NCBI GenBank assembly: GCA_902786365.1
Contig: CADACD010000006.1
Coordinates: 1-64,000 of the forward strand
DNA: 64,000 nucleotides
Direction: 5' to 3'
Origin: an uncultured Lachnospiraceae bacterium
Lineage (GTDB): Bacteria; Bacillota; Clostridia; Lachnospirales; Lachnospiraceae
Part shown: in pieces, positions 1 to 64,000 of the stretch
Position numbering within the stretch: the first letter of the stretch is position 1
Layout of the letters: every line of letters begins with the position of its first letter
Notes under the pieces: generated by a model
Database searches by the model: none
The model's input: the letters and a program-made list of their open reading frames with translations, nothing else
Told to the model about the DNA's origin: nothing
Position numbers and translations under genes: made by a program

Positions 1-96
1 TTGCAAGCGGCATAATTGACTGAACATTGACAATTGAATAGCTGCCAGGTATTGAATTTTCAAGGTGCATAGCTAAAATTTATGTGCGAAGTTTGA

Positions 97-615
97 GTTT
101 ACAAAGATATTTGCAATCCGATAACAGCTGAGTTCAGGGAAAAGCTTTACTCAGACATTATTGAAGCTTATGAAAAGCTTGGTGCAAATGAGGAAAATAA
201 ACAGAAAGGTTCAAGTCCTGTAATGCCGGAGTTCAAGGTGACTGTGGTGCCTTATGAGAGGGAAAACAGTAATATCAAAGGACTTGCCAGAGTGTATTTT
301 GAGGATTCATTTGTTGTGGGCAATATAAATATCTTACAGGGAAAAGAAAAGGTATTTGTGGCAATGCCGTCATATAAGACAAAGCAGGTGGATGATAACG
401 GAAAAGCAGTATACCAGGATATATGTTATCCGGTAACAAAGGAATTTAGAGATAAGCTTTTTACAGAGATTGAAAAAGCTTATGTGGAGGCTAAGGAAAA
501 GCAGCAGAGTGAGAATAAGGAGAAGGAATCAGCGAAGGAAAAGGATAGGTCCAAAACCACAGGTGGTTGTGAGTTTATGACAATACCTGATGGACACGAT
601 TCTCCCTTTCGTTGA
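97..615 (+). pseudogene. 5'-truncated tandem SpoVG-domain protein
   Basis: The second domain (from M at 223) reads MPEFKVTVVPYE...GLARVYFEDSF...ICYPVTKEFRDKL, which is a complete SpoVG fold of about 85 residues followed by a charged Lys/Glu tail. The same frame continues upstream to 97 and encodes ICNPITAEFREKLYSDIIEAY, the C-terminal third of a second, preceding SpoVG domain. A TGA at 94-96 closes the frame, and the sequence before it does not resemble SpoVG, so the first domain has lost its N-terminus. The ATG at 223 has no Shine-Dalgarno sequence. SpoVG proteins are small nucleic-acid-binding regulators; tandem versions occur on clostridial mobile elements (family knowledge). Either this is a decayed remnant or a recombination junction lies at about 90-97. 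Confidence 0.7.
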
Positions 616-647
616 GTGGAGTTAAATTTATAATGGCTAATTGTGTA

Positions 648-724
648 GGAGCGTCACAATTAGCACCTATGGCAGAAGAGAAATCGCCTACGCGAATTTC
701 TCTTCGCCTCTGTAGTTACGCTCC
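648..724. repeat. Large imperfect palindrome / hairpin between genes
   Basis: Nested inverted repeats are visible. GGAGCGT (648-654) pairs with ACGCTCC (718-724), CTA (667-669) with TAG (713-715), GGC (671-673) with GCC (706-708), GAAGAGAAAT (675-684) with ATTTCTCTTC (696-705), and CGC (685-687) with GCG (692-694). Together they make an extended stem ending just upstream of the ribosome binding site (GGAG 731-734) of the next gene. There is no T-run, so it is not a simple terminator. It could be a translation-controlling leader structure or a palindromic mobile repeat; the sequence does not decide. Confidence 0.6.
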
Positions 725-739
725 AGAATAGGAGTAATT

Positions 740-1582
740 ATGGATAATCAGAGAGAATTAACAAAAGACGAAATGATAATGATGCTTATAAATATGCTTA
801 AGGATAACGGAATGAAGGAGAAATCAAACAGTATGTATGAAATGGCTGCATATATTGATATTCTTGAGCGAAAACTGGATGCAATGAGCGAGGAGCTTAA
901 TGAAGTAAGCAACAAACTTATGGAAATGAGTGAAAAGGACTTATCAGACAAGATAAAGGAAACAGTACTAAATGCTGTTGAAAAGGGCAAGGAAAGAGTT
1001 GTAGATATTAGGGCAAAGGTATCTGAAATAAAAGCGGATATGAGAACTAAGGCAATCAGCATCGTGAATGATGTGAAAGTTAAGGGAATGTCGGCACTTA
1101 ATAGAGTAGCAGAAATGACAGGTATCAAGTGGAAGCTTAAATCTCTTGATGAAAAAATCAAGGGTGGCATAGCTGATACCGAACAGACCATAGCGAGAAT
1201 AGAAAACTTTACTGCCGGTATGAAGATTGCAAATGCACAGTTTACAAATTCATTCAGGGTGCTTATGGGAAAAAATGAAAAAGAATTGGCAGGAACAGAT
1301 AAGAAAGGCTTGGTTACAAAGGTTCTTACAAGTCCTTGGAAGTGGCAGAAGGGTGTGTATGAAGGAATGTGTAGGAATATTGAAGGTATGATTAAGAGAA
1401 TTGATAATCTGTCAATGGAAGTAAGGAGCAGAGATGCTGGTAGAAGCGTTGAAGCGGAAGCTGTTGATACTGTGGAGATGGATTATGAGGATATTGAGAT
1501 AATCGAACCGGGAGATAGCAAGATGAAGGTTGCGGAAGAAGATAAGTATGAGGTGGTAGTGAAGAATGGGAAGGGGAGATAG
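740..1582 (+). CDS. Coiled-coil accessory protein (probable DUF6674 family)
   Basis: This is a 280-residue soluble protein with ATG preceded by GGAG at a spacing of 5. The N-terminal half (about residues 1-120) is highly charged and helical with Met/Glu/Lys-rich heptads, for example LERKLDAMSEELNEVSNKL. The middle has a hydrophobic SALNRVAEMTGIKWKL segment, and a conserved-looking TSPWKWQKGVYEGM motif sits near residues 190-205. The C-terminus is acidic. There is no signal peptide or transmembrane segment. Proteins of this kind are recurrent accessory genes of Lachnospiraceae integrative elements; I believe it belongs to DUF6674 but cannot run a profile search. The function is unknown. A terminator follows directly. 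Confidence 0.75.
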   Translation: MDNQRELTKDEMIMMLINMLKDNGMKEKSNSMYEMAAYIDILERKLDAMSEELNEVSNKLMEMSEKDLSDKIKETVLNAVEKGKERVVDIRAKVSEIKADMRTKAISIVNDVKVKGMSALNRVAEMTGIKWKLKSLDEKIKGGIADTEQTIARIENFTAGMKIANAQFTNSFRVLMGKNEKELAGTDKKGLVTKVLTSPWKWQKGVYEGMCRNIEGMIKRIDNLSMEVRSRDAGRSVEAEAVDTVEMDYEDIEIIEPGDSKMKVAEEDKYEVVVKNGKGR

Positions 1583-1600
1583 GATTAGTTGTTGGAGTAA

Positions 1601-1632
1601 GGGCATGGGGAATCTCATGCCCTGTTTGTTGT
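1601..1632 (+). terminator. Rho-independent terminator after the coiled-coil gene
   Basis: The stem GGGCATG (1601-1607) pairs with CATGCCC (1616-1622) around an 8-nt loop and is followed by the T-rich tract TGTTTGTTGTG. It lies 18 bases after the stop codon. Confidence 0.7.
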
Positions 1633-1680
1633 GAGTCTAAAGAGGTGTAATGATCTGAAAATGAATAATCAAAAAAACAC

Positions 1681-1706
1681 TAAGAACAGTAACTAAGAAC
1701 AGTAAC
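1681..1706. repeat. Tandem 13-bp direct repeat
   Basis: TAAGAACAGTAAC occurs twice in perfect tandem (1681-1693 and 1694-1706), in the gap between the coiled-coil gene and the small broken gene at 1807. It may be a replication slippage product or a protein binding site. Apart from this repeat, nothing else was recognised in 1633-1800. Confidence 0.6.
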
Positions 1707-1806
1707 GGGGATACAGCAATTTTTTAATCAAGTCACAATAAAGCGACAGATAAAATTATAAAATCAAGGTATCAGAAGAGAAGCTATTAGTACTGGAGGT
1801 GTCTTT

Positions 1807-1995
1807 ATGAATGATTGGAATAAAAACGGTAAATATGATATGTCAGACAGAAATTTGGATTATCATCTTGCAAACGGAAATGCTTCAACAGGTGCTTCTT
1901 CTGACTGGTGAAAATGGGTACTTTTCGCTATTATTGTAGGCGTATGTCCACCGATTGGTGTCATTATTCTGGTAATTGCTTTTATTATTGGTTGA
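1807..1995 (+). pseudogene. Small single-TM protein gene interrupted by in-frame TGA
   Basis: ATG at 1807 has a good ribosome binding site (GGAGGTGTCTTT). The frame starts MNDWNKNGKYDMSDRN, whose DxNxNGxxD spacing resembles a calcium-binding loop. It reaches ...GASSDW and meets TGA at 1909-1911. In the same frame it then continues KWVLFAIIVGVCPPIG...IIG, a convincing hydrophobic helix, to a second stop at 1993-1995. A TGG to TGA change (Trp to stop) in a roughly 62-codon gene is the simplest explanation, giving an original SDWWKWVLF. Without the tail the product would be a 34-residue soluble peptide. The function is unknown and the gene is likely inactive. Confidence 0.6.
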
Positions 1996-2027
1996 GAATC
2001 TGGAAGAAACTGTAACCGAAAAAATTC

Positions 2028-2054
2028 ACATTACGGTCACATTACGACATTACG
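2028..2054. promoter_or_regulatory. Triple ACATTACG repeats upstream of the restriction operon promoter
   Basis: ACATTACG occurs at 2028-2035, 2039-2046 and 2047-2054, ending 13 bases before the -35 element of the promoter at 2068. The clustered direct repeats next to a promoter that drives a HTH protein gene suggest a regulator binding site, possibly for that protein itself. The assignment is inferred. Confidence 0.45.
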
Positions 2055-2067
2055 GATAAGTTTCTTG

Positions 2068-2096
2068 TTGATATTATTCCGATAATGGAATATAAT
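2068..2096 (+). promoter_or_regulatory. Sigma-A-type promoter of the restriction operon
   Basis: TTGATA (2068-2073), a 17-base spacer and TATAAT (2091-2096) form a near-consensus promoter. It ends 24 bases before the ATG at 2121 and so excludes the upstream in-frame ATG at 2085 as the start of the HTH gene. Confidence 0.65.
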
Positions 2097-2120
2097 ATTC
2101 TTATTATGGAGGTATCAAAT

Positions 2121-2303
2121 ATGGAGTATCTAACAGCAACAGAAGTATCAAAAAAATGGAATATTTCTTCCAGACGAATAGGTGTTTTATGTACAGAAGG
2201 TAGAGTAGATGGAGCTGTGAAAAAAGGTAAAATGTGGTTAATACCTGATGATGCAAAAAAACCAGCTGATGCACGTTTTAAAAAGAATATAAATGTAGAA
2301 TAG
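2121..2303 (+). CDS. Small MerR/excisionase-type HTH DNA-binding protein
   Basis: This 60-residue protein reads MEYLTATEVSKKWNISSRR...GRVDGAVKKGKMWLIPDDAKKP, the classic HTH_17 layout: helix-turn-helix, then a small wing with a basic KKGKMW strand. The start at 2121 has GGAGG (2108-2112) at a spacing of 8; an earlier in-frame ATG at 2085 lies inside the promoter. The gene is 23 bases upstream of the helicase and is the first gene of the restriction operon. It probably autoregulates the operon, with the ACATTACG repeats as candidate sites, or it acts as a specificity cofactor. Regulation is the more conservative reading. Confidence 0.75.
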   Translation: MEYLTATEVSKKWNISSRRIGVLCTEGRVDGAVKKGKMWLIPDDAKKPADARFKKNINVE

Positions 2304-2326
2304 TATTATGGAAGGAGGTAGGAGAG

Positions 2327-5300
2327 TTGGAAATAATAAATAATGTCAACAGAACTCTTAAAGATGACTTGGCTTTAGAAATACATAGGGGTAGTAAAGT
2401 TTCTATAGCGGCAGCTTGCTTTTCGATTTATGCGTTTGAAGAGCTGAAAAAAGAGTTAGAGAATATTGATGAGTTACGTTTTATTTTCACATCGCCTACC
2501 TTTGTTGCTGAAAAAAACAAGAAAGAAAAAAGAGAGTTTTATATTCCTCGTCTTAATCGTGAACGCAGTTTGTATGGAACTGAGTTTGAAATTAAGCTCA
2601 GAAATGAAATGACACAAAAAGCAATAGCAAAAGAATGTGCGGACTGGATAAAAGAGAAGGTTACCTTCAAATCAAATATTAGCGATAAAACTATTCAAGG
2701 GCAACTGGTTGTTGATAATATCGGTTATACGCCAATAAACAATTTCACAACGGTTGAACTTGGTTGCGAAAAAGGAAATGTTATTTGTACTACAATTGTA
2801 AAAGACAGGTCGCTGGCTCAGACGCTTATAAGGGATTTCAATGAAATATGGAATGACAAAAAGGTGCTTCAGGAAGTGACTGATGAAGTAATTGAAAGCA
2901 TTACCGCGGCATACAATGAAAATTCTCCCGATTTTATCTATTTTGTTACTCTTTACAATATCTTCAATGAATTCCTTGAAGATGTGTCCGAAGATGTACT
3001 TCCCAACGAAGCAACCGGTTTTAAGGACAGCAAAATATGGAATATGCTGTATAACTTCCAAAAGGATGCGGCTCTCGCTATTATTAATAAACTTGAAAAA
3101 TACAATGGTTGTATTCTGGCAGATAGTGTTGGCTTGGGTAAAACATTTACGTCTTTATCTGTAATCAAATATTATGAGAACAGGAATAAGTCTGTACTTG
3201 TGTTATGCCCGAAAAAGCTGGCAAACAACTGGAATACATACAAAGACAACTATATTAACAACCCCATAGCTTCCGATCGTTTGCGTTATGATGTTCTGTA
3301 TCATACCGACCTTAACAGGACAAGAGGTACATCCAATGGCATAGATTTAAGCAGAATAAATTGGGGCAATTATGACCTTGTTGTAATTGATGAATCCCAC
3401 AATTTTAGAAATGGTGGGAAATTAGTTGAAAATCCTGATGAGGACAGTAAAGATAACCGTTATGTAACTTTGATGAAAAAAGTTATCCGAGCAGGTGTAA
3501 AAACCAAAGTCCTTATGCTTTCCGCTACTCCGGTAAATAACAAGTTTCTTGACTTGAAAAATCAGTTGGCTTTTTGCTACGAGGGGCATACGGATTTTAT
3601 CGACGATAAACTGAATACCAATCGTTCCATTGACGACATATTCAAAAACGCTCAGAGAGCTTTTAATACTTGGAGCAAATGGGAGCCGTGTGACAGAACA
3701 ACCGAAAACCTTCTGAAAATGCTTGACTTTGACTTTTTTGAAGTTTTGGACAGTGTAACGATTGCACGTTCAAGAAAGCATATTCAAAAATATTACGACA
3801 CAAGTGATGTAGGTACTTTTCCGACAAGACTACCGCCTATTTCTTTGCGTCCGCACCTTACAGACCTCAAAGAAGCTATTAACTATAATGAGATTTTTGA
3901 GCAGCTTATGCTCCTTACTCTGACGATTTATACTCCTACACACTATATCCTTCCGAGCAAGATGGAAAAATACGCAGAGCTTTACGGAGATAATAAAGTC
4001 AATGTAGGCTTTACGCAGGCTAACCGTGAGCAAGGTATTCGACGACTTACTGCAATTAATCTGATGAAGCGTATGGAAAGCTCAGTCTTTTCGTTTAATC
4101 TCACATTAAAGCGTATCAAGGAATTGATTGAAAGCACCATAGATACTATCGACCGCTTTGATAAACATTCAAGTGTAAACCTTGATTTGACAGATATTTC
4201 AAATGCGGACGAGTTTGATGATGAAGACCAGAACACAGACGACCTTTTCTCTCTCGGCAAAAAGGTAAAAATAGACCTTGCGGATATGGATTATGTGTCT
4301 TGGAGAGAAAGTCTTGCCAAAGACGCAGAAGTTCTCGAACTGTTGACACTTATGGTCGGCGATATAACTCCTGAACACGATTCAAAATTGCAAGAACTGT
4401 ATCGTGTTATAGATGATAAAATAGCTCATCCAATTAACGAGGGTAATAAGAAAATCATTATTTTTACCGCTTTTGCAGATACAGCAGGCTATCTTTATGA
4501 CAATGTCAGTAAGTATGTGAAATCAAAATATGGGCTTAATTCCGCTATGGTTTCAGGCTCCGTGGACGGTCGAACAACCTGCTCAAAACTGCGTGGAGAT
4601 TTGAATACTGTCCTTACTTGTTTCTCTCCGATTTCTAAGGATAGGGATTTATTTGCCGGTATTCCAAAAGAAGATATTGATATTTTGATTGCAACTGACT
4701 GTATTTCCGAAGGTCAGAATTTGCAGGACTGTGATTTCCTTATCAATTACGATATACATTGGAATCCGGTTCGCATTATTCAGCGTTTCGGTCGAATTGA
4801 CCGTATCGGCAGCAGAAACACAGTAATTCAGCTTGTAAACTTCTGGCCTGATGTAACACTTGATGATTATATCAATCTTAAAGCAAAAGTCGAAACAAGA
4901 ATGAAAATCGTTGATATGACCGCAACCGGCGATGACAACATTTTGAGTGACGAGGAAAAGACTGACCTCGAATACAGAAAAGCACAGCTTAAGAGATTGC
5001 AGGACGAAGTTGTTGATATTGAGGATATGACTACGGGTATTTCTATTATGGACTTGGGACTTAATGAGTTCAGACTTGATTTGCTGGAATATATAAAGAG
5101 CCACCCCGATATTGAAAAAGCACCTTTTGGACTTAATGCTGTTGTTCCGACTAATGAAGACGCACCGTCAGGCGTTATATTTGTTTTGAAAAACCGCTCT
5201 GACAGCGTGAATATTGACAATCAGAATAGGCTCCATCCGTTTTATATGGTGTATATAAGTAACGAGGGAGAAGTAATATGCGACCATCTTTCCCCAAAAC

Positions 5301-5566
5301 AAATGCTTGATAAAATGCGTTTTCTATGTAAGGGGAAAACTGAACCTATCCCAGAAGTTTATAAGCAATTCAATAAAGAAACTCGTGATGGTAGAGATAT
5401 GTCAAAGTTTTCTCATCTTCTTGGTGAAGCGATTGCTTCTATTATTGAGGTAAAAGACGAAAGTGATATTGACAGTTTCTTAGGTGGTGGACAGGTCAGT
5501 TTTTTGACAAATGAGATTAAAGGCTTAGATGACTTTGAACTTATTTGCTTCTTAGTCGTGAGATGA
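2327..5566 (+). CDS. Large SF2 (SNF2/RapA-like) helicase with PLD-like N-terminal region
   Basis: This 1079-residue protein starts at TTG with a GGAAGGAGGTAGGAG ribosome binding site. Residues 1 to about 230 resemble the phospholipase-D-like N-terminal module seen in helicases of this type, but I see no clear HxKxxxxD catalytic motif. Helicase motifs follow: Walker A GLGKT (269-273), DESH (355-358), LSATPV near 400, and motif VI QRFGRIDRIG (819-828), with a long helical insertion between the two RecA-like lobes. Such ATP-driven translocases or remodelers accompany some Type III restriction loci (family knowledge). It is followed after 10 bases by the DUF4391 gene and shares its operon with mod and res. 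A role in DNA surveillance or translocation is inferred. Confidence 0.85.
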   Translation: MEIINNVNRTLKDDLALEIHRGSKVSIAAACFSIYAFEELKKELENIDELRFIFTSPTFVAEKNKKEKREFYIPRLNRERSLYGTEFEIKLRNEMTQKAIAKECADWIKEKVTFKSNISDKTIQGQLVVDNIGYTPINNFTTVELGCEKGNVICTTIVKDRSLAQTLIRDFNEIWNDKKVLQEVTDEVIESITAAYNENSPDFIYFVTLYNIFNEFLEDVSEDVLPNEATGFKDSKIWNMLYNFQKDAALAIINKLEKYNGCILADSVGLGKTFTSLSVIKYYENRNKSVLVLCPKKLANNWNTYKDNYINNPIASDRLRYDVLYHTDLNRTRGTSNGIDLSRINWGNYDLVVIDESHNFRNGGKLVENPDEDSKDNRYVTLMKKVIRAGVKTKVLMLSATPVNNKFLDLKNQLAFCYEGHTDFIDDKLNTNRSIDDIFKNAQRAFNTWSKWEPCDRTTENLLKMLDFDFFEVLDSVTIARSRKHIQKYYDTSDVGTFPTRLPPISLRPHLTDLKEAINYNEIFEQLMLLTLTIYTPTHYILPSKMEKYAELYGDNKVNVGFTQANREQGIRRLTAINLMKRMESSVFSFNLTLKRIKELIESTIDTIDRFDKHSSVNLDLTDISNADEFDDEDQNTDDLFSLGKKVKIDLADMDYVSWRESLAKDAEVLELLTLMVGDITPEHDSKLQELYRVIDDKIAHPINEGNKKIIIFTAFADTAGYLYDNVSKYVKSKYGLNSAMVSGSVDGRTTCSKLRGDLNTVLTCFSPISKDRDLFAGIPKEDIDILIATDCISEGQNLQDCDFLINYDIHWNPVRIIQRFGRIDRIGSRNTVIQLVNFWPDVTLDDYINLKAKVETRMKIVDMTATGDDNILSDEEKTDLEYRKAQLKRLQDEVVDIEDMTTGISIMDLGLNEFRLDLLEYIKSHPDIEKAPFGLNAVVPTNEDAPSGVIFVLKNRSDSVNIDNQNRLHPFYMVYISNEGEVICDHLSPKQMLDKMRFLCKGKTEPIPEVYKQFNKETRDGRDMSKFSHLLGEAIASIIEVKDESDIDSFLGGGQVSFLTNEIKGLDDFELICFLVVR

Positions 5567-5576
5567 GGTGATTACA

Positions 5577-6173
5577 ATGCTCGGTTTACCGAAAACAACG
5601 GAAATGAGTAAACAGCTTCCAAAGAAAGCTATATATGCAAAGTTTCAAATGAATACGGCTGCAAAGGAAAAGATCGACGCAGATATTTCGAGAATTACTA
5701 TAGTGGGTGAGATAGCACCGAATAAGGTGAATATTCCTGCCGGAGATGAAGTTAAAAGCTTCTTTGTCTTGCTCGTTTCTCTTAAAAGAAAAGAGTTTGA
5801 TGAAAAAACGATTGCAACGCTATCAAAGCTTATTCCTCAGAACATTCTTTTTGTATTGGAGTACGGTAGCGAAAGCAAGCTTGCAATTTATCACACAAAA
5901 ATAATGCAGACAGCCTGGAAACCAACCGAGGAACAAAGAATAGAGCTTCAAGGATTAAATCTTGATAAGGTGTGGGAAAATTTGATAGTTGCTGTCGGCA
6001 GTGTTGATATAGAGCAAGGCAATACGCTTGATAAGCAGATAGAAATAAATGAGAGACGACATAAACTTGAAAAAGAGATAGCTCGACTTGAAAAACAGGC
6101 ACGAGCTGAAAAACAACCAAAAAAGAAATTTGAGCTTGCTGGAAAGATAAAAAAATTAAAACAAGAACTTTGA
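5577..6173 (+). CDS. DUF4391 family protein
   Basis: This protein of about 198 residues uses ATG at 5577 with GAGGTG at a spacing of 6; the GTG at 5568 is part of that ribosome binding site. The N-terminus MLGLPKTTEMSKQLPKKAIYAKF, the central FFVLLVSLKRKEFDE and the strand ILFVLEYGSESKLAIYHTK match my memory of DUF4391, an uncharacterised family found next to helicases and Type III methyltransferases. The last 50 residues are a highly charged coiled coil (HKLEKEIARLEKQARAEKQ). Its position between the helicase and the methyltransferase block suggests a structural or adaptor subunit; no enzymatic motif is visible. Confidence 0.75.
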   Translation: MLGLPKTTEMSKQLPKKAIYAKFQMNTAAKEKIDADISRITIVGEIAPNKVNIPAGDEVKSFFVLLVSLKRKEFDEKTIATLSKLIPQNILFVLEYGSESKLAIYHTKIMQTAWKPTEEQRIELQGLNLDKVWENLIVAVGSVDIEQGNTLDKQIEINERRHKLEKEIARLEKQARAEKQPKKKFELAGKIKKLKQEL

Positions 6174-6221
6174 CATAGTTTCCTTGTTATCTGAGTGAAT
6201 AGAATGAAATGGAGTGATAAA

Positions 6222-8036
6222 ATGCCATTGGATAATAAAGCGATAGAAACGCTATCTGTTAATGCTGTAAAAAACAGTATTGTAACATCAGAGTTTCTTG
6301 ACCAGTATATTGCAGATAATGATAAAGAACCTTCGTGGGACGGGTTTGTCTATATTTATGGAGATAAATCTAAGAAAAAAAGTAATCTAAAAGGAAGAAT
6401 GCCAGTACAAGTAAAAGGCACGGAATGCGATGATCATTCAAAAGAAACGATTTCTTTTTCGATGACAACAGTGGATTTAATTAATTATCTCTATGACGGA
6501 GGTTGTGTACTTTTTGTTGTATATTTAGGAAATTGCGGCATAACAAATAAGATTTATTATGCTGAACTTACTCCGGTCAAATTAAGACAATTATTAGAGG
6601 AAGCAAAAGAGCAGAACAATAAAACTGTTCACTTGAAAGAGTTCCCATCGGACAATAATAAGAAAGCTACAATTTTTCTTAATTGCTTACAGAATTGTCA
6701 AAAACAAGCAAGTTTTAAAGAGGGAAAATTGCTTAGCTTGGAAGAATTAGAAGAACAAGGTGTGTTGGAGAATATTGTAATACCAGTTTCTGCAGTTGGA
6801 ATTACGGATCCACAAATGGCACTGGTTAAAAATGAAGTATATCTCTATGCCAAAATTAAGGGGAGTTCAATTCCACAACCAGTTGATTTTATTCCTCAAG
6901 ATGTTCAGACAGAGCAGATTATAGATGCATTGGTTACTATTGATGATAAAGTTTTTTATACTAATTATCGCATTATTAAAAGTGCAAAAGAAATAATTGT
7001 TTGTTATGGTAATAGTCTTACAATTAGGTTTAACGAAAACAATCAACCCTGTAAAATGAATTATAAGAATTCTGATAGAATCCGTGTTCTTGCAAAAGAT
7101 CTTGATTTTATGCTTGCATATTTAAATAAAGGATATTTCAAGGTTAACGATATAAGAATCCCATTTGATTATGATGGAATGGATTCCTCAAATTTTGACA
7201 CAGAAGAAGAAAGAGAACACCTTGATTTTGCAAAGGATGTTGTTAGAGTTCTTAATATGTTGGGGTGCTCTGAGGATATTGACATCAAAGATATGGGCGA
7301 TGAAGATTGGAGAAATCTGCACCGTTTAGTAATAGCATTTTTAGAGAAAAAACCGGTAAAAGGATTAAAAGAAGATTTACCACCAGTTGTATGCATAAAT
7401 GTTGGCAAATTGAAATTTGCAATTTGTCTGAAACAATGCGAAGAAAAAGGCACATATGAAATGTATGATTTTTTCAAAACTGATTTGTCTGTTGCTTTTG
7501 AAGATAGAAATATTGTGGGGAAAATGCTTCCTATTTCGCAGTTTAGCATTTTACACGAAAAAGACTTTTTGACATTAAGTAATATTAATTTTGATGTTTT
7601 GCTTCACTCATTTCAGAAAGTAGAGCATCACTACGAAACATTTAACAGAGCAAATTGGTTCTTGCTTGATTTATTAAATGCTTATGATAAAGCAAAAGGC
7701 ACAAGAAAAGAAAAAATTTTGAAAGCCTGCAAGGATTTTAGTGAATGGATTTCAGAAGCACCTGAGGATGAGCTCGACTATCAAATAAAGACACTGAACA
7801 AACTTCAGACCATAAAAAGATGGCGAGATTTTAATATTGATGAAATTAGTGCTTTATATGCAATGGTTGAGAGCAAAGATACACGAGAAGATTGTGTTGT
7901 CGGAGCCTATTTGCTTTTAGGGATACCTCAAGCAGCAGAAATTCATTTTGCAAAACTATCTGAAGAAGAGCAGAAAAACTTCAAAGAATATCCAATATAT
8001 CATTTTTGGAAAGCGGAGGAAAAAGAAAATGGATAA
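6222..8036 (+). CDS. DUF4365-domain protein, candidate PD-(D/E)xK-type nuclease subunit
   Basis: The product has 604 residues. The ATG at 6222 has GGAGTG at a spacing of 7 and is preferred to GTG 6195 or ATG 6204. The N-terminal 170 residues look like DUF4365, with SWDGFVYIYGD followed by MPVQVKGTE. The D40...Q63-V-K65 arrangement is compatible with a nuclease-like core, although the usual E/D before xK is Q here, so catalysis is uncertain. The remaining roughly 430 residues have no recognised domain; the C-terminus is helical, and the phrase VVGAYLLLGIPQAAEIHFAKLSEEEQ looks TPR-like. Its stop overlaps the start of mod by 8 bases (ATGGATAA), so the two are translationally coupled. Confidence 0.65.
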   Translation: MPLDNKAIETLSVNAVKNSIVTSEFLDQYIADNDKEPSWDGFVYIYGDKSKKKSNLKGRMPVQVKGTECDDHSKETISFSMTTVDLINYLYDGGCVLFVVYLGNCGITNKIYYAELTPVKLRQLLEEAKEQNNKTVHLKEFPSDNNKKATIFLNCLQNCQKQASFKEGKLLSLEELEEQGVLENIVIPVSAVGITDPQMALVKNEVYLYAKIKGSSIPQPVDFIPQDVQTEQIIDALVTIDDKVFYTNYRIIKSAKEIIVCYGNSLTIRFNENNQPCKMNYKNSDRIRVLAKDLDFMLAYLNKGYFKVNDIRIPFDYDGMDSSNFDTEEEREHLDFAKDVVRVLNMLGCSEDIDIKDMGDEDWRNLHRLVIAFLEKKPVKGLKEDLPPVVCINVGKLKFAICLKQCEEKGTYEMYDFFKTDLSVAFEDRNIVGKMLPISQFSILHEKDFLTLSNINFDVLLHSFQKVEHHYETFNRANWFLLDLLNAYDKAKGTRKEKILKACKDFSEWISEAPEDELDYQIKTLNKLQTIKRWRDFNIDEISALYAMVESKDTREDCVVGAYLLLGIPQAAEIHFAKLSEEEQKNFKEYPIYHFWKAEEKENG

Positions 8037-9864
8037 ATTAAAAATGCAAACAGTTAATAAGGCTGATGAAAACTACAAGAAGTTAGCGGCGATGTTCCCT
8101 AATGCTGTTACAGAAACGATTGACGAAAACGGCGAGGTAGTTCGTGCCATTGATAAGGATGTGCTTATGCAGGAGATTTCCTGCAAAGTTGTTGACGGCA
8201 ATGAAGAACGCTATCAGTTTACTTGGCCTGACAAGAAAAAATCTGTGCTTCTTGCCAATGCACCTATAAATAAAACCCTCCGTCCTTGTAGGGAGGAAAG
8301 TGTTAATTTTGATAATACTGAAAATCTCTATATTGAGGGGGATAACCTTGAGGTTTTGAAACTGTTGCAGGAAACATATCTTGGAAAAATTAAAATGATT
8401 TATATAGACCCGCCATATAATACCGGGAGCGATTTTGTTTATGATGACGATTATTCACAAACTGAAGAAGATTATATATCTTATAGCGGACAAAAAACAG
8501 AAGATGGAGAAAGATTATTTCAAAATACAGAAACGAATGGAAGATTCCACACAGATTGGCTGAATATGATATATCCCCGAATTAAACTTGCGAAAGATTT
8601 GTTATCGGAAGATGGAGCCTTATTTATCAGTATTGACGATAATGAAGTAACAAATTTGACTAAGTTATGTGATGAAATATTTGGTGCAAATAGTAGAATT
8701 GCTTTGATATGCCATAAGTCACGAGCTTCGGTTTCCAATGATAAAATCATATCCCCAAATCACAATACAGTTTTATTCTATGCAAAAAGCAGAGCAGTTA
8801 TGGAAAGTCAACGCAAAATGATTGGACTTGACCCAGTATTAGAGGGATTTGATAATGATGATAATGATGGGAAAGGTGCATATAGATTAGTTCCAGTTGA
8901 TGGTCCAGGCGGTGCAAAAAAAGGTAATCCACATTATGAATTCTTAGGAATTGAAGGATACTGGCGTTTCTCGAAAGAGACTATGCAGCAGAAGTATGAT
9001 GACGGATTGGTAGTTCGTAAGGGCAATAGTCTTTACCAAAAGTATTTCAAAACGACAGCTGAGCAGACTCGAAGAACCGCAACCACTTGGTGGGATGACG
9101 CTGGACTAACTTCATCGGCAACTTCAAAATTGAAAAATCTTATGGGTGAAGCGACCTTTGATACGCCAAAACCACTGGAACTAATTGATAGAATGTTAAG
9201 AATGATTACTTTCTCTGATGAAGATTGCTTAATTATGGACTTCTTTTCTGGTTCTGCAACAACAGCTCACGCTGTAATGAATTATAATGCCGAAACTAAT
9301 GGAAGAAGAAAGTTCATAATGGTTCAGTTAAAAGAAGCAGTTAACGAAAAAAGCGAAGCTTTTCAAAATGGTTATCGAGATATTTGTGAGATTGGTAAAG
9401 AGCGTATTAGACGTGCTGCCAAGAAGATTGCCGAGGAAAATCCCGAAGCAAAATTTGACGGCGGCTTCCGTGTGCTGAAATGCGACAGTTCCAATATGAA
9501 AGATGTTTATTACAACCCAGCCGATTACGAGCCGTCTTTGTTCAATAAGCTTGAAGATAATATTAAAGAGGACAGAACTCCGGAGGATTTGTTGTTCCAA
9601 GTAATGCTTGATTTAGGTGTTCTGCTTTCAAGCAGAATAGAAGCAACAACCATTGCCGGCAAAAAAGTGTGGAGTGTAGAGGATAACTATTTGATTGCCT
9701 GCTTTGATGACAATGTTACCGAAGAAGTAATTACCGAAATTGCAAAGCAGAAACCGTATTACTTTGTAATGCGTGACAGCTCAATGGCAAACGATAGTGT
9801 TGCAACAAACTTTGAGCAGATTTTTGCTGCATACAGTCCTGACACAGTAAGGAAGGTGCTGTAA
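8029..9864 (+). CDS. mod: Type III DNA methyltransferase (Mod)
   Basis: This 611-residue adenine-specific methyltransferase starts at ATG 8029 with GGAGG at a spacing of 9; upstream in-frame codons belong to the preceding gene. LYIEGDNLEVLKLL leads into motif IV DPPY (D127-Y130, DPPYNTGSDF). SAM-binding motif I, FFSGSATTAHAV, lies near 405-416. Motif IV before motif I is the beta-class order of Type III Mod proteins. The target-recognition region lies between, roughly residues 230-370. It acts with Res to recognise and methylate an asymmetric site, which cannot be read from the sequence. The stop codon TAA overlaps the ATG of the next gene (TAATG). Confidence 0.93.
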   Translation: MDKLKMQTVNKADENYKKLAAMFPNAVTETIDENGEVVRAIDKDVLMQEISCKVVDGNEERYQFTWPDKKKSVLLANAPINKTLRPCREESVNFDNTENLYIEGDNLEVLKLLQETYLGKIKMIYIDPPYNTGSDFVYDDDYSQTEEDYISYSGQKTEDGERLFQNTETNGRFHTDWLNMIYPRIKLAKDLLSEDGALFISIDDNEVTNLTKLCDEIFGANSRIALICHKSRASVSNDKIISPNHNTVLFYAKSRAVMESQRKMIGLDPVLEGFDNDDNDGKGAYRLVPVDGPGGAKKGNPHYEFLGIEGYWRFSKETMQQKYDDGLVVRKGNSLYQKYFKTTAEQTRRTATTWWDDAGLTSSATSKLKNLMGEATFDTPKPLELIDRMLRMITFSDEDCLIMDFFSGSATTAHAVMNYNAETNGRRKFIMVQLKEAVNEKSEAFQNGYRDICEIGKERIRRAAKKIAEENPEAKFDGGFRVLKCDSSNMKDVYYNPADYEPSLFNKLEDNIKEDRTPEDLLFQVMLDLGVLLSSRIEATTIAGKKVWSVEDNYLIACFDDNVTEEVITEIAKQKPYYFVMRDSSMANDSVATNFEQIFAAYSPDTVRKVL

Positions 9865-10598
9865 TGGACGATACTCAAAAATTAATTAAAACATTGATAG
9901 AATCTGAATCTGATAAGCAACTTGGCATAGATGTTATTGTTGAGTATCTCTCAGATATTGATTTAAGAGTAAAAGACATAGAACAAAAGTGTGGAGAGAA
10001 GTTGAATTCTGTATATGACACAGACAATGTTACTGGAACATTCGTACCCGCCATAAATGGAAATCCATATTATATCTTAATAAAAGAAAACAGAGAACAC
10101 ATGTTGTATGTAATGACAGCATTCCACGAATATAGACATTTAATAGATTATGTTATATTTTTAAATTCTATTTTTGGTAATAATATAGAATCAATGAAGA
10201 ATAGTCCATTGAATGTTACTTTTAATGTTTATAGTGAATATGCTGCAACAATGTTTGGAGTTCAAAAATATATTCAAATAGTTAAAATTGATGATATGGA
10301 CCAAAAGGATTTGGCAAAAATGATTTTACAAAACGCAAGGTCAGTATATAAAAATTTTCAAGGCATAAAAACAAGATATCAGTTACTTGTGCACAGTATG
10401 CAGTATATCGGAAATGTTGTTGCTTGCGGTAAATTTATTGATGATATAGATATTCAAAGACTGATTAGTGAAATGGAATTGTCAGATGAGTTATATCCTG
10501 TGTTCACTCATGCTTTTATGTTTGAAAATAAATATGAATGGTATTCAGATATGGATAAAATAATGCGTATCTTTGTAAATGGAGGTGATGTTCAGTGA
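9864..10598 (+). CDS. HExxH-motif protein (putative metallopeptidase) inside the restriction operon
   Basis: The product has 244 residues, is mostly alpha-helical and has no signal peptide. The segment MTAFHEYRHLIDYVIFLN contains H88-E-Y-R-H92, an HExxH zinc-binding signature on a hydrophobic helix. A likely third ligand could be a Glu in VYSEYAATMFG about 35 residues downstream, an arrangement like ImmA/IrrE-type or gluzincin peptidases. I do not recognise the rest. It overlaps mod by 1 base and res by 4 bases (GTGA), so it is co-translated with both restriction subunits. A proteolytic control or effector role is inference; a non-catalytic role is possible. Confidence 0.6.
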   Translation: MDDTQKLIKTLIESESDKQLGIDVIVEYLSDIDLRVKDIEQKCGEKLNSVYDTDNVTGTFVPAINGNPYYILIKENREHMLYVMTAFHEYRHLIDYVIFLNSIFGNNIESMKNSPLNVTFNVYSEYAATMFGVQKYIQIVKIDDMDQKDLAKMILQNARSVYKNFQGIKTRYQLLVHSMQYIGNVVACGKFIDDIDIQRLISEMELSDELYPVFTHAFMFENKYEWYSDMDKIMRIFVNGGDVQ

Positions 10599-13500
10599 AA
10601 TTTAATTTTAAGATACAACAATATCAAACGGACGCAGTTGATGCAGTTGTAAAAGTCTTTAACGGACAAGGCTTTCACAACAAAGTTAGTTTCATTCGTG
10701 ACCTGGGTAAAATGAAGTCTGATGATATGCAGATAACTTTAGGTTTGACAGATGAAGAAATAGAGCTGTACGACCCGACTAATGATATTGGATATAAGAA
10801 TGAACTGGTGGAGCTTTCCGATGAACAGCTTCTGAAAAACATTCAGACTTTACAAAGTCAGAATAATATAAAAATATCGCCTTCTCTTGTGAAAGACTTA
10901 GGGCGTTGCAGCCTTGATATTGAAATGGAAACCGGTACAGGTAAAACCTATGTGTATATCAAGACAATGTTTGAACTTAACAAAAAATACGGCTGGAGTA
11001 AGTTCATAGTTGTTGTGCCGAGTATTGCTATCCGTGAGGGCGTTAAGAAGTCCTTTGAAATCACCGCTGACCACTTTATGGAGCATTACGGCAAAAAGGC
11101 TCGTTTCTTTATTTACAACAGTGCTAGCCTAAATCAGCTTGACAACTTCTCATCAAGCTCCGGTATCAATGTAATGATAATAAACACCCAGGCCTTCGCT
11201 TCTTCTCTGAAAGAGGACGGAAAAAGCAAGGAAGCCCGTATTATTTACTCAAAGCGTGATGAGTTCGGTTCCCGCCGCCCGATTGATGTTATCAAGGCTA
11301 ACAGACCGATAATCATTTTGGACGAGCCGCAGAAAATGGGTGGAGATGTTACACAAAAAGCTTTGAAAAACTTCAATCCGCTTTTCAGCTTGAACTACTC
11401 GGCAACCCACGCAAAGCAGCACAATCTTATCTATGTGCTGGATGCTTTGGACGCATTTAATAAAAAGCTGGTTAAGAAAATTGAAGTAAAAGGTTTTGAG
11501 GTTAAGAATTTCAGAGGTACGGATAGTTTTATGTACCTTGAGCAGATTGTGCTTTCAAGTAAGAAGCCGCCTATGGCAAAAATCGAACTTGAAATCGGAT
11601 ATAACAAATCTATAAACCGTGAAACACGTATTCTTGGCGTGGCCGATGATTTATATTATGTTTCTCAGGAAATGGAGCAGTACAAGGGTTATACCATATC
11701 CGAGATTGACCCGCTTCGCGGAACAGTGACCTTCACAAACGGAGAGGTAATCAAAGCCGGCGATGTTGTAGGCGATGTTTCTGAGAAGGATATGCGCCGT
11801 ATTCAGATTAGGGAGACTATCCTTTCTCATTTTGAAAAAGAAGAAAAGCTCTTTAATATGGGTATCAAGTGCCTGTCTTTGTTCTTTATTGACGAGGTTG
11901 CAAAATATCGTCAGTATGACGAGAACGGCGATGAAGTGCTTGGCGAGTACGGCGTAATGTTTGAGCAGGAATATACCAACGTACTAAATGAGTATATTAA
12001 TCTGTTTGATACACCATATCAGAAATATTTGAAATCCACTTGCAGTGATGTGAGTGCAGTACATAAGGGATATTTCAGTATTGATAAAAAGACGGGCAGA
12101 AGCGTTGACAGCCAGTTGAAGCGTGGCAGCGAATTTTCTGATGATATTTCTGCCTATGACCTTATTTTGAAAAACAAAGAACGTTTATTATCCTTTGACG
12201 AGCCGACAAGATTTATTTTTTCCCATTCTGCTCTCCGCGAGGGTTGGGATAATCCTAATGTATTTCAGATTTGTACACTGAAACATTCCGACAGCAACAC
12301 GACGAAACGCCAGGAGGTTGGTCGAGGACTTCGATTGTGCGTAAATCAGAGCGGTAACCGTATGGATGTGGATAGTTGTGGAGAAACTGTACATGATGTC
12401 AACACACTTACAGTTATTGCCAGTGAAAGCTATAGTAGTTTTGTTGCGGATTTGCAGTCAGATATCAAGACCGTTTTATATGACAGACCAACTGTTGCGA
12501 CAAATGAATATTTTAAAGGCAAGTATGTTAAGGTGGATGGTGTGCCTACTCTTATTGATGACGAAACTGCCAATGCCATTGAATTCTATCTTATTCAGAA
12601 TGGCTACGTTGATATGAAACGCAAGGTGACTGATAAATACAGACAGGAAGTAAAGAGTGGTATGGTTGCTGAGCTTCCTGATGAACTGAAACCAATGGCA
12701 GAGGGTATCCATATGCTTATTCAGTCTGTTTATGACGATAGTATTCTTGAAAATATGTTTACTGACGGACATGAAACTAAGGTTAAGGCAAATCCTCTCA
12801 ACGAGAATTTTGCTAAAAAGGAATTTCAGGCTTTATGGCGTGAGATTAACCATAAGTATGCCTATACAGTTGAATTTGACAGTGATGAGCTGATTAAAAA
12901 ATCAATTGAACATATTAATGAGAAACTTTTTGTTTCAGAACTGCAATACACAACTACTGTAGGCAGTCAGAAATCGGTTATGAATGAGTATGAACTTGAA
13001 AGAGGAGATTCTTTTGTCAGGGAAACATCAGGTACACATACATTAAAACATCGAGAAACAAGTCAGATAAAGTACGATCTTATTGGAAAAGTTGCAGAGG
13101 GAACCATTCTTACACGAAGGACGGTATCAGCAATTTTACAGGGTATAAGATTAGACAAGCTATATATGTTTAGCAATAATCCGGAGGAATTTATTTCAAA
13201 AGTTATCCGCCTTATTAACGAGCAGAAAGCTACCATGATAGTTGAACATATCTCATATGATACTATTGAAGGAGAATACGATAGTACTATTTTTACTGCC
13301 GAGAAAAACACCCAGAGTTTTGATAAGGCATTTCTTGCAAAGAAAGCTATTCAGGACTATATATTTACTGACGGTACTGCCGAAAAGAGTATTGAGAGAA
13401 AATTCGCAGAGGATTTGGATGCTGCAGAAGAAGTATGTGTATACGCAAAGCTCCCGAGAACATTCCATATTCCTACTCCTGTGGGTAATTACTCTCCGGA

Positions 13501-13711
13501 TTGGGCAATTGCTTTTTATGAAGGAAAAGTAAAACATATTTTCTTTGTCGCTGAAACTAAAGGTACTATGGAAAGCCTGAATCTAAGACCAATTGAACAG
13601 GCAAAGATTTCGTGTGCAAAGAAACTTTTTAATGAAATGTCAACGAGTAAGGTAAAATATCACGATGTTAATAGCTATCAGAAATTGTTGGAAATTATGG
13701 ATTCATTATAA
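10595..13711 (+). CDS. res: Type III restriction endonuclease subunit (Res)
   Basis: This 1038-residue protein has a GTG start overlapping the previous stop (GTGA). Its helicase motifs are Walker A TGTGKT (113-118), motif II DEPQ (243-246), motif V region SHSALREGWDNPNVFQ, and motif VI QEVGRGLRL (573-581). The C-terminal nuclease domain has SPDWA (D969) and ETK (E987-K989), the intact PD-(D/E)xK signature of Type III Res. The length is normal for the family. With Mod it would cut DNA after ATP-dependent communication between two unmodified head-to-head sites (family knowledge). It is the last gene of the operon; a hairpin follows 8 bases after the stop. Confidence 0.93.
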   Translation: MKFNFKIQQYQTDAVDAVVKVFNGQGFHNKVSFIRDLGKMKSDDMQITLGLTDEEIELYDPTNDIGYKNELVELSDEQLLKNIQTLQSQNNIKISPSLVKDLGRCSLDIEMETGTGKTYVYIKTMFELNKKYGWSKFIVVVPSIAIREGVKKSFEITADHFMEHYGKKARFFIYNSASLNQLDNFSSSSGINVMIINTQAFASSLKEDGKSKEARIIYSKRDEFGSRRPIDVIKANRPIIILDEPQKMGGDVTQKALKNFNPLFSLNYSATHAKQHNLIYVLDALDAFNKKLVKKIEVKGFEVKNFRGTDSFMYLEQIVLSSKKPPMAKIELEIGYNKSINRETRILGVADDLYYVSQEMEQYKGYTISEIDPLRGTVTFTNGEVIKAGDVVGDVSEKDMRRIQIRETILSHFEKEEKLFNMGIKCLSLFFIDEVAKYRQYDENGDEVLGEYGVMFEQEYTNVLNEYINLFDTPYQKYLKSTCSDVSAVHKGYFSIDKKTGRSVDSQLKRGSEFSDDISAYDLILKNKERLLSFDEPTRFIFSHSALREGWDNPNVFQICTLKHSDSNTTKRQEVGRGLRLCVNQSGNRMDVDSCGETVHDVNTLTVIASESYSSFVADLQSDIKTVLYDRPTVATNEYFKGKYVKVDGVPTLIDDETANAIEFYLIQNGYVDMKRKVTDKYRQEVKSGMVAELPDELKPMAEGIHMLIQSVYDDSILENMFTDGHETKVKANPLNENFAKKEFQALWREINHKYAYTVEFDSDELIKKSIEHINEKLFVSELQYTTTVGSQKSVMNEYELERGDSFVRETSGTHTLKHRETSQIKYDLIGKVAEGTILTRRTVSAILQGIRLDKLYMFSNNPEEFISKVIRLINEQKATMIVEHISYDTIEGEYDSTIFTAEKNTQSFDKAFLAKKAIQDYIFTDGTAEKSIERKFAEDLDAAEEVCVYAKLPRTFHIPTPVGNYSPDWAIAFYEGKVKHIFFVAETKGTMESLNLRPIEQAKISCAKKLFNEMSTSKVKYHDVNSYQKLLEIMDSL

Positions 13712-13718
13712 AAAATGT

Positions 13719-13743
13719 TTGAGGTCGCAAATCGCGACCTCAA
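13719..13743. terminator. Hairpin at the end of the restriction operon
   Basis: TTGAGGTCGC (13719-13728) pairs perfectly with GCGACCTCAA (13734-13743) around a 5-nt loop. On the + strand the stem is followed by A residues rather than Ts; on the - strand it is followed by ACATTTTTTAT. It is probably a terminator or 3'-end stabiliser, with the T-run favouring the - strand. Confidence 0.6.
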
Positions 13744-13806
13744 AAAAACGTACTATGAATAGATTTTGGCATATTAATATATTTTCTTTTACTAGGAGGT
13801 CTTGAT

Positions 13807-14778
13807 ATGAACAGAAATATTTGGCTTGACGGTATGATGGGACTAATTGTAGGGGACGCTTTAGGTGTTCCGGTGCAGTTTATGGAGAAAGAAGAAATTA
13901 TCACAAGGAAAGTCGGACAAGTAAAGGGCATGGAATCCGGTGGTGCATATAATATGCCGGCAGGTACATGGTCGGACGATGGAAGTATGGCACTTGCTAC
14001 TCTTGACAGTATTGTAAATAATAAGAAAATTGATTTGCAAGATATTATGGAATGCTTCTGTAAGTGGGAATTAGAAGGAAAATATACGCAGTATGGAGAA
14101 GCCTTCGATCAGGGAAATACCTGTACAGAAGCCATTTATCGTTATATAAAGGACAAGAATATTGATACCTGCGGATGCAAAGACGAAAATTCTAATGGTA
14201 ATGGTTCTTTAATGAGAATTCTCCCGGCATGTATTTTTTGTTCCTTAGATAAGGAGTTATCGGAAGAGGAAAAGATGGGACTTATTCATAAGGTGTCTGG
14301 ATTAACACATAATCATTTAAGAAGTAAAATGGCATGCGGATTATATTATGCAATGGTTGATACACTGCTTCGTAGGGAAGATAATTCATCATTAAAGGAT
14401 ATCTTACAAGCAGGTATAAATAAAGGACTAAAGTTTTATGGGAAGGATGCAAAGAATTATTATGAAATGGCGCATTTTACAAGATTGTTTTATCTGGATG
14501 AATTGAAAAGTCTTGATGAAAGTGAAATGAGAAGCGGTGGATATGTTATTGAGACAATAGAAGCAGCAGTTTGGGGACTGATAACAACAGATTCCCTAAA
14601 AGAGTGTATGCTGAGAATTGTAAATCTTGGACATGATACAGATACCGTGTCTGCAGTTGCTGGAGGCTTGGCTGGATTGTATTATGGTGTAGATGCAATA
14701 CCTGAAGATTGGTTGCAGGCTATAAAACAGAAAGAATATATTGAAAATATGTGTAAGAAAGCCAGCGAGTTTTATTAA
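13807..14778 (+). CDS. ADP-ribosylglycohydrolase family protein
   Basis: This 323-residue protein is close to the family's usual length. The N-terminus GLIVGDALGVPVQF, the metal-binding GTWSDDGSM (D57, D58), SNGNGSLMRILP and the C-terminal GHDTDTVSAVAGGLAGLYYG (D277, D279) are the hallmarks of DraG/ARH-type hydrolases. These enzymes remove ADP-ribose from proteins or other targets using two Mg ions. The ribosome binding site is AGGAGG at 13794-13799. It is a stand-alone gene downstream of the restriction operon, in an accessory region. Its substrate is unknown and no ADP-ribosyltransferase gene is visible nearby. A role in reversing toxin- or defence-related ADP-ribosylation is inference. Confidence 0.88.
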   Translation: MNRNIWLDGMMGLIVGDALGVPVQFMEKEEIITRKVGQVKGMESGGAYNMPAGTWSDDGSMALATLDSIVNNKKIDLQDIMECFCKWELEGKYTQYGEAFDQGNTCTEAIYRYIKDKNIDTCGCKDENSNGNGSLMRILPACIFCSLDKELSEEEKMGLIHKVSGLTHNHLRSKMACGLYYAMVDTLLRREDNSSLKDILQAGINKGLKFYGKDAKNYYEMAHFTRLFYLDELKSLDESEMRSGGYVIETIEAAVWGLITTDSLKECMLRIVNLGHDTDTVSAVAGGLAGLYYGVDAIPEDWLQAIKQKEYIENMCKKASEFY

Positions 14779-14806
14779 TGGTAGTTATGCAAGGATTTGC
14801 GAACTC

Positions 14807-14998
14807 TCACCCATCCTCAAACACTTCCTCCACCGGCTTTTCAAGCTGCTTAGCAATCTTAAGTGCTAATATAAGAGAAGCGTCACGCTTACCAGTTTCG
14901 ATACGGCTGATGGTTCTGACGGTGCTGCCTACAGCATAGGCTAAGTCGGCTTGTTTTATTCCTTTTGATTTTCTAAGTTCTTTGACTTTGTTTTTCAT
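14807..14998 (-). CDS. Small XRE-family HTH regulator
   Basis: This 63-residue protein reads MKNKVKELRKSKGIKQADLAYAVGSTVRTISRIETGKRDAS, a complete lambda-repressor-like HTH with almost nothing else. GGAGGG precedes the start codon. It matches the short Cro/YozG-like regulators of mobile elements. It converges on the ADP-ribosylglycohydrolase gene and lies downstream of nothing on its own strand except the S24 repressor gene, which is upstream of it (start 15820). Confidence 0.85.
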   Translation of the reverse strand: MKNKVKELRKSKGIKQADLAYAVGSTVRTISRIETGKRDASLILALKIAKQLEKPVEEVFEDG

Positions 14999-15106
14999 AG
15001 AAACCCTCCATTCGTTAGCTTGATATGCACAAGTAGAAATAATTTATTTATCTGTATTGATTCATATTCAAATAATATCACACCACCAAGTCAAAATAGT
15101 GTAGGT

Positions 15107-15820
15107 CTACAATACTTTCCCAAGAACCATAAAATTGCTGTTTTCATTTATAGGGATTGGGTCATATTTCTTATTAAGTGAGATAAGGAAATGTCCATTA
15201 TCATCGTCCTGAAGTTTCTTAATATATACATTGTCATCAAGTGAAAATATTCCGATTTCTCCGTTGCTCAGATAATCCTGGGCGTGGACAAATACCTTCT
15301 GTTTATCTGTATAAACAGGTTCCATACTGTCACCGGTAATAGTAAGAGTGTAGTCAGCTCCTTCCGGAACTAAGTCAGCAGGGAAATCTAATTCTTCATA
15401 ATCGTCTCCGGCTAAGTAGTTACCAACACCGGCAGATACCAGGGTGTAATAAGATTTGAGTCTGATACTTTGTTTTCCGGTAAAAGGTATTACCTTTGAT
15501 TCACTCGGTATTACATATTTTTCGTTATCTAACAGAAGCTCAGCGTAGTCATTGAGCTTTTCTTTTCCTTTCTCATTAAGTCTGCCATACTTGTCTAATT
15601 CATTGAATCCAAAAAATTCCGAATAGATATCTTCAACCTTAAGTATCCGGCAGATATTTAAAAATATCTCAATACTAGGCTCGCTCTTTCCACATTCCCA
15701 GTTAGATATATTCTTATAGTTGATTTGAATTCCGTTTTCATTCAGTAATTTGGCTAAATCCTGCTGTAATAGTCCATTTTTCTTTCTGTATGTAGATAAA
15801 ATTTCTGGAATAGATTTCAT
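15107..15820 (-). CDS. XRE-S24 phage-type repressor (CI/LexA-like)
   Basis: This 237-residue protein has an N-terminal XRE domain (about 1-62) with a QQDLAKLL...YKNISNWECGKSEPS HTH. The C-terminal S24 self-cleavage domain has putative cleavage site A130-G131 (VSAGVGN), nucleophile S165 in TGDSMEP and general base K201 in VYIKKL. It is expected to bind operators as a dimer and self-cleave when RecA is activated, coupling the element to DNA damage. It is transcribed divergently from the Y-family polymerase gene. The shared intergenic region carries promoters in both directions and repeated TGAGACAAAT motifs that are candidate operators. Confidence 0.9.
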   Translation of the reverse strand: MKSIPEILSTYRKKNGLLQQDLAKLLNENGIQINYKNISNWECGKSEPSIEIFLNICRILKVEDIYSEFFGFNELDKYGRLNEKGKEKLNDYAELLLDNEKYVIPSESKVIPFTGKQSIRLKSYYTLVSAGVGNYLAGDDYEELDFPADLVPEGADYTLTITGDSMEPVYTDKQKVFVHAQDYLSNGEIGIFSLDDNVYIKKLQDDDNGHFLISLNKKYDPIPINENSNFMVLGKVL

Positions 15821-15879
15821 GGTTAATCGCCTCCCGTATTCTTATATTTGTCCTAAAAGTGTTCCATTCCTATATAGAG

Positions 15880-15908
15880 AGTATAATCCATCACAATTAT
15901 AAAATCAA
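15880..15908 (-). promoter_or_regulatory. Promoter of the S24 repressor gene
   Basis: Read on the - strand, TTGATT (15908-15903), a 17-base spacer and TATACT (15885-15880) lie about 60 bases upstream of the repressor start codon. Confidence 0.5.
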
Positions 15909-15934
15909 GAAGAATCGTAAAAAATATGATTTAG

Positions 15935-15979
15935 TAGACCAACTTGTCTATTGAAATCGTAAAAACAAGGATTTATAAT
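15935..15979 (+). promoter_or_regulatory. Promoter of the Y-family polymerase module with overlapping palindrome
   Basis: TTGAAA (15951-15956), a 17-base spacer and TATAAT (15974-15979) form a strong promoter. The palindrome TAGAC (15935-15939) / GTCTA (15946-15950) with a 6-base centre abuts the -35 box. Its half-site TAGACAAG resembles the TGAGACAAAT repeats found downstream, so it is a plausible operator for the divergent S24 repressor (inference). Confidence 0.6.
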
Positions 15980-15989
15980 CACCGTACAA

Positions 15990-16062
15990 GGAAATGAGAC
16001 AAATAGCAGTGAGACAAATATCATTTCCCTGTAAAAATTATCAGAATCGAGGTGAGACAAAT
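15990..16062 (+). promoter_or_regulatory. Three TGAGACAAAT repeats in the polymerase leader
   Basis: TGAGACAAAT is repeated at 15995-16004, 16010-16019 and 16053-16062. The first two copies are bracketed by the inverted repeat GGAAATGA (15990-15997) / TCATTTCC (16021-16028). The third copy overlaps the TTG start codon at 16062. The cluster lies just downstream of the -10 box at 15974 and may be operator half-sites or an RNA leader element. Confidence 0.5.
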
Positions 16063-17309
16063 TGAGTGAGCGAACAATACTCCACAGTGACTGTAATTGC
16101 TTCTATGCAAGCGTGGAGCAGCTTCATCATCCTGAACTGCGACAAAAACCCTTGGCAGTCGGAGGTGACCCGGAGGCAAGGCATGGAATAGTTCTTACTG
16201 CCAATTACATAGCTAAGAAGTTCGGTGTGAAAACTGGCATGGCATTATGGCAGGCGAAGCAGCTTTGTCCGGATATTGTATTTGTTCCACCGAGAATGGA
16301 TTTATATCTGAGATTTTCCCGCATGGCTCATGAGATATATAGCGAATATACGGATTTGTATGAGCCATATGGAATTGATGAGAACTGGCTTGATGTTTCA
16401 GCCAGTGCCACACTTAAAGGCGATGGACTTAAGATTGCCGAAGATATCAGCAGGCGTGTGAAGTCTGAACTGGGTATAACGGTAAGTATCGGAGTGTCAT
16501 TTAATAAGATATTTGCAAAGCTTGGTTCAGATTATAAGAAGCCGGATGCCATAACCACTATGTACAGAGATGAATTTAAGGAAAAAGCCTGGAAGCTTCC
16601 TGCATCAGATTTGTTATATGTGGGAAAGAGTACGGATAAGAAGTTAAGAAATCTTGGAATCAAAACTATAGGTGACATTGCAAATGCTGATGAAAAGGTA
16701 CTGCACAGTCATTTAGGCAAGATGGGAAGTATTCTTTGGGGCTTTGCCAATGGATATGATGATTCCCCGGTAAGGCTTGAACATACTCATGCACCGATTA
16801 AGTCCGCTGGCAACAGTACAACCACATTCAGGGATTTGGTAAATGATGAAGATGTGAAAATCGTAATATACATGTTATCTGAAAGTGTTGCAGCCAGACT
16901 TCGGGAAAACGGATTTCAGTGCCGAACTGTGGAAATAAGTGTGAGAGATAATGAATTGTTTTCATTTACAAGGCAGACAAAAATTGACCATGCCACGAAT
17001 ATCACAGGTGAGATTGCTGAAACTGCATTTGCACTGTTTAAGGGGAATTATAACTGGAGACAGCCCATAAGAAGTATTGGTGTCAGAGGTGCTGATTTGG
17101 TATCGGAAGGATATTATGACCAGCTGGATTTGTTTGGCAATGTTATTTTCAGGGAGAAATGCAAGAAGGTAGATATGGCGGTTGATGATATCCGGAGAAG
17201 ATTTGGATATCACAGCATACAAAGAGGTCTTATGTATAAAGATTTGGCATTGTCATCGTTGGATGCAAAGAGTGAACACACAGTTCACCCTCATGGATAT
17301 TTTGGATAA
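16062..17309 (+). CDS. Y-family DNA polymerase (DinB/UmuC-like)
   Basis: This 415-residue protein starts at TTG. The catalytic palm motifs are DCNCFYASVE (D10) and GIDENWLDVS (D106, E107); the thumb motif LPASDLLYVGKSTDKKLRNLGIKTIGDIA is a helix-hairpin-helix. The C-terminal little-finger domain extends to about 360. Full length is present. Y-family polymerases copy damaged templates with low fidelity. A motif resembling a beta-clamp ligand, YDQLDLFG, lies near the C-terminus. It is the first gene of a five-gene leftward-controlled module (LexA-like domain, three small proteins) and is transcribed divergently from the S24 repressor, which probably controls it in response to DNA damage. It is likely element-borne rather than the host's own polymerase IV. 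Confidence 0.92.
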   Translation: MSERTILHSDCNCFYASVEQLHHPELRQKPLAVGGDPEARHGIVLTANYIAKKFGVKTGMALWQAKQLCPDIVFVPPRMDLYLRFSRMAHEIYSEYTDLYEPYGIDENWLDVSASATLKGDGLKIAEDISRRVKSELGITVSIGVSFNKIFAKLGSDYKKPDAITTMYRDEFKEKAWKLPASDLLYVGKSTDKKLRNLGIKTIGDIANADEKVLHSHLGKMGSILWGFANGYDDSPVRLEHTHAPIKSAGNSTTTFRDLVNDEDVKIVIYMLSESVAARLRENGFQCRTVEISVRDNELFSFTRQTKIDHATNITGEIAETAFALFKGNYNWRQPIRSIGVRGADLVSEGYYDQLDLFGNVIFREKCKKVDMAVDDIRRRFGYHSIQRGLMYKDLALSSLDAKSEHTVHPHGYFG

Positions 17310-17347
17310 ACATTTTATAGTGACTTTACGAAGGAGGTTATATTTTT

Positions 17348-17596
17348 ATGAATACAATTGAAGAACCTTATATAGCTGAGGTAAATGGAAAGACAGCAGA
17401 AGTATTTATATTCATAGCTAATTATATTGAAGAGAAGGGATATGCGCCTACGACCAGAGAAATATGTGCAGGTGTTAATTTGAAATCTACGTCAACAGTT
17501 TCAAGGCACTTAAAAAAACTGCAGAAGCTGGGATTCATTGAAAAAAGGGCGGAGTGTCCAAGAGCGATATCAATAGTCGGAAAGGTAGTGGGATAG
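17348..17596 (+). CDS. LexA-like winged-helix protein lacking the protease domain
   Basis: This 82-residue protein has AAGGAGG upstream of the ATG. The sequence GKTAEVFIFIANYIEEKGYAPTTREICAGVNLKSTSTVSRHLKKLQKLGFIEK is the LexA N-terminal DNA-binding domain, including the PTxREI recognition-helix entry and the SxSTVxxHL helix. It ends at residue 82 with no S24 peptidase domain, so it cannot self-cleave. It could act as an anti-LexA competitor or as a partner of the Y-family polymerase module. Co-occurrence with this polymerase is typical of Lachnospiraceae elements (family knowledge). Confidence 0.85.
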   Translation: MNTIEEPYIAEVNGKTAEVFIFIANYIEEKGYAPTTREICAGVNLKSTSTVSRHLKKLQKLGFIEKRAECPRAISIVGKVVG

Positions 17597-17597
17597 A

Positions 17598-17843
17598 ATG
17601 AGTAAAGTGTATGTAAATGTCTTGGCGGAATTTACGACAGATGGAAGATTATTACCAAAGAGCTTTACCTGGAAAGATGGAAGTGTTTATGAAATACAAC
17701 GCATTTCTGATATTAGAAGAGCTGCCAGTCTTAAGGCAGGCGGAGCAGGAACAAGGTACACATGCATTGTAAATGGCTTTGAAAGTCATTTGTTTTACGA
17801 AGGGGAGAGTAAGTGGTTTCTGGAAGAAAAGACAGGGAGCTGA
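17598..17843 (+). CDS. Small conserved protein of the polymerase module
   Basis: This 81-residue protein reads MSKVYVNVLAEFTTDGRLLPKSFTWKDG...RRAASLKAGGAGTRYTCIVNGFESHLFYEG, apparently a beta-rich small barrel with a basic centre. It follows the LexA-like gene after 1 base. I recognise it only as a hypothetical companion of Y-family polymerase genes on clostridial elements; the function is unknown. Confidence 0.7.
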   Translation: MSKVYVNVLAEFTTDGRLLPKSFTWKDGSVYEIQRISDIRRAASLKAGGAGTRYTCIVNGFESHLFYEGESKWFLEEKTGS

Positions 17844-18013
17844 TTGTAGATGTGGTGTCTATAATCAGTCCCTCTAAGGTCAGCAAAAAACATAAGCCAG
17901 AGCATAATGTCTATAATATGATTATGCGCCGGAACTTCTGGCGAAAGATAACAAAGGTGATTTCCCTTTCCTTTGAAATCGTAAAAAAATACGAGAGCAA
18001 AGGAGTGGATTGA
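17813..18013 (+). CDS. Small basic hypothetical protein overlapping the previous gene
   Basis: The 66-residue product starts at GTG, with a strong AAGGGGAG ribosome binding site at a spacing of about 6. It overlaps the previous gene by 31 bases in another frame and stops one base before the next gene. It is rich in Lys/Arg (SPSKVSKKHKPEHNVYNMIMRRNFWRK). The ribosome binding site and tight packing favour a real gene; no domain is recognised. Confidence 0.5.
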   Translation: MVSGRKDRELIVDVVSIISPSKVSKKHKPEHNVYNMIMRRNFWRKITKVISLSFEIVKKYESKGVD

Positions 18014-18014
18014 T

Positions 18015-18224
18015 TTGAGAACAGAAAATATATGTATTGATATGCATTGTAAAAAGTGTAGAAAAAGCTTCAGAGTGTCATACGAGCTTACAGGAATGGA
18101 TGCAGCACCGGTATTACCGAACATTACATTAAAATGCGGAACCTGTAAGAGAACAGCGACATTCAAGAAATACACAGAAGCAAAGTTGATAGAAATATCA
18201 AAAGCTAATAAGGCATTAGTATAG
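18015..18224 (+). CDS. Small zinc-ribbon protein
   Basis: This 69-residue protein starts at TTG, with AAAGGAG upstream. Two CxxC pairs (HCKKCRKSF near residue 13 and KCGTCKRTA near residue 49) form a likely treble-clef or zinc-ribbon site, with a hydrophobic linker between them. It is the last gene of the polymerase module, coupled to the preceding stop. A nucleic-acid-binding role is possible but not shown. Confidence 0.65.
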   Translation: MRTENICIDMHCKKCRKSFRVSYELTGMDAAPVLPNITLKCGTCKRTATFKKYTEAKLIEISKANKALV

Positions 18225-18401
18225 TTGATTATCAGCTGCGGTTTATGTGAACAGCAGAACAGGACAATTAAATGAGGGCCTCATGATATGGGCAATATTC
18301 GTAACAAGCTTACCCTGATAGTGAGCGAGAGTGGCAGCCTAAGGACGCATGAGAAAGATTACCAGATAAGAGTCTGGCACTTTCTCAGTGCGTCTTTTTT
18401 T
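18225..18401 (+). ncRNA. Possible structured RNA ending in a strong terminator
   Basis: The 177 bases after the zinc-ribbon gene contain no plausible reading frame but show local pairing. GCTG...CAGC flanks 18233-18255, the palindrome ATGAGGGCCTCAT lies near 18272-18285, and a GAGCGAGAGTGGCAGCC block precedes the terminator stem. The terminator itself is long and partly double-branched. This could be a structured leader, a 3' UTR or an independent small RNA of the element. I do not recognise the family, and no promoter was assigned. Confidence 0.35.
18344..18401 (+). terminator. Long-stem intrinsic terminator
   Basis: GACGCA (18344-18349) and TGAGAAAG (18350-18357) pair with CTTTCTCA (18380-18387) and TGCGTC (18389-18394). 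An inner CCAGA/TCTGG stem lies in the loop, and a run of seven Ts follows. It ends transcription of the polymerase module. Confidence 0.85.
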
Positions 18402-18501
18402 GCGTGATAGCAACGAAGCTACATATGTTTCTCGAAATCAAATAAGCACACAGAAGTCCTTTCTTTTCTGGTGGTCAGTCCCTGGAAAGAGAGGATTTTA
18501 T

Positions 18502-18781
18502 ATGTACTACGATATTAAAGAAAGTGGAATGAGAATCAAAGAAATGAGGAAAAAAGCAGGATTAACACAGGAAAAGCTAGCAGAAAAGATGAATCTTTCT
18601 ACGAATATGATTTCAAAAATGGAGCAGGGAGTTTCGGGAACAACACTTGATAATAGGGATAATAGCTGAGATACTAAATACAACGGTTGATTATTTGGCT
18701 TATGGAAGAAGTGTAATGATTGTACCGGAGGAACTTAGAAGTGCATTTGAGGCGATGATTGTGGCTTATAACAATAAGTAA
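18502..18781 (+). pseudogene. Frameshifted XRE-family regulator
   Basis: ATG at 18502 has an AGAGAGGA ribosome binding site. The first frame encodes a full XRE HTH (MRIKEMRKKAGLTQEKLAEKMNLSTNMISKMEQG) up to LDN near 18654 and then hits a stop at 18667. Moving forward one base restores a typical XRE C-terminus: IIAEILNTTVDYLAYG, then VPEELRSAFEAMIVAYNN, to a stop at 18779-18781. One extra base around 18652-18658 (TAATAGGGAT) explains it. The protein is probably non-functional, or it is a truncated HTH-only form. Confidence 0.75.
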
Positions 18782-18798
18782 GATATTGATGAGGTATT

Positions 18799-18832
18799 GG
18801 AAGGATAGTATTCAGCTATCCTTCCTTTCTCG
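18799..18832 (+). terminator. Terminator after the XRE pseudogene
   Basis: GGAAGGATAG (18799-18808) pairs perfectly with CTATCCTTCC (18816-18825) around a 7-nt loop and is followed by TTTCTCGTT. It lies between convergent genes and may serve both strands. Confidence 0.75.
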
Positions 18833-18853
18833 TTCTGGCTGCTTTCTTATTTA

Positions 18854-19675
18854 TTATATTTTTGCCAAAGATTTTACAAATGGTTTAAACATTTTCTTGT
18901 ATTTAGGACCAAGCTGTGCTCCATAGTGATCCTGAAGAAGTTTAAGAACATTTTTTGGATTGTTCTTATGTTTATATAGGAAGTTGATTAGTTCATCAGT
19001 TACTGGAGCACCAGCAACATCAGTGTATTTTCCAATGTATTGGCAAAGTACAGAAAAACACATTTTATTGTCCCAGTTGCGAGTAACTGCAACATAGTTG
19101 GTATTGGTCACTTCCCGATATATTTTTAAACCATTTGTATTTCCGAAAAAGTGAACCAGAAATAGATGTAAATATGAAGTATTGCTTTTAGGACAAGCAG
19201 CAATAATATCATCAATTACAGATTTTGGTTCATTACACACTTTTTCGTTTGTTGATGGTGCATCAGATAGAGAAGGCATTTCTATATCTGATGATACAGG
19301 AATAGTTGTTGTATCATTATTGCAATTGGCAGAGAAAATCCTGTGGATAGATATTCCCCTGTCTTCCCAGAAACGAATAACTGAATCAAATCCTGTATCT
19401 TTTGAAACAATATATATTTCGTGTTCAGGTTCCTTACAAAGCTGATAGCCAAGGTATGTTACTAGTTGAAAATCAAGAGCATTATTGCCTTCATAACAAA
19501 GAATAAACTCAAGATTTTTGTTGTTTGATAAAAGTTTTATTACATTTAAGTAAGACATACGTGGTGACTTTTCTGTGTAAAAAACAAGAAAGTGTGAATC
19601 TTCATCTGCTTCTGATAAAAGGGTTACCCACTCATCACCTACATTTTCACTGTCTACATAGTAATATTTGGACAT
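18854..19675 (-). CDS. NYN/PIN-like domain protein (putative RNase)
   Basis: The product is 273 residues when started at the ATG ending at 19675, which has a GATGAGG ribosome binding site; a longer frame upstream lacks one. It begins MSKYYYVDSENVGDEW, the D-x-EN-V motif of NYN-type PIN nucleases. Further acidic residues appear at SEADEDSHF and in IYIVSKDTGFDSVI, the last being the canonical SKDxxF/D strand. The C-terminal half (about 165-273) is a helical domain with no recognised identity (LHLFLVHFFGNTNGLKIY). NYN proteins are metal-dependent RNases in many defence and RNA-turnover systems (family knowledge). It is the only minus-strand gene of this part of the element and stands alone. Confidence 0.7.
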   Translation of the reverse strand: MSKYYYVDSENVGDEWVTLLSEADEDSHFLVFYTEKSPRMSYLNVIKLLSNNKNLEFILCYEGNNALDFQLVTYLGYQLCKEPEHEIYIVSKDTGFDSVIRFWEDRGISIHRIFSANCNNDTTTIPVSSDIEMPSLSDAPSTNEKVCNEPKSVIDDIIAACPKSNTSYLHLFLVHFFGNTNGLKIYREVTNTNYVAVTRNWDNKMCFSVLCQYIGKYTDVAGAPVTDELINFLYKHKNNPKNVLKLLQDHYGAQLGPKYKKMFKPFVKSLAKI

Positions 19676-19935
19676 ATATAACCTCATCAACCAGAACATA
19701 CTTATTATATCATATAAAGGAATCTGATGGTAATAAAATATATATTTATTATCTCTGATAAATTGTGAATACAATTCCTACTTATCCCCACGAACTATGA
19801 ATACGCTTCACTTCTGACATTTATCAAAATCTTTTATCATATAGTCATGGTTAAGCAATACAGCAAAACCCTAATGAGAAAAGCGGCGTGCACAAAGCTT
19901 TCCTAATATTAATTGAAAAAGGAAGGTAAAGCCAA

Positions 19936-20304
19936 ATGACAATGTATGATGGAAAAGAAATGTATGAAGGACTTCTATTTATGAGGTCATTTAAGAGTGA
20001 AGAGAATTTGATTCCGGATGTAACACTGGATATGCTTGCAGCTCGTAAAGCAGGAATAATTATCAAGAACGTATTAGTAGATGACAATTATTCAAAGACG
20101 GTAGACAGAGAAGAGATGACTGATTTGCTTGGGTTACTGAATAAGGTTGATGCAAAGGTTCTTGTTGTGGAAGATATCCACGACATAACAGATGACGCAA
20201 ATGACCTGAAGAAGATGATGGACCGCATAAATGGTATGGATGTTATTATCTTTGAACTTAGAAGTATGTCAGCCAGATTCAATAATTACAATCATGAGTG
20301 TTGA
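19936..20304 (+). CDS. Hypothetical protein, possibly resolvase-like fold
   Basis: This 122-residue protein starts at ATG 19936 with GGAAGG about 10 bases upstream. AARKAGIIIKNVLVDDNYSK, VLVVEDIHDITDDANDLKK and GMDVIIFELRSM alternate hydrophobic strands and helices in a way reminiscent of the catalytic N-domain of serine recombinases, but the catalytic Ser region is not evident. It overlaps the next gene by 11 bases. The function is unknown. Confidence 0.5.
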   Translation: MTMYDGKEMYEGLLFMRSFKSEENLIPDVTLDMLAARKAGIIIKNVLVDDNYSKTVDREEMTDLLGLLNKVDAKVLVVEDIHDITDDANDLKKMMDRINGMDVIIFELRSMSARFNNYNHEC

Positions 20305-20446
20305 TGAAAACGCAAATCCATTTTATATAGTTTTTTCCTTTGGAGTTGTGGTATTCGACAGGTCTGGAAACAGACTTGTTGAATGTCCGACGGAAGATGA
20401 AGCAGTGGAATGGATAAGTGAACGGAGGTCAGGCAATGAAGTATGA
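20294..20446 (+). CDS. Small hypothetical protein
   Basis: The 50-residue product starts at ATG 20294 inside the end of the preceding gene. It reads MSVDENANPFYIVFSFGVVVFDRSGNRLVECPTEDEAVEWI, one compact beta-beta-alpha unit. It overlaps the following XRE gene by 11 bases. Tight packing supports a real gene; the function is unknown. Confidence 0.5.
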   Translation: MSVDENANPFYIVFSFGVVVFDRSGNRLVECPTEDEAVEWISERRSGNEV

Positions 20447-20771
20447 TGGATATGAAATAGGACCACATATAAGACAATTAAGAAAAAATAAGATGATGAC
20501 AGTAGCTGAACTCAGTGACAGAACTGGATTAAGTAGTTCAAGTATAAATCAAATTGAACAGGGTGGAAGAAACATAAGGAGGAAAATGATGGCAGATGAA
20601 AAAATATTATTAAATGTAGAAGAGACGGCTGCATACCTTGGGATTGGTAAGACAAAGTGCAGGGAATTTTTAAGAGAGCATGAACATGACTTTGTTATCC
20701 GTATTGGAAATAGGATATATGCAAATAAAAACCTACTGGAGCAGTGGGTTGATAAACAATCAAAGCAATAA
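20436..20771 (+). CDS. XRE HTH fused in frame to excisionase
   Basis: From ATG 20436 (GGAGG at a spacing of 8) the first 50 residues form an XRE HTH (MKYDGYEIGPHIRQLRKNKM...SSSINQIEQGGRN). Instead of the usual XRE continuation, the frame runs straight through the excisionase gene's ribosome binding site (IRRKM) into the whole excisionase, with no stop codon, giving a 111-residue fusion. The excisionase also has its own start at 20589. The layout looks like a deletion that removed the C-terminus of the XRE gene and its stop. Confidence 0.6.
   Translation: MKYDGYEIGPHIRQLRKNKMMTVAELSDRTGLSSSSINQIEQGGRNIRRKMMADEKILLNVEETAAYLGIGKTKCREFLREHEHDFVIRIGNRIYANKNLLEQWVDKQSKQ
20589..20771 (+). CDS. xis: Excisionase (Tn916 Xis-like HTH)
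   Basis: This 60-residue protein starts at ATG 20589 with AAGGAGG (20576-20582) at a spacing of 6. NVEETAAYLGIGKTKCREFLREHEHDFVIRIGNRIYANKNLLEQWVD is the standard Xis/HTH_17 layout of Tn916-family excisionases: a HTH, then a wing with an IGNRIYANK strand. It is located 108 bases upstream of the integrase, as in Tn916-type elements. It directs the integrase toward excision. Confidence 0.88.
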   Translation: MADEKILLNVEETAAYLGIGKTKCREFLREHEHDFVIRIGNRIYANKNLLEQWVDKQSKQ

Positions 20772-20796
20772 GAAAAAAATAAAAAAAGTTTGAAAA

Positions 20797-20831
20797 GAAC
20801 ACTTGTTCGATAAAGCGAAGTTTGCTATAAT
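20797..20831 (+). promoter_or_regulatory. LexA box overlapping the integrase promoter
   Basis: GAAC (20797-20800) ACTT GTTC (20805-20808) is a perfect GAACN4GTTC box as used by Gram-positive LexA. It overlaps the -35 element TTGTTC (20803-20808). A 17-base spacer leads to TATAAT (20826-20831), 57 bases before the integrase ATG. LexA or a LexA-like protein bound here would block integrase transcription until DNA damage. Confidence 0.75.
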
Positions 20832-20887
20832 AAGGGTAACAAGTAAATATCGACTCGTGTTCTTTTGATTTTATAGAGGTGAAAACT

Positions 20888-22105
20888 ATGGGTAGAAAGA
20901 AAAAGTTGCCGCCTAATATAAGGCAAAAGAGTAATGGTTCATACGAAGCGAGAAAGAGAATTAATGGAGTTGAAATTAATCTCTGTAATAATGATTTGGA
21001 TGAGCTAATCAAAGAATTCGAGTTGGCGAAGAAGAAACTAGGCTATTCCGATGAGAATGTAAAATCAAATCAGAATGGATATATGTCATTGAATGAGTGG
21101 TTTGAGAAGTGGTTTACTACATACCGTGTTCCTTATATTAAGGAAACAAGTGTAGCACCAATGAAGAACCGATATTACAGGACCTTTGGACAGAAGCTTG
21201 GTCAGATGTCAATTAACAGCATAACAAATTATGATATTCAGAATGCTATAGCTGAAATGAAAAAGGAGGGAAAGGTTAATTCAGCTACAAAAGAAGCCTT
21301 TGCAAGAGTAAGGGATTGTCTTGAAAGTGCTAAGAATAATAAGATGATAGATACAAATCCTTGTTTTGATATTATTGTTCCATGGGAACGTAAAAAACCA
21401 AACAGGAGATTCTTGACAGTAGAAGAGCAGAATAATTTTCTTGAAACTGCAAAATTCGATAGGGAATTCTATTATCCAATGTTTATGATTATGTTTCAGA
21501 CAGGGTTAAGAATAGGAGAAGTTGGTGGTCTAAAATGGTCAGATGTAGATTTTATCAATAAAAAGATTTATGTCAGAAGAAGTTTAAGCTGTCATTACCT
21601 TAATGGTGTAAAGACAATGAAATTATCATCGACCAAAACGATTAACTCTGTGAGAGAAATACCATTCTTAGGAAATGTTGAAGAAATGTTTAATAGACAA
21701 AAGGCAGCACAGGACAAACTTAGAGCTAATCTTGGTTCCAGGTATAGGAGTGAATATGATGATATGACGAATCTTGTATTTACTACTAGCATGGGAAGTC
21801 CAATGACCAGATACACAGCTGAGAAAGAAATTAATAAGGTTGTAAAGGCTTACAACGAAATGGAAAATTTTAATGCAGTTAAGGAGAATAGGGTTCCTAA
21901 GTTAATGGAGCATGTTCATCCTCATGCGATTAGGAGGACTTTTTGTACTCGCTGCTTTGAATCAAATATGAATCCTAAAGTGGTTCAGAAGTTGATGGGG
22001 CATGCTACTTATTCCACCACTATTGATATATATACTGATGTTATGAAGGATAAAATGGATGAAGAAGTATTAAAATTTGATATTGGTTTTGAAGACGAAG
22101 AATAG
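20888..22105 (+). CDS. int: Tyrosine recombinase / integrase (Tn916 type)
   Basis: The product is 405 residues from ATG 20888; the GTG at 20879 is part of the AGAGGTG ribosome binding site. An N-terminal arm-binding domain (PPNIRQKSNGSYEARKRING) is followed by a core-binding helical domain (about 60-165). The catalytic domain has R208 (TGLRIGE), the KLSSTKT lysine strand, H346-x-x-R349 (HPHAIRR), H372 (GHAT) and nucleophile Y382 (IYTDV). All catalytic residues are present, so it should be active. It is the last gene of the element, with xis just upstream and a LexA box in its promoter. Confidence 0.95.
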   Translation: MGRKKKLPPNIRQKSNGSYEARKRINGVEINLCNNDLDELIKEFELAKKKLGYSDENVKSNQNGYMSLNEWFEKWFTTYRVPYIKETSVAPMKNRYYRTFGQKLGQMSINSITNYDIQNAIAEMKKEGKVNSATKEAFARVRDCLESAKNNKMIDTNPCFDIIVPWERKKPNRRFLTVEEQNNFLETAKFDREFYYPMFMIMFQTGLRIGEVGGLKWSDVDFINKKIYVRRSLSCHYLNGVKTMKLSSTKTINSVREIPFLGNVEEMFNRQKAAQDKLRANLGSRYRSEYDDMTNLVFTTSMGSPMTRYTAEKEINKVVKAYNEMENFNAVKENRVPKLMEHVHPHAIRRTFCTRCFESNMNPKVVQKLMGHATYSTTIDIYTDVMKDKMDEEVLKFDIGFEDEE

Positions 22106-22166
22106 ATGAGCGAATTATTTTAGGTATAAATTGCCGTAGCTTATCATATAAAAGCAAAATCTGCCG

Positions 22167-22245
22167 TTCCCAACGCGTAAAATCGAGAAAAAAAGTTGGG
22201 AAAGAAAAAAACAAAATAAAACTGGTTTTTCCCAAATTGGAACGC
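22167..22245. other. Candidate right attachment / integrase-binding region
   Basis: TTCCCAAC (22167-22174), its inverse GTTGGGAA (22195-22202) and TTCCCAAA (22229-22236) lie within 80 bases just beyond the integrase. GTTCC and GGAAC flank the set. Short repeats in both orientations next to int are what arm-type or core sites look like, but no matching left end is available and the crossover was not located. Confidence 0.35.
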
Positions 22246-22382
22246 AGAGTTATCGAGGACGAAGGCTGGAAACCCGCATAAATAAAGGGATTCTGGGTGA
22301 GAAGTTGCAAAACAGATGGGACAGTAATTGACAACTTAAAAACATCAAAACCAGATAATCAAAAGAATAATGACAAAAAGGC

Positions 22383-22413
22383 AAAGTGGTACAAAATCAT
22401 GTACCACTTTTTT
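22383..22413 (+). terminator. Terminator at the element-chromosome boundary region
   Basis: AAAGTGGTAC (22383-22392) pairs with GTACCACTTT (22401-22410) around an 8-nt loop and is followed by TTTTTTG. It is the first terminator after int, 278 bases downstream. Confidence 0.8.
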
Positions 22414-22450
22414 GTGCATAAAAATTTTGTATCACATGAGGTGGTAAAAG

Positions 22451-22549
22451 ATGAGATATAAAGATTACGAATGAGCGATTGAAGAGTTGGTATTAATATG
22501 GGATAGAAAGTGTAAATGCAAGGTGAATGTGAGGACTAAAATAAATTGA
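22451..22549 (+). pseudogene. Tiny reading frame broken by in-frame TGA
   Basis: ATG 22451 has a GAGGTGG ribosome binding site. It reads MRYKDYE, then TGA (22472-22474), then in the same frame AIEELVLIWDRKCKCKV and on to a TGA ending at 22549. With Trp in place of the first TGA, a 32-residue peptide would result. It may be a gene remnant or chance. The rest of the gap 22106-22643 holds the candidate attachment repeats, the terminator and the promoter listed separately. Confidence 0.3.
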
Positions 22550-22552
22550 TTT

Positions 22553-22580
22553 TTGACACTACTTATGATAGAATTATATT
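22553..22580 (+). promoter_or_regulatory. Promoter of the surface/peptide locus
   Basis: TTGACA (22553-22558), a 16-base spacer and TATATT (22575-22580) lie 63 bases upstream of the start codon at 22644. Confidence 0.6.
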
Positions 22581-22643
22581 AATTATTAGATATGTGATAG
22601 AAAATGAATATTTGAATAAAATACGCAGCAGGGAGAGGTAGAA

Positions 22644-23420
22644 ATGAAAACAAGAAAAAATAGAATATTGCTATTGACTGTTTTGGGAGTGTTTATCATT
22701 GCTGTGAATTTTGGCGGAAAAAAAGCTTATGCTATTGAGCTTCCGTTTGTTCCGGTAGAAGATACTCATAATGATTCAGATAATAATGGAAATGCATCCA
22801 CAAATAATAAGAATACAGAGAACACTGGAAATAATTCGCAAGACAATAATGCACAGGGAAATAATTCACAAGACAATAATACACAGGGTGGCAGTACACA
22901 AAGCGGAGGTTCATTAGGGGAAAGTTCCGGGACTGAAACTTCGCAGAATGGGAATACACAAAGTGGAGATGGACAAGGTGGCAGTCGGGAATCTGAAGTT
23001 AACTCAGAAAATGCCGGCGATATGACACCGGTCGAAGCGATGGATGGACAGAAAAAGATTAAACTTGATGAAGCAAAAAAAATTGCCGCAGACAATTCGC
23101 AAGATGGTTCACAAGTAAACTCCGAGAATTCTCAAAATGGGAATGGAATAGATGGTTCAAATAATGCACCGGATGGCAATTCAGATTTAAATAATAATTC
23201 TGAAAATGATTCACAAAATGAGGGTGAAAATAATACATCAAAGAGCAATACAGCGTCCAAAGAAGGTGTCACTATAGATAATAATGATTCATCAACAGAA
23301 GGTGATAAGGTTTCAAAAAAAAGCACAAATACAAAGAAAATCTTTATCATTGTAGTGATATTATTGGCAGCGGGTGGTGCGACAGTAGTCATTCTTATCA
23401 GAGCTAAAAAGAAGAATTAG
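22644..23420 (+). CDS. Secreted low-complexity Asn/Ser/Gly-rich membrane-anchored protein
   Basis: The product has 258 residues; its ribosome binding site is GGGAGAGG. A signal peptide (KTRKNRILLLTVLGVFIIAVNFGG, cleavage probably after AYA near residue 31) precedes about 180 residues of Asn, Ser, Gly, Gln and Asp. These include two adjacent copies of GNNSQDNN(A/T)Q encoded by 30-base repeats at 22827-22886. A C-terminal helix (IFIIVVILLAAGGATVVILI) followed by RAKKKN would anchor it in the membrane. There is no LPxTG motif. It may be a surface stalk or linker; the function is unknown. It is the first gene of a run that includes the HPr-kinase-like and PqqD-like genes. Confidence 0.7.
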   Translation: MKTRKNRILLLTVLGVFIIAVNFGGKKAYAIELPFVPVEDTHNDSDNNGNASTNNKNTENTGNNSQDNNAQGNNSQDNNTQGGSTQSGGSLGESSGTETSQNGNTQSGDGQGGSRESEVNSENAGDMTPVEAMDGQKKIKLDEAKKIAADNSQDGSQVNSENSQNGNGIDGSNNAPDGNSDLNNNSENDSQNEGENNTSKSNTASKEGVTIDNNDSSTEGDKVSKKSTNTKKIFIIVVILLAAGGATVVILIRAKKKN

Positions 23421-23448
23421 CCGGATAAATTGGAGGATTACAAACTTA

Positions 23449-24204
23449 ATGGAGATAACAGAAAGTATATTTTTTATAAAACTTGCAGATAAGATAATAC
23501 AGATTGAACCGATTCATGAGTATGTGAGAGTATATTGTAAGGATTATGTAGTAGCAGAAGAAAAGATGAATGCTGATATAGTGGTAAAAATCACAAAAGA
23601 AGACATAGAATATGAGAGGAAAAAATCTATAGAGGAAGATAGTAAAAAAAGTGAAAACGTAAGAAGCTTTTCTGATGAATACCTTGAGACACTTGCTGTA
23701 TATAGAAAGATTGCGCGTGCAATGTTAAACTATAATATATTTTTGTTTCATGGCTCAGTCGTCGCAGTGGACGATGAGGGTTATCTTTTTACAGCAAAGA
23801 GTGGAACAGGAAAATCAACACATACAAAGCTGTGGAGAGAACTATTGAAAGACAGTGCAGTGATGGTAAATGATGATAAACCCCTGATTAAAATAGATGG
23901 GGATAGAGTGATTGTTTATGGTACTCCGTACAATGGAAAACATAGACTTGGAAATAATATTTCAGTTCCGTTAAAAGCATTATGTATATTGACAAGAGCA
24001 AAAGAAAATACAATAGAAGAAATTACAAAAAGTGAGGCTTATGCGATGTTGTTGCAGCAGATCTATCGCCCGACAGATGAAGAAGGCATGAAAAAAACGC
24101 TTGAGTGTACAGATATGCTGGCTGACAGAGTAAAATTATATCGCCTTAGATGCAATATGGAACCGGAGGCGGCCAAAGTGGCTTACGAAAAAATGAAGAA
24201 CTAA
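23449..24204 (+). CDS. HPr-kinase-like / PEPCK-fold kinase associated with peptide modification
   Basis: This 251-residue protein starts at ATG 23449 with TTGGAGG upstream. The core FLFHGSVVAVDDEGYLFTAKSGTGKSTHTKLW contains the P-loop SGTGKST (118-124), and VMVNDDKPLI holds the paired acidic residues D142-D143. Then comes YGTPYNGKHRLGNN. This is the HprK-like family that occurs beside PqqD-like proteins in RiPP loci; lasso-peptide relatives phosphorylate a precursor Ser (family knowledge). True HprK has an extra N-terminal domain and an HPr-binding region not seen here. A PqqD-domain gene lies 89 bases downstream. Confidence 0.8.
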   Translation: MEITESIFFIKLADKIIQIEPIHEYVRVYCKDYVVAEEKMNADIVVKITKEDIEYERKKSIEEDSKKSENVRSFSDEYLETLAVYRKIARAMLNYNIFLFHGSVVAVDDEGYLFTAKSGTGKSTHTKLWRELLKDSAVMVNDDKPLIKIDGDRVIVYGTPYNGKHRLGNNISVPLKALCILTRAKENTIEEITKSEAYAMLLQQIYRPTDEEGMKKTLECTDMLADRVKLYRLRCNMEPEAAKVAYEKMKN

Positions 24205-24293
24205 GGAACTAAGATAGTAAGGAATGATTCAATAATAAAAAACTAATGAAAGGGAAATTACACAATGATATGTGTGATACAGATGGTGAAAGT

Positions 24294-24554
24294 ATGAAAT
24301 TGAAAAAGAATTTTATATATCATAATACTGGTGAAGAAATTGTGCTTGTTGCGACAGGTGAAACAAGATTTTCAGGAATTGTAAAGGGAAATAAGACAGT
24401 GGGGTTTATTTTTGAATGTCTGAAAACCGATATAACAGAACAGGAAATTGTGGCAAAGATGAGAGAAAAGTATGATGCTCCTGAAGACGTAATAGAGAAT
24501 GATGTTGAAAATGTCATTAGAAAATTGAGAGAAATTGGTGCGCTTGACGAGTAA
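24294..24554 (+). CDS. PqqD-like protein (RiPP recognition element)
   Basis: The product is 86 residues from ATG 24294 (GGTGAAAG upstream). An in-frame ATG at 24246 would add 16 residues outside the domain. MKLKKNFIYHNTGEEIVLVATGETRFSGIVKGNKTVGFIFECLK gives the three-strand wing, and EQEIVAKMREKYDAPEDVIENDVENVIRKLREIGAL gives the helices of the PqqD/RRE fold. These domains bind leader peptides and hand them to modifying enzymes. Its neighbours are an HPr-kinase-like gene and a 32-codon peptide gene 2.7 kb downstream. Confidence 0.85.
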   Translation: MKLKKNFIYHNTGEEIVLVATGETRFSGIVKGNKTVGFIFECLKTDITEQEIVAKMREKYDAPEDVIENDVENVIRKLREIGALDE

Positions 24555-24624
24555 ATTATAATAATAAATGCAATGTGGCGGTGATGAACGTAACTATTAT
24601 ATTAAAAATGTAAGGAGGTATAAA

Positions 24625-27210
24625 ATGGATAGGAAAAAATTAATTTTTTCAAAGAAAGCTATAGCGGTGACATTAGCAGGTGTAACATTAACTGCTGCGA
24701 TTCCAGCGACACCGCTGAAGACAACACTTGAGTCATTTATGGTAGTAAGTGCACAGGAAAATGCAACATCAGTAGAAAGTTTTACATACAGTAAATTGAC
24801 AGGCAACACAGTAGAAATTGAAAAGTATATAGGAAATGATACAAAAGTTATCATACCGGAAACAATTGACGGAATGGCAGTGACAAGTATAGGGAGTCTT
24901 GCGTTTTGTGATAACACATCAGTTGAAAGTGTAACGATTCCAAATGGTGTTACTGATATAGGATATGAGGCGTTTTATGGCTGTATAGGTATGACAGAGG
25001 TGACCATTTCAGATACCGTTACCGGTATTGGTGAAGCAGCATTTCGGGATTGTCAGTCTTTAGAGACAATCAATATAGGAAATAATCTGCAGACCATAGG
25101 TAATAAGGCGTTTGAAGGCTGTCTCAAAGTAGAAAGGATTACTCTGCCACAGACAGTGACATATATAGGTGACAGAGCATTTTTTAACTGTCAATCTCTG
25201 TTATATTTAAATATACCTGATTCTGTTCAATATATTGGAACACGTGCATTTGAGATGGAGACGGGAAATGCAGACAAGAGTATTCCATGGTATAGTCAGC
25301 TCAAGGGAGAAGTCTATTTTGGAAACATATATTATGAATATAAAGGAACGATGCCGGAGAATACAACAGTTACTATAAAAGATGGTACAACGATGATAGC
25401 TCCGTCGGCATTTTATGGAATGACAAATCTTGTAAAGGTTGAAATGCCGGATACAGTAGTAAGTGTAGGAGAGAAAGCATTTTCTGACTGTACAGGCCTG
25501 AAAGAGGTTGAGTTTTCGAATAGTCTTGTAGAAATACAAAGTCAGGTGTTCCAAGGCTGTACAAGTCTTACGGATGTAATGTTGCCGGAGAGCATTGCAG
25601 TGATACAGGATTATGCATTTAGAAATTGTACAAGTATGGAGTATATCAATATTCCACAAGCAACCCATTATATTGCACAGACAGCATTTTTGGAATGTGA
25701 AAATTTGTTATATATAGTATTTTCTGAAAATTGCGATTTTGACAGCCTCAGTGTATATCATAATGAGATGATAGAGAAAATATTCCTTGATAATAATTAT
25801 CAATCAAACCTGCTATATAGTCCAAGCTCGATTCAATTTATTGTGATTAAAAAAGAAGAGGATGGAAAAGGTCTTACAGAGATTCCGTTTGCAGATAATT
25901 TTACAGGGGATGTTCTGGTGCAGGATGGAATTAACTGTCCTGATACAGTGAGAAGTTCATGTATTACAATGGATTTGATAGAAGATGCCGGTATGTACAA
26001 AGTAAATACTTCAGAGCAGGCAGTGGTTATGAAACTTCCAAATCCGATGATGATTGGTGGCAAAGCATATGAGAGAGTCAAAAGTTTGTCTGTATTTGAA
26101 GATTTTGAATATATTGCACCAACATGTGAATCGGAAGGAAGAAAATGTGTTTGGGTTTCAGATGATTATCTAAGTTACTATTTAGATGAAGCTGGAACGA
26201 TTCCGTATGATATGGATGAGGGTCGTTTTATAGGTTTTGAGGATTTAAACATACCAAAAGTTGACCATCACTATGTAGATGGAAAGTGTGAGTGGTGCGG
26301 CAATGAGTTAAGTAAAGTTAAGCTTGAGGGAAATAGCATTACACTTGATGGTGATATTGTAGTGAACTACTATATGCAGCTTGATGAGAGTGTTCTTGAA
26401 GATGATGGTGCAGTGATGAGATTTACTACCGAGAACGGAAAGGTGAAGGAAGTAAATGTCAAAGATGCGAAGACAGATACCACTACTGTAGCAGGAAAGA
26501 CATGTTATGTATTCAGCTGTGATATGCCTGCGAAAGAGATGAATGATACTATAGAAGCACAGGTAATCCTTTCGGATGGCTCAATGAGTGAATCGTACAG
26601 TTACACAGTGAAACAATATGCCGATGAGATTATTGAAAATAAAGATAATAATGCAGAGTATACAAAGGCAAAAGAACTTGTTAAAGCGATGCTTGTGTAC
26701 GGTAGCTATGCACAGATTTATTTTGAACATAATGTAGATAAACTGGCATTTGAGTTGAGCGGTTCAGCTGAGGCGCAAGAAGTTGAAAATGTTTCTGCAG
26801 AAGATTTGAAATTATATGCAAGTACTGCACTGAAGATTGAAGACTCGGATAATGTTACACTTGCAGGAATTAATATGTCTCTCCTGTCAAAGACTACATT
26901 GAGATTATTCTTTAAAGTAGAAGATGGTTCGAATCCTAAGTTTTTGTATAATTCAAATGAGTTGAACATCCGTACAACAAATAATTACTGTTACGTTGAA
27001 ATTCCGGGCATCAGAGCAGATGAGTTAAATAAAACGTTCAGCATCACGGTTGTAGATGGTGATACAAGCAAGACCGTACAGTATAGTCCGATGACATATG
27101 CTTACAATGTTCTTAGCAGAGAAGGGAATGACATACGTACACCAGAGTTAAAAAATTTGATGAAAGCGATGTATATCTATAACGCGAAAGCGGTAGATTA
27201 TAATCAATAA
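24625..27210 (+). CDS. BspA-like leucine-rich-repeat exoprotein
   Basis: The product is 861 residues from ATG 24625 (AAGGAGG 24612-24618). A signal peptide (KKAIAVTLAGVTLTAAIPATP) leads to about ten LRR_5/BspA repeats between residues about 55 and 360. Typical units read IGSLAFCDNTSVESVTIPNGVTD and IGEAAFRDCQSLETINI. The later half has a VDGKCEWCGNEL cysteine motif and a beta-rich C-terminal region (from about 590) seen in Lachnospiraceae surface proteins. There is no LPxTG and no C-terminal TM, so it is either secreted or held non-covalently. The peptide gene at 27232 starts 21 bases downstream and is probably cotranscribed. Confidence 0.85.
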   Translation: MDRKKLIFSKKAIAVTLAGVTLTAAIPATPLKTTLESFMVVSAQENATSVESFTYSKLTGNTVEIEKYIGNDTKVIIPETIDGMAVTSIGSLAFCDNTSVESVTIPNGVTDIGYEAFYGCIGMTEVTISDTVTGIGEAAFRDCQSLETINIGNNLQTIGNKAFEGCLKVERITLPQTVTYIGDRAFFNCQSLLYLNIPDSVQYIGTRAFEMETGNADKSIPWYSQLKGEVYFGNIYYEYKGTMPENTTVTIKDGTTMIAPSAFYGMTNLVKVEMPDTVVSVGEKAFSDCTGLKEVEFSNSLVEIQSQVFQGCTSLTDVMLPESIAVIQDYAFRNCTSMEYINIPQATHYIAQTAFLECENLLYIVFSENCDFDSLSVYHNEMIEKIFLDNNYQSNLLYSPSSIQFIVIKKEEDGKGLTEIPFADNFTGDVLVQDGINCPDTVRSSCITMDLIEDAGMYKVNTSEQAVVMKLPNPMMIGGKAYERVKSLSVFEDFEYIAPTCESEGRKCVWVSDDYLSYYLDEAGTIPYDMDEGRFIGFEDLNIPKVDHHYVDGKCEWCGNELSKVKLEGNSITLDGDIVVNYYMQLDESVLEDDGAVMRFTTENGKVKEVNVKDAKTDTTTVAGKTCYVFSCDMPAKEMNDTIEAQVILSDGSMSESYSYTVKQYADEIIENKDNNAEYTKAKELVKAMLVYGSYAQIYFEHNVDKLAFELSGSAEAQEVENVSAEDLKLYASTALKIEDSDNVTLAGINMSLLSKTTLRLFFKVEDGSNPKFLYNSNELNIRTTNNYCYVEIPGIRADELNKTFSITVVDGDTSKTVQYSPMTYAYNVLSREGNDIRTPELKNLMKAMYIYNAKAVDYNQ

Positions 27211-27231
27211 TACTAGAAGGAGAATGGTAAA

Positions 27232-27330
27232 ATGAAAGAAGTTTACGAAAATGTAAAATTAGAAGTTATTCTTTTTGAGACAGAAGATGTGATAAGAACT
27301 AGTGATGATACCCCTCTTCAGAGTCCGTAG
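27232..27330 (+). CDS. 32-residue peptide, candidate RiPP precursor
   Basis: ATG 27232 has an excellent AGAAGGAGA ribosome binding site (27215-27223). The peptide begins MKEVYENVKLE, continues VILFETEDVIRTSDDTP and ends LQSP. The acidic/hydrophobic VILFETEDVI segment could be a leader recognised by the PqqD-like protein, and the tail TSDDTPLQSP offers Thr and Ser residues for a kinase. Similar short peptides ending in DVI-x-TS are, to my recollection, common hypothetical genes in Clostridia. A terminator follows 33 bases later. A function as a modified peptide is inference; it could also be an unmodified small protein. Confidence 0.6.
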   Translation: MKEVYENVKLEVILFETEDVIRTSDDTPLQSP

Positions 27331-27362
27331 TGGAAATAAAAAGTTCTTAGTAAATTAAAAAG

Positions 27363-27411
27363 AATCCCTGATTGTAATTTCAAAATGAAGTGCAGTCAGG
27401 GATTTTTTTGT
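27363..27411 (+). terminator. Terminator of the surface/peptide locus
   Basis: AATCCCTGA (27363-27371) pairs with TCAGGGATT (27396-27404) and is followed by TTTTTTG. The stem extends slightly inward with TTG/CAG-type pairs. Confidence 0.85.
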
Positions 27412-27503
27412 TTTGATAATTTTTTTCTTTATGTTATAGATTAATTTTTTTATATATGTTATAATCAGTAGATGACTGTATTAAAAACGAGAGGAAACAG
27501 ATT

Positions 27504-27968
27504 ATGCTGAATGAAGATAAAATTAAATTAATGACTAAACTTGCCATATATGAACAGGGTGAAGGAAAAAAAGCTCTTGTATGTAATAAGTACAGTAAAA
27601 GTGATTATGTAAGTGTCAATATGATAAAAACAGCGGTAGTGATTACTGTTGCATATCTTCTTATAGTGACATTGTGCGTATTACATAATGTTGAATATTT
27701 TCTTGACCAGCTTATCAGTGTTAAATTGATGAGTCTGGGGATTAGGCTGCTTGTCATTTATATCATTGTGTTTGTGGTGTACATGTTGATTACATATATG
27801 GTATTTTCGGTAAGGTATATTCATATGCAAGAATTGAACAAGGGATATTCAGATGATTTAAAACAGTTATATCTTATGTATAAGAGAGAAGAGAAATTTA
27901 AGAATGAATCAAAATTAGAGTCGAAACTGGGAGGAAATGATACTGATGACAGCACTTTTGGATATTAA
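27504..27968 (+). CDS. Small membrane protein upstream of the c-di-AMP genes
   Basis: This 154-residue protein has a GAGGAAACAG ribosome binding site. The N-terminal 45 residues are cytosolic and charged. Two membrane helices follow (VVITVAYLLIVTLCVL and LLVIYIIVFVVYMLITYMVF), then a charged C-terminal tail. It overlaps the next gene's possible starts. I do not recognise the family; its fixed position before a membrane protein and cdaA suggests an accessory role. Confidence 0.65.
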   Translation: MLNEDKIKLMTKLAIYEQGEGKKALVCNKYSKSDYVSVNMIKTAVVITVAYLLIVTLCVLHNVEYFLDQLISVKLMSLGIRLLVIYIIVFVVYMLITYMVFSVRYIHMQELNKGYSDDLKQLYLMYKREEKFKNESKLESKLGGNDTDDSTFGY

Positions 27969-28893
27969 AGAAAATTTAAGAAGAATATACAGCAGACATT
28001 CTATGTATATTCTTCCGGCGATAAAATTTGTTGTGGCTATGGTTACGTTGATTGTGATGGATTCCTATATCGGATATTCATCATCAGTGAGCAGTCCTGT
28101 GATATCTATATTGATATCACTTCTGTGCTGTGTTCTTCCGGCAAATGTTCTGGTAGTCATTTACTCTATTTTCATGATATTGAATATGTATGGAATTTCG
28201 CAGGAGATGGCAATAGTAACATTGATTATATATATTCTTATGTACCTTTTATATTTCAGGTTTTCATCTAAATATGGATATGTGATGATATTGATGCCGT
28301 TTTTGTTTGCTATTAAGATGCCGTTTCTGATGCCACTTATTATTGGTATTGCTTTGCAACCGGTGGCGACAGTGGCGATGGCACTCGGTGTTATTTTGTT
28401 TTATATGATGAAATATGGAAGCGGAGAGGCATTTTTGGTTGTGAATGGCTCAAATGACTCGGGACTTGACAGAATGAGTTCTTTTATTACAGATTTATTT
28501 TACAACAAAGAGATGATAGTACTGATTATTGCTTTTACTGTGGCAGCCCTTGTTGCTTATGGAATCAAGAGATTATCGATTGATAATTCTTCTACAATTG
28601 GGATTATCGTGGCAGGCGTGGTTGAAGCAATAGTGATTTTAGGTGCATTATATGTACTGGATGTAGAGGGTGGAATATTCAAATTGTGGATGATATGGGT
28701 ATTTACATTAGTTTCTATCATGGTTATGCTTATATTGCAAGTATTTATATTGGCGGTGGATTATTCGGCAACGGAATATACACAGTTTGAAGATGATGAT
28801 TACTATTATTATGTTAAGGCAGTACCTAAGATTAAAGTAACAGCAACAGATGTTAAGGTGAAACATATCAATGTAAAAAGAGCGAGAAGATAA
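27946..28893 (+). CDS. Polytopic membrane protein upstream of cdaA
   Basis: The product is about 315 residues with roughly eight hydrophobic helices spread over residues 20-265 and a basic C-terminal tail (IKVTATDVKVKHINVKRARR). The start is uncertain: ATG 27937 is only 2 bases after GGAGG, while ATG 27946 has a spacing of 11 and is preferred. Both overlap the preceding gene. No catalytic motif is seen. It is 27 bases upstream of cdaA and probably cotranscribed; it is a conserved Lachnospiraceae protein of unknown function. Confidence 0.65.
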   Translation: MTALLDIKENLRRIYSRHSMYILPAIKFVVAMVTLIVMDSYIGYSSSVSSPVISILISLLCCVLPANVLVVIYSIFMILNMYGISQEMAIVTLIIYILMYLLYFRFSSKYGYVMILMPFLFAIKMPFLMPLIIGIALQPVATVAMALGVILFYMMKYGSGEAFLVVNGSNDSGLDRMSSFITDLFYNKEMIVLIIAFTVAALVAYGIKRLSIDNSSTIGIIVAGVVEAIVILGALYVLDVEGGIFKLWMIWVFTLVSIMVMLILQVFILAVDYSATEYTQFEDDDYYYYVKAVPKIKVTATDVKVKHINVKRARR

Positions 28894-28920
28894 TAAGTTT
28901 TGGTACGAGGAAGTGAGCAA

Positions 28921-29805
28921 ATGCGGACAGTTTTACAAAATTTAGGTTCATTTGTAGAGGAATATATGTCTATTCCAAAGTTTTCTGTGACAGATGCAAT
29001 TGAGATATTGATTATTGCATTTGTAATATATGAGCTGCTTGTATGGATAAAGAATACAAGAGCGTGGATGCTGCTTAAGGGAATATTAATATTACTACTC
29101 TTTGTTTTAATCGCAACGGTGTTTAACCTATCGACGATATTATGGATTGCGGATAAAACATTTAGTGTCGGCATCATTGCACTTATTATCGTATTTCAGC
29201 CTGAATTTCGAAAGGCACTTGAGAATCTTGGAAGAAAAAAGTTCTTAAACCAATTATTTGTTTCTGAAGATTCAAAAGGGATAAATGAAAAATTCAGCAA
29301 TAGAACAGTCAATGAATTGATAAAGGCTTCCTATGAGCTTGCCAAGCATAAAACAGGGGCATTGATTGTCATTGAAAACGAGATTAACCTTGCAGAATAT
29401 GAGAGAACAGGAATTGATATTGACGCAGAGATAAGTAATCAGCTGCTTATCAATATTTTTGAACATAATACACCATTACATGATGGTGCGGTTATCATAC
29501 GTGGTAATAGAATCACATCTGCGACCTGTTATCTTCCATTATCTGATAATATGGAATTGAGTAAGGAACTTGGAACGAGACATCGTGCCGGTGTCGGAGT
29601 GAGTGAGGTAACAGACAGTCTTACGATTATAGTATCAGAAGAAACAGGAAAAGTTTCTGTTGCAGAGGATGGAAAACTGACAAGGAATATAGATGGTGAT
29701 ATGCTGAGAAGCAGACTTGAAAAACTCCAGAACAAGACAGTAGAGAACAAGAAATTTAAAATATGGAAGGGAAGAAAGCACAATGAAAAAGATATTGACC
29801 AATAA
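28921..29805 (+). CDS. cdaA: Diadenylate cyclase CdaA
   Basis: The product is 294 residues from ATG 28921 (GAGGAAGTGAG ribosome binding site). Three N-terminal membrane helices (about 15-90) precede the DAC domain, with the DGA motif at D188-A190 (PLHDGAVIIRG) and RHR at 220-222 (GTRHRAGVG), both required for c-di-AMP synthesis from two ATP. Length and order match CdaA/DacA of Firmicutes. The start of the cdaR gene overlaps its 3' end by 23 bases, the conserved cdaA-cdaR-glmM arrangement. The product signals through potassium and osmolyte homeostasis. Confidence 0.95.
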   Translation: MRTVLQNLGSFVEEYMSIPKFSVTDAIEILIIAFVIYELLVWIKNTRAWMLLKGILILLLFVLIATVFNLSTILWIADKTFSVGIIALIIVFQPEFRKALENLGRKKFLNQLFVSEDSKGINEKFSNRTVNELIKASYELAKHKTGALIVIENEINLAEYERTGIDIDAEISNQLLINIFEHNTPLHDGAVIIRGNRITSATCYLPLSDNMELSKELGTRHRAGVGVSEVTDSLTIIVSEETGKVSVAEDGKLTRNIDGDMLRSRLEKLQNKTVENKKFKIWKGRKHNEKDIDQ

Positions 29806-31111
29806 TATCGGGTTTAAGTTGTTATCCCTGTTGTTTGCTATTGTTCTTTGGATAATTGTTGTGAATATAGATGATCCGGAGATAACAAGAACGATTCAGG
29901 GAATACCGGTAACAATACTAGATGAGGGTGTTGTGACTGAAAATAAGCAGGTTTATGAAGTTGTTTCAGGACAGGAAGTGACAGTTACCGTAAAGGGACC
30001 GAGATCAATGGTGGATAAGATAACAAAAGATTATTTTTATGCATATGCTCCTTTTAGTGAAAAATCAAATGTAGATGCCGTTCCTATCTATGTTCAGTTT
30101 AGAAATTCAAAATATGATAAAGATTGTCAGATAACGCAAAAGACAATGACAATGAAGTTAAATATTGAAAATGTAATTGAAAAAAGTTTTAATGTGGAAA
30201 TCGTGCATTCAGCTGATGTACCCAGCGGATATTATCTTGGAAAAGAAGGTATTTCGCCGGAGACGGTTGTTTTGACGGGACCTGAATCGATTGTTAATCA
30301 GGTACATTCCATCAATACAAGGATTGATTTATCAGGAAGAACACAAGATTTTCAAGTATCAGTTCCACTCAGATGTTATACAGACAGCGGAACTGAGCTA
30401 TCGCTTAATGCGGAAACATCTTTAAGTGTACAGTCTGTAGACTATTATGCAAATATCTATTCTGTACGGGAAGTTCCGGTAACGTGCGGTTATACTGGAA
30501 AAGTTGCAAATGGATATGAACTGATAGATGTAAATGTCGATAAGAGTACCGTGAAAATTGCCGGACCATCAGTTTCACAGCTTGATAGTATTGTGATTCC
30601 GGATGAGATTTTGAATGTATCCGAAGCAACACAGAATGTATCTGTGGAAACGGATATTTCAACATTGATTCCAGAAGGAGTATATCTGTGTAACAGTAGT
30701 GATGAAGTGGTAAAGGTGACAGCAAAAATTGAGCCCATTATCAATAATACTTACACACTTCCTGTAAGTGAGATTGATAAAGTGAATATACCTGATGGAT
30801 ATAATGCCGAGATTGTTGACAGAAATGTGAATATTGTACTGAGTGGACTTGAAGATAAAATGACGACTTTCAGTGTGAATGAGATAGAGCCATATGTAGA
30901 TTTGCGAAACACTGTGGAAGGAAATAATGAGGTTCTTGTAAGGTTTACACTTTCGGAAGGATTAAGCCTTGTGCAGGAAGTGAAAGTCAATGTTGTTTTA
31001 ACAAAGATAAATGAGACAACGACAAATGGTGAAAGTACAGAAAATACTGTGGAGCCTGCAGAATCTCAGTCATCTGAGTTACAGACAACAATAGGACAGG
31101 AAACATCATAG
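29783..31111 (+). CDS. cdaR: CdaA regulator CdaR (YbbR-domain protein)
   Basis: This 442-residue protein has one N-terminal membrane helix (IGFKLLSLLFAIVLWIIVVNI). About four extracytoplasmic YbbR repeats of roughly 85 residues follow, recognisable by recurrent phrases such as VTVTVKGPRSMVDKI, TVVLTGPESIVNQV and STVKIAGPSVSQL. The C-terminal tail is Thr/Ser/Glu rich. CdaR proteins bind the membrane cyclase and tune c-di-AMP output. The gene starts within cdaA. Confidence 0.93.
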   Translation: MKKILTNNIGFKLLSLLFAIVLWIIVVNIDDPEITRTIQGIPVTILDEGVVTENKQVYEVVSGQEVTVTVKGPRSMVDKITKDYFYAYAPFSEKSNVDAVPIYVQFRNSKYDKDCQITQKTMTMKLNIENVIEKSFNVEIVHSADVPSGYYLGKEGISPETVVLTGPESIVNQVHSINTRIDLSGRTQDFQVSVPLRCYTDSGTELSLNAETSLSVQSVDYYANIYSVREVPVTCGYTGKVANGYELIDVNVDKSTVKIAGPSVSQLDSIVIPDEILNVSEATQNVSVETDISTLIPEGVYLCNSSDEVVKVTAKIEPIINNTYTLPVSEIDKVNIPDGYNAEIVDRNVNIVLSGLEDKMTTFSVNEIEPYVDLRNTVEGNNEVLVRFTLSEGLSLVQEVKVNVVLTKINETTTNGESTENTVEPAESQSSELQTTIGQETS

Positions 31112-31158
31112 AAACAGCAGATAATAAATGTATTAGTTTGTATGGAGGAAGTGAAGGA

Positions 31159-31416
31159 ATGGTAGCACAAAAGGTGATGATTGGAATTCTCTCAGGGATT
31201 CATTTCAGACCGGCCGGCAGACTTACAGAAATTGCAATGGAATTTCATTGTGAAATAACCATGAAAAGCGGACACGGCAATGCAGATGTCAAAAGTTTTC
31301 TTTCTGTACTGGCAGCAAGTGTAAAATTTGGAGAAGAAGTAGAGATAATATGTGACGGCGATGATGAAGATGAAGCAGTCAAAAAAATTGTGCATTATTT
31401 GGAAAATGGTGAATAG
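31159..31416 (+). CDS. HPr-like phosphocarrier protein
   Basis: This 85-residue protein starts at ATG 31159 (GTGAAGGA upstream); an earlier in-frame TTG at 31138 would add 7 residues. GIHFRPAGRLTEIAMEF puts His15 exactly at the phosphoryl-acceptor position of HPr, with the RPA signature. In the region of regulatory Ser46, KSFLSVLAASVKFGEEVEI replaces the usual SIMGVMSLG. The tail DDEDEAVKKIVHYL matches the family. It sits between cdaR and glmM. It may be a PTS HPr or a specialised paralogue. Confidence 0.85.
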   Translation: MVAQKVMIGILSGIHFRPAGRLTEIAMEFHCEITMKSGHGNADVKSFLSVLAASVKFGEEVEIICDGDDEDEAVKKIVHYLENGE

Positions 31417-31561
31417 AATGTTACAGATATTGGCAGTTTTATCTGGGAACAGGCATGAGAAGCAAAGAGGATGCCTGTGAGAAGCAGGGGTTACTCAAAA
31501 GCATTTCAATAAAAATATGATTTTGGAATAGGAGGCGCGCACTTATCTGCGCATGGGTAAA

Positions 31562-32902
31562 ATGGGAAAATATTTTGGAACGGATGGTTTCCGTGGTGAA
31601 GCAAATGAGACACTTACAGTTGAACATGCATTTAAGGTTGGAAGATTTCTTGGATGGTATTATTCAAAAGAGCATAAAGCCAGAGTAGTAATAGGAAAAG
31701 ATACGAGAAGAAGCAGTTATATGTTTGAATATGCTCTTGTAGCAGGACTGACAGCTTCAGGGGCTGATGTATACCTTCTGCATGTGACGACGACACCAAG
31801 TGTTTCTTATGTGGTAAGAACTGATGGCTTTGACTTGGGAATTATGATATCAGCAAGCCATAATCCGTATTATGATAATGGAATTAAGGTAATTAATGCA
31901 GAAGGAAAAAAATTGGAAGCGGATGTGGAAGAACAGGTTGAAAAATACATAGATGGAGAAATAGAAGATTTACCGCTTGCCAAGAAAGAAAATATTGGAA
32001 GAACTGTGGATTATGCACTTGGAAGAAACAGATATATAGGATATCTCATTTCTATTGCTACACGTTCATTTAAAGATAAAAAGATAGGTCTTGACTGTTC
32101 CAATGGAAGTGCCTCATCGATTGCAAAAAATGTATTTGATGCACTTGGTGCAAAGACATTTGTCATTGCAAATGAACCGGATGGACTCAACATCAATAAC
32201 AACTGTGGCTCAACACATATTGAGAATCTTTGTAATTTTGTAAGAGAGAATCAATTGGATGCTGGATTTGCATATGATGGTGACGCAGACAGATGTATAG
32301 CTGTAGATGAAAATGGTAATATTGTAGATGGAGATGCCATTCTTTATGTTTGTGGTGTATACATGAAAGAACACGGACAGTTAAGCAATAATACAATCGT
32401 TACAACTGTTATGTCTAATATAGGTCTTTATAAAGCATTAGATGAAAAAGGAATAGGATATGAGAAGACAGCAGTCGGTGATAAGTATGTATGTGAAAAC
32501 ATGATGGCAAACGGACATTGTCTTGGTGGAGAACAGTCAGGGCATATCATATTTAGTAAACATGCAATGACAGGAGACGGAATTCTTACATCATTAAAGG
32601 TTATGGAGGCAATGCTTGAAAGTAAGGCGACTCTTTCGGAATTGTATCGCGAACTTAAGATTTATCCACAGCTTCTTGTAAATGTGAAAGTGAAGGATAA
32701 AGATGCGGTAATGAATAATGAAAAGCTTTTAGAGACGGCAAAAAAAGTTGAAGAAGAACTATCAGGTGAAGGAAGGCTGCTTCTTCGTCCAAGTGGAACA
32801 GAGCCGCTTGTGAGAGTGATGGTGGAGGCAGGCACAGATGAATTATGTAAAAAATACGTGGATGAAGTGATAGATGTAATTAACGAAATCTGTAGGCAAT
32901 AA
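31562..32902 (+). CDS. glmM: Phosphoglucosamine mutase GlmM
   Basis: The product is 446 residues from ATG 31562 (MGKYFGTDGFRGEAN); ATG 31553 would add three residues and cannot be excluded. The catalytic serine lies in ISASHNPYYDNGIK (S99 from this start). The metal loop is DGDADR (239-244), the sugar loop is GGEQSGH, and the phosphate loop is RPSGTEPLVRVM near the C-terminus. It converts glucosamine-6-phosphate to glucosamine-1-phosphate for UDP-GlcNAc. AGGAGG (31532-31537) is separated from the start by GCGCGC...GCGC, able to form a short hairpin. It is the third member of the cdaA-cdaR-glmM block. Confidence 0.95.
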   Translation: MGKYFGTDGFRGEANETLTVEHAFKVGRFLGWYYSKEHKARVVIGKDTRRSSYMFEYALVAGLTASGADVYLLHVTTTPSVSYVVRTDGFDLGIMISASHNPYYDNGIKVINAEGKKLEADVEEQVEKYIDGEIEDLPLAKKENIGRTVDYALGRNRYIGYLISIATRSFKDKKIGLDCSNGSASSIAKNVFDALGAKTFVIANEPDGLNINNNCGSTHIENLCNFVRENQLDAGFAYDGDADRCIAVDENGNIVDGDAILYVCGVYMKEHGQLSNNTIVTTVMSNIGLYKALDEKGIGYEKTAVGDKYVCENMMANGHCLGGEQSGHIIFSKHAMTGDGILTSLKVMEAMLESKATLSELYRELKIYPQLLVNVKVKDKDAVMNNEKLLETAKKVEEELSGEGRLLLRPSGTEPLVRVMVEAGTDELCKKYVDEVIDVINEICRQ

Positions 32903-32948
32903 AATATTTGCTGTCAATAAGGTATATCTGAAATACTAAAGACTATGA

Positions 32949-34127
32949 GTGACAGGAAAAACTGTCAATATTATAAAATGCAAATTAAATGAAATTTGTG
33001 ACAATAAGAAAATGATAAATAAGATGGAATTTATGAATGATATGACTAATAATGATGATATAAAAGAGAATAAAAGTATCAAAACAGAAAAAGAAAATAT
33101 GGTCAAAACGGTAGACGTTGTTATACCGCTGTATCAACCCGGAAGAGAAATAACAGATATCATAGACAGGCTTATTAAACAGACATATCCTGTCGACCAT
33201 ATCATCATGATTAATACAGAATGTGGCGGATATGATGCATCAAAGATAGAGGCATATATCAGCAAAATAAAAATGAACAAACCGGTTGGGAGCAGCAATT
33301 GTACGAATGATAAATCAGATAATCGAATAAGTGGTGAGAATGGTTTTCAGTTGAGTGATGAGACTGATTATCAGACAGGCAATTCATCTGATAAGAAAAG
33401 TAATGTTACTGATATCATCATAAAAAATATTCAAAAAAAAGAGTTTAATCATGGACTTACAAGAAATCTTGGAATGCTGATGTCGGATGCAGACTATGTT
33501 GTCTTTATGACGCAGGATGCCATTCCTAAAAATGAAAATCTTATAAAAGAACTGATAAAGCCGTTTGAGGATGAAGATGTTTATGTGACATATGCAAGGC
33601 AGATGCCAAGAGAAAACTGTAAATATGTAGAAAAATATGTCAGACAGTTTAACTACCCTGACTATGACATAGTTAAAACGAAAGCTACTTTTGAAAAATA
33701 TGGGATAAAAAATATCTTCTGTTCAGATGTATGTGCAGCATATAGAAGAGTAGAACATATCAAACTTGGTGGTTTTAAGAAGACGGATTTTAATGAAGAT
33801 ATGATATATGCTTATGATGTCATTATGCAGGGGAAAAAGGTCTGTTATGTATCAAAGGCAAAAGTGATTCATTCGCATAATTATTCATATTTACAACAAT
33901 TTAATAGAAATATTCAGATAGGAAGGTCACAGAAAGAATTTGATTATATTTTCTCAAAACTAAAGTCGGAAAATGAAGGAATAAAGATGCTTTTGAATGG
34001 AATTAGGTATCTTGTAAAAAATAAGAAGTGGTACTATATACCGGATTTGATTATCAGTACCGGCTTTAAATTTGTGGGATATCAGATAGGAAAGCATGGC
34101 CGGGAAAGTAAAAAGCATATGAAATAA
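32949..34127 (+). CDS. Family 2 glycosyltransferase (rhamnosyltransferase-like)
   Basis: The frame holds 392 codons from GTG 32949; the true start is uncertain because no clear ribosome binding site is seen and the catalytic domain begins only at TVDVVIPLYQPGREI (about residue 54). A likely inserted Asn/Ser/Asp-rich segment lies near residues 112-150. After it, KKEFNHGLTRNLGMLMSDADYVVFMTQDAIP supplies the nucleotide-binding and DxD-like region, and GGFKKTDFNEDMIYAYDVIMQG the acceptor-side motif. The fold is GT-A, with no membrane helix. It probably adds a sugar to a cell-surface polymer. A terminator overlaps its stop codon. Confidence 0.8.
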   Translation: MTGKTVNIIKCKLNEICDNKKMINKMEFMNDMTNNDDIKENKSIKTEKENMVKTVDVVIPLYQPGREITDIIDRLIKQTYPVDHIIMINTECGGYDASKIEAYISKIKMNKPVGSSNCTNDKSDNRISGENGFQLSDETDYQTGNSSDKKSNVTDIIIKNIQKKEFNHGLTRNLGMLMSDADYVVFMTQDAIPKNENLIKELIKPFEDEDVYVTYARQMPRENCKYVEKYVRQFNYPDYDIVKTKATFEKYGIKNIFCSDVCAAYRRVEHIKLGGFKKTDFNEDMIYAYDVIMQGKKVCYVSKAKVIHSHNYSYLQQFNRNIQIGRSQKEFDYIFSKLKSENEGIKMLLNGIRYLVKNKKWYYIPDLIISTGFKFVGYQIGKHGRESKKHMK

Positions 34128-34139
34128 TATGCTTTTTTT
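34111..34139 (+). terminator. Terminator overlapping the glycosyltransferase stop
   Basis: AAAAGCATAT (34111-34120) pairs with ATATGCTTTT (34127-34136) around GAAATA and is followed by further Ts. Confidence 0.8.
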
Positions 34140-34148
34140 AAATTCTAC

Positions 34149-34177
34149 TTGTCATGTTTCCATCTTAGTGCTATAAT
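34149..34177 (+). promoter_or_regulatory. Promoter of leuA
   Basis: TTGTCA (34149-34154), a 17-base spacer and TATAAT (34172-34177). The leader to the start codon at 34288 is about 100 bases, with no terminator hairpin or leucine-rich leader peptide seen. Confidence 0.65.
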
Positions 34178-34287
34178 TTCGAAAGTCAGAAATGAAAAAT
34201 TAACAAATATTTAATATAAATTTATTAGTTTCTAATGAAACAGATTTAGTGAAATGCAAGTATATAAACAGAAAGGACTTATACAAA

Positions 34288-35964
34288 ATGTTGAACTATA
34301 AAAAATATAAAAGAGTCCCTGTTGTCAAAATGGAGAACAGGCAGTGGCCATCAAAGGAGATAGAAAAGGCGCCAGTGTGGTGCAGTGTTGATTTGCGTGA
34401 TGGCAATCAGGCATTGATTGAGCCAATGGTTGTTGAAGAAAAGATAGAGTTTTTTAACATGCTTGTGAAATTAGGATTTAAGGAGATAGAGATTGGATTT
34501 CCTTCTGCATCACAGATAGAATACGACTTTCTAAGGGAACTGGTTGACAGAAATCTGATTCCTGATGATGTGGTAGTACAGGTGCTTGTACAGTGCAGGG
34601 AACATCTGATACAGAGAACATTTGAGTCGTTGCAGGGAATTAAAAAAGCAATTGTTCATATATATAATTCCACCTCAACTTTACAGAGAAAAGTTGTTTT
34701 CGGAATGGAAAAGGAAGAAATAAAACGGATTGCCATAGAAGGCACAAGACTGGTCAAAAAATATGCGAAAGACTTTCCGGGAGAGATTATTCTTGAGTAT
34801 TCACCGGAGAGTTTTACAGGTACAGAACTTGATTATGCACTTGAGGTGTGTACTGCTGTTCAGGAAGAATGGCAGCCAACACCGGATAACAAAATTATAT
34901 TTAATCTTCCTGCCACTGTTGAGATGACGACACCAAATGTATATGCAGATCAGATTGAATGGATGAATAAACATTTTAAGGATAGAGAAAATATAATATT
35001 AAGTGTACATCCACATAATGATAGGGGAACAGGTATTGCAGCAACAGAGCTTGCACTGCTTGCCGGTGCTGACAGAGTTGAGGGAACTTTATTCGGAAAT
35101 GGTGAAAGGACAGGTAATGTGGATGTTCTTACATTGGCATATAATATGTTCTCTCAGGGAATTAATCCAAAACTTAACCTTGAACATATCAATGATATTA
35201 TAGAAGTTTATGAGAGATGCTGCAAGATGCCGGTAGGAATGAGACATCCATATGCAGGAAAACTTGTGTTTACTGCATTCTCAGGTTCACATCAGGATGC
35301 CATCAACAAAGGTATGAAGGCAATGCTTGAGAGAGATGACGGAATATGGGAAGTTCCATATCTTCCGATTGACCCAAGCGATGTAGGAAGAGAATACGAG
35401 CCGATTGTACGCATCAACAGCCAGTCAGGAAAAGGTGGTGTTGCCTTTGTTATGGACAGCTATTTTGGATATAAGCTGCCAAAAGGAATGCACAAGGAAT
35501 TTGCGGATGTGATACAGAAGATTGCAGAGGTGCAGGGAGAGGTTGCACCGGAGACAATTATGGAAGAATTCAGAAAAGAATATCTGACATTTAAGACGGA
35601 CAGAGAATATCCATATACATTTACTTCTTGCAAAATGGAAGATGTAGATGATGATCCATGTGGAGATACGAGAGCAGATATCTGTTTTAAATATAAAGGT
35701 GAAGAAAAGCATATCATTATGACTGGAAATGGTCCGGTTGACGCAGTAAAAAAGGCACTTCATGAAGTGACAGGTGTGAATTTTAAGATAAATGATTATT
35801 CTGAGCATGCTCTTGGTGAAGGATCGTGTGCGAAAGCAGCGGCCTATATATCTGTCACAAATACAGACACAGATAAGACGACTTATGGCGTAGGACAGAG
35901 TACCAATATTACAAGAGCTTCCATAAGAGCATTATTCAGTGCACTAAACAGACTAGAGAGATAG
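34288..35964 (+). CDS. leuA: 2-isopropylmalate synthase LeuA (long form)
   Basis: The product is 558 residues from ATG 34288 (GAAAGGAC ribosome binding site; the frame is open upstream but lacks one). VWCSVDLRDGNQALIEPM is the HMGL-like catalytic entry. The metal ligands lie in SVHPHNDRGTGIAATELALLAGADRVEGTLFGNGERTGN. The C-terminal LeuA allosteric domain, GNGPVDAVKKALHEV, then ALGEGSCAKAAAYISV, would bind leucine. It condenses acetyl-CoA with 2-oxoisovalerate, the first step of leucine synthesis. It stands alone between a glycosyltransferase and a sugar dehydrogenase, without other leu genes. Confidence 0.94.
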   Translation: MLNYKKYKRVPVVKMENRQWPSKEIEKAPVWCSVDLRDGNQALIEPMVVEEKIEFFNMLVKLGFKEIEIGFPSASQIEYDFLRELVDRNLIPDDVVVQVLVQCREHLIQRTFESLQGIKKAIVHIYNSTSTLQRKVVFGMEKEEIKRIAIEGTRLVKKYAKDFPGEIILEYSPESFTGTELDYALEVCTAVQEEWQPTPDNKIIFNLPATVEMTTPNVYADQIEWMNKHFKDRENIILSVHPHNDRGTGIAATELALLAGADRVEGTLFGNGERTGNVDVLTLAYNMFSQGINPKLNLEHINDIIEVYERCCKMPVGMRHPYAGKLVFTAFSGSHQDAINKGMKAMLERDDGIWEVPYLPIDPSDVGREYEPIVRINSQSGKGGVAFVMDSYFGYKLPKGMHKEFADVIQKIAEVQGEVAPETIMEEFRKEYLTFKTDREYPYTFTSCKMEDVDDDPCGDTRADICFKYKGEEKHIIMTGNGPVDAVKKALHEVTGVNFKINDYSEHALGEGSCAKAAAYISVTNTDTDKTTYGVGQSTNITRASIRALFSALNRLER

Positions 35965-36045
35965 TGGGAATCATTCTGGAAAAATTACTAAAAGGGAAAT
36001 AAAAATCATTAGGAAGACATAGCGAAAGAAAGGAAATAGATAAAA

Positions 36046-37212
36046 ATGAAAATTGCAGTTGCAGGTGTAGGATATGTAGGTCTATCAAATGCCATTTTAC
36101 TGTCACAAAATAATGAAGTTGTTGCACTTGATGTCATAGAAGAAAAAGCAGAGATGATTAATAATAAGATATCTCCTATTGTAGATAAAGAAATTACAGA
36201 GTATCTTACAACAAAGAAGTTAAATCTTTTGGCGACAACAGATGTGAATAAGGCATATGAAGGAGCAGAGTTTGTTATCATTTCAACACCGACAAATTAT
36301 GATCCGGAAAAAAATTATTTTGATACATCAAGCGTCGAAAATGTAATAGAGACAGTAATTAAAATAAACCCATCAGCAACAATGGTAATCAAATCGACTG
36401 TACCAGTAGGTTACACAGAAAAGATTAAGAAAAAATATAATATTGACAATATCATGTTTTCACCGGAGTTTTTGAGGGAAGGTTATGCATTATATGACAA
36501 TCTTTATCCATCTAGAATTATTGTTGGTGAAAAATCAGAAAGAGCAGAAAAGTTTGCAGATTTATTAAAGCAGGGAGCAGTAAAACAGGATATAACAGTA
36601 TTGTTTACAAACTCAACAGAGGCAGAATCAATCAAACTTTTTGCTAACACATATCTTGCCATGAGAGTTGCATTTTTCAATGAATTAGATACTTATGCAG
36701 AGATTAGGGGACTTGATGCAAAGCAGATTATTGACGGAATCGGTCTTGATCCTCGTATCGGAAACCATTATAACAATCCTTCTTTTGGATATGGTGGCTA
36801 TTGTCTTCCTAAAGATACAAAGCAGTTGCTTGCAAATTATAAAGATGTTCCGAATAATATTGTGCATGCAATTGTTGATGCAAATACAACAAGAAAAGAT
36901 CATATTGCGAATATGATACTTCAGAAAAAGCCGGAAGTAGTAGGTATTTACAGACTTACAATGAAGAATAATTCGGATAATTTCAGACAGTCATCAATTC
37001 AGGGGGTTATGAAACGAATCAAGGCAAAAGGGGTTGAGGTGGTTGTATATGAACCGGCATTGAAAGAGGATAATTTCTTCAGGTCAAAAGTTATCAGGGA
37101 TTTAGATGAGTTTAAGAAGATAAGTGATGTGATTGTGGCAAACAGATTTTCAGAAGAGCTTGTCGATGTAAAAGATAAAGTATATACCAGAGATATTTTT
37201 TCAAGAGATTGA
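36046..37212 (+). CDS. ugd: UDP-glucose 6-dehydrogenase family enzyme
   Basis: This 388-residue protein has a GAAAGGAAATAG ribosome binding site. The N-terminal Rossmann motif is [10 protein letters not shown], with [17 protein letters not shown] and [25 protein letters not shown] following. Catalytic C253 lies in GGYCLPKDT. The C-terminal UDP-binding domain ends in [10 protein letters not shown]. It oxidises UDP-glucose (or a related nucleotide sugar) to the uronic acid for polysaccharide synthesis. It is the start of the second half of the surface-polysaccharide locus; the substrate is inferred from family similarity. Confidence 0.92.
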
Positions 37213-37322
37213 TGATTAATTATTGAATTGATTGAAGCCTATACTATAGATAAAGCAGATACTGTTAAATAGAATAAAAATACTAAATACAGATTGATGT
37301 ATACCAGGAAGGAAGTACAGAA

Positions 37323-38279
37323 ATGAAACTAATCATTCAGATACCGTGTTATAATGAAGCAGAGACTTTAGAAATTGCACTTAATGATTTGCCTAAGCAT
37401 ATTGATGGAATTGATGAGATTGAATATCTTATCATTAATGACGGAAGCAAGGACAATACAGTTGAGGTTGCAAGAAAATGGGGCGTAAACTACGTAGTTA
37501 ACTTTAAAAGAAATAAAGGACTTGCACATGGATTTATGGCGGGAATAGATGCCTGCCTTAGAAATGGTGCAGATATCATTGTCAATACTGATGCAGACAA
37601 CCAGTATGTGGCAGATGATATAGAAAAACTTGTAAGACCGATTATAGAAGGAAAGACAGATATTGTCATAGGCGAGCGTCCTATTGATAAAACAGAACAT
37701 TTTTCTCTTATTAAGAAAAAACTGCAGCATTTTGGAAGCTGGGTGGTAAGAAAAGCATCTAATTCCGACATTCCCGATGCACCGAGTGGATTTAGGGCAT
37801 ATAGCAGGGAGGCGGCACTCCGTTTAAATGTAACTAATGAATATACTTATACATTAGAGACAATTGTTCAGGCAGGAAGAAATAAGATTGCACAGACTTC
37901 TGTGCCAATCAGAACCAATGGTGAACTAAGACCATCAAGACTATTTAATAGTATGATGGGATATGTGAAAAAATCAATGGTAACAATTCTTAGAGCGTAT
38001 ATTATGTATTCACCGCTCAAAACATTTTCAATTATAGCAACAATACCATTCCTGATTGGACTAGCAATAGACATAAGATACCTTATCTTTTTCTTTAACA
38101 GTGACGGAGCGGGGCATATGCAATCACTGATGCTTGGAAGTACATTGATGATGATGGGATTTATGACATTTGTTATTGGTTTATTATCAGATATTACAGC
38201 GAAAAACAGGAAATTACTTGAAGATATACAATATCATGTGAGAAAGATGGATTACGATGGTATAAAGGAGAAAGAATAA
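37323..38279 (+). CDS. Membrane-anchored family 2 glycosyltransferase (dolichol-phosphate-mannose-synthase-like)
   Basis: This 318-residue protein has a GGAAGGAAG ribosome binding site. PCYNEAETLEIALNDLPKHI, then LIINDGSKDNT and DADNQYVADDI (the DxD region) form the GT-A domain. SGFRAYSREAALRLNVTNEYTYTLE is typical of DPM1/GtrB-like enzymes. Two C-terminal membrane helices (FSIIATIPFLIGLAIDI and MLGSTLMMMGFMTFVIGLLS) anchor it. Such enzymes load a sugar onto a polyprenyl phosphate or extend a lipid-linked chain. The next gene begins one base after its stop. Confidence 0.88.
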   Translation: MKLIIQIPCYNEAETLEIALNDLPKHIDGIDEIEYLIINDGSKDNTVEVARKWGVNYVVNFKRNKGLAHGFMAGIDACLRNGADIIVNTDADNQYVADDIEKLVRPIIEGKTDIVIGERPIDKTEHFSLIKKKLQHFGSWVVRKASNSDIPDAPSGFRAYSREAALRLNVTNEYTYTLETIVQAGRNKIAQTSVPIRTNGELRPSRLFNSMMGYVKKSMVTILRAYIMYSPLKTFSIIATIPFLIGLAIDIRYLIFFFNSDGAGHMQSLMLGSTLMMMGFMTFVIGLLSDITAKNRKLLEDIQYHVRKMDYDGIKEKE

Positions 38280-38280
38280 T

Positions 38281-39336
38281 ATGATATTGCATATTTTTAA
38301 TAAGCAAGAAAAGTTTTCAGTATATTATATAAAGTTTTTAAAAGACAGTGGTTTTGACATGAACAAGCATGTTGTATTTCACTATGGAAAGAGCAGCGGA
38401 AAACTCCTTAAAGAGCATAAAAAAGTGTTGTTTTCAAGCTTTGTATCACCGATAAAGCATATTAAGTTGTATAGGATGATGAAAAGAGCTGATAAGATAA
38501 TTATACATTCATTGGCATCACCTGTTCTGTTATTGATGCTGATGTTTAATATGAAAGTAACGGAAAAGTTTTATTGGGTAATATGGGGAAAGGATTTATA
38601 TTTTACACAATGTATGAATATGAAAAATCCTCTTTTTAAATTGTATGAGATGATAAGAAAAAAAGCACTGAAGAATATCGAACATATTATTACTAATGTT
38701 GAGGCAGATTTTAATTTGGCTGTAGAATGGTATAAGATGGATGCAGAGCTGATATTGGCGAAAGGTATGTCTTATCCGTATAATTCAGATGTCGATGAAA
38801 AGGGCAAAATTGTTTTTAAGGAACACCTTAATACTGTATTACTTGGAAATTCAGCTAGTGTATCAAATCACCATTTGGAAGCCCTTGATATTCTAAAAGC
38901 AAATGACAACAAAAAGATGACTATCACATGTCCACTATCTTATGGTGGCAGTGAAAAGTATGTTGAAAAGGTTATTAAAAAAGGAAAAGAGCTTTTTGGA
39001 GATCGTTTTATTCCGGTGAAGAATTTTATGCCACTTGAGGACTATAATAAGATGATAAATAATCTTGATATTGCATTTTTCTACCATGACAGGCAGGAAG
39101 CATTTAGTAATACACTGACTTTGCTTGGAAGTGGTAAGAAAATATATATAAGACCATGTTCAACTTTATGGGATTATTTCCAGTCAAAGGGAATAAAAGT
39201 TCATAATAGTGAGGTGGAGGATAAAGAATTTTTTGTAAGTGATGATTACAGTATTCTGTTAGAAAATAAAAATAAAGTTACACAGATAAGAGACCCAAAA
39301 TTATCTAAAGAATGTTGGGAAGAAGTTTTTGAATAG
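38281..39336 (+). CDS. WecF-like 4-acetamido-4,6-dideoxygalactosyl/fucosyl transferase (GT56 type)
   Basis: This 351-residue protein starts at ATG 38281. MILHIFNKQEKFSVYYIKFL...HVVFHYG, then KADKIIIHSLASPVLL-like text and FYWVIWGKDLYFTQ correspond to the GT56 family (WecF; TDP-Fuc4NAc:lipid II transferase), as does the later MPLEDYNKMINNLDIAFFYHDRQEAFSNTL. WecF uses TDP-4-acetamido-4,6-dideoxygalactose in enterobacterial common antigen. The presence of a WecE-like gene 2.3 kb downstream supports a related sugar here. The donor and acceptor in this organism are inferred. Confidence 0.75.
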   Translation: MILHIFNKQEKFSVYYIKFLKDSGFDMNKHVVFHYGKSSGKLLKEHKKVLFSSFVSPIKHIKLYRMMKRADKIIIHSLASPVLLLMLMFNMKVTEKFYWVIWGKDLYFTQCMNMKNPLFKLYEMIRKKALKNIEHIITNVEADFNLAVEWYKMDAELILAKGMSYPYNSDVDEKGKIVFKEHLNTVLLGNSASVSNHHLEALDILKANDNKKMTITCPLSYGGSEKYVEKVIKKGKELFGDRFIPVKNFMPLEDYNKMINNLDIAFFYHDRQEAFSNTLTLLGSGKKIYIRPCSTLWDYFQSKGIKVHNSEVEDKEFFVSDDYSILLENKNKVTQIRDPKLSKECWEEVFE

Positions 39337-39338
39337 GA

Positions 39339-40616
39339 ATGACAATGAAAGTATTATCAAATTTTATTTTAAATAGTAAAAATATTTCTAAAAGTACGTT
39401 TATATGGAACATGGTTGCAGCGATGTCAAATTCTTTTCAAAGTATGATTTTGATGCTTATTATTACCAGAAGTGGAAATGTGACAGAGGCAAGTTATATT
39501 GCTATTGGATTTTCCATCGCAAATCTGATGATGACGATCGGAAAATTTGGCATGAGAAATTATCAGGTCACTGATATTAAGGAAAAGAATAGCTTTAGTG
39601 ATTATCTGTATTCAAGAAATATTACAGTTGCAGCTATGATTTTCTGCTCCATCATATATCTTGTATATAGTATATTTGCAAAGAATTATTCATCTGTTAA
39701 AGCGGTCGTTGTTACATTGATATGTGTTTATAAAATTGTAGAATCTTATGAGGATGTATTGCACAGCAGGTTGCAGCAGATAGGAAGACTAGATATAGCA
39801 TCAAAAATATGGGCCATAAGAAACTGTAGTTTTATCATACTATTCTTTGGGTTATATATAGTGACAGGTAATATAGTGGTAACGGTTGGAACAGATGTGG
39901 CAATTAGTTTTCTTCTTTTTATTATACTGAATGTAATACCTAAAGAGTATTATGAAAAAAGTGAGTTAAATGTAAAAAATGTATTTCTATTACTGAAAGG
40001 CTGTATTCCTATATTCGTGGCTGCTTTTTTACTTATGTATATTAGTAATGCACCGAAGTATATTATTGATTCAGCCATAACAGATGAAGAACAGACGATA
40101 TTCAATATATTATTTCTGACGATATATGTGGTCACACTGTTAAGTAATTTTGTATTTAATCCGGTGATAAATAAGCTGGCAGTCATGTGTGCTGGTAAGG
40201 AGAATAGGAAACTGATTAATAATATTAATAGATTACTTATTATGGTTATCGGGATTGTAGTGTTTGGAGTAGCATTTGCACAGATTATTGGTAGAAAAAT
40301 ACTTGGAATAATATATGATGTATCACTAGAGAAGTACAATGAAGAATTGGTTCTGATGTTGGTTTCAGGTGGTTTACTGGCAATTATTAACCTGCTGTAT
40401 ATGATTATCATCATGATTAGAAAGCAAAATATATTTTTGATAGTGTTTTCTGTTGCAAGTCTGATATTGTTTATTTTTGGAAAAAACATTCTAAAATCTT
40501 ATAATCTGAAAGGGTTGTGCTTTTTTTACGGAGGCATATTATCTGTCATGGTTTTCATTTTATATATTATAAGTGTTTATTATATCTATAAAGGAAAGGA
40601 GATTAGCAATGATTAA
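39339..40616 (+). CDS. Wzx-like polysaccharide flippase
   Basis: The frame holds 425 residues from ATG 39339; ATG 39345 is better spaced from the AGGA upstream. About 12 hydrophobic helices cover the whole length with no large soluble domain. Charged residues lie early (ITRSGNVTEASYIAIGFS), as in the MATE-like MOP superfamily. It would flip lipid-linked repeat units across the membrane. It follows the WecF-like gene after 2 bases, and its last 8 bases overlap the aminotransferase gene, indicating one transcript. Confidence 0.85.
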   Translation: MTMKVLSNFILNSKNISKSTFIWNMVAAMSNSFQSMILMLIITRSGNVTEASYIAIGFSIANLMMTIGKFGMRNYQVTDIKEKNSFSDYLYSRNITVAAMIFCSIIYLVYSIFAKNYSSVKAVVVTLICVYKIVESYEDVLHSRLQQIGRLDIASKIWAIRNCSFIILFFGLYIVTGNIVVTVGTDVAISFLLFIILNVIPKEYYEKSELNVKNVFLLLKGCIPIFVAAFLLMYISNAPKYIIDSAITDEEQTIFNILFLTIYVVTLLSNFVFNPVINKLAVMCAGKENRKLINNINRLLIMVIGIVVFGVAFAQIIGRKILGIIYDVSLEKYNEELVLMLVSGGLLAIINLLYMIIIMIRKQNIFLIVFSVASLILFIFGKNILKSYNLKGLCFFYGGILSVMVFILYIISVYYIYKGKEISND

Positions 40617-41736
40617 TTTTAATGAAGCTCCATATACAGGAAAAGAATTTGAATTTATTAAGAAAGCAATTGATAATAAGAAAATATGTGGTGATGGAGA
40701 GTTTACACAGAAATGCAATCAGTGGATTGAAGAAAATACAGGAATAACTAAGGCATTGATAACAACATCCTGTACACATGCGACTGAGATGGCTGCGATA
40801 TTGTCAGATGTAAAAGAAGGAGATGAGATAATCATGCCTTCATACACTTTTGTATCAACAGCAGATGCGTTTGTACTCAGAGGAGCTAAGGTAGTATTTG
40901 TAGATATAAATCCTAAAACAATGAACATAGATGAAAATTTGATAGAAAATGCTATTACTGATAAGACAAAAGCTATTGTGCCGGTACATTATGCAGGTGT
41001 ATCTTGTGAGATGGATAGGATAATGGAAATAGCAAAAAATAACAATCTTATGGTAATTGAAGATGCAGCACAGGGAATTATGAGTTCCTATAAAGGCAAG
41101 GCACTTGGAACGATGGGAGATTATGGATGTTTCAGTTTTCATGAGACAAAGAATTATAGTATGGGTGAAGGAGGTGCATTACTTATTCGAGACGATGAAA
41201 ATGTAGAGAGAGCCGAGATAATAAGAGAAAAAGGAACTAACAGAAGTAAGTTTTTTAGAGGACAGATTGACAAGTACACATGGGTAGATGCCGGTTCTTC
41301 TTATTTGCCAAGCGAATTGAATGCAGCATATCTGTATGCACAGCTTGAAGTTGCAGAACAAATAAATGAGTATCGTTTGAAACTTTGGAACAGATATAAT
41401 ACAAATCTGAAAGATTTAGAGCAGATTGAAAGACCGTATATACCAAAGTATTGTGTACATAATGCACATATGTTTTATATAAAGGCAAGAGATTTAGAGG
41501 AGAGGACAAGATTAATCACTTACCTAAAAGAAAATGATATTCAGGCAGTATTTCATTATGTGCCATTACATTCAGCACCGGCAGGAAAACGCTATGGCAG
41601 ATTCTCGGGTGAAGATGTCTATACCACTAGAGAGAGTGAAAGATTGGTGAGACTGCCAATGTTTTATTCGCTTCAGTTAGAACAGGTGGATTATATTACA
41701 GATAAGATAATAGAATTTTACATGAAAGGAAATTAA
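40609..41736 (+). CDS. wecE: dTDP-4-amino-4,6-dideoxygalactose transaminase (WecE-like)
   Basis: The product is 375 residues from ATG 40609 (AAAGGAGAT ribosome binding site), overlapping the flippase gene by 8 bases. MINFNEAPYTGKEFEFI is the characteristic WecE/RffA start. PLP-binding features are TTSCTHATEMAAIL, IEDAAQGI and the lysine K181 in FHETKNYSMGEGGAL. It belongs to the DegT/DnrJ/EryC1 aminotransferases. It would convert dTDP-4-keto-6-deoxy-D-glucose, made by the RfbA and RfbB encoded 15-18 kb downstream, into dTDP-4-amino-4,6-dideoxygalactose. No WecD-like acetyltransferase is visible nearby. Confidence 0.9.
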   Translation: MINFNEAPYTGKEFEFIKKAIDNKKICGDGEFTQKCNQWIEENTGITKALITTSCTHATEMAAILSDVKEGDEIIMPSYTFVSTADAFVLRGAKVVFVDINPKTMNIDENLIENAITDKTKAIVPVHYAGVSCEMDRIMEIAKNNNLMVIEDAAQGIMSSYKGKALGTMGDYGCFSFHETKNYSMGEGGALLIRDDENVERAEIIREKGTNRSKFFRGQIDKYTWVDAGSSYLPSELNAAYLYAQLEVAEQINEYRLKLWNRYNTNLKDLEQIERPYIPKYCVHNAHMFYIKARDLEERTRLITYLKENDIQAVFHYVPLHSAPAGKRYGRFSGEDVYTTRESERLVRLPMFYSLQLEQVDYITDKIIEFYMKGN

Positions 41737-41738
41737 TT

Positions 41739-42755
41739 ATGATAATAGTAATCGGTGCGACAGGTTTTATAGGAATGTATACAGTAGAAAAACTTTTGAG
41801 TGAAAATAGAAAAGTTTTGGCGACAGGTAGAAATAAAAATCTTGGTAGGGTATTAGAAAATATGGGTGCAGATTTTATTGAACTTGATATTACTAATAAG
41901 TCTGATTTTGATAAATTACCAAAGGAGAATGTGGAAGGGATTATATTACTTGCAGGTCTGCTTCCGGCTAATGCCAAGGTAGATATAGATGTTGATGAGA
42001 ATGCAGATGATTATATTAATGTCAATGTTATAGGAACAATCAATGTGTTAGAGTATTGCCGAAAAAACAATATTAACAAGATAATTTCGACATCTTCGTA
42101 TGCAGATGTATTCAATTCATGGAAAAAAGGGGTGGCACTTAAGGAAGATGAACCTAGAAACTTTAAATATACAGGTGACCATGCGGTATATGTTATCTCT
42201 AAAAACACTGCAAACGATGTGATGGAATATTATAATCAGCAGCACGGAATGCAGTGTGCTGTTTTTAGGCTTCCTCCTGTATATGGTGTAGGACCTCATT
42301 CAACTATATATGTTAATGGAAAAAAATACAAATCAGGCATACAGACATTTATTGAGAATGCTAAAGAGGGTAAGGAGATTGAAATATGGGGAGACCCTCA
42401 TATTTCAAGAGATATTATATATGTAAAGGATGTTGCAGAAGCATTTTACCTTGCACTTCAATCAGACAAGGCAAAAGGTTTGTATAATATGACATCTGGA
42501 ACACAGTTAGATTTAGAGGAACAGGTAAAGGCTATTATTGAAGTGTTTGGAAATAAAGAAAATGAGTCCAAAATTGTATACAGACCTGACAAACCCAATA
42601 ATACACCTTCGTTTCTGTTTGATATGTCTAAGGCAGAGAGAGATTTTTCATTTGTTCCGAAATTTACTTCATATAAAGATATTATGATTGATTATAAAAA
42701 AGAGCTTGAATTAGGTAGATTTGATAAGTTAATAAGTGAAAGAGAAAAAAATTAG
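41739..42755 (+). CDS. NAD-dependent epimerase/dehydratase (extended SDR)
   Basis: The 338-residue product starts at ATG 41739, 2 bases after the aminotransferase stop. The nucleotide-binding motif is GATGFIGMYTVEKL, and the active-site tetrad includes STSSYADVF and Y-V-I-S-K (YVISKNTAND). FRLPPVYGVGPHSTIYVNG and DPHISRDIIYVKDVAEAF are typical substrate-side motifs. It is not an RfbD-type reductase. The reaction is unknown; it presumably acts on a nucleotide sugar in the same pathway. Confidence 0.85.
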   Translation: MIIVIGATGFIGMYTVEKLLSENRKVLATGRNKNLGRVLENMGADFIELDITNKSDFDKLPKENVEGIILLAGLLPANAKVDIDVDENADDYINVNVIGTINVLEYCRKNNINKIISTSSYADVFNSWKKGVALKEDEPRNFKYTGDHAVYVISKNTANDVMEYYNQQHGMQCAVFRLPPVYGVGPHSTIYVNGKKYKSGIQTFIENAKEGKEIEIWGDPHISRDIIYVKDVAEAFYLALQSDKAKGLYNMTSGTQLDLEEQVKAIIEVFGNKENESKIVYRPDKPNNTPSFLFDMSKAERDFSFVPKFTSYKDIMIDYKKELELGRFDKLISEREKN

Positions 42756-42842
42756 ATTATGAATGAAATGACTGTTGAGATTTCTTTTATAACAGAAGAT
42801 ATATGATTACAACCGCATGTTTGGATATAGTTGGAGGTTTTT

Positions 42843-44015
42843 ATGGAAAAAATAGTTATTATTGGAGCAAACGATTTTCAAAATTCGCTTATTTTAAAGG
42901 CAAAGGAACTAGGATATGAAACTCATGTGTTTGCCTGGCAGGACGGTTCCATTGGAGAAAAAACAGCAGATGTCTTTTATCCGATAAGTATTGTGGAAAA
43001 AGAAAGAATATATGAAGAATGCGTTAAAATAAAACCGGTGGCAGTAGTCAGCATAGCATCAGATTTAGCGTCAATTACTGTAAATTATGTTGCAAGAAAG
43101 TTGAACCTTCCTTGTAATGATGAAGCGTGTGTAAGGGTCACGACAAATAAATATGAGATGCGAAAATGTCTCAAAGAAAATGGGATAAGTGTTCCTAAAT
43201 TCTATAAGCATTTTGAAAATGAAAAGATTGATTATGAAAATAAAATCTCCTTGCCTGTCATAGTAAAACCAACTGACAGGTCAGGAAGCAGGGGAATAAC
43301 AAAAATTACAAGATATGAAGATATAGAAAAGGCAGTAGAAAGGTCTGTAAAAGATTCCTTTGAAAAGTGTGCGATTGTTGAAGAATATATAGAAGGTGAT
43401 GAGTATAGCTGTGAGGCTATATCCTATAATGGAAAACATCGTATCCTTGCAGTCACCAAAAAATATACCACAGGAAGTCCAAATTTTATAGAGACAGGTC
43501 ATATAGAACCGGCGGGTCTGCCTTATGAAAAACAGGCACAAATAGAGGAAACGATAAAAAAAGCACTTGATGCACTTGGTGTTAAGAACGGAGCCTCACA
43601 TTCGGAGTTTAAATTAGATGCTGCAGGTAATGTTAAAATCATAGAAATCGGTGCAAGAATGGGAGGAGACTGCATAGGTTCAAATTTGGTGCAGTTATCG
43701 ACAGGGTATGATTTTGTGAAAATGGTGATTGATGTAGGACTTGGAAAAGAACCTGATTTTACACATGTATGCAATCCTTCAAATGCAGCAATAAAATTTA
43801 TATTTAATCAAGAAGATTATAATGAAATTAATGAATTTATAGAAAAGCATTTGGAAACATTAGTATATGAAAGTGGAATTAAAAAAAATGAATCAGTAGT
43901 TGACAGCTCGACAAGATGGGGATTTGTGATTTTTGCATCAGATAATAGAGAATTACTCGAAAAAATATTTTGTCAAAATGGGGGATGGAGAAGCATTGGC
44001 AAAGAAAATCATTAG
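42843..44015 (+). CDS. ATP-grasp ligase
   Basis: The product is 390 residues from ATG 42843 (TTGGAGG ribosome binding site; the TTG at 42831 is not needed). The N-terminal pre-ATP-grasp domain reads KIVIIGANDFQNSLILKAKELGYETHVFAW. ATP-grasp signatures are PVIVKPTDRSGSRGITKI, CAIVEEYIEGDEYSCEAIS and the metal-binding KIIEIGARMGGDCIGSNLV. It resembles carboxylate-amine ligases of the PurK/CarB/BacD type. Lying among amino-sugar genes, it may couple an amino acid or other acid to the 4-amino sugar (inference). Confidence 0.85.
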   Translation: MEKIVIIGANDFQNSLILKAKELGYETHVFAWQDGSIGEKTADVFYPISIVEKERIYEECVKIKPVAVVSIASDLASITVNYVARKLNLPCNDEACVRVTTNKYEMRKCLKENGISVPKFYKHFENEKIDYENKISLPVIVKPTDRSGSRGITKITRYEDIEKAVERSVKDSFEKCAIVEEYIEGDEYSCEAISYNGKHRILAVTKKYTTGSPNFIETGHIEPAGLPYEKQAQIEETIKKALDALGVKNGASHSEFKLDAAGNVKIIEIGARMGGDCIGSNLVQLSTGYDFVKMVIDVGLGKEPDFTHVCNPSNAAIKFIFNQEDYNEINEFIEKHLETLVYESGIKKNESVVDSSTRWGFVIFASDNRELLEKIFCQNGGWRSIGKENH

Positions 44016-44173
44016 TATTAAAGAAAAAATGTCAAATTAACTTGCATTTTATCTATAAATGCTATAGAATGCACTTGTAAATTAAAAAAAATGGAAAAAG
44101 TTTATGTTGACTGTTTATATGAACAACTCATGAAAAGAGTATTTATGAGAGATTGAGAATTGAGAGGTAACAT

Positions 44174-45928
44174 ATGAAGACAGAATACTCGGAAAAATAT
44201 GATTTTTGGTGTGAGAGCGAAATTTTTGATGAAGAGACAAGAAGTGAATTGAGAGCAATCACAGATGAAAAGGAGATTGAGGATAGATTTTATAAGGATT
44301 TATCTTTTGGAACAGGTGGTCTTAGAGGTGTTATAGGTGCAGGAACAAATCGTATGAATATTTATACAGTCACCAAGGCAACACAGGGACTTGCCAATTA
44401 TATATTAAAGAATAACGGAGCAGATAAGGGAGTTGCCATAGCATATGATTCAAGACATATGTCAATTGAGTTTTCAGAGGCAGCAGCATTATGTCTTAAT
44501 GCAAATGGAATCAAGACATATCGTTTTGAAAGTTTAAGACCTACTCCGGAATTGTCATTTGCACTTAGGGAATTAGGATGTAGTGCGGGTATTGTTGTTA
44601 CGGCAAGTCATAATCCGCCTGAATACAACGGATATAAGGTTTATGGTGAAGATGGTTCACAGATTACAGATAATGCAGCGAATGAGATTATAGCTGAGAT
44701 TAATAGTATCACCGATCTCTGTGTGATTAAAAAAATAAGCAGAGAGGAAGCAGAAGAAAAAGGCCTTTATCATGTTATCGGAAAAGAAATAGACGACAGA
44801 TATATGGAAGAATTGAAAAAATTAGTGTTAAGCCCTGATTCTATCAAAAAGATGGCATCAGAGTTTACCATTGTCTATACTCCGTTTAATGGAACAGGTA
44901 ACATTCCAGTGAGAAGAGTATTAAAAGAACTTGGATTTACAAAGGTATATGTAGTACCTGAACAGGAGATGCCGGATGGTGACTTCCCAACTCTTGAGTA
45001 TCCTAATCCAGAGGACCCGAAGGCGTTTACGCTTGCCCTGAAGCTTGCAAAGGAAGTTGATGCGGATATCATACTGGCAACAGATCCGGACGCAGACAGA
45101 CTTGGTGTCTACGCTAAAGATAGTAAGTCAGGAGAATATGTTTCATTTACAGGAAACATGTCAGGACTTTTAATTGCTGAGTATGAATTGGCACGTAAGG
45201 AAGAACTTGGACTTCTTCCGGAAAACAGAAAAGATGGAGCATTAGTGAAAACTATTGTTTCGTCTTCAATGGCAAATGCAATAGCGCAGGCTTATGGCAT
45301 TACATTGATAGAAGTGCTTACCGGATTTAAGTATATTGGAGAACAGATTAAGTTCTTTGAGGAAAGAAAGGCGAAAGGTGAGCCATGTGCATATGAATTC
45401 TTATTTGGTTATGAAGAGAGCTATGGATGTCTCGTAGGTACACATTCAAGAGATAAAGATGCATGCGTTGCCGTGATGGCATTATGTGAGGCGGCTGCAT
45501 ATTACAAAGAAAAAGGTCTGACACTCTGGGATCAGATGCTAAGAATTTATGAAAAGTATGGTTATTATAAAGAAGATCTTGTTACCATGACGATGAAAGG
45601 CGCTGATGGTGCAGCAAAGATTCAGAGTATCATTGCTGATATGAGAAACAAACCTATTAAGAATATCGGGAAATTTAAGGTAGTGGCACAGAGAGATTAT
45701 AAAGAGAATAAGAGAATCGACTATGTAACAGGAGAGGAAAAAGATACAGGACTTCCAACTTCAAATGTTATTTATTTTGAACTTGAGGATGAGGGATGGT
45801 GTTGTGTAAGACCTTCAGGAACAGAACCTAAGATTAAATTTTATGTAGGTGTTAAGGGAGATTCTATGGAAGATTCTAAGCAGAAGATGGAAGAATTAAA
45901 GAACTCACTACTTAAGATTGTTGAATAA
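44174..45928 (+). CDS. Phosphoglucomutase/phosphomannomutase (PgcA-type)
   Basis: This 584-residue protein has a GAGAGGTAAC ribosome binding site. LSFGTGGLRGVIGAGTNRMN starts the fold. The catalytic serine is S145 in TASHNPPEYNGYK, the metal loop DPDADR spans 304-309, the sugar loop is FGYEESYGCLVGT, and the phosphate loop RPSGTEPKIKFYV lies near the end. It interconverts hexose-6- and 1-phosphates, giving glucose-1-phosphate for RfbA and for UDP-glucose. It is longer than GlmM, as expected for the alpha-PGM-like subfamily. Confidence 0.92.
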   Translation: MKTEYSEKYDFWCESEIFDEETRSELRAITDEKEIEDRFYKDLSFGTGGLRGVIGAGTNRMNIYTVTKATQGLANYILKNNGADKGVAIAYDSRHMSIEFSEAAALCLNANGIKTYRFESLRPTPELSFALRELGCSAGIVVTASHNPPEYNGYKVYGEDGSQITDNAANEIIAEINSITDLCVIKKISREEAEEKGLYHVIGKEIDDRYMEELKKLVLSPDSIKKMASEFTIVYTPFNGTGNIPVRRVLKELGFTKVYVVPEQEMPDGDFPTLEYPNPEDPKAFTLALKLAKEVDADIILATDPDADRLGVYAKDSKSGEYVSFTGNMSGLLIAEYELARKEELGLLPENRKDGALVKTIVSSSMANAIAQAYGITLIEVLTGFKYIGEQIKFFEERKAKGEPCAYEFLFGYEESYGCLVGTHSRDKDACVAVMALCEAAAYYKEKGLTLWDQMLRIYEKYGYYKEDLVTMTMKGADGAAKIQSIIADMRNKPIKNIGKFKVVAQRDYKENKRIDYVTGEEKDTGLPTSNVIYFELEDEGWCCVRPSGTEPKIKFYVGVKGDSMEDSKQKMEELKNSLLKIVE

Positions 45929-45995
45929 TAATAATTATTTATAAGATGACATTCGAGTATGTCTGACAGGTTAAAATAAAATTTATAAAGAAAGC

Positions 45996-47306
45996 ATGGG
46001 TATAAGAATGAAGTATGATTTTGATTTAGAGCTTGTGAATAATAATTCATTATTACTGATATTGCAGCAGATAAAAAAAGGTTCTGTAGTTTTGGAATTT
46101 GGTCCGGCGAATGGAAGACTTACAAAATATTTAAAGAATGAATTACACTGCGAAGTGTATCTGGCAGAACTGGATGAGGAGGCAGGCAGGGAAGCACTTC
46201 AATATGGTAAAGACTTGGTGGTTGGAGATGTTGAGAACTATGAATGGTTTGAAAAGTATCATGAAATCAGGTTTGATTATATTTTATTTGCAGATATATT
46301 GGAACATTTAAGAGAGCCGAAGGACGTTCTCGCCAAATCAAAATTATTATTAAAGCAGAATGGCAGTATCTTATTGTCTGTTCCGAATATGGCACACAAT
46401 TCGGTACTTATCAATCTTATGAAAAATGAACTTACCTATACGAGTGTGGGTTTATTAGATAATACTCACATACATTTCTTTACCTATCACAGTCTCGAAC
46501 AAATGATAAAGGACTGTGACCTCTATCCTTGTAAAAAAATGGGAACGTACTGTGAAGTGGGTAAAAATGAAATCATTAATTCTATCTATGATGTACCGGG
46601 AATCAGTCCTGAATATTGGTACAGCAGGAAATATGGTGAAGTATATCAGTTTGTATACGAACTAAAAAAAGGCAAAGAGTATATAGATGAGGAAGTAAAC
46701 ATATTAAATCCATTTTATCATCATTATTGGCTGCAGACATATATTGATGATGGAACAGGGATGAAGGAAGAAGTATCCTCAAAGTACAACTATGATATCA
46801 ATGTAAAAAATCATAGATTTGAGTTATCATTAGACAGTGAGTGTGAAACCTTTAGGCTAGATCCTGTTAATACTTCATGTGTGATTAAAATCAACTGTAT
46901 CAGTGTAAGACACGACGGAGTGGAAAGTGTGGTAGAAGAGTATACTTCAAACGCAGAACATGTATTTAATAATATATACTGTTTTCACACAGACGACCCG
47001 ATGATTTTGATTAACACATCAGAAATGAGAAAATTCAATGAAGCAAAGATAATTATTGATTTTGATATTATTTCTTTTGATTCATTATGTGTCGATCATA
47101 TGCAGGCAATTGTGGAAGAACTGATGCATACTTTTGATGCACAGCAAAGTAAGATGAATGATTTGAATAGTGAAATTGCTATTTTGAATAGCAAAGTTAA
47201 TGAATTAAATAGACAGATACAGAATCTAAACAAAGAAAAAGAAGAATTGAGTGCCATCATTAATAACGGCAGTAAGAAGAATAGATTTGGCATGAAAAAT
47301 TTATAG
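45996..47306 (+). CDS. SAM-dependent methyltransferase with C-terminal coiled coil
   Basis: The product is 436 residues (ATG 45996, or the in-frame ATG 46008). The methyltransferase domain has VVLEFGPANGRLTKYLKNEL (SAM loop, about 31-45), VGDVENYEWF, and YILFADILEHLREPKDVL. The middle part (about 200-370) is beta-rich with no recognised domain. The C-terminus (about 372-425) is a coiled coil with leucine/isoleucine heptads (MNDLNSEIAILNSKVNELNR). It sits immediately upstream of the Wzt-like ATPase. The layout resembles chain-terminating methyltransferases whose coiled coil sets O-polysaccharide length (WbdD-like); this parallel is inference. Confidence 0.75.
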   Translation: MGIRMKYDFDLELVNNNSLLLILQQIKKGSVVLEFGPANGRLTKYLKNELHCEVYLAELDEEAGREALQYGKDLVVGDVENYEWFEKYHEIRFDYILFADILEHLREPKDVLAKSKLLLKQNGSILLSVPNMAHNSVLINLMKNELTYTSVGLLDNTHIHFFTYHSLEQMIKDCDLYPCKKMGTYCEVGKNEIINSIYDVPGISPEYWYSRKYGEVYQFVYELKKGKEYIDEEVNILNPFYHHYWLQTYIDDGTGMKEEVSSKYNYDINVKNHRFELSLDSECETFRLDPVNTSCVIKINCISVRHDGVESVVEEYTSNAEHVFNNIYCFHTDDPMILINTSEMRKFNEAKIIIDFDIISFDSLCVDHMQAIVEELMHTFDAQQSKMNDLNSEIAILNSKVNELNRQIQNLNKEKEELSAIINNGSKKNRFGMKNL

Positions 47307-47358
47307 ATAAATAAAATAAAAAGTTAAAATAAATAGTAACACGGAAATGAGGAAAAAA

Positions 47359-48591
47359 ATGAGTAAAGTTGTAATTCATGCACAAGATCTGACAAAGGTA
47401 TATAAAATTTATGCAAAACCTTCAGACAGATTCAAAGAAACTTTTAGTCATCATAAGGAAAAATATTATAAAGAGTTTTACGCTTTGGATGATGTATCCT
47501 TTGACATTGTTGAGGGAGAGACAGTTGGTATCATCGGAAGAAATGGTTCAGGAAAATCTACATTGCTTAAGATACTCACAGGAGTGCTTGGTAATACTGC
47601 CGGAAACATTGATATAGATGGAAAGATTTCGGCATTACTTGAGCTGGGAGCGGGATTTAACCAGGAATTTACAGGTATTGAAAATATATTCTTAAATGGA
47701 ACAATCATGAATATTCCACGTGAAGAAATGGAGAAAAGGCTTGATGATATTGTCGCTTTTGCTGATATAGGTGAACACATAAATCAGCCGGTTAAGACAT
47801 ATTCCAGCGGTATGTTTGTGAGACTTGCATTTGCAGTTGCCATCAATGTAGATCCGGACATACTCATAGTTGACGAGGCACTTGCTGTAGGTGATACAAG
47901 GTTTCAGCTCAAATGTATGGACAAGTTTATGGACTTTATGAAGGCCGGAAAGACGGTACTTTTTGTCAGTCATGATGTCAATTCGATTAAGCGTTTTTGC
48001 AAGAGAACGATATGGCTTAACAACGGTAAATTGATTATGGATGGCAACACTGATGAGGTCACGGACAGATACATGGACTTCTTAAAAAGTGAACTGTCGA
48101 TAGAGGATTATTTTGAGAAGATAAAGAATAAAGATAATGTCGAGATTGAAGAGGAAGAAATTGTATCAGCACCGGTCAATCAGATTGCTGAAGTACTTGG
48201 TGTGGATATCCTTGATTCTGACGGAAATATTATCGAGGAGATTGCAAATGGCCAGGATGTCAGTCTGAGAGTAAAGTACCAGGTGTATGATTTAGATGTA
48301 GAGAAACCGGTGGTAGGAGTGGCCATAAGAAGTATAGACAATAAATATATCTGCGGACTGAACACATTGCTGGATGGCTTTGATGTTCCGTGGAAATTGG
48401 GAGTAAATGAACTGAGACTTGAGTATGACCGATTTAATCTGACGGGCGGTAATTACTATTTTGATATTGCTATATTTGATAAAACAGCAACCGTTTCCAT
48501 AGATTATAAATCAAAGATAAAGACATTTTTTGTTAAAATGGACTACATTGCAGAGGGTATTGTAGTTTTAAATCACAGCTGGAAGGTATAG
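47359..48591 (+). CDS. Polysaccharide ABC exporter ATPase (Wzt/TagH-like) with C-terminal domain
   Basis: The product is 410 residues from ATG 47359 (ATGAGG ribosome binding site). Walker A IGRNGSGKST, the Q-loop region, signature YSSGMFVRLAFAVAI, Walker B ILIVDEALAVGD and the H-loop FVSHD make a complete ABC ATPase of the polysaccharide-export subfamily (residues 1 to about 245). Residues about 275-410 form a beta-sandwich (DILDSDGNIIEEIANGQDVSLRVKY) like the carbohydrate-binding domain of Wzt. Its permease follows after 4 bases. Confidence 0.92.
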   Translation: MSKVVIHAQDLTKVYKIYAKPSDRFKETFSHHKEKYYKEFYALDDVSFDIVEGETVGIIGRNGSGKSTLLKILTGVLGNTAGNIDIDGKISALLELGAGFNQEFTGIENIFLNGTIMNIPREEMEKRLDDIVAFADIGEHINQPVKTYSSGMFVRLAFAVAINVDPDILIVDEALAVGDTRFQLKCMDKFMDFMKAGKTVLFVSHDVNSIKRFCKRTIWLNNGKLIMDGNTDEVTDRYMDFLKSELSIEDYFEKIKNKDNVEIEEEEIVSAPVNQIAEVLGVDILDSDGNIIEEIANGQDVSLRVKYQVYDLDVEKPVVGVAIRSIDNKYICGLNTLLDGFDVPWKLGVNELRLEYDRFNLTGGNYYFDIAIFDKTATVSIDYKSKIKTFFVKMDYIAEGIVVLNHSWKV

Positions 48592-48595
48592 AAAT

Positions 48596-49954
48596 ATGAG
48601 AACAATAAAGAAACTTATAGTGAGCATATTAGTGTTTGTTATCTGCTTTGGTGGATTTTATTTAATAAAACCGGGCAAAATGAATGATTATTCTTGGAGT
48701 ACATTTATATCCTATGATAAATCGGATGAAATGATTATATATTATAACAGTGATGAACAGACTACTCTGTACGGAGCACAGCAGGTTGGAGCCATATTTT
48801 TGGAGCAAGAGGCGAGAAGTATAGATTTGTCAATGAGCGATCAGATAAAAATGTTTCAGATACATTTTGGATATAATGATAATGATATAGAATTAAAAGA
48901 CTCTTATATACAGTATCTATTTTTCAAGGAAAAGATAAATTTGGCAGATTATGCGATACTTGAAAATGCAAGTGTATCAGAAAAATCAAAAGAAGCAATA
49001 AAGATAAAAAAAGAAGAAGGTCAGTCTTATATATTATATGATATGTCTGATGAGATTGCTTCGCTTAGTCATAAGGCAGACAGGTTCTTTTTGTATATAT
49101 ATCTTGCATTTTCAGTCATTGTTGCACTCATTGTTTACAGACTTGCCGGCAAGGTAAAATTAATGCTTGGCTGGTTAAGAGATATTTTGTCAAACAGAAG
49201 ATTAATATTTGAACTGTCAAAGAGTGATTTCAAGATGAGATATGCAGGCTCTAATCTTGGTGTTGTCTGGGCATTTATCCAGCCTATTGTTACAGTGATG
49301 ATATATGTTTTTGTGTTTCAATATGGGTTTAAATCAGTGCCTGTGGAAAATGTTCCTTATGTATTATGGCTCATTGCAGGAATTGTACCGTGGTTTTATT
49401 TAAGTGAGGCACTTATGAATTCAACCAATAGTCTTTTAGAGTATTCATATCTTGTAAAAAAGGTTGTATTCAAGATTAATATACTGCCTATGGTTAAAAT
49501 TATGTCTGCCATCTATGTACATTTATTTTTTATCATGATTACAATTTCACTTTACCTTATTAATGGTATACCATTAACAAGATATGTGGTTCAGATTATA
49601 TATTATACGATATGTACAACAGTGTTTGTGCTTGGACTTGCCTATATTACATCATCAATTGTTCTCTTTTTCAGAGACTTAAGCCAAATAGTTAATATTA
49701 TTTTACAGTTTGGTATGTGGCTTACTCCGATTATGTGGAGTGTGAATATGCTAGGACCAAAGTGGAAAATCATTATGAAATTGAATCCAATGTACTATAT
49801 TACAGATGGTTACAGAGATGCATTATATAATAAAGTATGGTTCTTTGAAAAGCTTGGTCAGACGATGTATTTCTGGGTATTATCTATCATGCTTTTGCTG
49901 GTAGGTACTACAATTTTTAAGAAACTTGAACGACATTTTGCAGATGTATTATAA
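48596..49954 (+). CDS. Polysaccharide ABC exporter permease (Wzm-like) with extra N-terminal exodomain
   Basis: This 452-residue protein exceeds the usual length of about 260-280. A first membrane helix (residues about 6-24) is followed by roughly 140 probably extracytoplasmic residues and a second helix near 164-184. Then comes a full ABC-2 permease: RRLIFELSKSDFKMRYAGSNLGVVWAFIQP and six helices to the end. The last base touches the next gene. With the upstream ATPase it should export a lipid-linked polymer; the purpose of the exodomain is unknown. Confidence 0.9.
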   Translation: MRTIKKLIVSILVFVICFGGFYLIKPGKMNDYSWSTFISYDKSDEMIIYYNSDEQTTLYGAQQVGAIFLEQEARSIDLSMSDQIKMFQIHFGYNDNDIELKDSYIQYLFFKEKINLADYAILENASVSEKSKEAIKIKKEEGQSYILYDMSDEIASLSHKADRFFLYIYLAFSVIVALIVYRLAGKVKLMLGWLRDILSNRRLIFELSKSDFKMRYAGSNLGVVWAFIQPIVTVMIYVFVFQYGFKSVPVENVPYVLWLIAGIVPWFYLSEALMNSTNSLLEYSYLVKKVVFKINILPMVKIMSAIYVHLFFIMITISLYLINGIPLTRYVVQIIYYTICTTVFVLGLAYITSSIVLFFRDLSQIVNIILQFGMWLTPIMWSVNMLGPKWKIIMKLNPMYYITDGYRDALYNKVWFFEKLGQTMYFWVLSIMLLLVGTTIFKKLERHFADVL

Positions 49955-49993
49955 ATGAACAATAAACTTCAGAGCAACGATTGGAGGATTACA

Positions 49994-52480
49994 GTGAAAG
50001 TAAAATACAATATTGAATATATTACCCAGACAGTCGAAGAAGAGCAGAGAGTAATTAAATTTAAAGGCTGGGCATTTTGTGATGGAAAAAAAATAGACAA
50101 TTTTATAGTTAAGTTTAATGGAAAAGAATTTGATGCAAAATTAGAGAGAGTTAGCAGGAAGGATGTTGCTGATTTTCACAAATCAGTGACGGCAGATAAA
50201 GATACCGGCTTTCAATTAGATGTTTTAGTAGCAGGCACAGAAAATATCTCAAAGGTTAACATAGACCTTGAGTGTGCCGGCGAAATTGTGAAGACGATTG
50301 AGATAGACCAGAAGAAATTCGATAAGATGCTTAATTTTGCAGGAATCGCATACTATATTGATAATGTAGTGACTAGAAATGAAGAGGATAAAATAGTTAG
50401 AAATATCACAGGCTGGGCGTATCTTACAAGGTATGGTACTGAAGTTGAGTTGGAAGTTAAAAATCTTAAGGGAGAAAAAATTGAGACAAAGTTAAGAAGA
50501 ATACACAGGGACGATTTGGGAGATATACCTGAATTAGAAGGAAAAGCTGTGGATTGTGGTTTTCAGCTTGAATATGAGACAAATGATAAGTCTGAGATAC
50601 TTGAACTTAAGAGTAATGACGGTCAACTTATTCAAATTAATATCGCAAAATATCTTTCAAGAAATAAGAGGGCATATAGAAAGCTTGTAATGAAACAGGT
50701 AGTATCTCATGCCAGTTTTGGAAATGGGGTTAAGGTTGTAAAATATATATTTAAAAATGGAACAAAAGGATTAAGGGATAAGATACTTTCTTCCTTTGCA
50801 GAAAACTATAATGATTGGTTCTTAAGACATAAGGCAACTGATGAGGAGCTAGAAGAACAGAAAAAATATAAGTTTGAATATTCTCCAAAGATCAGTATTA
50901 TTGTTCCAACTTATAATACTCCAATAAAGTTGTTAAGAGAGATGGTTGATTCTGTCAGAAACCAGTCATATTCTAACTGGGAATTGTGTATAGCAGATGG
51001 AAGCCAGGGAAATGCAGAATTAGAGAGTGTATTAAATGAATATGTATCAAATGATAAACGAATCGTTGTGAAATATCTTGATGAAAATTATGGCATAGCT
51101 GGAAATACCAATGGTGCACTTGCACTTGCAACGGGAGAATATATTGGTCTTTTGGATCATGATGACCTTCTGGCAGAGAATGCTCTATTTGAAGTGGCAA
51201 AGGTATTGCAAGATAAGTCAGTAGATATTGTATATACTGATGAGGACAAGGTTACCGATGATTTATCAAGACATCTTGATCCTAATTTTAAGCCTGATTT
51301 TAGTATTGATTTATTCCGATCACATAATTACATTACACATTTTTTTGTCTGTCGTAAAGAGATTATTGATAAAATAGGTGGTTTTAGAAGCGATTATGAC
51401 GGTTCGCAGGATTATGACCTGATGTTTCGATGTATTGAGAATTCCAAGGTGATAAAGCATATACCAATGATATTATATCATTGGAGAGTGTGTGTAGGTT
51501 CTGTTGCTGAGAACCCTGAGGCAAAAATGTATGCATATGAGGCTGGTAAGAAGGCGATAGAAGCACATCTTGAGAGAATGAATATTAAGGCTGAGGTAGA
51601 GCATACGGGGCTATGGGGAATGTATCGTGTTAAATATGAAGTGATCGGCAATCCAAAAGTTTCCATTATTATTCCTAATAAAGATCACATCAAAGATTTG
51701 GATGTCTGTATTCAGTCACTGTTCCATGTGAATGAATATAAAAATATTGAAATTATTATTGTGGAGAATAACAGTACAGAGAAAGAAACCTTTGAATACT
51801 ATGATAAGATTACAAAGAAATATGATAATATCAAGATAGTATATTGGAAGGGAATATTTAATTATTCAGCAATCAATAATTATGGAATTGAGCAGGCAGC
51901 AACAGGAGAATATATTCTTCTTCTCAATAATGATACAGAGATGATTTCCAAGGATGCAATTAAGGATATGCTTGGAATATGTATGAGAGAAGATGTGGGA
52001 ATTGTTGGTGCGAAGTTGTTCTATGATGATGATACGATACAGCATGCAGGTGTTGTCATCGGGTTCGGCGGGTATGCAGGTCATGTGTTTAATGGTTTGA
52101 AAAAAAATGACTATGGATATATGGTAAGAGCGATGATAACCTGTAATTACAGTGCTGTTACAGCGGCATGTCTTATGACCTCAAGAAAAATATTTGATGA
52201 GGTTGGAGGTCTTGATGAAAGATTTGTTGTGGCATGCAATGATGTAGATTTCTGTCTGAGAGTGCGTGAAAAGGGGTATCTTGTGGTGTATGATGCATTT
52301 GCTCACTGGTATCACTATGAATCTAAATCAAGAGGCTATGAGGACACACCGGAGAAGAAACAACGGTTTGATGGTGAAGTGGAAAAATTCAGAGAAAGAT
52401 GGGGTAAGCTGTTAGAAGAGGGTGATCCTTATTATAATAAGAATTTCCCTGTGACAATTGCACCATTTACACTTGATTAA
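49994..52480 (+). CDS. Large glycosyltransferase with two GT2 domains and N-terminal beta modules
   Basis: The product is 828 residues from GTG 49994 (TGGAGG at a spacing of 6); an ATG at 49955 directly after the permease stop has no ribosome binding site. Residues 1 to about 225 hold two related beta-rich modules, each beginning with a GWA(F/Y)-type motif (FKGWAFCDGKK; ITGWAYLTRYG). The first GT2 domain reads KISIIVPTYNTPIKLLREM, then GLLDHDDLLAENALF. The second reads KVSIIIPNKDHIKDLDVCIQ, then LLLNNDTEMIS and DFCLRVREKGYLVVYD. Tandem GT2 enzymes often build alternating-linkage polymers. There are no membrane helices. Confidence 0.88.
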   Translation: MKVKYNIEYITQTVEEEQRVIKFKGWAFCDGKKIDNFIVKFNGKEFDAKLERVSRKDVADFHKSVTADKDTGFQLDVLVAGTENISKVNIDLECAGEIVKTIEIDQKKFDKMLNFAGIAYYIDNVVTRNEEDKIVRNITGWAYLTRYGTEVELEVKNLKGEKIETKLRRIHRDDLGDIPELEGKAVDCGFQLEYETNDKSEILELKSNDGQLIQINIAKYLSRNKRAYRKLVMKQVVSHASFGNGVKVVKYIFKNGTKGLRDKILSSFAENYNDWFLRHKATDEELEEQKKYKFEYSPKISIIVPTYNTPIKLLREMVDSVRNQSYSNWELCIADGSQGNAELESVLNEYVSNDKRIVVKYLDENYGIAGNTNGALALATGEYIGLLDHDDLLAENALFEVAKVLQDKSVDIVYTDEDKVTDDLSRHLDPNFKPDFSIDLFRSHNYITHFFVCRKEIIDKIGGFRSDYDGSQDYDLMFRCIENSKVIKHIPMILYHWRVCVGSVAENPEAKMYAYEAGKKAIEAHLERMNIKAEVEHTGLWGMYRVKYEVIGNPKVSIIIPNKDHIKDLDVCIQSLFHVNEYKNIEIIIVENNSTEKETFEYYDKITKKYDNIKIVYWKGIFNYSAINNYGIEQAATGEYILLLNNDTEMISKDAIKDMLGICMREDVGIVGAKLFYDDDTIQHAGVVIGFGGYAGHVFNGLKKNDYGYMVRAMITCNYSAVTAACLMTSRKIFDEVGGLDERFVVACNDVDFCLRVREKGYLVVYDAFAHWYHYESKSRGYEDTPEKKQRFDGEVEKFRERWGKLLEEGDPYYNKNFPVTIAPFTLD

Positions 52481-52584
52481 ACACCAAAATAAACTATAGC
52501 AAATATTGAAATGTTAATTGATAAGCAGAAAGATAAATAAGAATATAGAAAGGTTTATGCTTTGGCATATATAATTGATATAAA

Positions 52585-55350
52585 ATGAAACAGAAAGGTC
52601 TGCTTTTAAAAAAAAGCTTCTTATGGTTATTGGGAATTATTTTTGTAGTGTTATATTTATATTCAGACATTATTTTTGATAATTATAAGATATCCTTTGC
52701 ATCACACATGTATAAGGTTTTGCCATGGAAAACAGAGTCGATAAATGAAAAAGGACCTCTATTTACTGATATAGAGGACTCGGAATATCCATCATTATAT
52801 TCTACCTATATGGATGAAGATGGTTTCTCATTGTGGAATAATAAGGTTGCACTCGGAACAGGAAGTTCATTTGCCGGAATTATGTACCCTCTTAATTATG
52901 TGTATTTACTGCCTATTGATGCCGCGGTACTGCTAAAGACAGTGTTGAAATTTGCAATTGCATTTATTGGAATATTTCTTCTGTTGAAGATATATGGATG
53001 TAAGAATATATCAGCTGCCATCGCAGGTATCTGTTATGCATTTTCGGCAACCTTGGTTATGTGGCTGGGATGGAGTCATAGTGATGTTGCAGCATGGGCA
53101 CCAATTGCGTTTTGGATTGCTGAGAAGATGATAGTAAAGTGTAAGATAAAATATGGAATATGGATGAGTATTATTATATTTCTTATGCTTATAGCGGGAA
53201 TGCCTACATTTGTCGCATATTTTATGTATCTTCTTGGTGCCTATTTATTATATAGAACGATAAAGGAACATTGGAAGGATAAGAGAAGAATAATATATAT
53301 TTTTATATTATTCGGATGTTCAGTGATGTTGGGTGTATTTCTGAGTTTTCCTTATACAGGTTCACTGTTAAACAGCGTAGGCGAAAATGGTTATGCAGCT
53401 TCAAGAGCGAATCAGGCGTTTTTCACACTGCGGTTTGAGTATATTAGAACAATGATTTTTCCGTATTTTTGTGCGGGATTGCCACAGCACAAAAATGAAA
53501 CTACATTATATTGTGGAATTTTCACAGTGATAGTATTTCCACTTGGTTTTGTAAGAACAAAAGAGTGCAGATTGAAGTTGTTCTATGGAATATCATCAAT
53601 TGTAAATGCGTTGCTGATATTTACACATATTTTTGATAAAATTTACGTACGAATGCCGATGATAAATACATCTATTAAATACAGACTTATTACAATATTG
53701 ATGTTTACCATGACGGTACTTGCTGGTCTTAGTATAGATGATATTATTAGGAATCCAAACTATTATAAGCATAAGATATACATACTTGCCGGTTTGTTTA
53801 TATGGGGAGTTGTAATTATCAGTGTAGCTTCAGGAAAATTACTGAGTATGACAAATAAAGAGCTCAATAATCTTGAATTTTATGATCCGGATTCATATAG
53901 TAAAGCACTTATTATGTTTTTTGCAGTTATCATATTAATAGGGCTGTATGTTATTCTTGAGAAGGATATATTGATTGTGGCACTTGTTGGTTTTGTTATC
54001 TGGGATATGACCGGTTTTGCGAGAGATTACCTGCCTTTGATAGATAAAGAGTCAGAGATTATACCAAAGGCAACAGACAGTATTCAATATATGCAGGATA
54101 ACACGAAAAACTATGAACGTATAATAGGCCTTGGTTTGTGGGAATGCATGGCTAATTCCAATATATATTATGGTCTGGCTGATGTAAGGACACACGATTT
54201 TGTGGCTACGAATCCTGATATGATAGATTATTATAAAAGTATCTATTGGAATTGTTACATGTCTCCTACAAGAATTGCTTTTGAAAAAATAGGGAATTAT
54301 AATCTTTTAAAATATCTGGGAACCAAATATCTGGTGGGAGAAAATGTCACATATTCAGAAACTTATAGTAGTAAACGAGATTTGTATGATACAACCGGTG
54401 AACTTGAGGCAGGTACAATTTTAAGACAGCAGATTGATATTCGTCAACATGATTTGTATGCACTTCAGTTACTTGTTGGAACGAGTGGTACGGAATTTAC
54501 TCAGACAGATGAAATTAAGGCGTATATTGTCGAAAGATATTCGGGAAAAAAGATGGCTGAGACAACGATAAAACCTGCAGATATAACAGATAACTCATTC
54601 ATTAGAATTGTATTTGGTAAATTAAACCTTAATATGTACAGAAAATATGATTTTGTGCTGGTACTGCCAGATAATTTCAGGGAGCACCTCACACTTTATA
54701 AGTCAGCAGTTTCTGAGAATGCCAATATGCTTACTGTCAACAAAAATAAACTTTCTGGACATTTGATTATGAAGCTTGAATATTTAAATGAGTGTTTGAA
54801 TGAGGTTTATTTTGCAGAGGATGGTATAGTCATTGCGGAGTTTGATGAATACTCTCCGAAGGTTTCTTTTGCAGAGAACATTGTTGTTAAGGACACATAT
54901 GAAGAGGTTCTTGATTACATGAAATCAGAGTACCGTGATAATACAGTTATTATTACGAAAGATGAGCATGATGATAATATAAAGCCCTGCAAACTAAATA
55001 AAAATGAGAGTATTGAACTTTTAGAGTATAACAATGATTATATTAAGATTAAGTATACAGCAGATGTTGACAGATATATAGTGATTAATGATTATTTCAA
55101 TAACGGTTGGAAAGCATACATTAATGGCAAAGAAACAGAGGTTGTCAAAGCTAATTATTTACTTCGTGCAGTAGAGGCCCAAAAAGGTTCAGAGATGATT
55201 CTCGAATTGAAATACAAGCCAAGCTTTGCATATATTACATGCATCATTGCAATATTTGGTCTGATATTGATAATAGTTTTTAGTATTACATGTGAAAGGA
55301 TGCAAAAAATCGTTGATAAAAAGATATTAAACATAGAGCAACTAGCATAA
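52585..55350 (+). CDS. YfhO-family polytopic membrane protein (GT-C-like)
   Basis: This 921-residue protein has about 13 hydrophobic helices over residues 10-480 and near the C-terminus. SFAGIMYPLNYVYLLP and AAIAGICYAFSATLVMWLGWSHSDVAAWAPIAFW are typical of the YfhO family. A large extracytoplasmic region (about 490-890) includes VINDYFNNGWKAYINGKETEV, also a YfhO hallmark. YfhO proteins transfer glycosyl groups to lipoteichoic acid or other surface polymers using lipid-linked donors (family knowledge). The ATG at 52585 lacks a clear ribosome binding site. A promoter for the rfb genes begins just after its stop. Confidence 0.82.
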   Translation: MKQKGLLLKKSFLWLLGIIFVVLYLYSDIIFDNYKISFASHMYKVLPWKTESINEKGPLFTDIEDSEYPSLYSTYMDEDGFSLWNNKVALGTGSSFAGIMYPLNYVYLLPIDAAVLLKTVLKFAIAFIGIFLLLKIYGCKNISAAIAGICYAFSATLVMWLGWSHSDVAAWAPIAFWIAEKMIVKCKIKYGIWMSIIIFLMLIAGMPTFVAYFMYLLGAYLLYRTIKEHWKDKRRIIYIFILFGCSVMLGVFLSFPYTGSLLNSVGENGYAASRANQAFFTLRFEYIRTMIFPYFCAGLPQHKNETTLYCGIFTVIVFPLGFVRTKECRLKLFYGISSIVNALLIFTHIFDKIYVRMPMINTSIKYRLITILMFTMTVLAGLSIDDIIRNPNYYKHKIYILAGLFIWGVVIISVASGKLLSMTNKELNNLEFYDPDSYSKALIMFFAVIILIGLYVILEKDILIVALVGFVIWDMTGFARDYLPLIDKESEIIPKATDSIQYMQDNTKNYERIIGLGLWECMANSNIYYGLADVRTHDFVATNPDMIDYYKSIYWNCYMSPTRIAFEKIGNYNLLKYLGTKYLVGENVTYSETYSSKRDLYDTTGELEAGTILRQQIDIRQHDLYALQLLVGTSGTEFTQTDEIKAYIVERYSGKKMAETTIKPADITDNSFIRIVFGKLNLNMYRKYDFVLVLPDNFREHLTLYKSAVSENANMLTVNKNKLSGHLIMKLEYLNECLNEVYFAEDGIVIAEFDEYSPKVSFAENIVVKDTYEEVLDYMKSEYRDNTVIITKDEHDDNIKPCKLNKNESIELLEYNNDYIKIKYTADVDRYIVINDYFNNGWKAYINGKETEVVKANYLLRAVEAQKGSEMILELKYKPSFAYITCIIAIFGLILIIVFSITCERMQKIVDKKILNIEQLA

Positions 55351-55355
55351 ATAGA

Positions 55356-55384
55356 TTGTTTATTCTATTAAAAAATGGTATAAT
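55356..55384 (+). promoter_or_regulatory. Promoter of rfbA and following genes
   Basis: TTGTTT (55356-55361), a 17-base spacer and TATAAT (55379-55384), 75 bases upstream of the rfbA start. Confidence 0.6.
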
Positions 55385-55459
55385 TTATTAGGTTTAAGTA
55401 AATAATGCGATTGCTATAATATAAATTATGTGAAAGGCAGAACAGGAGGAGATTTTACA

Positions 55460-56329
55460 ATGAAAGGAATTATTTTAGCAGGTGGTTCAGGAACACGTCT
55501 TTATCCACTGACAAAAGCAGTATCAAAGCAGATTATGCCGGTATATGACAAGCCGATGATTTACTATCCGCTTTCAACACTTATGTTAGCAGGTATAAGA
55601 GAAGTATTGATTATTTCTACACCGAGAGACTTACCGGTATTTAAGGAATTATTTGGCACAGGTGAGCAGTTAGGAATGGAATTTTCATATGCTGTTCAGG
55701 AGACACCAAGAGGACTTGCAGATGCATTTATTATCGGTGAGCAGTTTATCGGAAATGACAATGTTGCATTGGTACTTGGCGATAATATATTCTATGGACA
55801 GAGTTTCTCTAAGGTGCTTAAAAATGCAGCTTCAAGAGAAAAGGGAGCAACTATATTCGGATATTATGTAAAGGATCCAAGAGAATATGGAGTTGTTGAG
55901 TTTGATGAGAGTGGCAAGGCGTTATCAATAGAGGAAAAACCGGCTGTTCCAAAGTCAAACTATGCAGTACCGGGACTTTATTTCTATGACAACGATGTTG
56001 TTGAAATCGCTAAGAATGTCAAGCCTTCTGCAAGAGGTGAGATAGAGATTACTTCTGTGAACAATGAATATCTTAACAGAGGAACATTGATGGTCGAAAC
56101 TCTCGGTCGTGGTTTTGCATGGCTCGATACAGGTAATCATGATATGCTTCTTGATGCAGCAGATTTTGTGGCTGCTTTTCAGAAACGTCAGGGACTTTAT
56201 ATTTCATGTATTGAGGAGATTGCTTATAAAAGAGGATTCATTAATAAAGAGCAGCTGGTCAAGCTTGCTGAACCTTTGATGAAAACAGCATACGGACAAT
56301 ATTTGATAGATGTAGCTAACGGATTATAA
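55460..56329 (+). CDS. rfbA: Glucose-1-phosphate thymidylyltransferase RfbA
   Basis: The product is 289 residues from ATG 55460 (AGGAGGAG ribosome binding site). [46 protein letters not shown] is the nucleotidyltransferase signature, followed by LGDNIFYG and [22 protein letters not shown]. The length is standard. It makes dTDP-glucose from glucose-1-phosphate and dTTP. It is the first step of the pathway that RfbB continues and that feeds RfbC and the WecE-like enzyme. Confidence 0.97.
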
Positions 56330-56398
56330 ATTGTTTAGATAGAACCAAATGGTGAGTTAGTATTATTTTGTCGACAATAATTGAAAGGATAGAGAACA

Positions 56399-56959
56399 AT
56401 GGGAAAAATAACAGTAGAAATGTGTGACATAGAAGGATTAAAGATTATAACACCGGCAGTATTTGGTGATGAGAGAGGATATTTCATGGAAACCTATAAT
56501 TATAATGATTATAAGGCAGCAGGTATCGACATGGAATTTGTCCAGGATAATCAGTCAAGTTCAAAGAAAGGTGTGTTAAGAGGACTTCACTTCCAGAAAG
56601 AATTTCCACAGGATAAACTTGTGAGAGTTGTAAGTGGAGAGGTATTTGATGTGGCTGTAGATTTGAGAGAAGGTTCTAAAACTTATGGAAAATGGTTTGG
56701 AGTTTTATTGTCAGCTGAGAATAAGAAACAATTCTTCATTCCTAAAAATTTTGCTCATGGTTTTGTAGTGCTTTCGGATACAGCAGAATTTGCGTATAAA
56801 TGCACAGATTTTTATCATCCGAATGATGAGGGTGGACTTGCCTGGAATGATCCAGATATAGGAGTAGAGTGGCCAATACCGGAAGGATTAGAACTTATCA
56901 TTTCTGAAAAAGATCAGAAATGGGGCGGAATTAAGGAATATACTGAAAATAAAAAGTAA
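56399..56959 (+). CDS. rfbC: dTDP-4-dehydrorhamnose 3,5-epimerase RfbC
   Basis: This 186-residue protein has a GAAAGGATAGAG ribosome binding site. FGDERGYFMETYNYNDY, VQDNQSSSKKGVLRGLHFQ (catalytic His in RGLHFQ), VVSGEVFDVAVDLREGS, FIPKNFAHGFVVLSD and YHPNDEGGLAWNDP are the family's cupin motifs. It epimerises dTDP-4-keto-6-deoxyglucose at C3 and C5 toward L-rhamnose. The reductase RfbD, needed to finish dTDP-rhamnose, is not in the window. Confidence 0.96.
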   Translation: MGKITVEMCDIEGLKIITPAVFGDERGYFMETYNYNDYKAAGIDMEFVQDNQSSSKKGVLRGLHFQKEFPQDKLVRVVSGEVFDVAVDLREGSKTYGKWFGVLLSAENKKQFFIPKNFAHGFVVLSDTAEFAYKCTDFYHPNDEGGLAWNDPDIGVEWPIPEGLELIISEKDQKWGGIKEYTENKK

Positions 56960-57003
56960 TATTAGTAAATATAGATTAGTCTTTGTAGGAGAGGAATTGT
57001 TAT

Positions 57004-58023
57004 ATGAAAGTTACGGTAGTAATTCCTAATTATAATGGTCAGAAATTCATAAAACCCTGTCTCGATTCGCTCAGATTGCAGAATTATAAAGATTTTGAAG
57101 TACTTGTGATTGATAATGCCTCTTCAGATGGCAGTTACGAATATATTAAGGATAACTATAAAGAGGTAAAGCTTGTAAGATTAAAACAAAATTATGGCTT
57201 TAGTGCTGCAGTCAACAAGGGAATCAGTATGTCAGGGACACCGTATGTAATACTTCTCAATAATGATACAGAGTCTGACCCGGATTTTGTAGGCGAGCTT
57301 GTGAAAGCAATAGAGCAGTCTGATGATATATTTTCTGTAAGCAGTAAAATGATTAATTATAATGACAGAACACTTATGGATGATGCCGGCGATTTATATT
57401 CCATCATGGGATGGGGATTTCAGCAGGGTGTAGGACAGAACACGCAGAATTACACAAAAGATAGGGAGGTATTTTCAGCGTGTGCAGGCGCTGCAATATA
57501 CAGAAAAAGTATATTCGATAAAATTGGAATGTTTGATTTAAAGCATTTTGCATATCTTGAAGATATGGACGTAGGTTATAGAGCAAGGATTCACGGATAC
57601 AGAAATACATTCTGTGCCTCTGCCCTTGTGTATCATGTGGGCAGCGGGACAAGCGGTTCAAAATATAATTCGTTCAAAGTAAAACTGGCAGCAAGAAATA
57701 ATATTTATCTGATATATAAAAATATGCCATTACTGCAATTTATTATCAATATGCCATTTTTAACCATAGGATTTCTGATAAAATATCTGTTTTTTGTAAA
57801 GCTTGGTTATGGTGAGGATTACAAGGAAGGTTTTATAGAGGGAATAAAAAAAATGCATACCCTTAAGAAAGTGAAGTACAAGGAAGAATTTTTGCAAAAT
57901 TATATCAATATAGAAAAAGAAATGATAAAAGGTACCTTCATATATGTAAAGGATTACTTCAGCAGGCATATGGAAATCAAGACGTTTGTTCTGGAAGATA
58001 TCATTAATAATATAAAAAAATAG
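57004..58023 (+). CDS. Family 2 glycosyltransferase (rhamnosyltransferase-like)
   Basis: This 339-residue protein has a TAGGAGAGG ribosome binding site. VVIPNYNGQKFIKPCLDSL, VIDNASSDGSYEYI, LLNNDTESDPDF (DxD region) and AYLEDMDVGYRARIHGY make up a full GT-A domain of the WbbL/RfbF type. One short hydrophobic segment (MPFLTIGFLIKYLFFVKLG) near 250-270 could attach it to the membrane. Lying between rfbC and rfbB, it most likely uses a dTDP-6-deoxyhexose such as rhamnose. Confidence 0.87.
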   Translation: MKVTVVIPNYNGQKFIKPCLDSLRLQNYKDFEVLVIDNASSDGSYEYIKDNYKEVKLVRLKQNYGFSAAVNKGISMSGTPYVILLNNDTESDPDFVGELVKAIEQSDDIFSVSSKMINYNDRTLMDDAGDLYSIMGWGFQQGVGQNTQNYTKDREVFSACAGAAIYRKSIFDKIGMFDLKHFAYLEDMDVGYRARIHGYRNTFCASALVYHVGSGTSGSKYNSFKVKLAARNNIYLIYKNMPLLQFIINMPFLTIGFLIKYLFFVKLGYGEDYKEGFIEGIKKMHTLKKVKYKEEFLQNYINIEKEMIKGTFIYVKDYFSRHMEIKTFVLEDIINNIKK

Positions 58024-58049
58024 TTTTTATATGTAAAACTATTGCATTT
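58020..58049 (+). terminator. Weak AT-rich hairpin after the glycosyltransferase
   Basis: ATAGTTTT (58020-58027) pairs with AAAACTAT (58035-58042), followed by TGCATTTTT. It is AT-rich and of doubtful strength. Confidence 0.35.
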
Positions 58050-58153
58050 TTAAGATAAATCATATAGAATTTTTTTAGATAATTTTGAATCTGATTCAAA
58101 AGATGAGAAAAATAAAATTTAAAAATGAAATTAAATGAAATTTTGGAGGAAAA

Positions 58154-59242
58154 ATGATGAGAACATACTTAGTAACAGGCGGTGCCGGATTTATTGGCTC
58201 AAACTATATTCATTATATGTTTAAGAAATATGATAATGAAATCAAAATTATCAACGTGGATAAGCTTACTTATGCAGGAAATCTTGAGAACCTTAAGGAT
58301 ATTGAGAATAGAGAAAATTATGAGTTTGTAAAAGCTGATATCTGTGATAAAGAGGCTATCAGAAAGATTTTTGAGAGCAATGATATAGACAGAGTAGTGC
58401 ATTTCGCAGCAGAGAGTCATGTTGACAGAAGTATCAAAAACCCTGAGGTGTTTGTTCAGACAAATGTGCTGGGAACGGCTGTTATGTTAAATTGTGCCAA
58501 AGAGGCATGGGAACTTCCTGACGGAACATTTAAAGAGGGCAAGAAGTTTTTACATGTTTCAACAGATGAAGTATATGGTTCCCTTCCTGATGATGACAAT
58601 GCATTTTTCTATGAAACTACACCGTATGATCCGCATAGTCCGTATTCAGCAAGTAAGGCATCATCTGATTTCCTTGTGAAGGCATATATGGACACATACA
58701 AATTCCCGGCAAACATCACAAACTGCAGTAATAACTACGGACCATACCAGTTTCCTGAAAAATTGATTCCACTGATTATCAATAATGCATTGCAGGGAAA
58801 GAAACTTCCTGTATATGGCGATGGAAAAAATGTAAGAGACTGGTTATATGTAGAAGACCATGCAAAAGCTATTGATATGGTTCAGGAGCAGGGAAAACTG
58901 TTTGAGGAATACAATATCGGCGGACACAATGAGAAACAGAATATAGAAATTATAGAAATTATTCTTGAAACATTACAGGAGATGTTGCCTGATGATGATC
59001 CTAGAAAAGCGTATATCAACAAAGATTTAATCACATATGTTGAAGATAGAAAAGGTCATGACAGAAGATATGCAATCGCACCGGATAAAATTAAGGCAGA
59101 TCTTGGATGGTATCCTGAGACAATGTTTAAAGACGGAATCAAATTGACTATCAAATGGTTTTTTGAGAATGAAGAATGGATGAAGAATGTAACAAGTGGT
59201 GACTATCAGAAATACTATGAAGATATGTATAAGGATAAGTAG
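58154..59242 (+). CDS. rfbB: dTDP-glucose 4,6-dehydratase RfbB
   Basis: The product is 362 residues (ATG 58154, or the adjacent ATG 58157; TTGGAGG ribosome binding site). TGGAGFIGSNYIHYMF binds NAD. HFAAESHVDRSI, STDEVYGSLP and YSASKASSD (Tyr and Lys of the active site) are diagnostic, as is NCSNNYGPYQFPEKLIPLII. It forms dTDP-4-keto-6-deoxy-D-glucose, the branch point between rhamnose (RfbC) and the 4-amino sugar (WecE-like). It is slightly longer than typical, with an acidic C-terminal segment. A terminator follows. Confidence 0.97.
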   Translation: MMRTYLVTGGAGFIGSNYIHYMFKKYDNEIKIINVDKLTYAGNLENLKDIENRENYEFVKADICDKEAIRKIFESNDIDRVVHFAAESHVDRSIKNPEVFVQTNVLGTAVMLNCAKEAWELPDGTFKEGKKFLHVSTDEVYGSLPDDDNAFFYETTPYDPHSPYSASKASSDFLVKAYMDTYKFPANITNCSNNYGPYQFPEKLIPLIINNALQGKKLPVYGDGKNVRDWLYVEDHAKAIDMVQEQGKLFEEYNIGGHNEKQNIEIIEIILETLQEMLPDDDPRKAYINKDLITYVEDRKGHDRRYAIAPDKIKADLGWYPETMFKDGIKLTIKWFFENEEWMKNVTSGDYQKYYEDMYKDK

Positions 59243-59290
59243 AAAGAACTAATACAGGTAAAGCAGTCAGAATAAAAAATGATAAGTATT

Positions 59291-59320
59291 AAAAGACCGG
59301 CATTTAAACCGGTCTTTTTA
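59291..59320 (+). terminator. Terminator after rfbB
   Basis: AAAAGACCGG (59291-59300) pairs perfectly with CCGGTCTTTT (59309-59318) around an 8-nt loop, with an A-tract before and a T-tract after, so it can work in both directions. Confidence 0.88.
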
Positions 59321-59396
59321 TGTATAAAGAATGTGGTATCATGCAACAATAATAGTAATTTATATGTAAAAATAATGTAAAATTGAATAAAAGTTA

Positions 59397-59425
59397 TTGT
59401 CATTTTTTGGTAACTGTTGTATTAT
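59397..59425 (+). promoter_or_regulatory. Promoter of the priming transferase gene
   Basis: TTGTCA (59397-59402), a 17-base spacer and TATTAT (59420-59425). It lies downstream of the rfbB terminator. Confidence 0.6.
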
Positions 59426-59560
59426 GGGGAATGGTTAAGATTGATGAATGATATGTAAAGTGTCATAGAAGCGGTAGTTGACACTAAAATGTGGAAGACA
59501 CTTTGTTCTCAGTTGGGAGATTTTATAAAATGTCCTATAGAATTGGAAGAATGGAGTAAG

Positions 59561-60973
59561 ATGAGTGAAATGATAAAAGATAATCAAAAATATTTTAACA
59601 GACTTCATATACTTTTAGATGCATTAGTGATAGAAGCATCCTATTTTCTATCATGGATTTTGAAATTTAAGACGTATTTATTTTCACATGAAGGTAACAG
59701 ACTTTCTTTTAATACCTATATGACAACGTTGCTTGGAATTGTTCCGGTATATATGCTTTTGTATCTGGCGTTTCATATGTATACACCAAAGCGGGTTCAG
59801 GGAAGGCGGCTTGAGATAGGTAATATTATTAAAGCAAATTTAATTGGAATACTGCTTATCTGGTCTGCATTATATATTTTAAAAGAAGAACACTATTCGC
59901 GTGTCATGTTAGTGTTGTTTTTCTTTATGAATGTAATTCTTGAGACATGCATAAGGCTCATAATCAGGGCAATGTTACATTTGATGCGAAAAAGTGGAAT
60001 GAATATGAGACATATTCTTCTTGTAGGGTACAGCAGGGCAGCGGAGGCTTATATTGACAGAATAAGAACATTTCCACAATGGGGATATGAGATACATGGA
60101 ATACTGGATGATAATGTAGCCGTGGGAACAGATTACAATGGTGCAAAGGTTCTTGGCAAAACAGAGATATTGACAGAACTGCTGGAACAAAACAGTCTTG
60201 ATGAGATAGCAATCACTTTAGGACTGAGTGAATACAGCAAGTTAGAAAAAATAGTCAGTCTGTGTGAGAGATCCGGGGTTCATACACAGTTTGTACCAGA
60301 TTATAACAACATTATTCCGTCAAAGCCATATACAGAAGATTTGATGGGACTTCCGGTAGTCAATATACGTTATGTGCCATTATCTAATACATTTAATTCA
60401 ATTATAAAGAGGATTATTGATATTATCGGTTCATTTTGTGGAATTATTGTTTTATCACCTTTTTTATTTATTATTGCATGCCTTATTAAATTTACTTCAA
60501 AAGGACCACTGATTTTTAAGCAGGAGAGAGTTGGACTTCGTAATGAACCATTTATGATGTATAAATTCAGGACAATGAAAGTTCAGGATGCAAATGAGGA
60601 AAAGAAGGCTTGGACAGTAAAAGATGATCCGAGAGTAACGAAGGTTGGCAGGATTCTCAGAAAAACAAGTCTTGATGAACTGCCACAGCTCTTTAATATA
60701 TTAAAAGGGGATATGAGTATTGTCGGACCTAGACCGGAAAGACCGTTTTTTGTAGAAAAATTTAGGGATGAAATACCAAGATATATGGTAAAGCACCAGG
60801 TAAGACCGGGGCTCACGGGATGGGCACAGGTGAATGGATACAGAGGTGATACATCTATTAAAAAGAGAATAGATTATGACCTGTATTATATTGAGAACTG
60901 GACATTGGGATTTGACTTTAAAATAATGTTTCTTACCATATTTAAGGGATTTATTAATAAAAACGCATATTAA
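59561..60973 (+). CDS. Undecaprenyl-phosphate sugar phosphotransferase (WbaP/CpsE-like)
   Basis: The product is 470 residues from ATG 59561 (ATGGAGTAAG upstream); an ATG at 59489 would add 24 residues that do not fit the family start, which resembles MIKDNQKYFNRLHILLDAL. Four membrane helices are followed by a Rossmann-like CoA-binding domain (ILLVGYSRAAEAYIDRI), a fifth helix and the catalytic bacterial sugar transferase domain. Its motifs are KQERVGLRNEPFMMYKFRTM, TSLDELPQLFNILKGDMSIVGPRPE and RPGLTGWAQVNGYRG. It transfers a sugar phosphate to undecaprenyl phosphate to start repeat-unit synthesis. An LCP gene follows after 15 bases. Confidence 0.92.
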   Translation: MSEMIKDNQKYFNRLHILLDALVIEASYFLSWILKFKTYLFSHEGNRLSFNTYMTTLLGIVPVYMLLYLAFHMYTPKRVQGRRLEIGNIIKANLIGILLIWSALYILKEEHYSRVMLVLFFFMNVILETCIRLIIRAMLHLMRKSGMNMRHILLVGYSRAAEAYIDRIRTFPQWGYEIHGILDDNVAVGTDYNGAKVLGKTEILTELLEQNSLDEIAITLGLSEYSKLEKIVSLCERSGVHTQFVPDYNNIIPSKPYTEDLMGLPVVNIRYVPLSNTFNSIIKRIIDIIGSFCGIIVLSPFLFIIACLIKFTSKGPLIFKQERVGLRNEPFMMYKFRTMKVQDANEEKKAWTVKDDPRVTKVGRILRKTSLDELPQLFNILKGDMSIVGPRPERPFFVEKFRDEIPRYMVKHQVRPGLTGWAQVNGYRGDTSIKKRIDYDLYYIENWTLGFDFKIMFLTIFKGFINKNAY

Positions 60974-60988
60974 AAGAAAGGAAATAGC

Positions 60989-62251
60989 ATGAAAAAATCA
61001 GATGAAAAGAAAATACCTGCATGGAAAAAGCTGGTATTGACATTAGAATCAATTGTAGTAGTTATCTATGTAGTGATGACAGTTCTGTTTGTGTGGTTTA
61101 AACAGGACAGAAACGGCTTTATAACATATTTTTCAGCAAATCCAATTGTCAGGATGTATCTTAATAAAACAACAAAGGCAGATTATGAGGAAAAAGTACA
61201 GGATATGGATTATGATAAGGACAAGGTTGTCGTTAATGAAGGATTATCAGAAAATATGGAGACATATAGAAATATAGCTTTGTTTGGTATTGATTCAAGA
61301 GGAAGCGAATTTGATGATAGCGCTCACAGTGATACAATTATTGTTTTAAGTATCAATAATAAAACGAAAGAAGTAAGAATGGCTTCAATATACAGGGATA
61401 CAATGCTTAAGATTATTGATGATGATGGTGATGTCAGTTATACGAAATGTAATGCAGCATTTTTTAAAGGTGGACCGGAATGTGCAGTCAATATGTTAAA
61501 TACGAACCTTGACCTAGATATCACAGATTATGTTGTTGTCAATTTCAATGGTCTTGCCAACATTATCGATGCACTGGGAGGGATAGAGGTCAACTTAACT
61601 CCGGAAGAACAGTTTTATGTCAATGGTTATCTGACCGAGACAAGACTCATCACAGGTATGGATGCACCTGATCTTACGACAAATGGGGAGAATGTTCATT
61701 TATCTGGACTTCAGGCAACAGCATATTGTCGTATCAGATATGTTGCATTTTATGATGATGATGGAACAGTATATAACAATGATATGGGAAGAACAGCAAG
61801 ACAGCGTTCAGTTATCAAAAAATTGGTAGAAAAAGCGAAAGGTGCCGGAGCAGCACAGATGATAAGTATTGCAAAGACAATCTTTAACTACAATACAGAA
61901 GATGAGAAAGTGATTGGAACAAGCCTGTCATTTAATGAGGTGCTTGATTTGATACCATATTTGTTAGAGTTCTCACTTTCAGGAAGCGAAGGTTTTCCGT
62001 TTACATGTGATACACCTACAATCAATGGAGCGAGTATGGTGGTTGCAGAAGGATTATCTTACAATGTAACAAAATTGCACGAATATTTATTTGATGAAAA
62101 AAATTATGAGCCTAGTTATACTGTAGAAGAGGTAAGTGATTATCTTGAAACATACACAGGAGTACCGACAGTCAAACTTCCAGAAGACAGAAAAGATGAA
62201 AAGAACGGTTATAGCGGATACTCAGATGAAGACGAATACAATGAAGAATAA
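60989..62251 (+). CDS. LytR-CpsA-Psr (LCP) family cell-wall ligase
   Basis: This 420-residue protein has a GAAAGGAAATAG ribosome binding site. An N-terminal membrane helix (LVLTLESIVVVIYVVMTVLFVW) precedes the extracytoplasmic LCP domain: NIALFGIDSRGS, HSDTIIVLSINNKTKEVRMASIYRDTM with its Asp and Arg residues, YVVVNFNGLANIIDALGGIEVNL, and GLQATAYCRIRYV, then GRTARQRSVI. The C-terminal tail is acidic. LCP enzymes move polyprenyl-linked polymers onto peptidoglycan, fitting its place after the priming transferase at the end of the locus. Confidence 0.94.
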   Translation: MKKSDEKKIPAWKKLVLTLESIVVVIYVVMTVLFVWFKQDRNGFITYFSANPIVRMYLNKTTKADYEEKVQDMDYDKDKVVVNEGLSENMETYRNIALFGIDSRGSEFDDSAHSDTIIVLSINNKTKEVRMASIYRDTMLKIIDDDGDVSYTKCNAAFFKGGPECAVNMLNTNLDLDITDYVVVNFNGLANIIDALGGIEVNLTPEEQFYVNGYLTETRLITGMDAPDLTTNGENVHLSGLQATAYCRIRYVAFYDDDGTVYNNDMGRTARQRSVIKKLVEKAKGAGAAQMISIAKTIFNYNTEDEKVIGTSLSFNEVLDLIPYLLEFSLSGSEGFPFTCDTPTINGASMVVAEGLSYNVTKLHEYLFDEKNYEPSYTVEEVSDYLETYTGVPTVKLPEDRKDEKNGYSGYSDEDEYNEE

Positions 62252-62300
62252 TCACCTTATGATAATCTTATAGTCAGCGATAAGGCAGAAGAATCAAAAA

Positions 62301-62345
62301 AGAAAACTGTTTTTTGAGAAATCATAAAACAGTTTTCTTTTTTTA
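62301..62345 (+). terminator. Terminator at the end of the polysaccharide locus
   Basis: AGAAAACTGTTTT (62301-62313) pairs with AAAACAGTTTTCT (62326-62338), followed by a T-run. The strong symmetrical hairpin separates the LCP gene from htrA. Confidence 0.88.
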
Positions 62346-62473
62346 AATAGACATTTTTTTTTCACCGGTAAAACACATTTTAAACACAAATGACTGATAT
62401 GATACTACTTAATAAAAACAACAACCAAAATAAAAAATAACATGTATACATATTATGCAAGGAGGTAATTGAT

Positions 62474-64000
62474 ATGTCTAATGAATTTAAAAATAATTTT
62501 GATAATGAAAATGTAAATACAGAAGAGCAGAGTAAATTTGATTTGCCGGAAGGAATCGCAAAATTTGAAGAACAGGGAGAAGAAAACCGGACAAATTACT
62601 ATTCATCAACACATTTCGCAGAGAAAGATACCAAAGACAGCCAGAGGCAGGAAGGCTGTCAAGAACAACAGAGATATCAGACGCAGCAGAATTACCAGAC
62701 ACAGTTTGGAACAGAAAATCATTCGGCAGTCGGCACTAAGAAAGCTAAAAAACAGAAAAATAAAGCAGCAAAAACAAAGAAACAGCATGGATTTATCTAT
62801 AAAGGTGTCAGCATTATTGCAAGTGCAGCTGTCTTTGGAGCGGTGGCTTTGGGAACAATCTATGTAGGAGGAGATAAACTTGGAATCATTAATACAGCAT
62901 CTTCCACAGGCAATTCTCAAAATACAAAAATTACATCAACAAAGGTAACAAGTTCAAAAGATGCAATAGGATTATCAAGTATTCAGGCAAGTTCAGATGA
63001 CCAGACACTTGTTTCTGATGTATCAGAGGTGGTTGAAAATGTGATGCCTTCCATTGTTGCAATCACAAGTACTCAGATGGTACAGTCAGTTTACAGCAAC
63101 TGGTGGGGATATTATGGAAACGGAGACGAATATGAAGAGCAGACAGGAGCAGGTTCAGGAATCATTATAGGTCAGAATGATACAGAGCTCCTTGTAGTTA
63201 CAAATAATCATGTTGTTGAAGGAGCGGACAGTCTTCAAGTTCAATTTATTGATGATGAGACAGCTGATGCATATATCAAGGGAACGAATGCAGATAACGA
63301 TCTGGCAGTTGTATCAATCAAGCTTTCAGATATAAAGCAGTCAACACTTGATGCAATTAAGATTGCAACACTTGGTAATTCAGACGAATTAAAAGTAGGA
63401 CAGGGAACAATTGCAATCGGAAATGCACTTGGTTACGGACAGTCTGTCACAACAGGTGTAGTAAGTGCACTGAACAGAGAAGTTGAATATGAGGACAGAA
63501 CAATGACATTGATACAGACAGATGCAGCAATCAATCCGGGTAATAGTGGTGGAGCATTACTCAACACCAAAGGTGAGGTTATCGGTATTAATGCAGCAAA
63601 ATACTCATCTTCATCAGTAGAAGGAATGGGATTTGCCATTCCGGTTTCAGAAGTAACAGATATTATTGAAGAACTCATGAATAGAGAGACACTGATAAAA
63701 GTGGATCCTGAAAAGAAAGGATATATTAATATAAAGGGAAGAGATGTAACAGAAGAGCTGGCAGCAGCTTACGATGCACCGGTTGGAGTACTTGTTGTAG
63801 AAGTAATTGAAAAAGGTGCAGCCGAAAAGGCAGGAATTGAAAAATCAGACATTATTACTGCGATTAATGGTGATAAAGTAACCTCTATGAAAGAGTTGCA
63901 GGAAAAATTGGAATATTACGAAAAGGGAACAACAGTAACTTTGACAGTTCAGTATCTGCAGGATAAAGAATATGTTGAAAAAGAAGTCGAGATAACACTC
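62474..64000 (+). CDS. htrA: HtrA/DegP-like membrane-anchored serine protease (3' end beyond window)
   Basis: The ATG at 62474 has AAGGAGG (62459-62465). The 509 codons present run to the window edge with no stop. Residues 1-105 are a cytosolic, Asn/Gln/Lys-rich low-complexity region, and a membrane helix spans about 110-131. The trypsin-like domain has the complete triad: H246 (TNNHVVEGA), D276 (ADNDLAVV) and S358 (NPGNSGGAL). A PDZ domain starts near residue 410 (YINIKGRDVTEELAAAYDAPVGVLV) and is nearly complete (EKSDIITAINGDKV). HtrA proteases degrade misfolded envelope proteins under stress. It is preceded by a terminator, so it is transcribed separately. Confidence 0.95.
   Translation, partial: MSNEFKNNFDNENVNTEEQSKFDLPEGIAKFEEQGEENRTNYYSSTHFAEKDTKDSQRQEGCQEQQRYQTQQNYQTQFGTENHSAVGTKKAKKQKNKAAKTKKQHGFIYKGVSIIASAAVFGAVALGTIYVGGDKLGIINTASSTGNSQNTKITSTKVTSSKDAIGLSSIQASSDDQTLVSDVSEVVENVMPSIVAITSTQMVQSVYSNWWGYYGNGDEYEEQTGAGSGIIIGQNDTELLVVTNNHVVEGADSLQVQFIDDETADAYIKGTNADNDLAVVSIKLSDIKQSTLDAIKIATLGNSDELKVGQGTIAIGNALGYGQSVTTGVVSALNREVEYEDRTMTLIQTDAAINPGNSGGALLNTKGEVIGINAAKYSSSSVEGMGFAIPVSEVTDIIEELMNRETLIKVDPEKKGYINIKGRDVTEELAAAYDAPVGVLVVEVIEKGAAEKAGIEKSDIITAINGDKVTSMKELQEKLEYYEKGTTVTLTVQYLQDKEYVEKEVEITL

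Follow-up and report, generated by a model that had tools for sequence, protein, structure and literature searches.

Type III restriction-modification (R-M) enzymes are treated as two-subunit machines, and an operon in which mod and res are accompanied by five further genes raises the question of which of these genes belong to the system. Such an operon lies near the start of the window, by which we mean the whole stretch of 64,000 nucleotides from an uncultured Lachnospiraceae bacterium that was analysed. A preliminary description had taken the five extra genes to make this an expanded defence system. The Type III Mod-Res pair with extras, a probable added DNA motor and a possible second nuclease are retained in our account, but the five genes do not form one unit: the helicase and DUF4391 genes are constant, the DUF4365-like and HExxH genes exchangeable, and the regulator variable. 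We think it probable that the locus represents a widespread four-gene form of Type III R-M operon, made up of the genes for Snf2 helicase, DUF4391, Mod and Res and leaving cargo slots between them. This reading is based on the order and strand of the core genes, their motifs, the exchange of cargo in close relatives, and the repeated presence or absence of the front module, that is, the helicase-DUF4391 pair.

Gene layout and the Type III subunits

All seven open reading frames were found on the + strand, as had been described. A small HTH regulator gene (listed at 2085-2303; HTH_17 E 7e-4, below the Pfam cut-off) is followed by core gene 1, encoding a Snf2-type helicase with an N-terminal PLD-like domain (2327..5566), and core gene 2, encoding a DUF4391 protein with an alpha/beta domain and a C-terminal helical hairpin (5568..6173). 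The DUF4391-Mod slot holds the gene for a DUF4365-like protein with a nuclease-like site, D49...QVK (6195..8036). Core gene 3 encodes Mod, the Type III adenine methyltransferase (8029..9864), the Mod-Res slot holds an HExxH gene (9864..10598), and core gene 4 encodes Res, the restriction subunit with helicase and PD-(D/E)XK domains (10595..13711). Given a Mod start at 8029 (MDKLK...), the overlaps of 8, 1 and 4 bases reported for the last four genes are confirmed, and from these overlaps we infer a single operon, in which mod precedes res with one gene between them.

The best promoter-like site of the region is sigma-70-like, TTGATA-17-TATAAT on the + strand (2068..2096), and matches the consensus at 11/12 positions; promoter-like matches as a whole are not in excess (50, against 45.7 in shuffles, sd 6.8). 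Because this sole 11/12 site runs over the listed ATG 2085 of the HTH gene, the ATG at 2121, preceded by ATGGAGG, is the more likely start, giving a gene at 2121..2303. Between the two promoter hexamers, and extending partly over them, is an inverted repeat, TATTCC-N6-GGAATA (2075-2092), which could serve as an operator. The hairpin noted after the last gene is real, with 12 bp (13718..13744, 3' of res), but its T-run sits on the minus strand; the + strand continues with A's and then C.

Mod matches Pfam N6_N4_Mtase (E 7e-33) and carries DPPY and DFFSGS, including a motif-I FxG-type site; Res matches ResIII (E 2e-15) and RE_endonuc (E 3e-30), with the SF2 helicase motifs TGTGKT, DEPQ, SAT and VGRGLR and a C-terminal nuclease site, PD...ETK. 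The catalytic motifs are therefore kept in both subunits, as previously stated, and both match chains of EcoP15I (4zcf). The window operon is like this classical Type III enzyme in its Mod, its Res and their retained motifs, and differs in adding two conserved front genes and cargo slots. By analogy with EcoP15I, Mod would select the site and methylate host DNA, and Res would be the nuclease of the system. Type III enzymes as a class have an asymmetric recognition site, methylate one strand and cleave from two sites in inverted orientation.

A four-gene core with a detachable front module

When 84,980 species genomes were searched with a helicase alignment, at least 581 relatives were found, of which the best 80 were kept, so that diverged or solitary helicases could be missed; profiles for the core genes were built from 11-15 sequences. 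Helicase, DUF4391, Mod and Res are all present in 60 of these 80 loci, and in 60/60 they follow this order on one strand; as the presence of all four genes partly defines the 60 loci, it is the order and strand that are tested there. The other 20 loci hold helicase and DUF4391 (10), these two plus Mod (7) or the helicase alone (3), and they neither support nor contradict the core because at most 1.9 kb of sequence follows the last core gene. By their record titles and taxonomy, the loci come from Bacillota, Bacteroidota, Spirochaetota, Fibrobacterota, Lentisphaerota, Verrucomicrobiota, Pseudomonadota and one archaeal MAG; many derive from MAGs, where contigs can be misplaced. Within the Lachnospiraceae, the family of the window, DUF4391 was found in 12/299 genomes at 15 places. 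Besides the window's own, all four genes are present in 10 of 14 (one of these, L050, has a helicase truncated at the end of its contig), three reach contig ends, and the last (L056) lacks the helicase and part of DUF4391 and lies beside an IS3-like gene. The helicase also matches 100 plasmid records, and the ten plasmid loci inspected (from Leuconostoc, Listeria, E. coli, Enterococcus, Lactococcus, two Aeromonas, Lactiplantibacillus, Enterobacter and Acinetobacter) all show the same core order; in 4/10 the helicase is 41-43% identical to the search query, and in the Listeria locus the second gene is annotated just as hypothetical. What is conserved is thus a four-gene core in fixed order, and not the seven-gene set.

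The helicase matches Pfam SNF2-rel_dom and Helicase_C, with motifs GLGKT, DESH, SAT and QRFGRIDR. Its N-terminus, in a model of medium confidence (pLDDT 72), has a PLD-nuclease-like fold with SauUSI (7clg) as the best match. Sequence comparison found no generally conserved HxK in this domain, the triplets among 11 aligned helicases being HSK just before the first strand in three and HDK further on in two, and the domain is for this reason probably not a nuclease. The protein would supply an added ATP-driven motor or remodeller, with the PLD-like domain serving in DNA binding or dimerisation rather than cutting. The DUF4391 protein is a clear member of its family (E 5e-37); as a structure search gave no clear fold match, a role for this hairpin-bearing protein as an adaptor that joins the motor to Mod and Res is a guess. 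Where a small regulator is present it is the first gene, of HTH or WYL type depending on the locus; the HTH protein of the window might act as the operon repressor. It is not general, since in 25/71 loci with upstream sequence no + strand ORF ends beside the helicase.

The front module itself comes and goes. Res (E 1e-30 or better) is present in 26/299 genomes of the family; among the 16 of these without a DUF4391 match, nine have Mod and Res with neither helicase nor DUF4391 in the stretch, one has Mod at the contig start, and six lack a complete pair. These nine two-gene loci are scattered over a Res tree of 77 rows, requiring six state changes, at least five of them forced by starred branches, although shuffles need 8.7 on average and only 1/500 is as low, so that the two-gene loci are also somewhat clustered; the tree has long branches (L148, L144, L147, L143 and others). 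One two-gene locus, L137, falls within a four-gene clade with a Res 70% identical to that of the window. From this scatter and the position of L137 we conclude that the pair is detachable and that Mod-Res does not need it. Nor is cargo tied to the pair, as the two-gene loci L143 and L147 carry extra ORFs between Mod and Res.

Slots and exchanged cargo

Gaps between core genes in the 60 complete loci are mostly either close to zero or large. Gaps of at least 300 bp occur between helicase and DUF4391 in 9/60, between DUF4391 and Mod in 33/60, and between Mod and Res in 30/60, while gaps of 51-299 bp number four, four and zero, respectively. None of the slots is filled in 19 loci, one in 16, two in 19 and three in six; cargo is therefore dispensable. 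Of 89 slot ORFs, 88 share the strand of the operon, a figure somewhat inflated because the ORF picker favoured the + strand, and 48/74 filled slots end within 20 bp of the core genes on both sides.

The cargo is diverse. Gaps of at least 200 bp in the 80 loci supplied 88 + strand ORFs of at least 88 aa, which blastp at E 1e-5 sorts into 12 groups, leaving 52 singletons. With these 52 lacking a relative among the others, the slots amount to a list of candidate defence genes. For the family scan nine ORFs were dropped by eye (a Res fragment, a RhuM fragment and doubtful ORFs), leaving 79, to which two window genes were added. Among the 25 of 45 Pfam families listed for these 81 proteins are RhuM, Fic and SLFN_AlbA_2 (five each), YhcG_C and Abi_C (four each), DUF4365, 23S_rRNA_IVP and DUF2971 (three each), AbiU2, HEPN, GmrSD_N and YoeB (one each) and AAA families (one or two each). 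Cargo matched 233 PADLOC models; as the 25 listed match 5-6 proteins each, that list mainly reflects the RhuM and Fic groups. Ten cargo proteins from loci of the window's family, one of them encoded after Res, comprise a TIR_2 match below the cut-off, AbiJ_NTD4, YhcG, RhuM, two Schlafen-like proteins and three without a family. Annotated cargo is present in 2/10 plasmid loci, as an ATP-dependent endonuclease with DUF2130 in one and an ATP-binding-domain protein plus an AAA ATPase with DUF4276 in the other.

Comparisons of close relatives reveal filled and empty sites directly. L095 and L105 align in four blocks of 76-81% DNA identity, between which L095 has 1867 bp with a DUF4365-like gene against 71 bp in L105, and 1079 bp encoding a YhcG protein against none. 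In L052, 80-88% identical to L095, a Schlafen-like gene replaces the DUF4365-like one and the Mod-Res slot is empty; where L070 has 174 bp, L071 holds 937 bp that include an ORF of 298 aa without a family. Specificity is likewise affected: L045 and L111 have flanks 96% and 92% identical and differ in the greater part of mod and in the slot preceding it, identity between L046 and L047 shifts from about 69% to 94% inside mod, and the two Mods of L057, which enclose a 5' fragment of Res, are in keeping with this. Since relatives whose core DNA is 76-88% identical differ cleanly in their slots, and others differ in mod, cargo and specificity are swapped while the frame persists.

Of the window's own cargo, the 613-aa DUF4365-like protein matches Pfam DUF4365 below threshold (20.7 bits, cut-off 24.3), as do its relatives in L095 (22.3 bits) and L024 (19.2 bits), and the D...QVK site is common to all three. 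Near-full-length relatives are encoded after a recombinase on plasmids of C. difficile and Planococcus, and in Priestia relatives adjoin DndB genes; by eye, others follow an HsdR-like ORF (L028) or a DUF262-like ORF (L025), or have a C5-methyltransferase-like ORF in the vicinity (L027), and some have no R-M neighbours. An activated nuclease is a plausible role, because the DUF4365 domain of short-Argonaute DUF4365-APAZ systems cleaves DNA nonspecifically once activated (PMC10810196). The nuclease domain is what the two have in common; the Pfam scan of ten proteins of the window gave no Argonaute, and no paper in the literature searched links DUF4365 with Type III restriction. For the HExxH protein no Pfam or other family match was obtained; by eye its HEYRH (residues 88-92) followed by SEYAATMFG looks like an ImmA/IrrE-like metallopeptidase, and as a protease it may cut a repressor or effector. 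Cargo proteins in general could act as backup effectors, with triggers of their own or when the core is blocked.

Known systems and competing explanations

The concept of defence genes embedded in R-M operons is said to have been set out in a 2024 preprint by Payne et al., which lies outside the literature we searched; in that literature the searches found no Type III form like this one and no DUF4391 as its part, DUF4391 occurring in a single paper, and a prior description may exist. Embedding of effectors in R-M and BREX-type operons is already known: examples are DarTG2 inside a Type I R-M operon with a first-gene repressor, RptR (PMC12255303), PrrC and HEPN proteins within R-M operons (PMC3710099), and backup effectors in BREX-related Type-2 BR systems (PMC12839542). 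The window operon resembles these R-M cases in its unrelated defence genes and small first-gene regulator, and differs in its Type III host operon, three slots and helicase-DUF4391 module. Type-2 BR systems combine an HKD-type domain fused to a Swi2/Snf2 helicase, an N6 methyltransferase and DUF3780, with the HKD nuclease as main effector and a DUF499 ATPase as core (PMC12839542). The likeness extends to the N-terminal HKD-type domain of the helicase, the methyltransferase, a small extra conserved protein and backup effectors; however, the window helicase lacks a conserved HxK, the Pfam scan of ten proteins yielded neither DUF499 nor DUF3780, and Res would be the nuclease.

Among other relatives, the best PADLOC match of the helicase, over its whole length, is C3a139 'HKD+Snf2' (E 2e-129), a name that we take to suggest a CBASS accessory; no CBASS proteins are among the matches of the operon. 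DISARM was rejected, as the DrmD match reaches 147 bits against an NCBI cut-off of 610 and has no DrmA, DrmB or DrmC company, the helicase being the only protein matching Drm models among the best 25 of 50 matches listed. SauUSI shares the PLD-like domain, which is also followed by a helicase there, but is a single ATP-dependent restriction endonuclease, whereas the window helicase has no conserved HxK and is followed by Mod and Res.

How far, then, do the extra genes work with Mod and Res? That all five do so, in one integrated seven-gene machine, is suggested by the tight overlaps, by L024 in a genome of another family (G174), which keeps six of the seven genes in order with an IS21-like insert in mod and no HExxH gene, and by L095, with a DUF4365-like relative in the same slot. 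This is nevertheless highly improbable, being largely refuted by what the slots of relatives contain. Among the operon loci examined, L024 (33% identity) and L095 (53%) are the only ones with such a relative in the slot; L089 carries a different DUF4365 protein, loci with nearer helicases (L053, 81%; L057, 86%; L058, 79%) carry none, and most relatives are solitary or beside other R-M genes. The HExxH protein has one weak relative in 391 genomes and none in 72,556 plasmids or in other operon loci, and close relatives hold other cargo. When the preliminary description's own check, conservation of the extra genes beside mod and res, is applied, the helicase and DUF4391 pass, the DUF4365-like and HExxH genes fail, and for the regulator at most the kind of protein is conserved.

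The opposite idea, that helicase and DUF4391 form a defence system of their own and merely travel with Mod-Res, appears decidedly unlikely. Mod-Res pairs do exist without this pair, and in most family loci the helicase shows higher conservation than either Mod or DUF4391; yet the pair is always upstream of Mod, in a single order, across phyla, and no examined locus with more than 1.9 kb after the pair lacks Mod. Gaps of up to 3.3 kb occur, so that the shorter ends without Mod count neither way. Somewhat more room must be left for the pair being a regulator or safety device, which controls Res or aids methylation on entering a new host and does not attack phage DNA. The frequent location on plasmids and mobile elements (the 100 plasmid records, and an integrase-like ORF at 20879-22105 of the window) and the apparently inactive PLD-like domain would suit this, but DrmD and SauUSI, to which the helicase is related, belong to restriction systems, and we regard it as rather unlikely.

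The four-gene reading gives DUF4391 a context and the HExxH protein, without a family, a place among candidate defence genes, and a Type III form with two constant partners across phyla poses the biochemical question of what a second motor adds. Head-to-tail sites allow a phage, T7, to escape EcoP15I. We put forward as speculation, itself unlikely to hold in full, that the Snf2-DUF4391 pair is a second, true translocating motor that relieves the Type III enzyme of its dependence on two inverted sites; DNA with single or head-to-tail sites would then be restricted, and the slots would hold exchangeable fail-safe effectors wired to the state of the core. The locus on the E. coli plasmid p1919D62-2 (L156) is a minimal four-gene version and is therefore easy to test in laboratory strains.

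Signs of a possible integrative element

Upstream of the operon in the window sit SpoVG and DUF6674 genes, and a tyrosine-integrase-like ORF was recognized by eye at 20879-22105. Taken with the two upstream genes, this ORF points to an integrative element, with a left end that would lie outside the window, before the start of the contig.

Other genes around the operon

An ADP-ribosylglycohydrolase gene (13807-14778) starts 95 bases past Res on the same strand; such a gene is also present in L154, an Aeromonas media plasmid, there upstream of the operon (5381-6052). Inspection by eye further identified HTH, S24/LexA-like repressor and Y-family-polymerase-like ORFs adjoining the operon (14807-17309), a PIN/NYN-type nuclease-like ORF on the minus strand (18854-19774), and a long series of genes (32949-62251) resembling those for glycosyltransferases, nucleotide sugars and polysaccharide export, which is probably a surface polysaccharide cluster.

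Variation among related loci

At least two methyltransferase genes were found within a single operon at four loci of relatives (L057, L076, L110 and L158); in L057 the two Mods differ in their centres and a 5' fragment of Res lies between them. Insertion sequences were seen by eye inside mod (IS21-like; L024, an operon locus of another family) and adjoining a truncated DUF4391 gene (IS3-like; L056, an own-family locus without the helicase), and an IS1-like element is annotated between mod and res in L162.

Apparent remnants of the DUF4365-like cargo protein occur in L021 (9676-9918) and L022 (9858-10112); their match, at approximately 71% and 52% identity respectively, is confined to its final 80 residues. 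Both pieces adjoin housekeeping genes, and the neighbor of one is an EF-Ts-like ORF.
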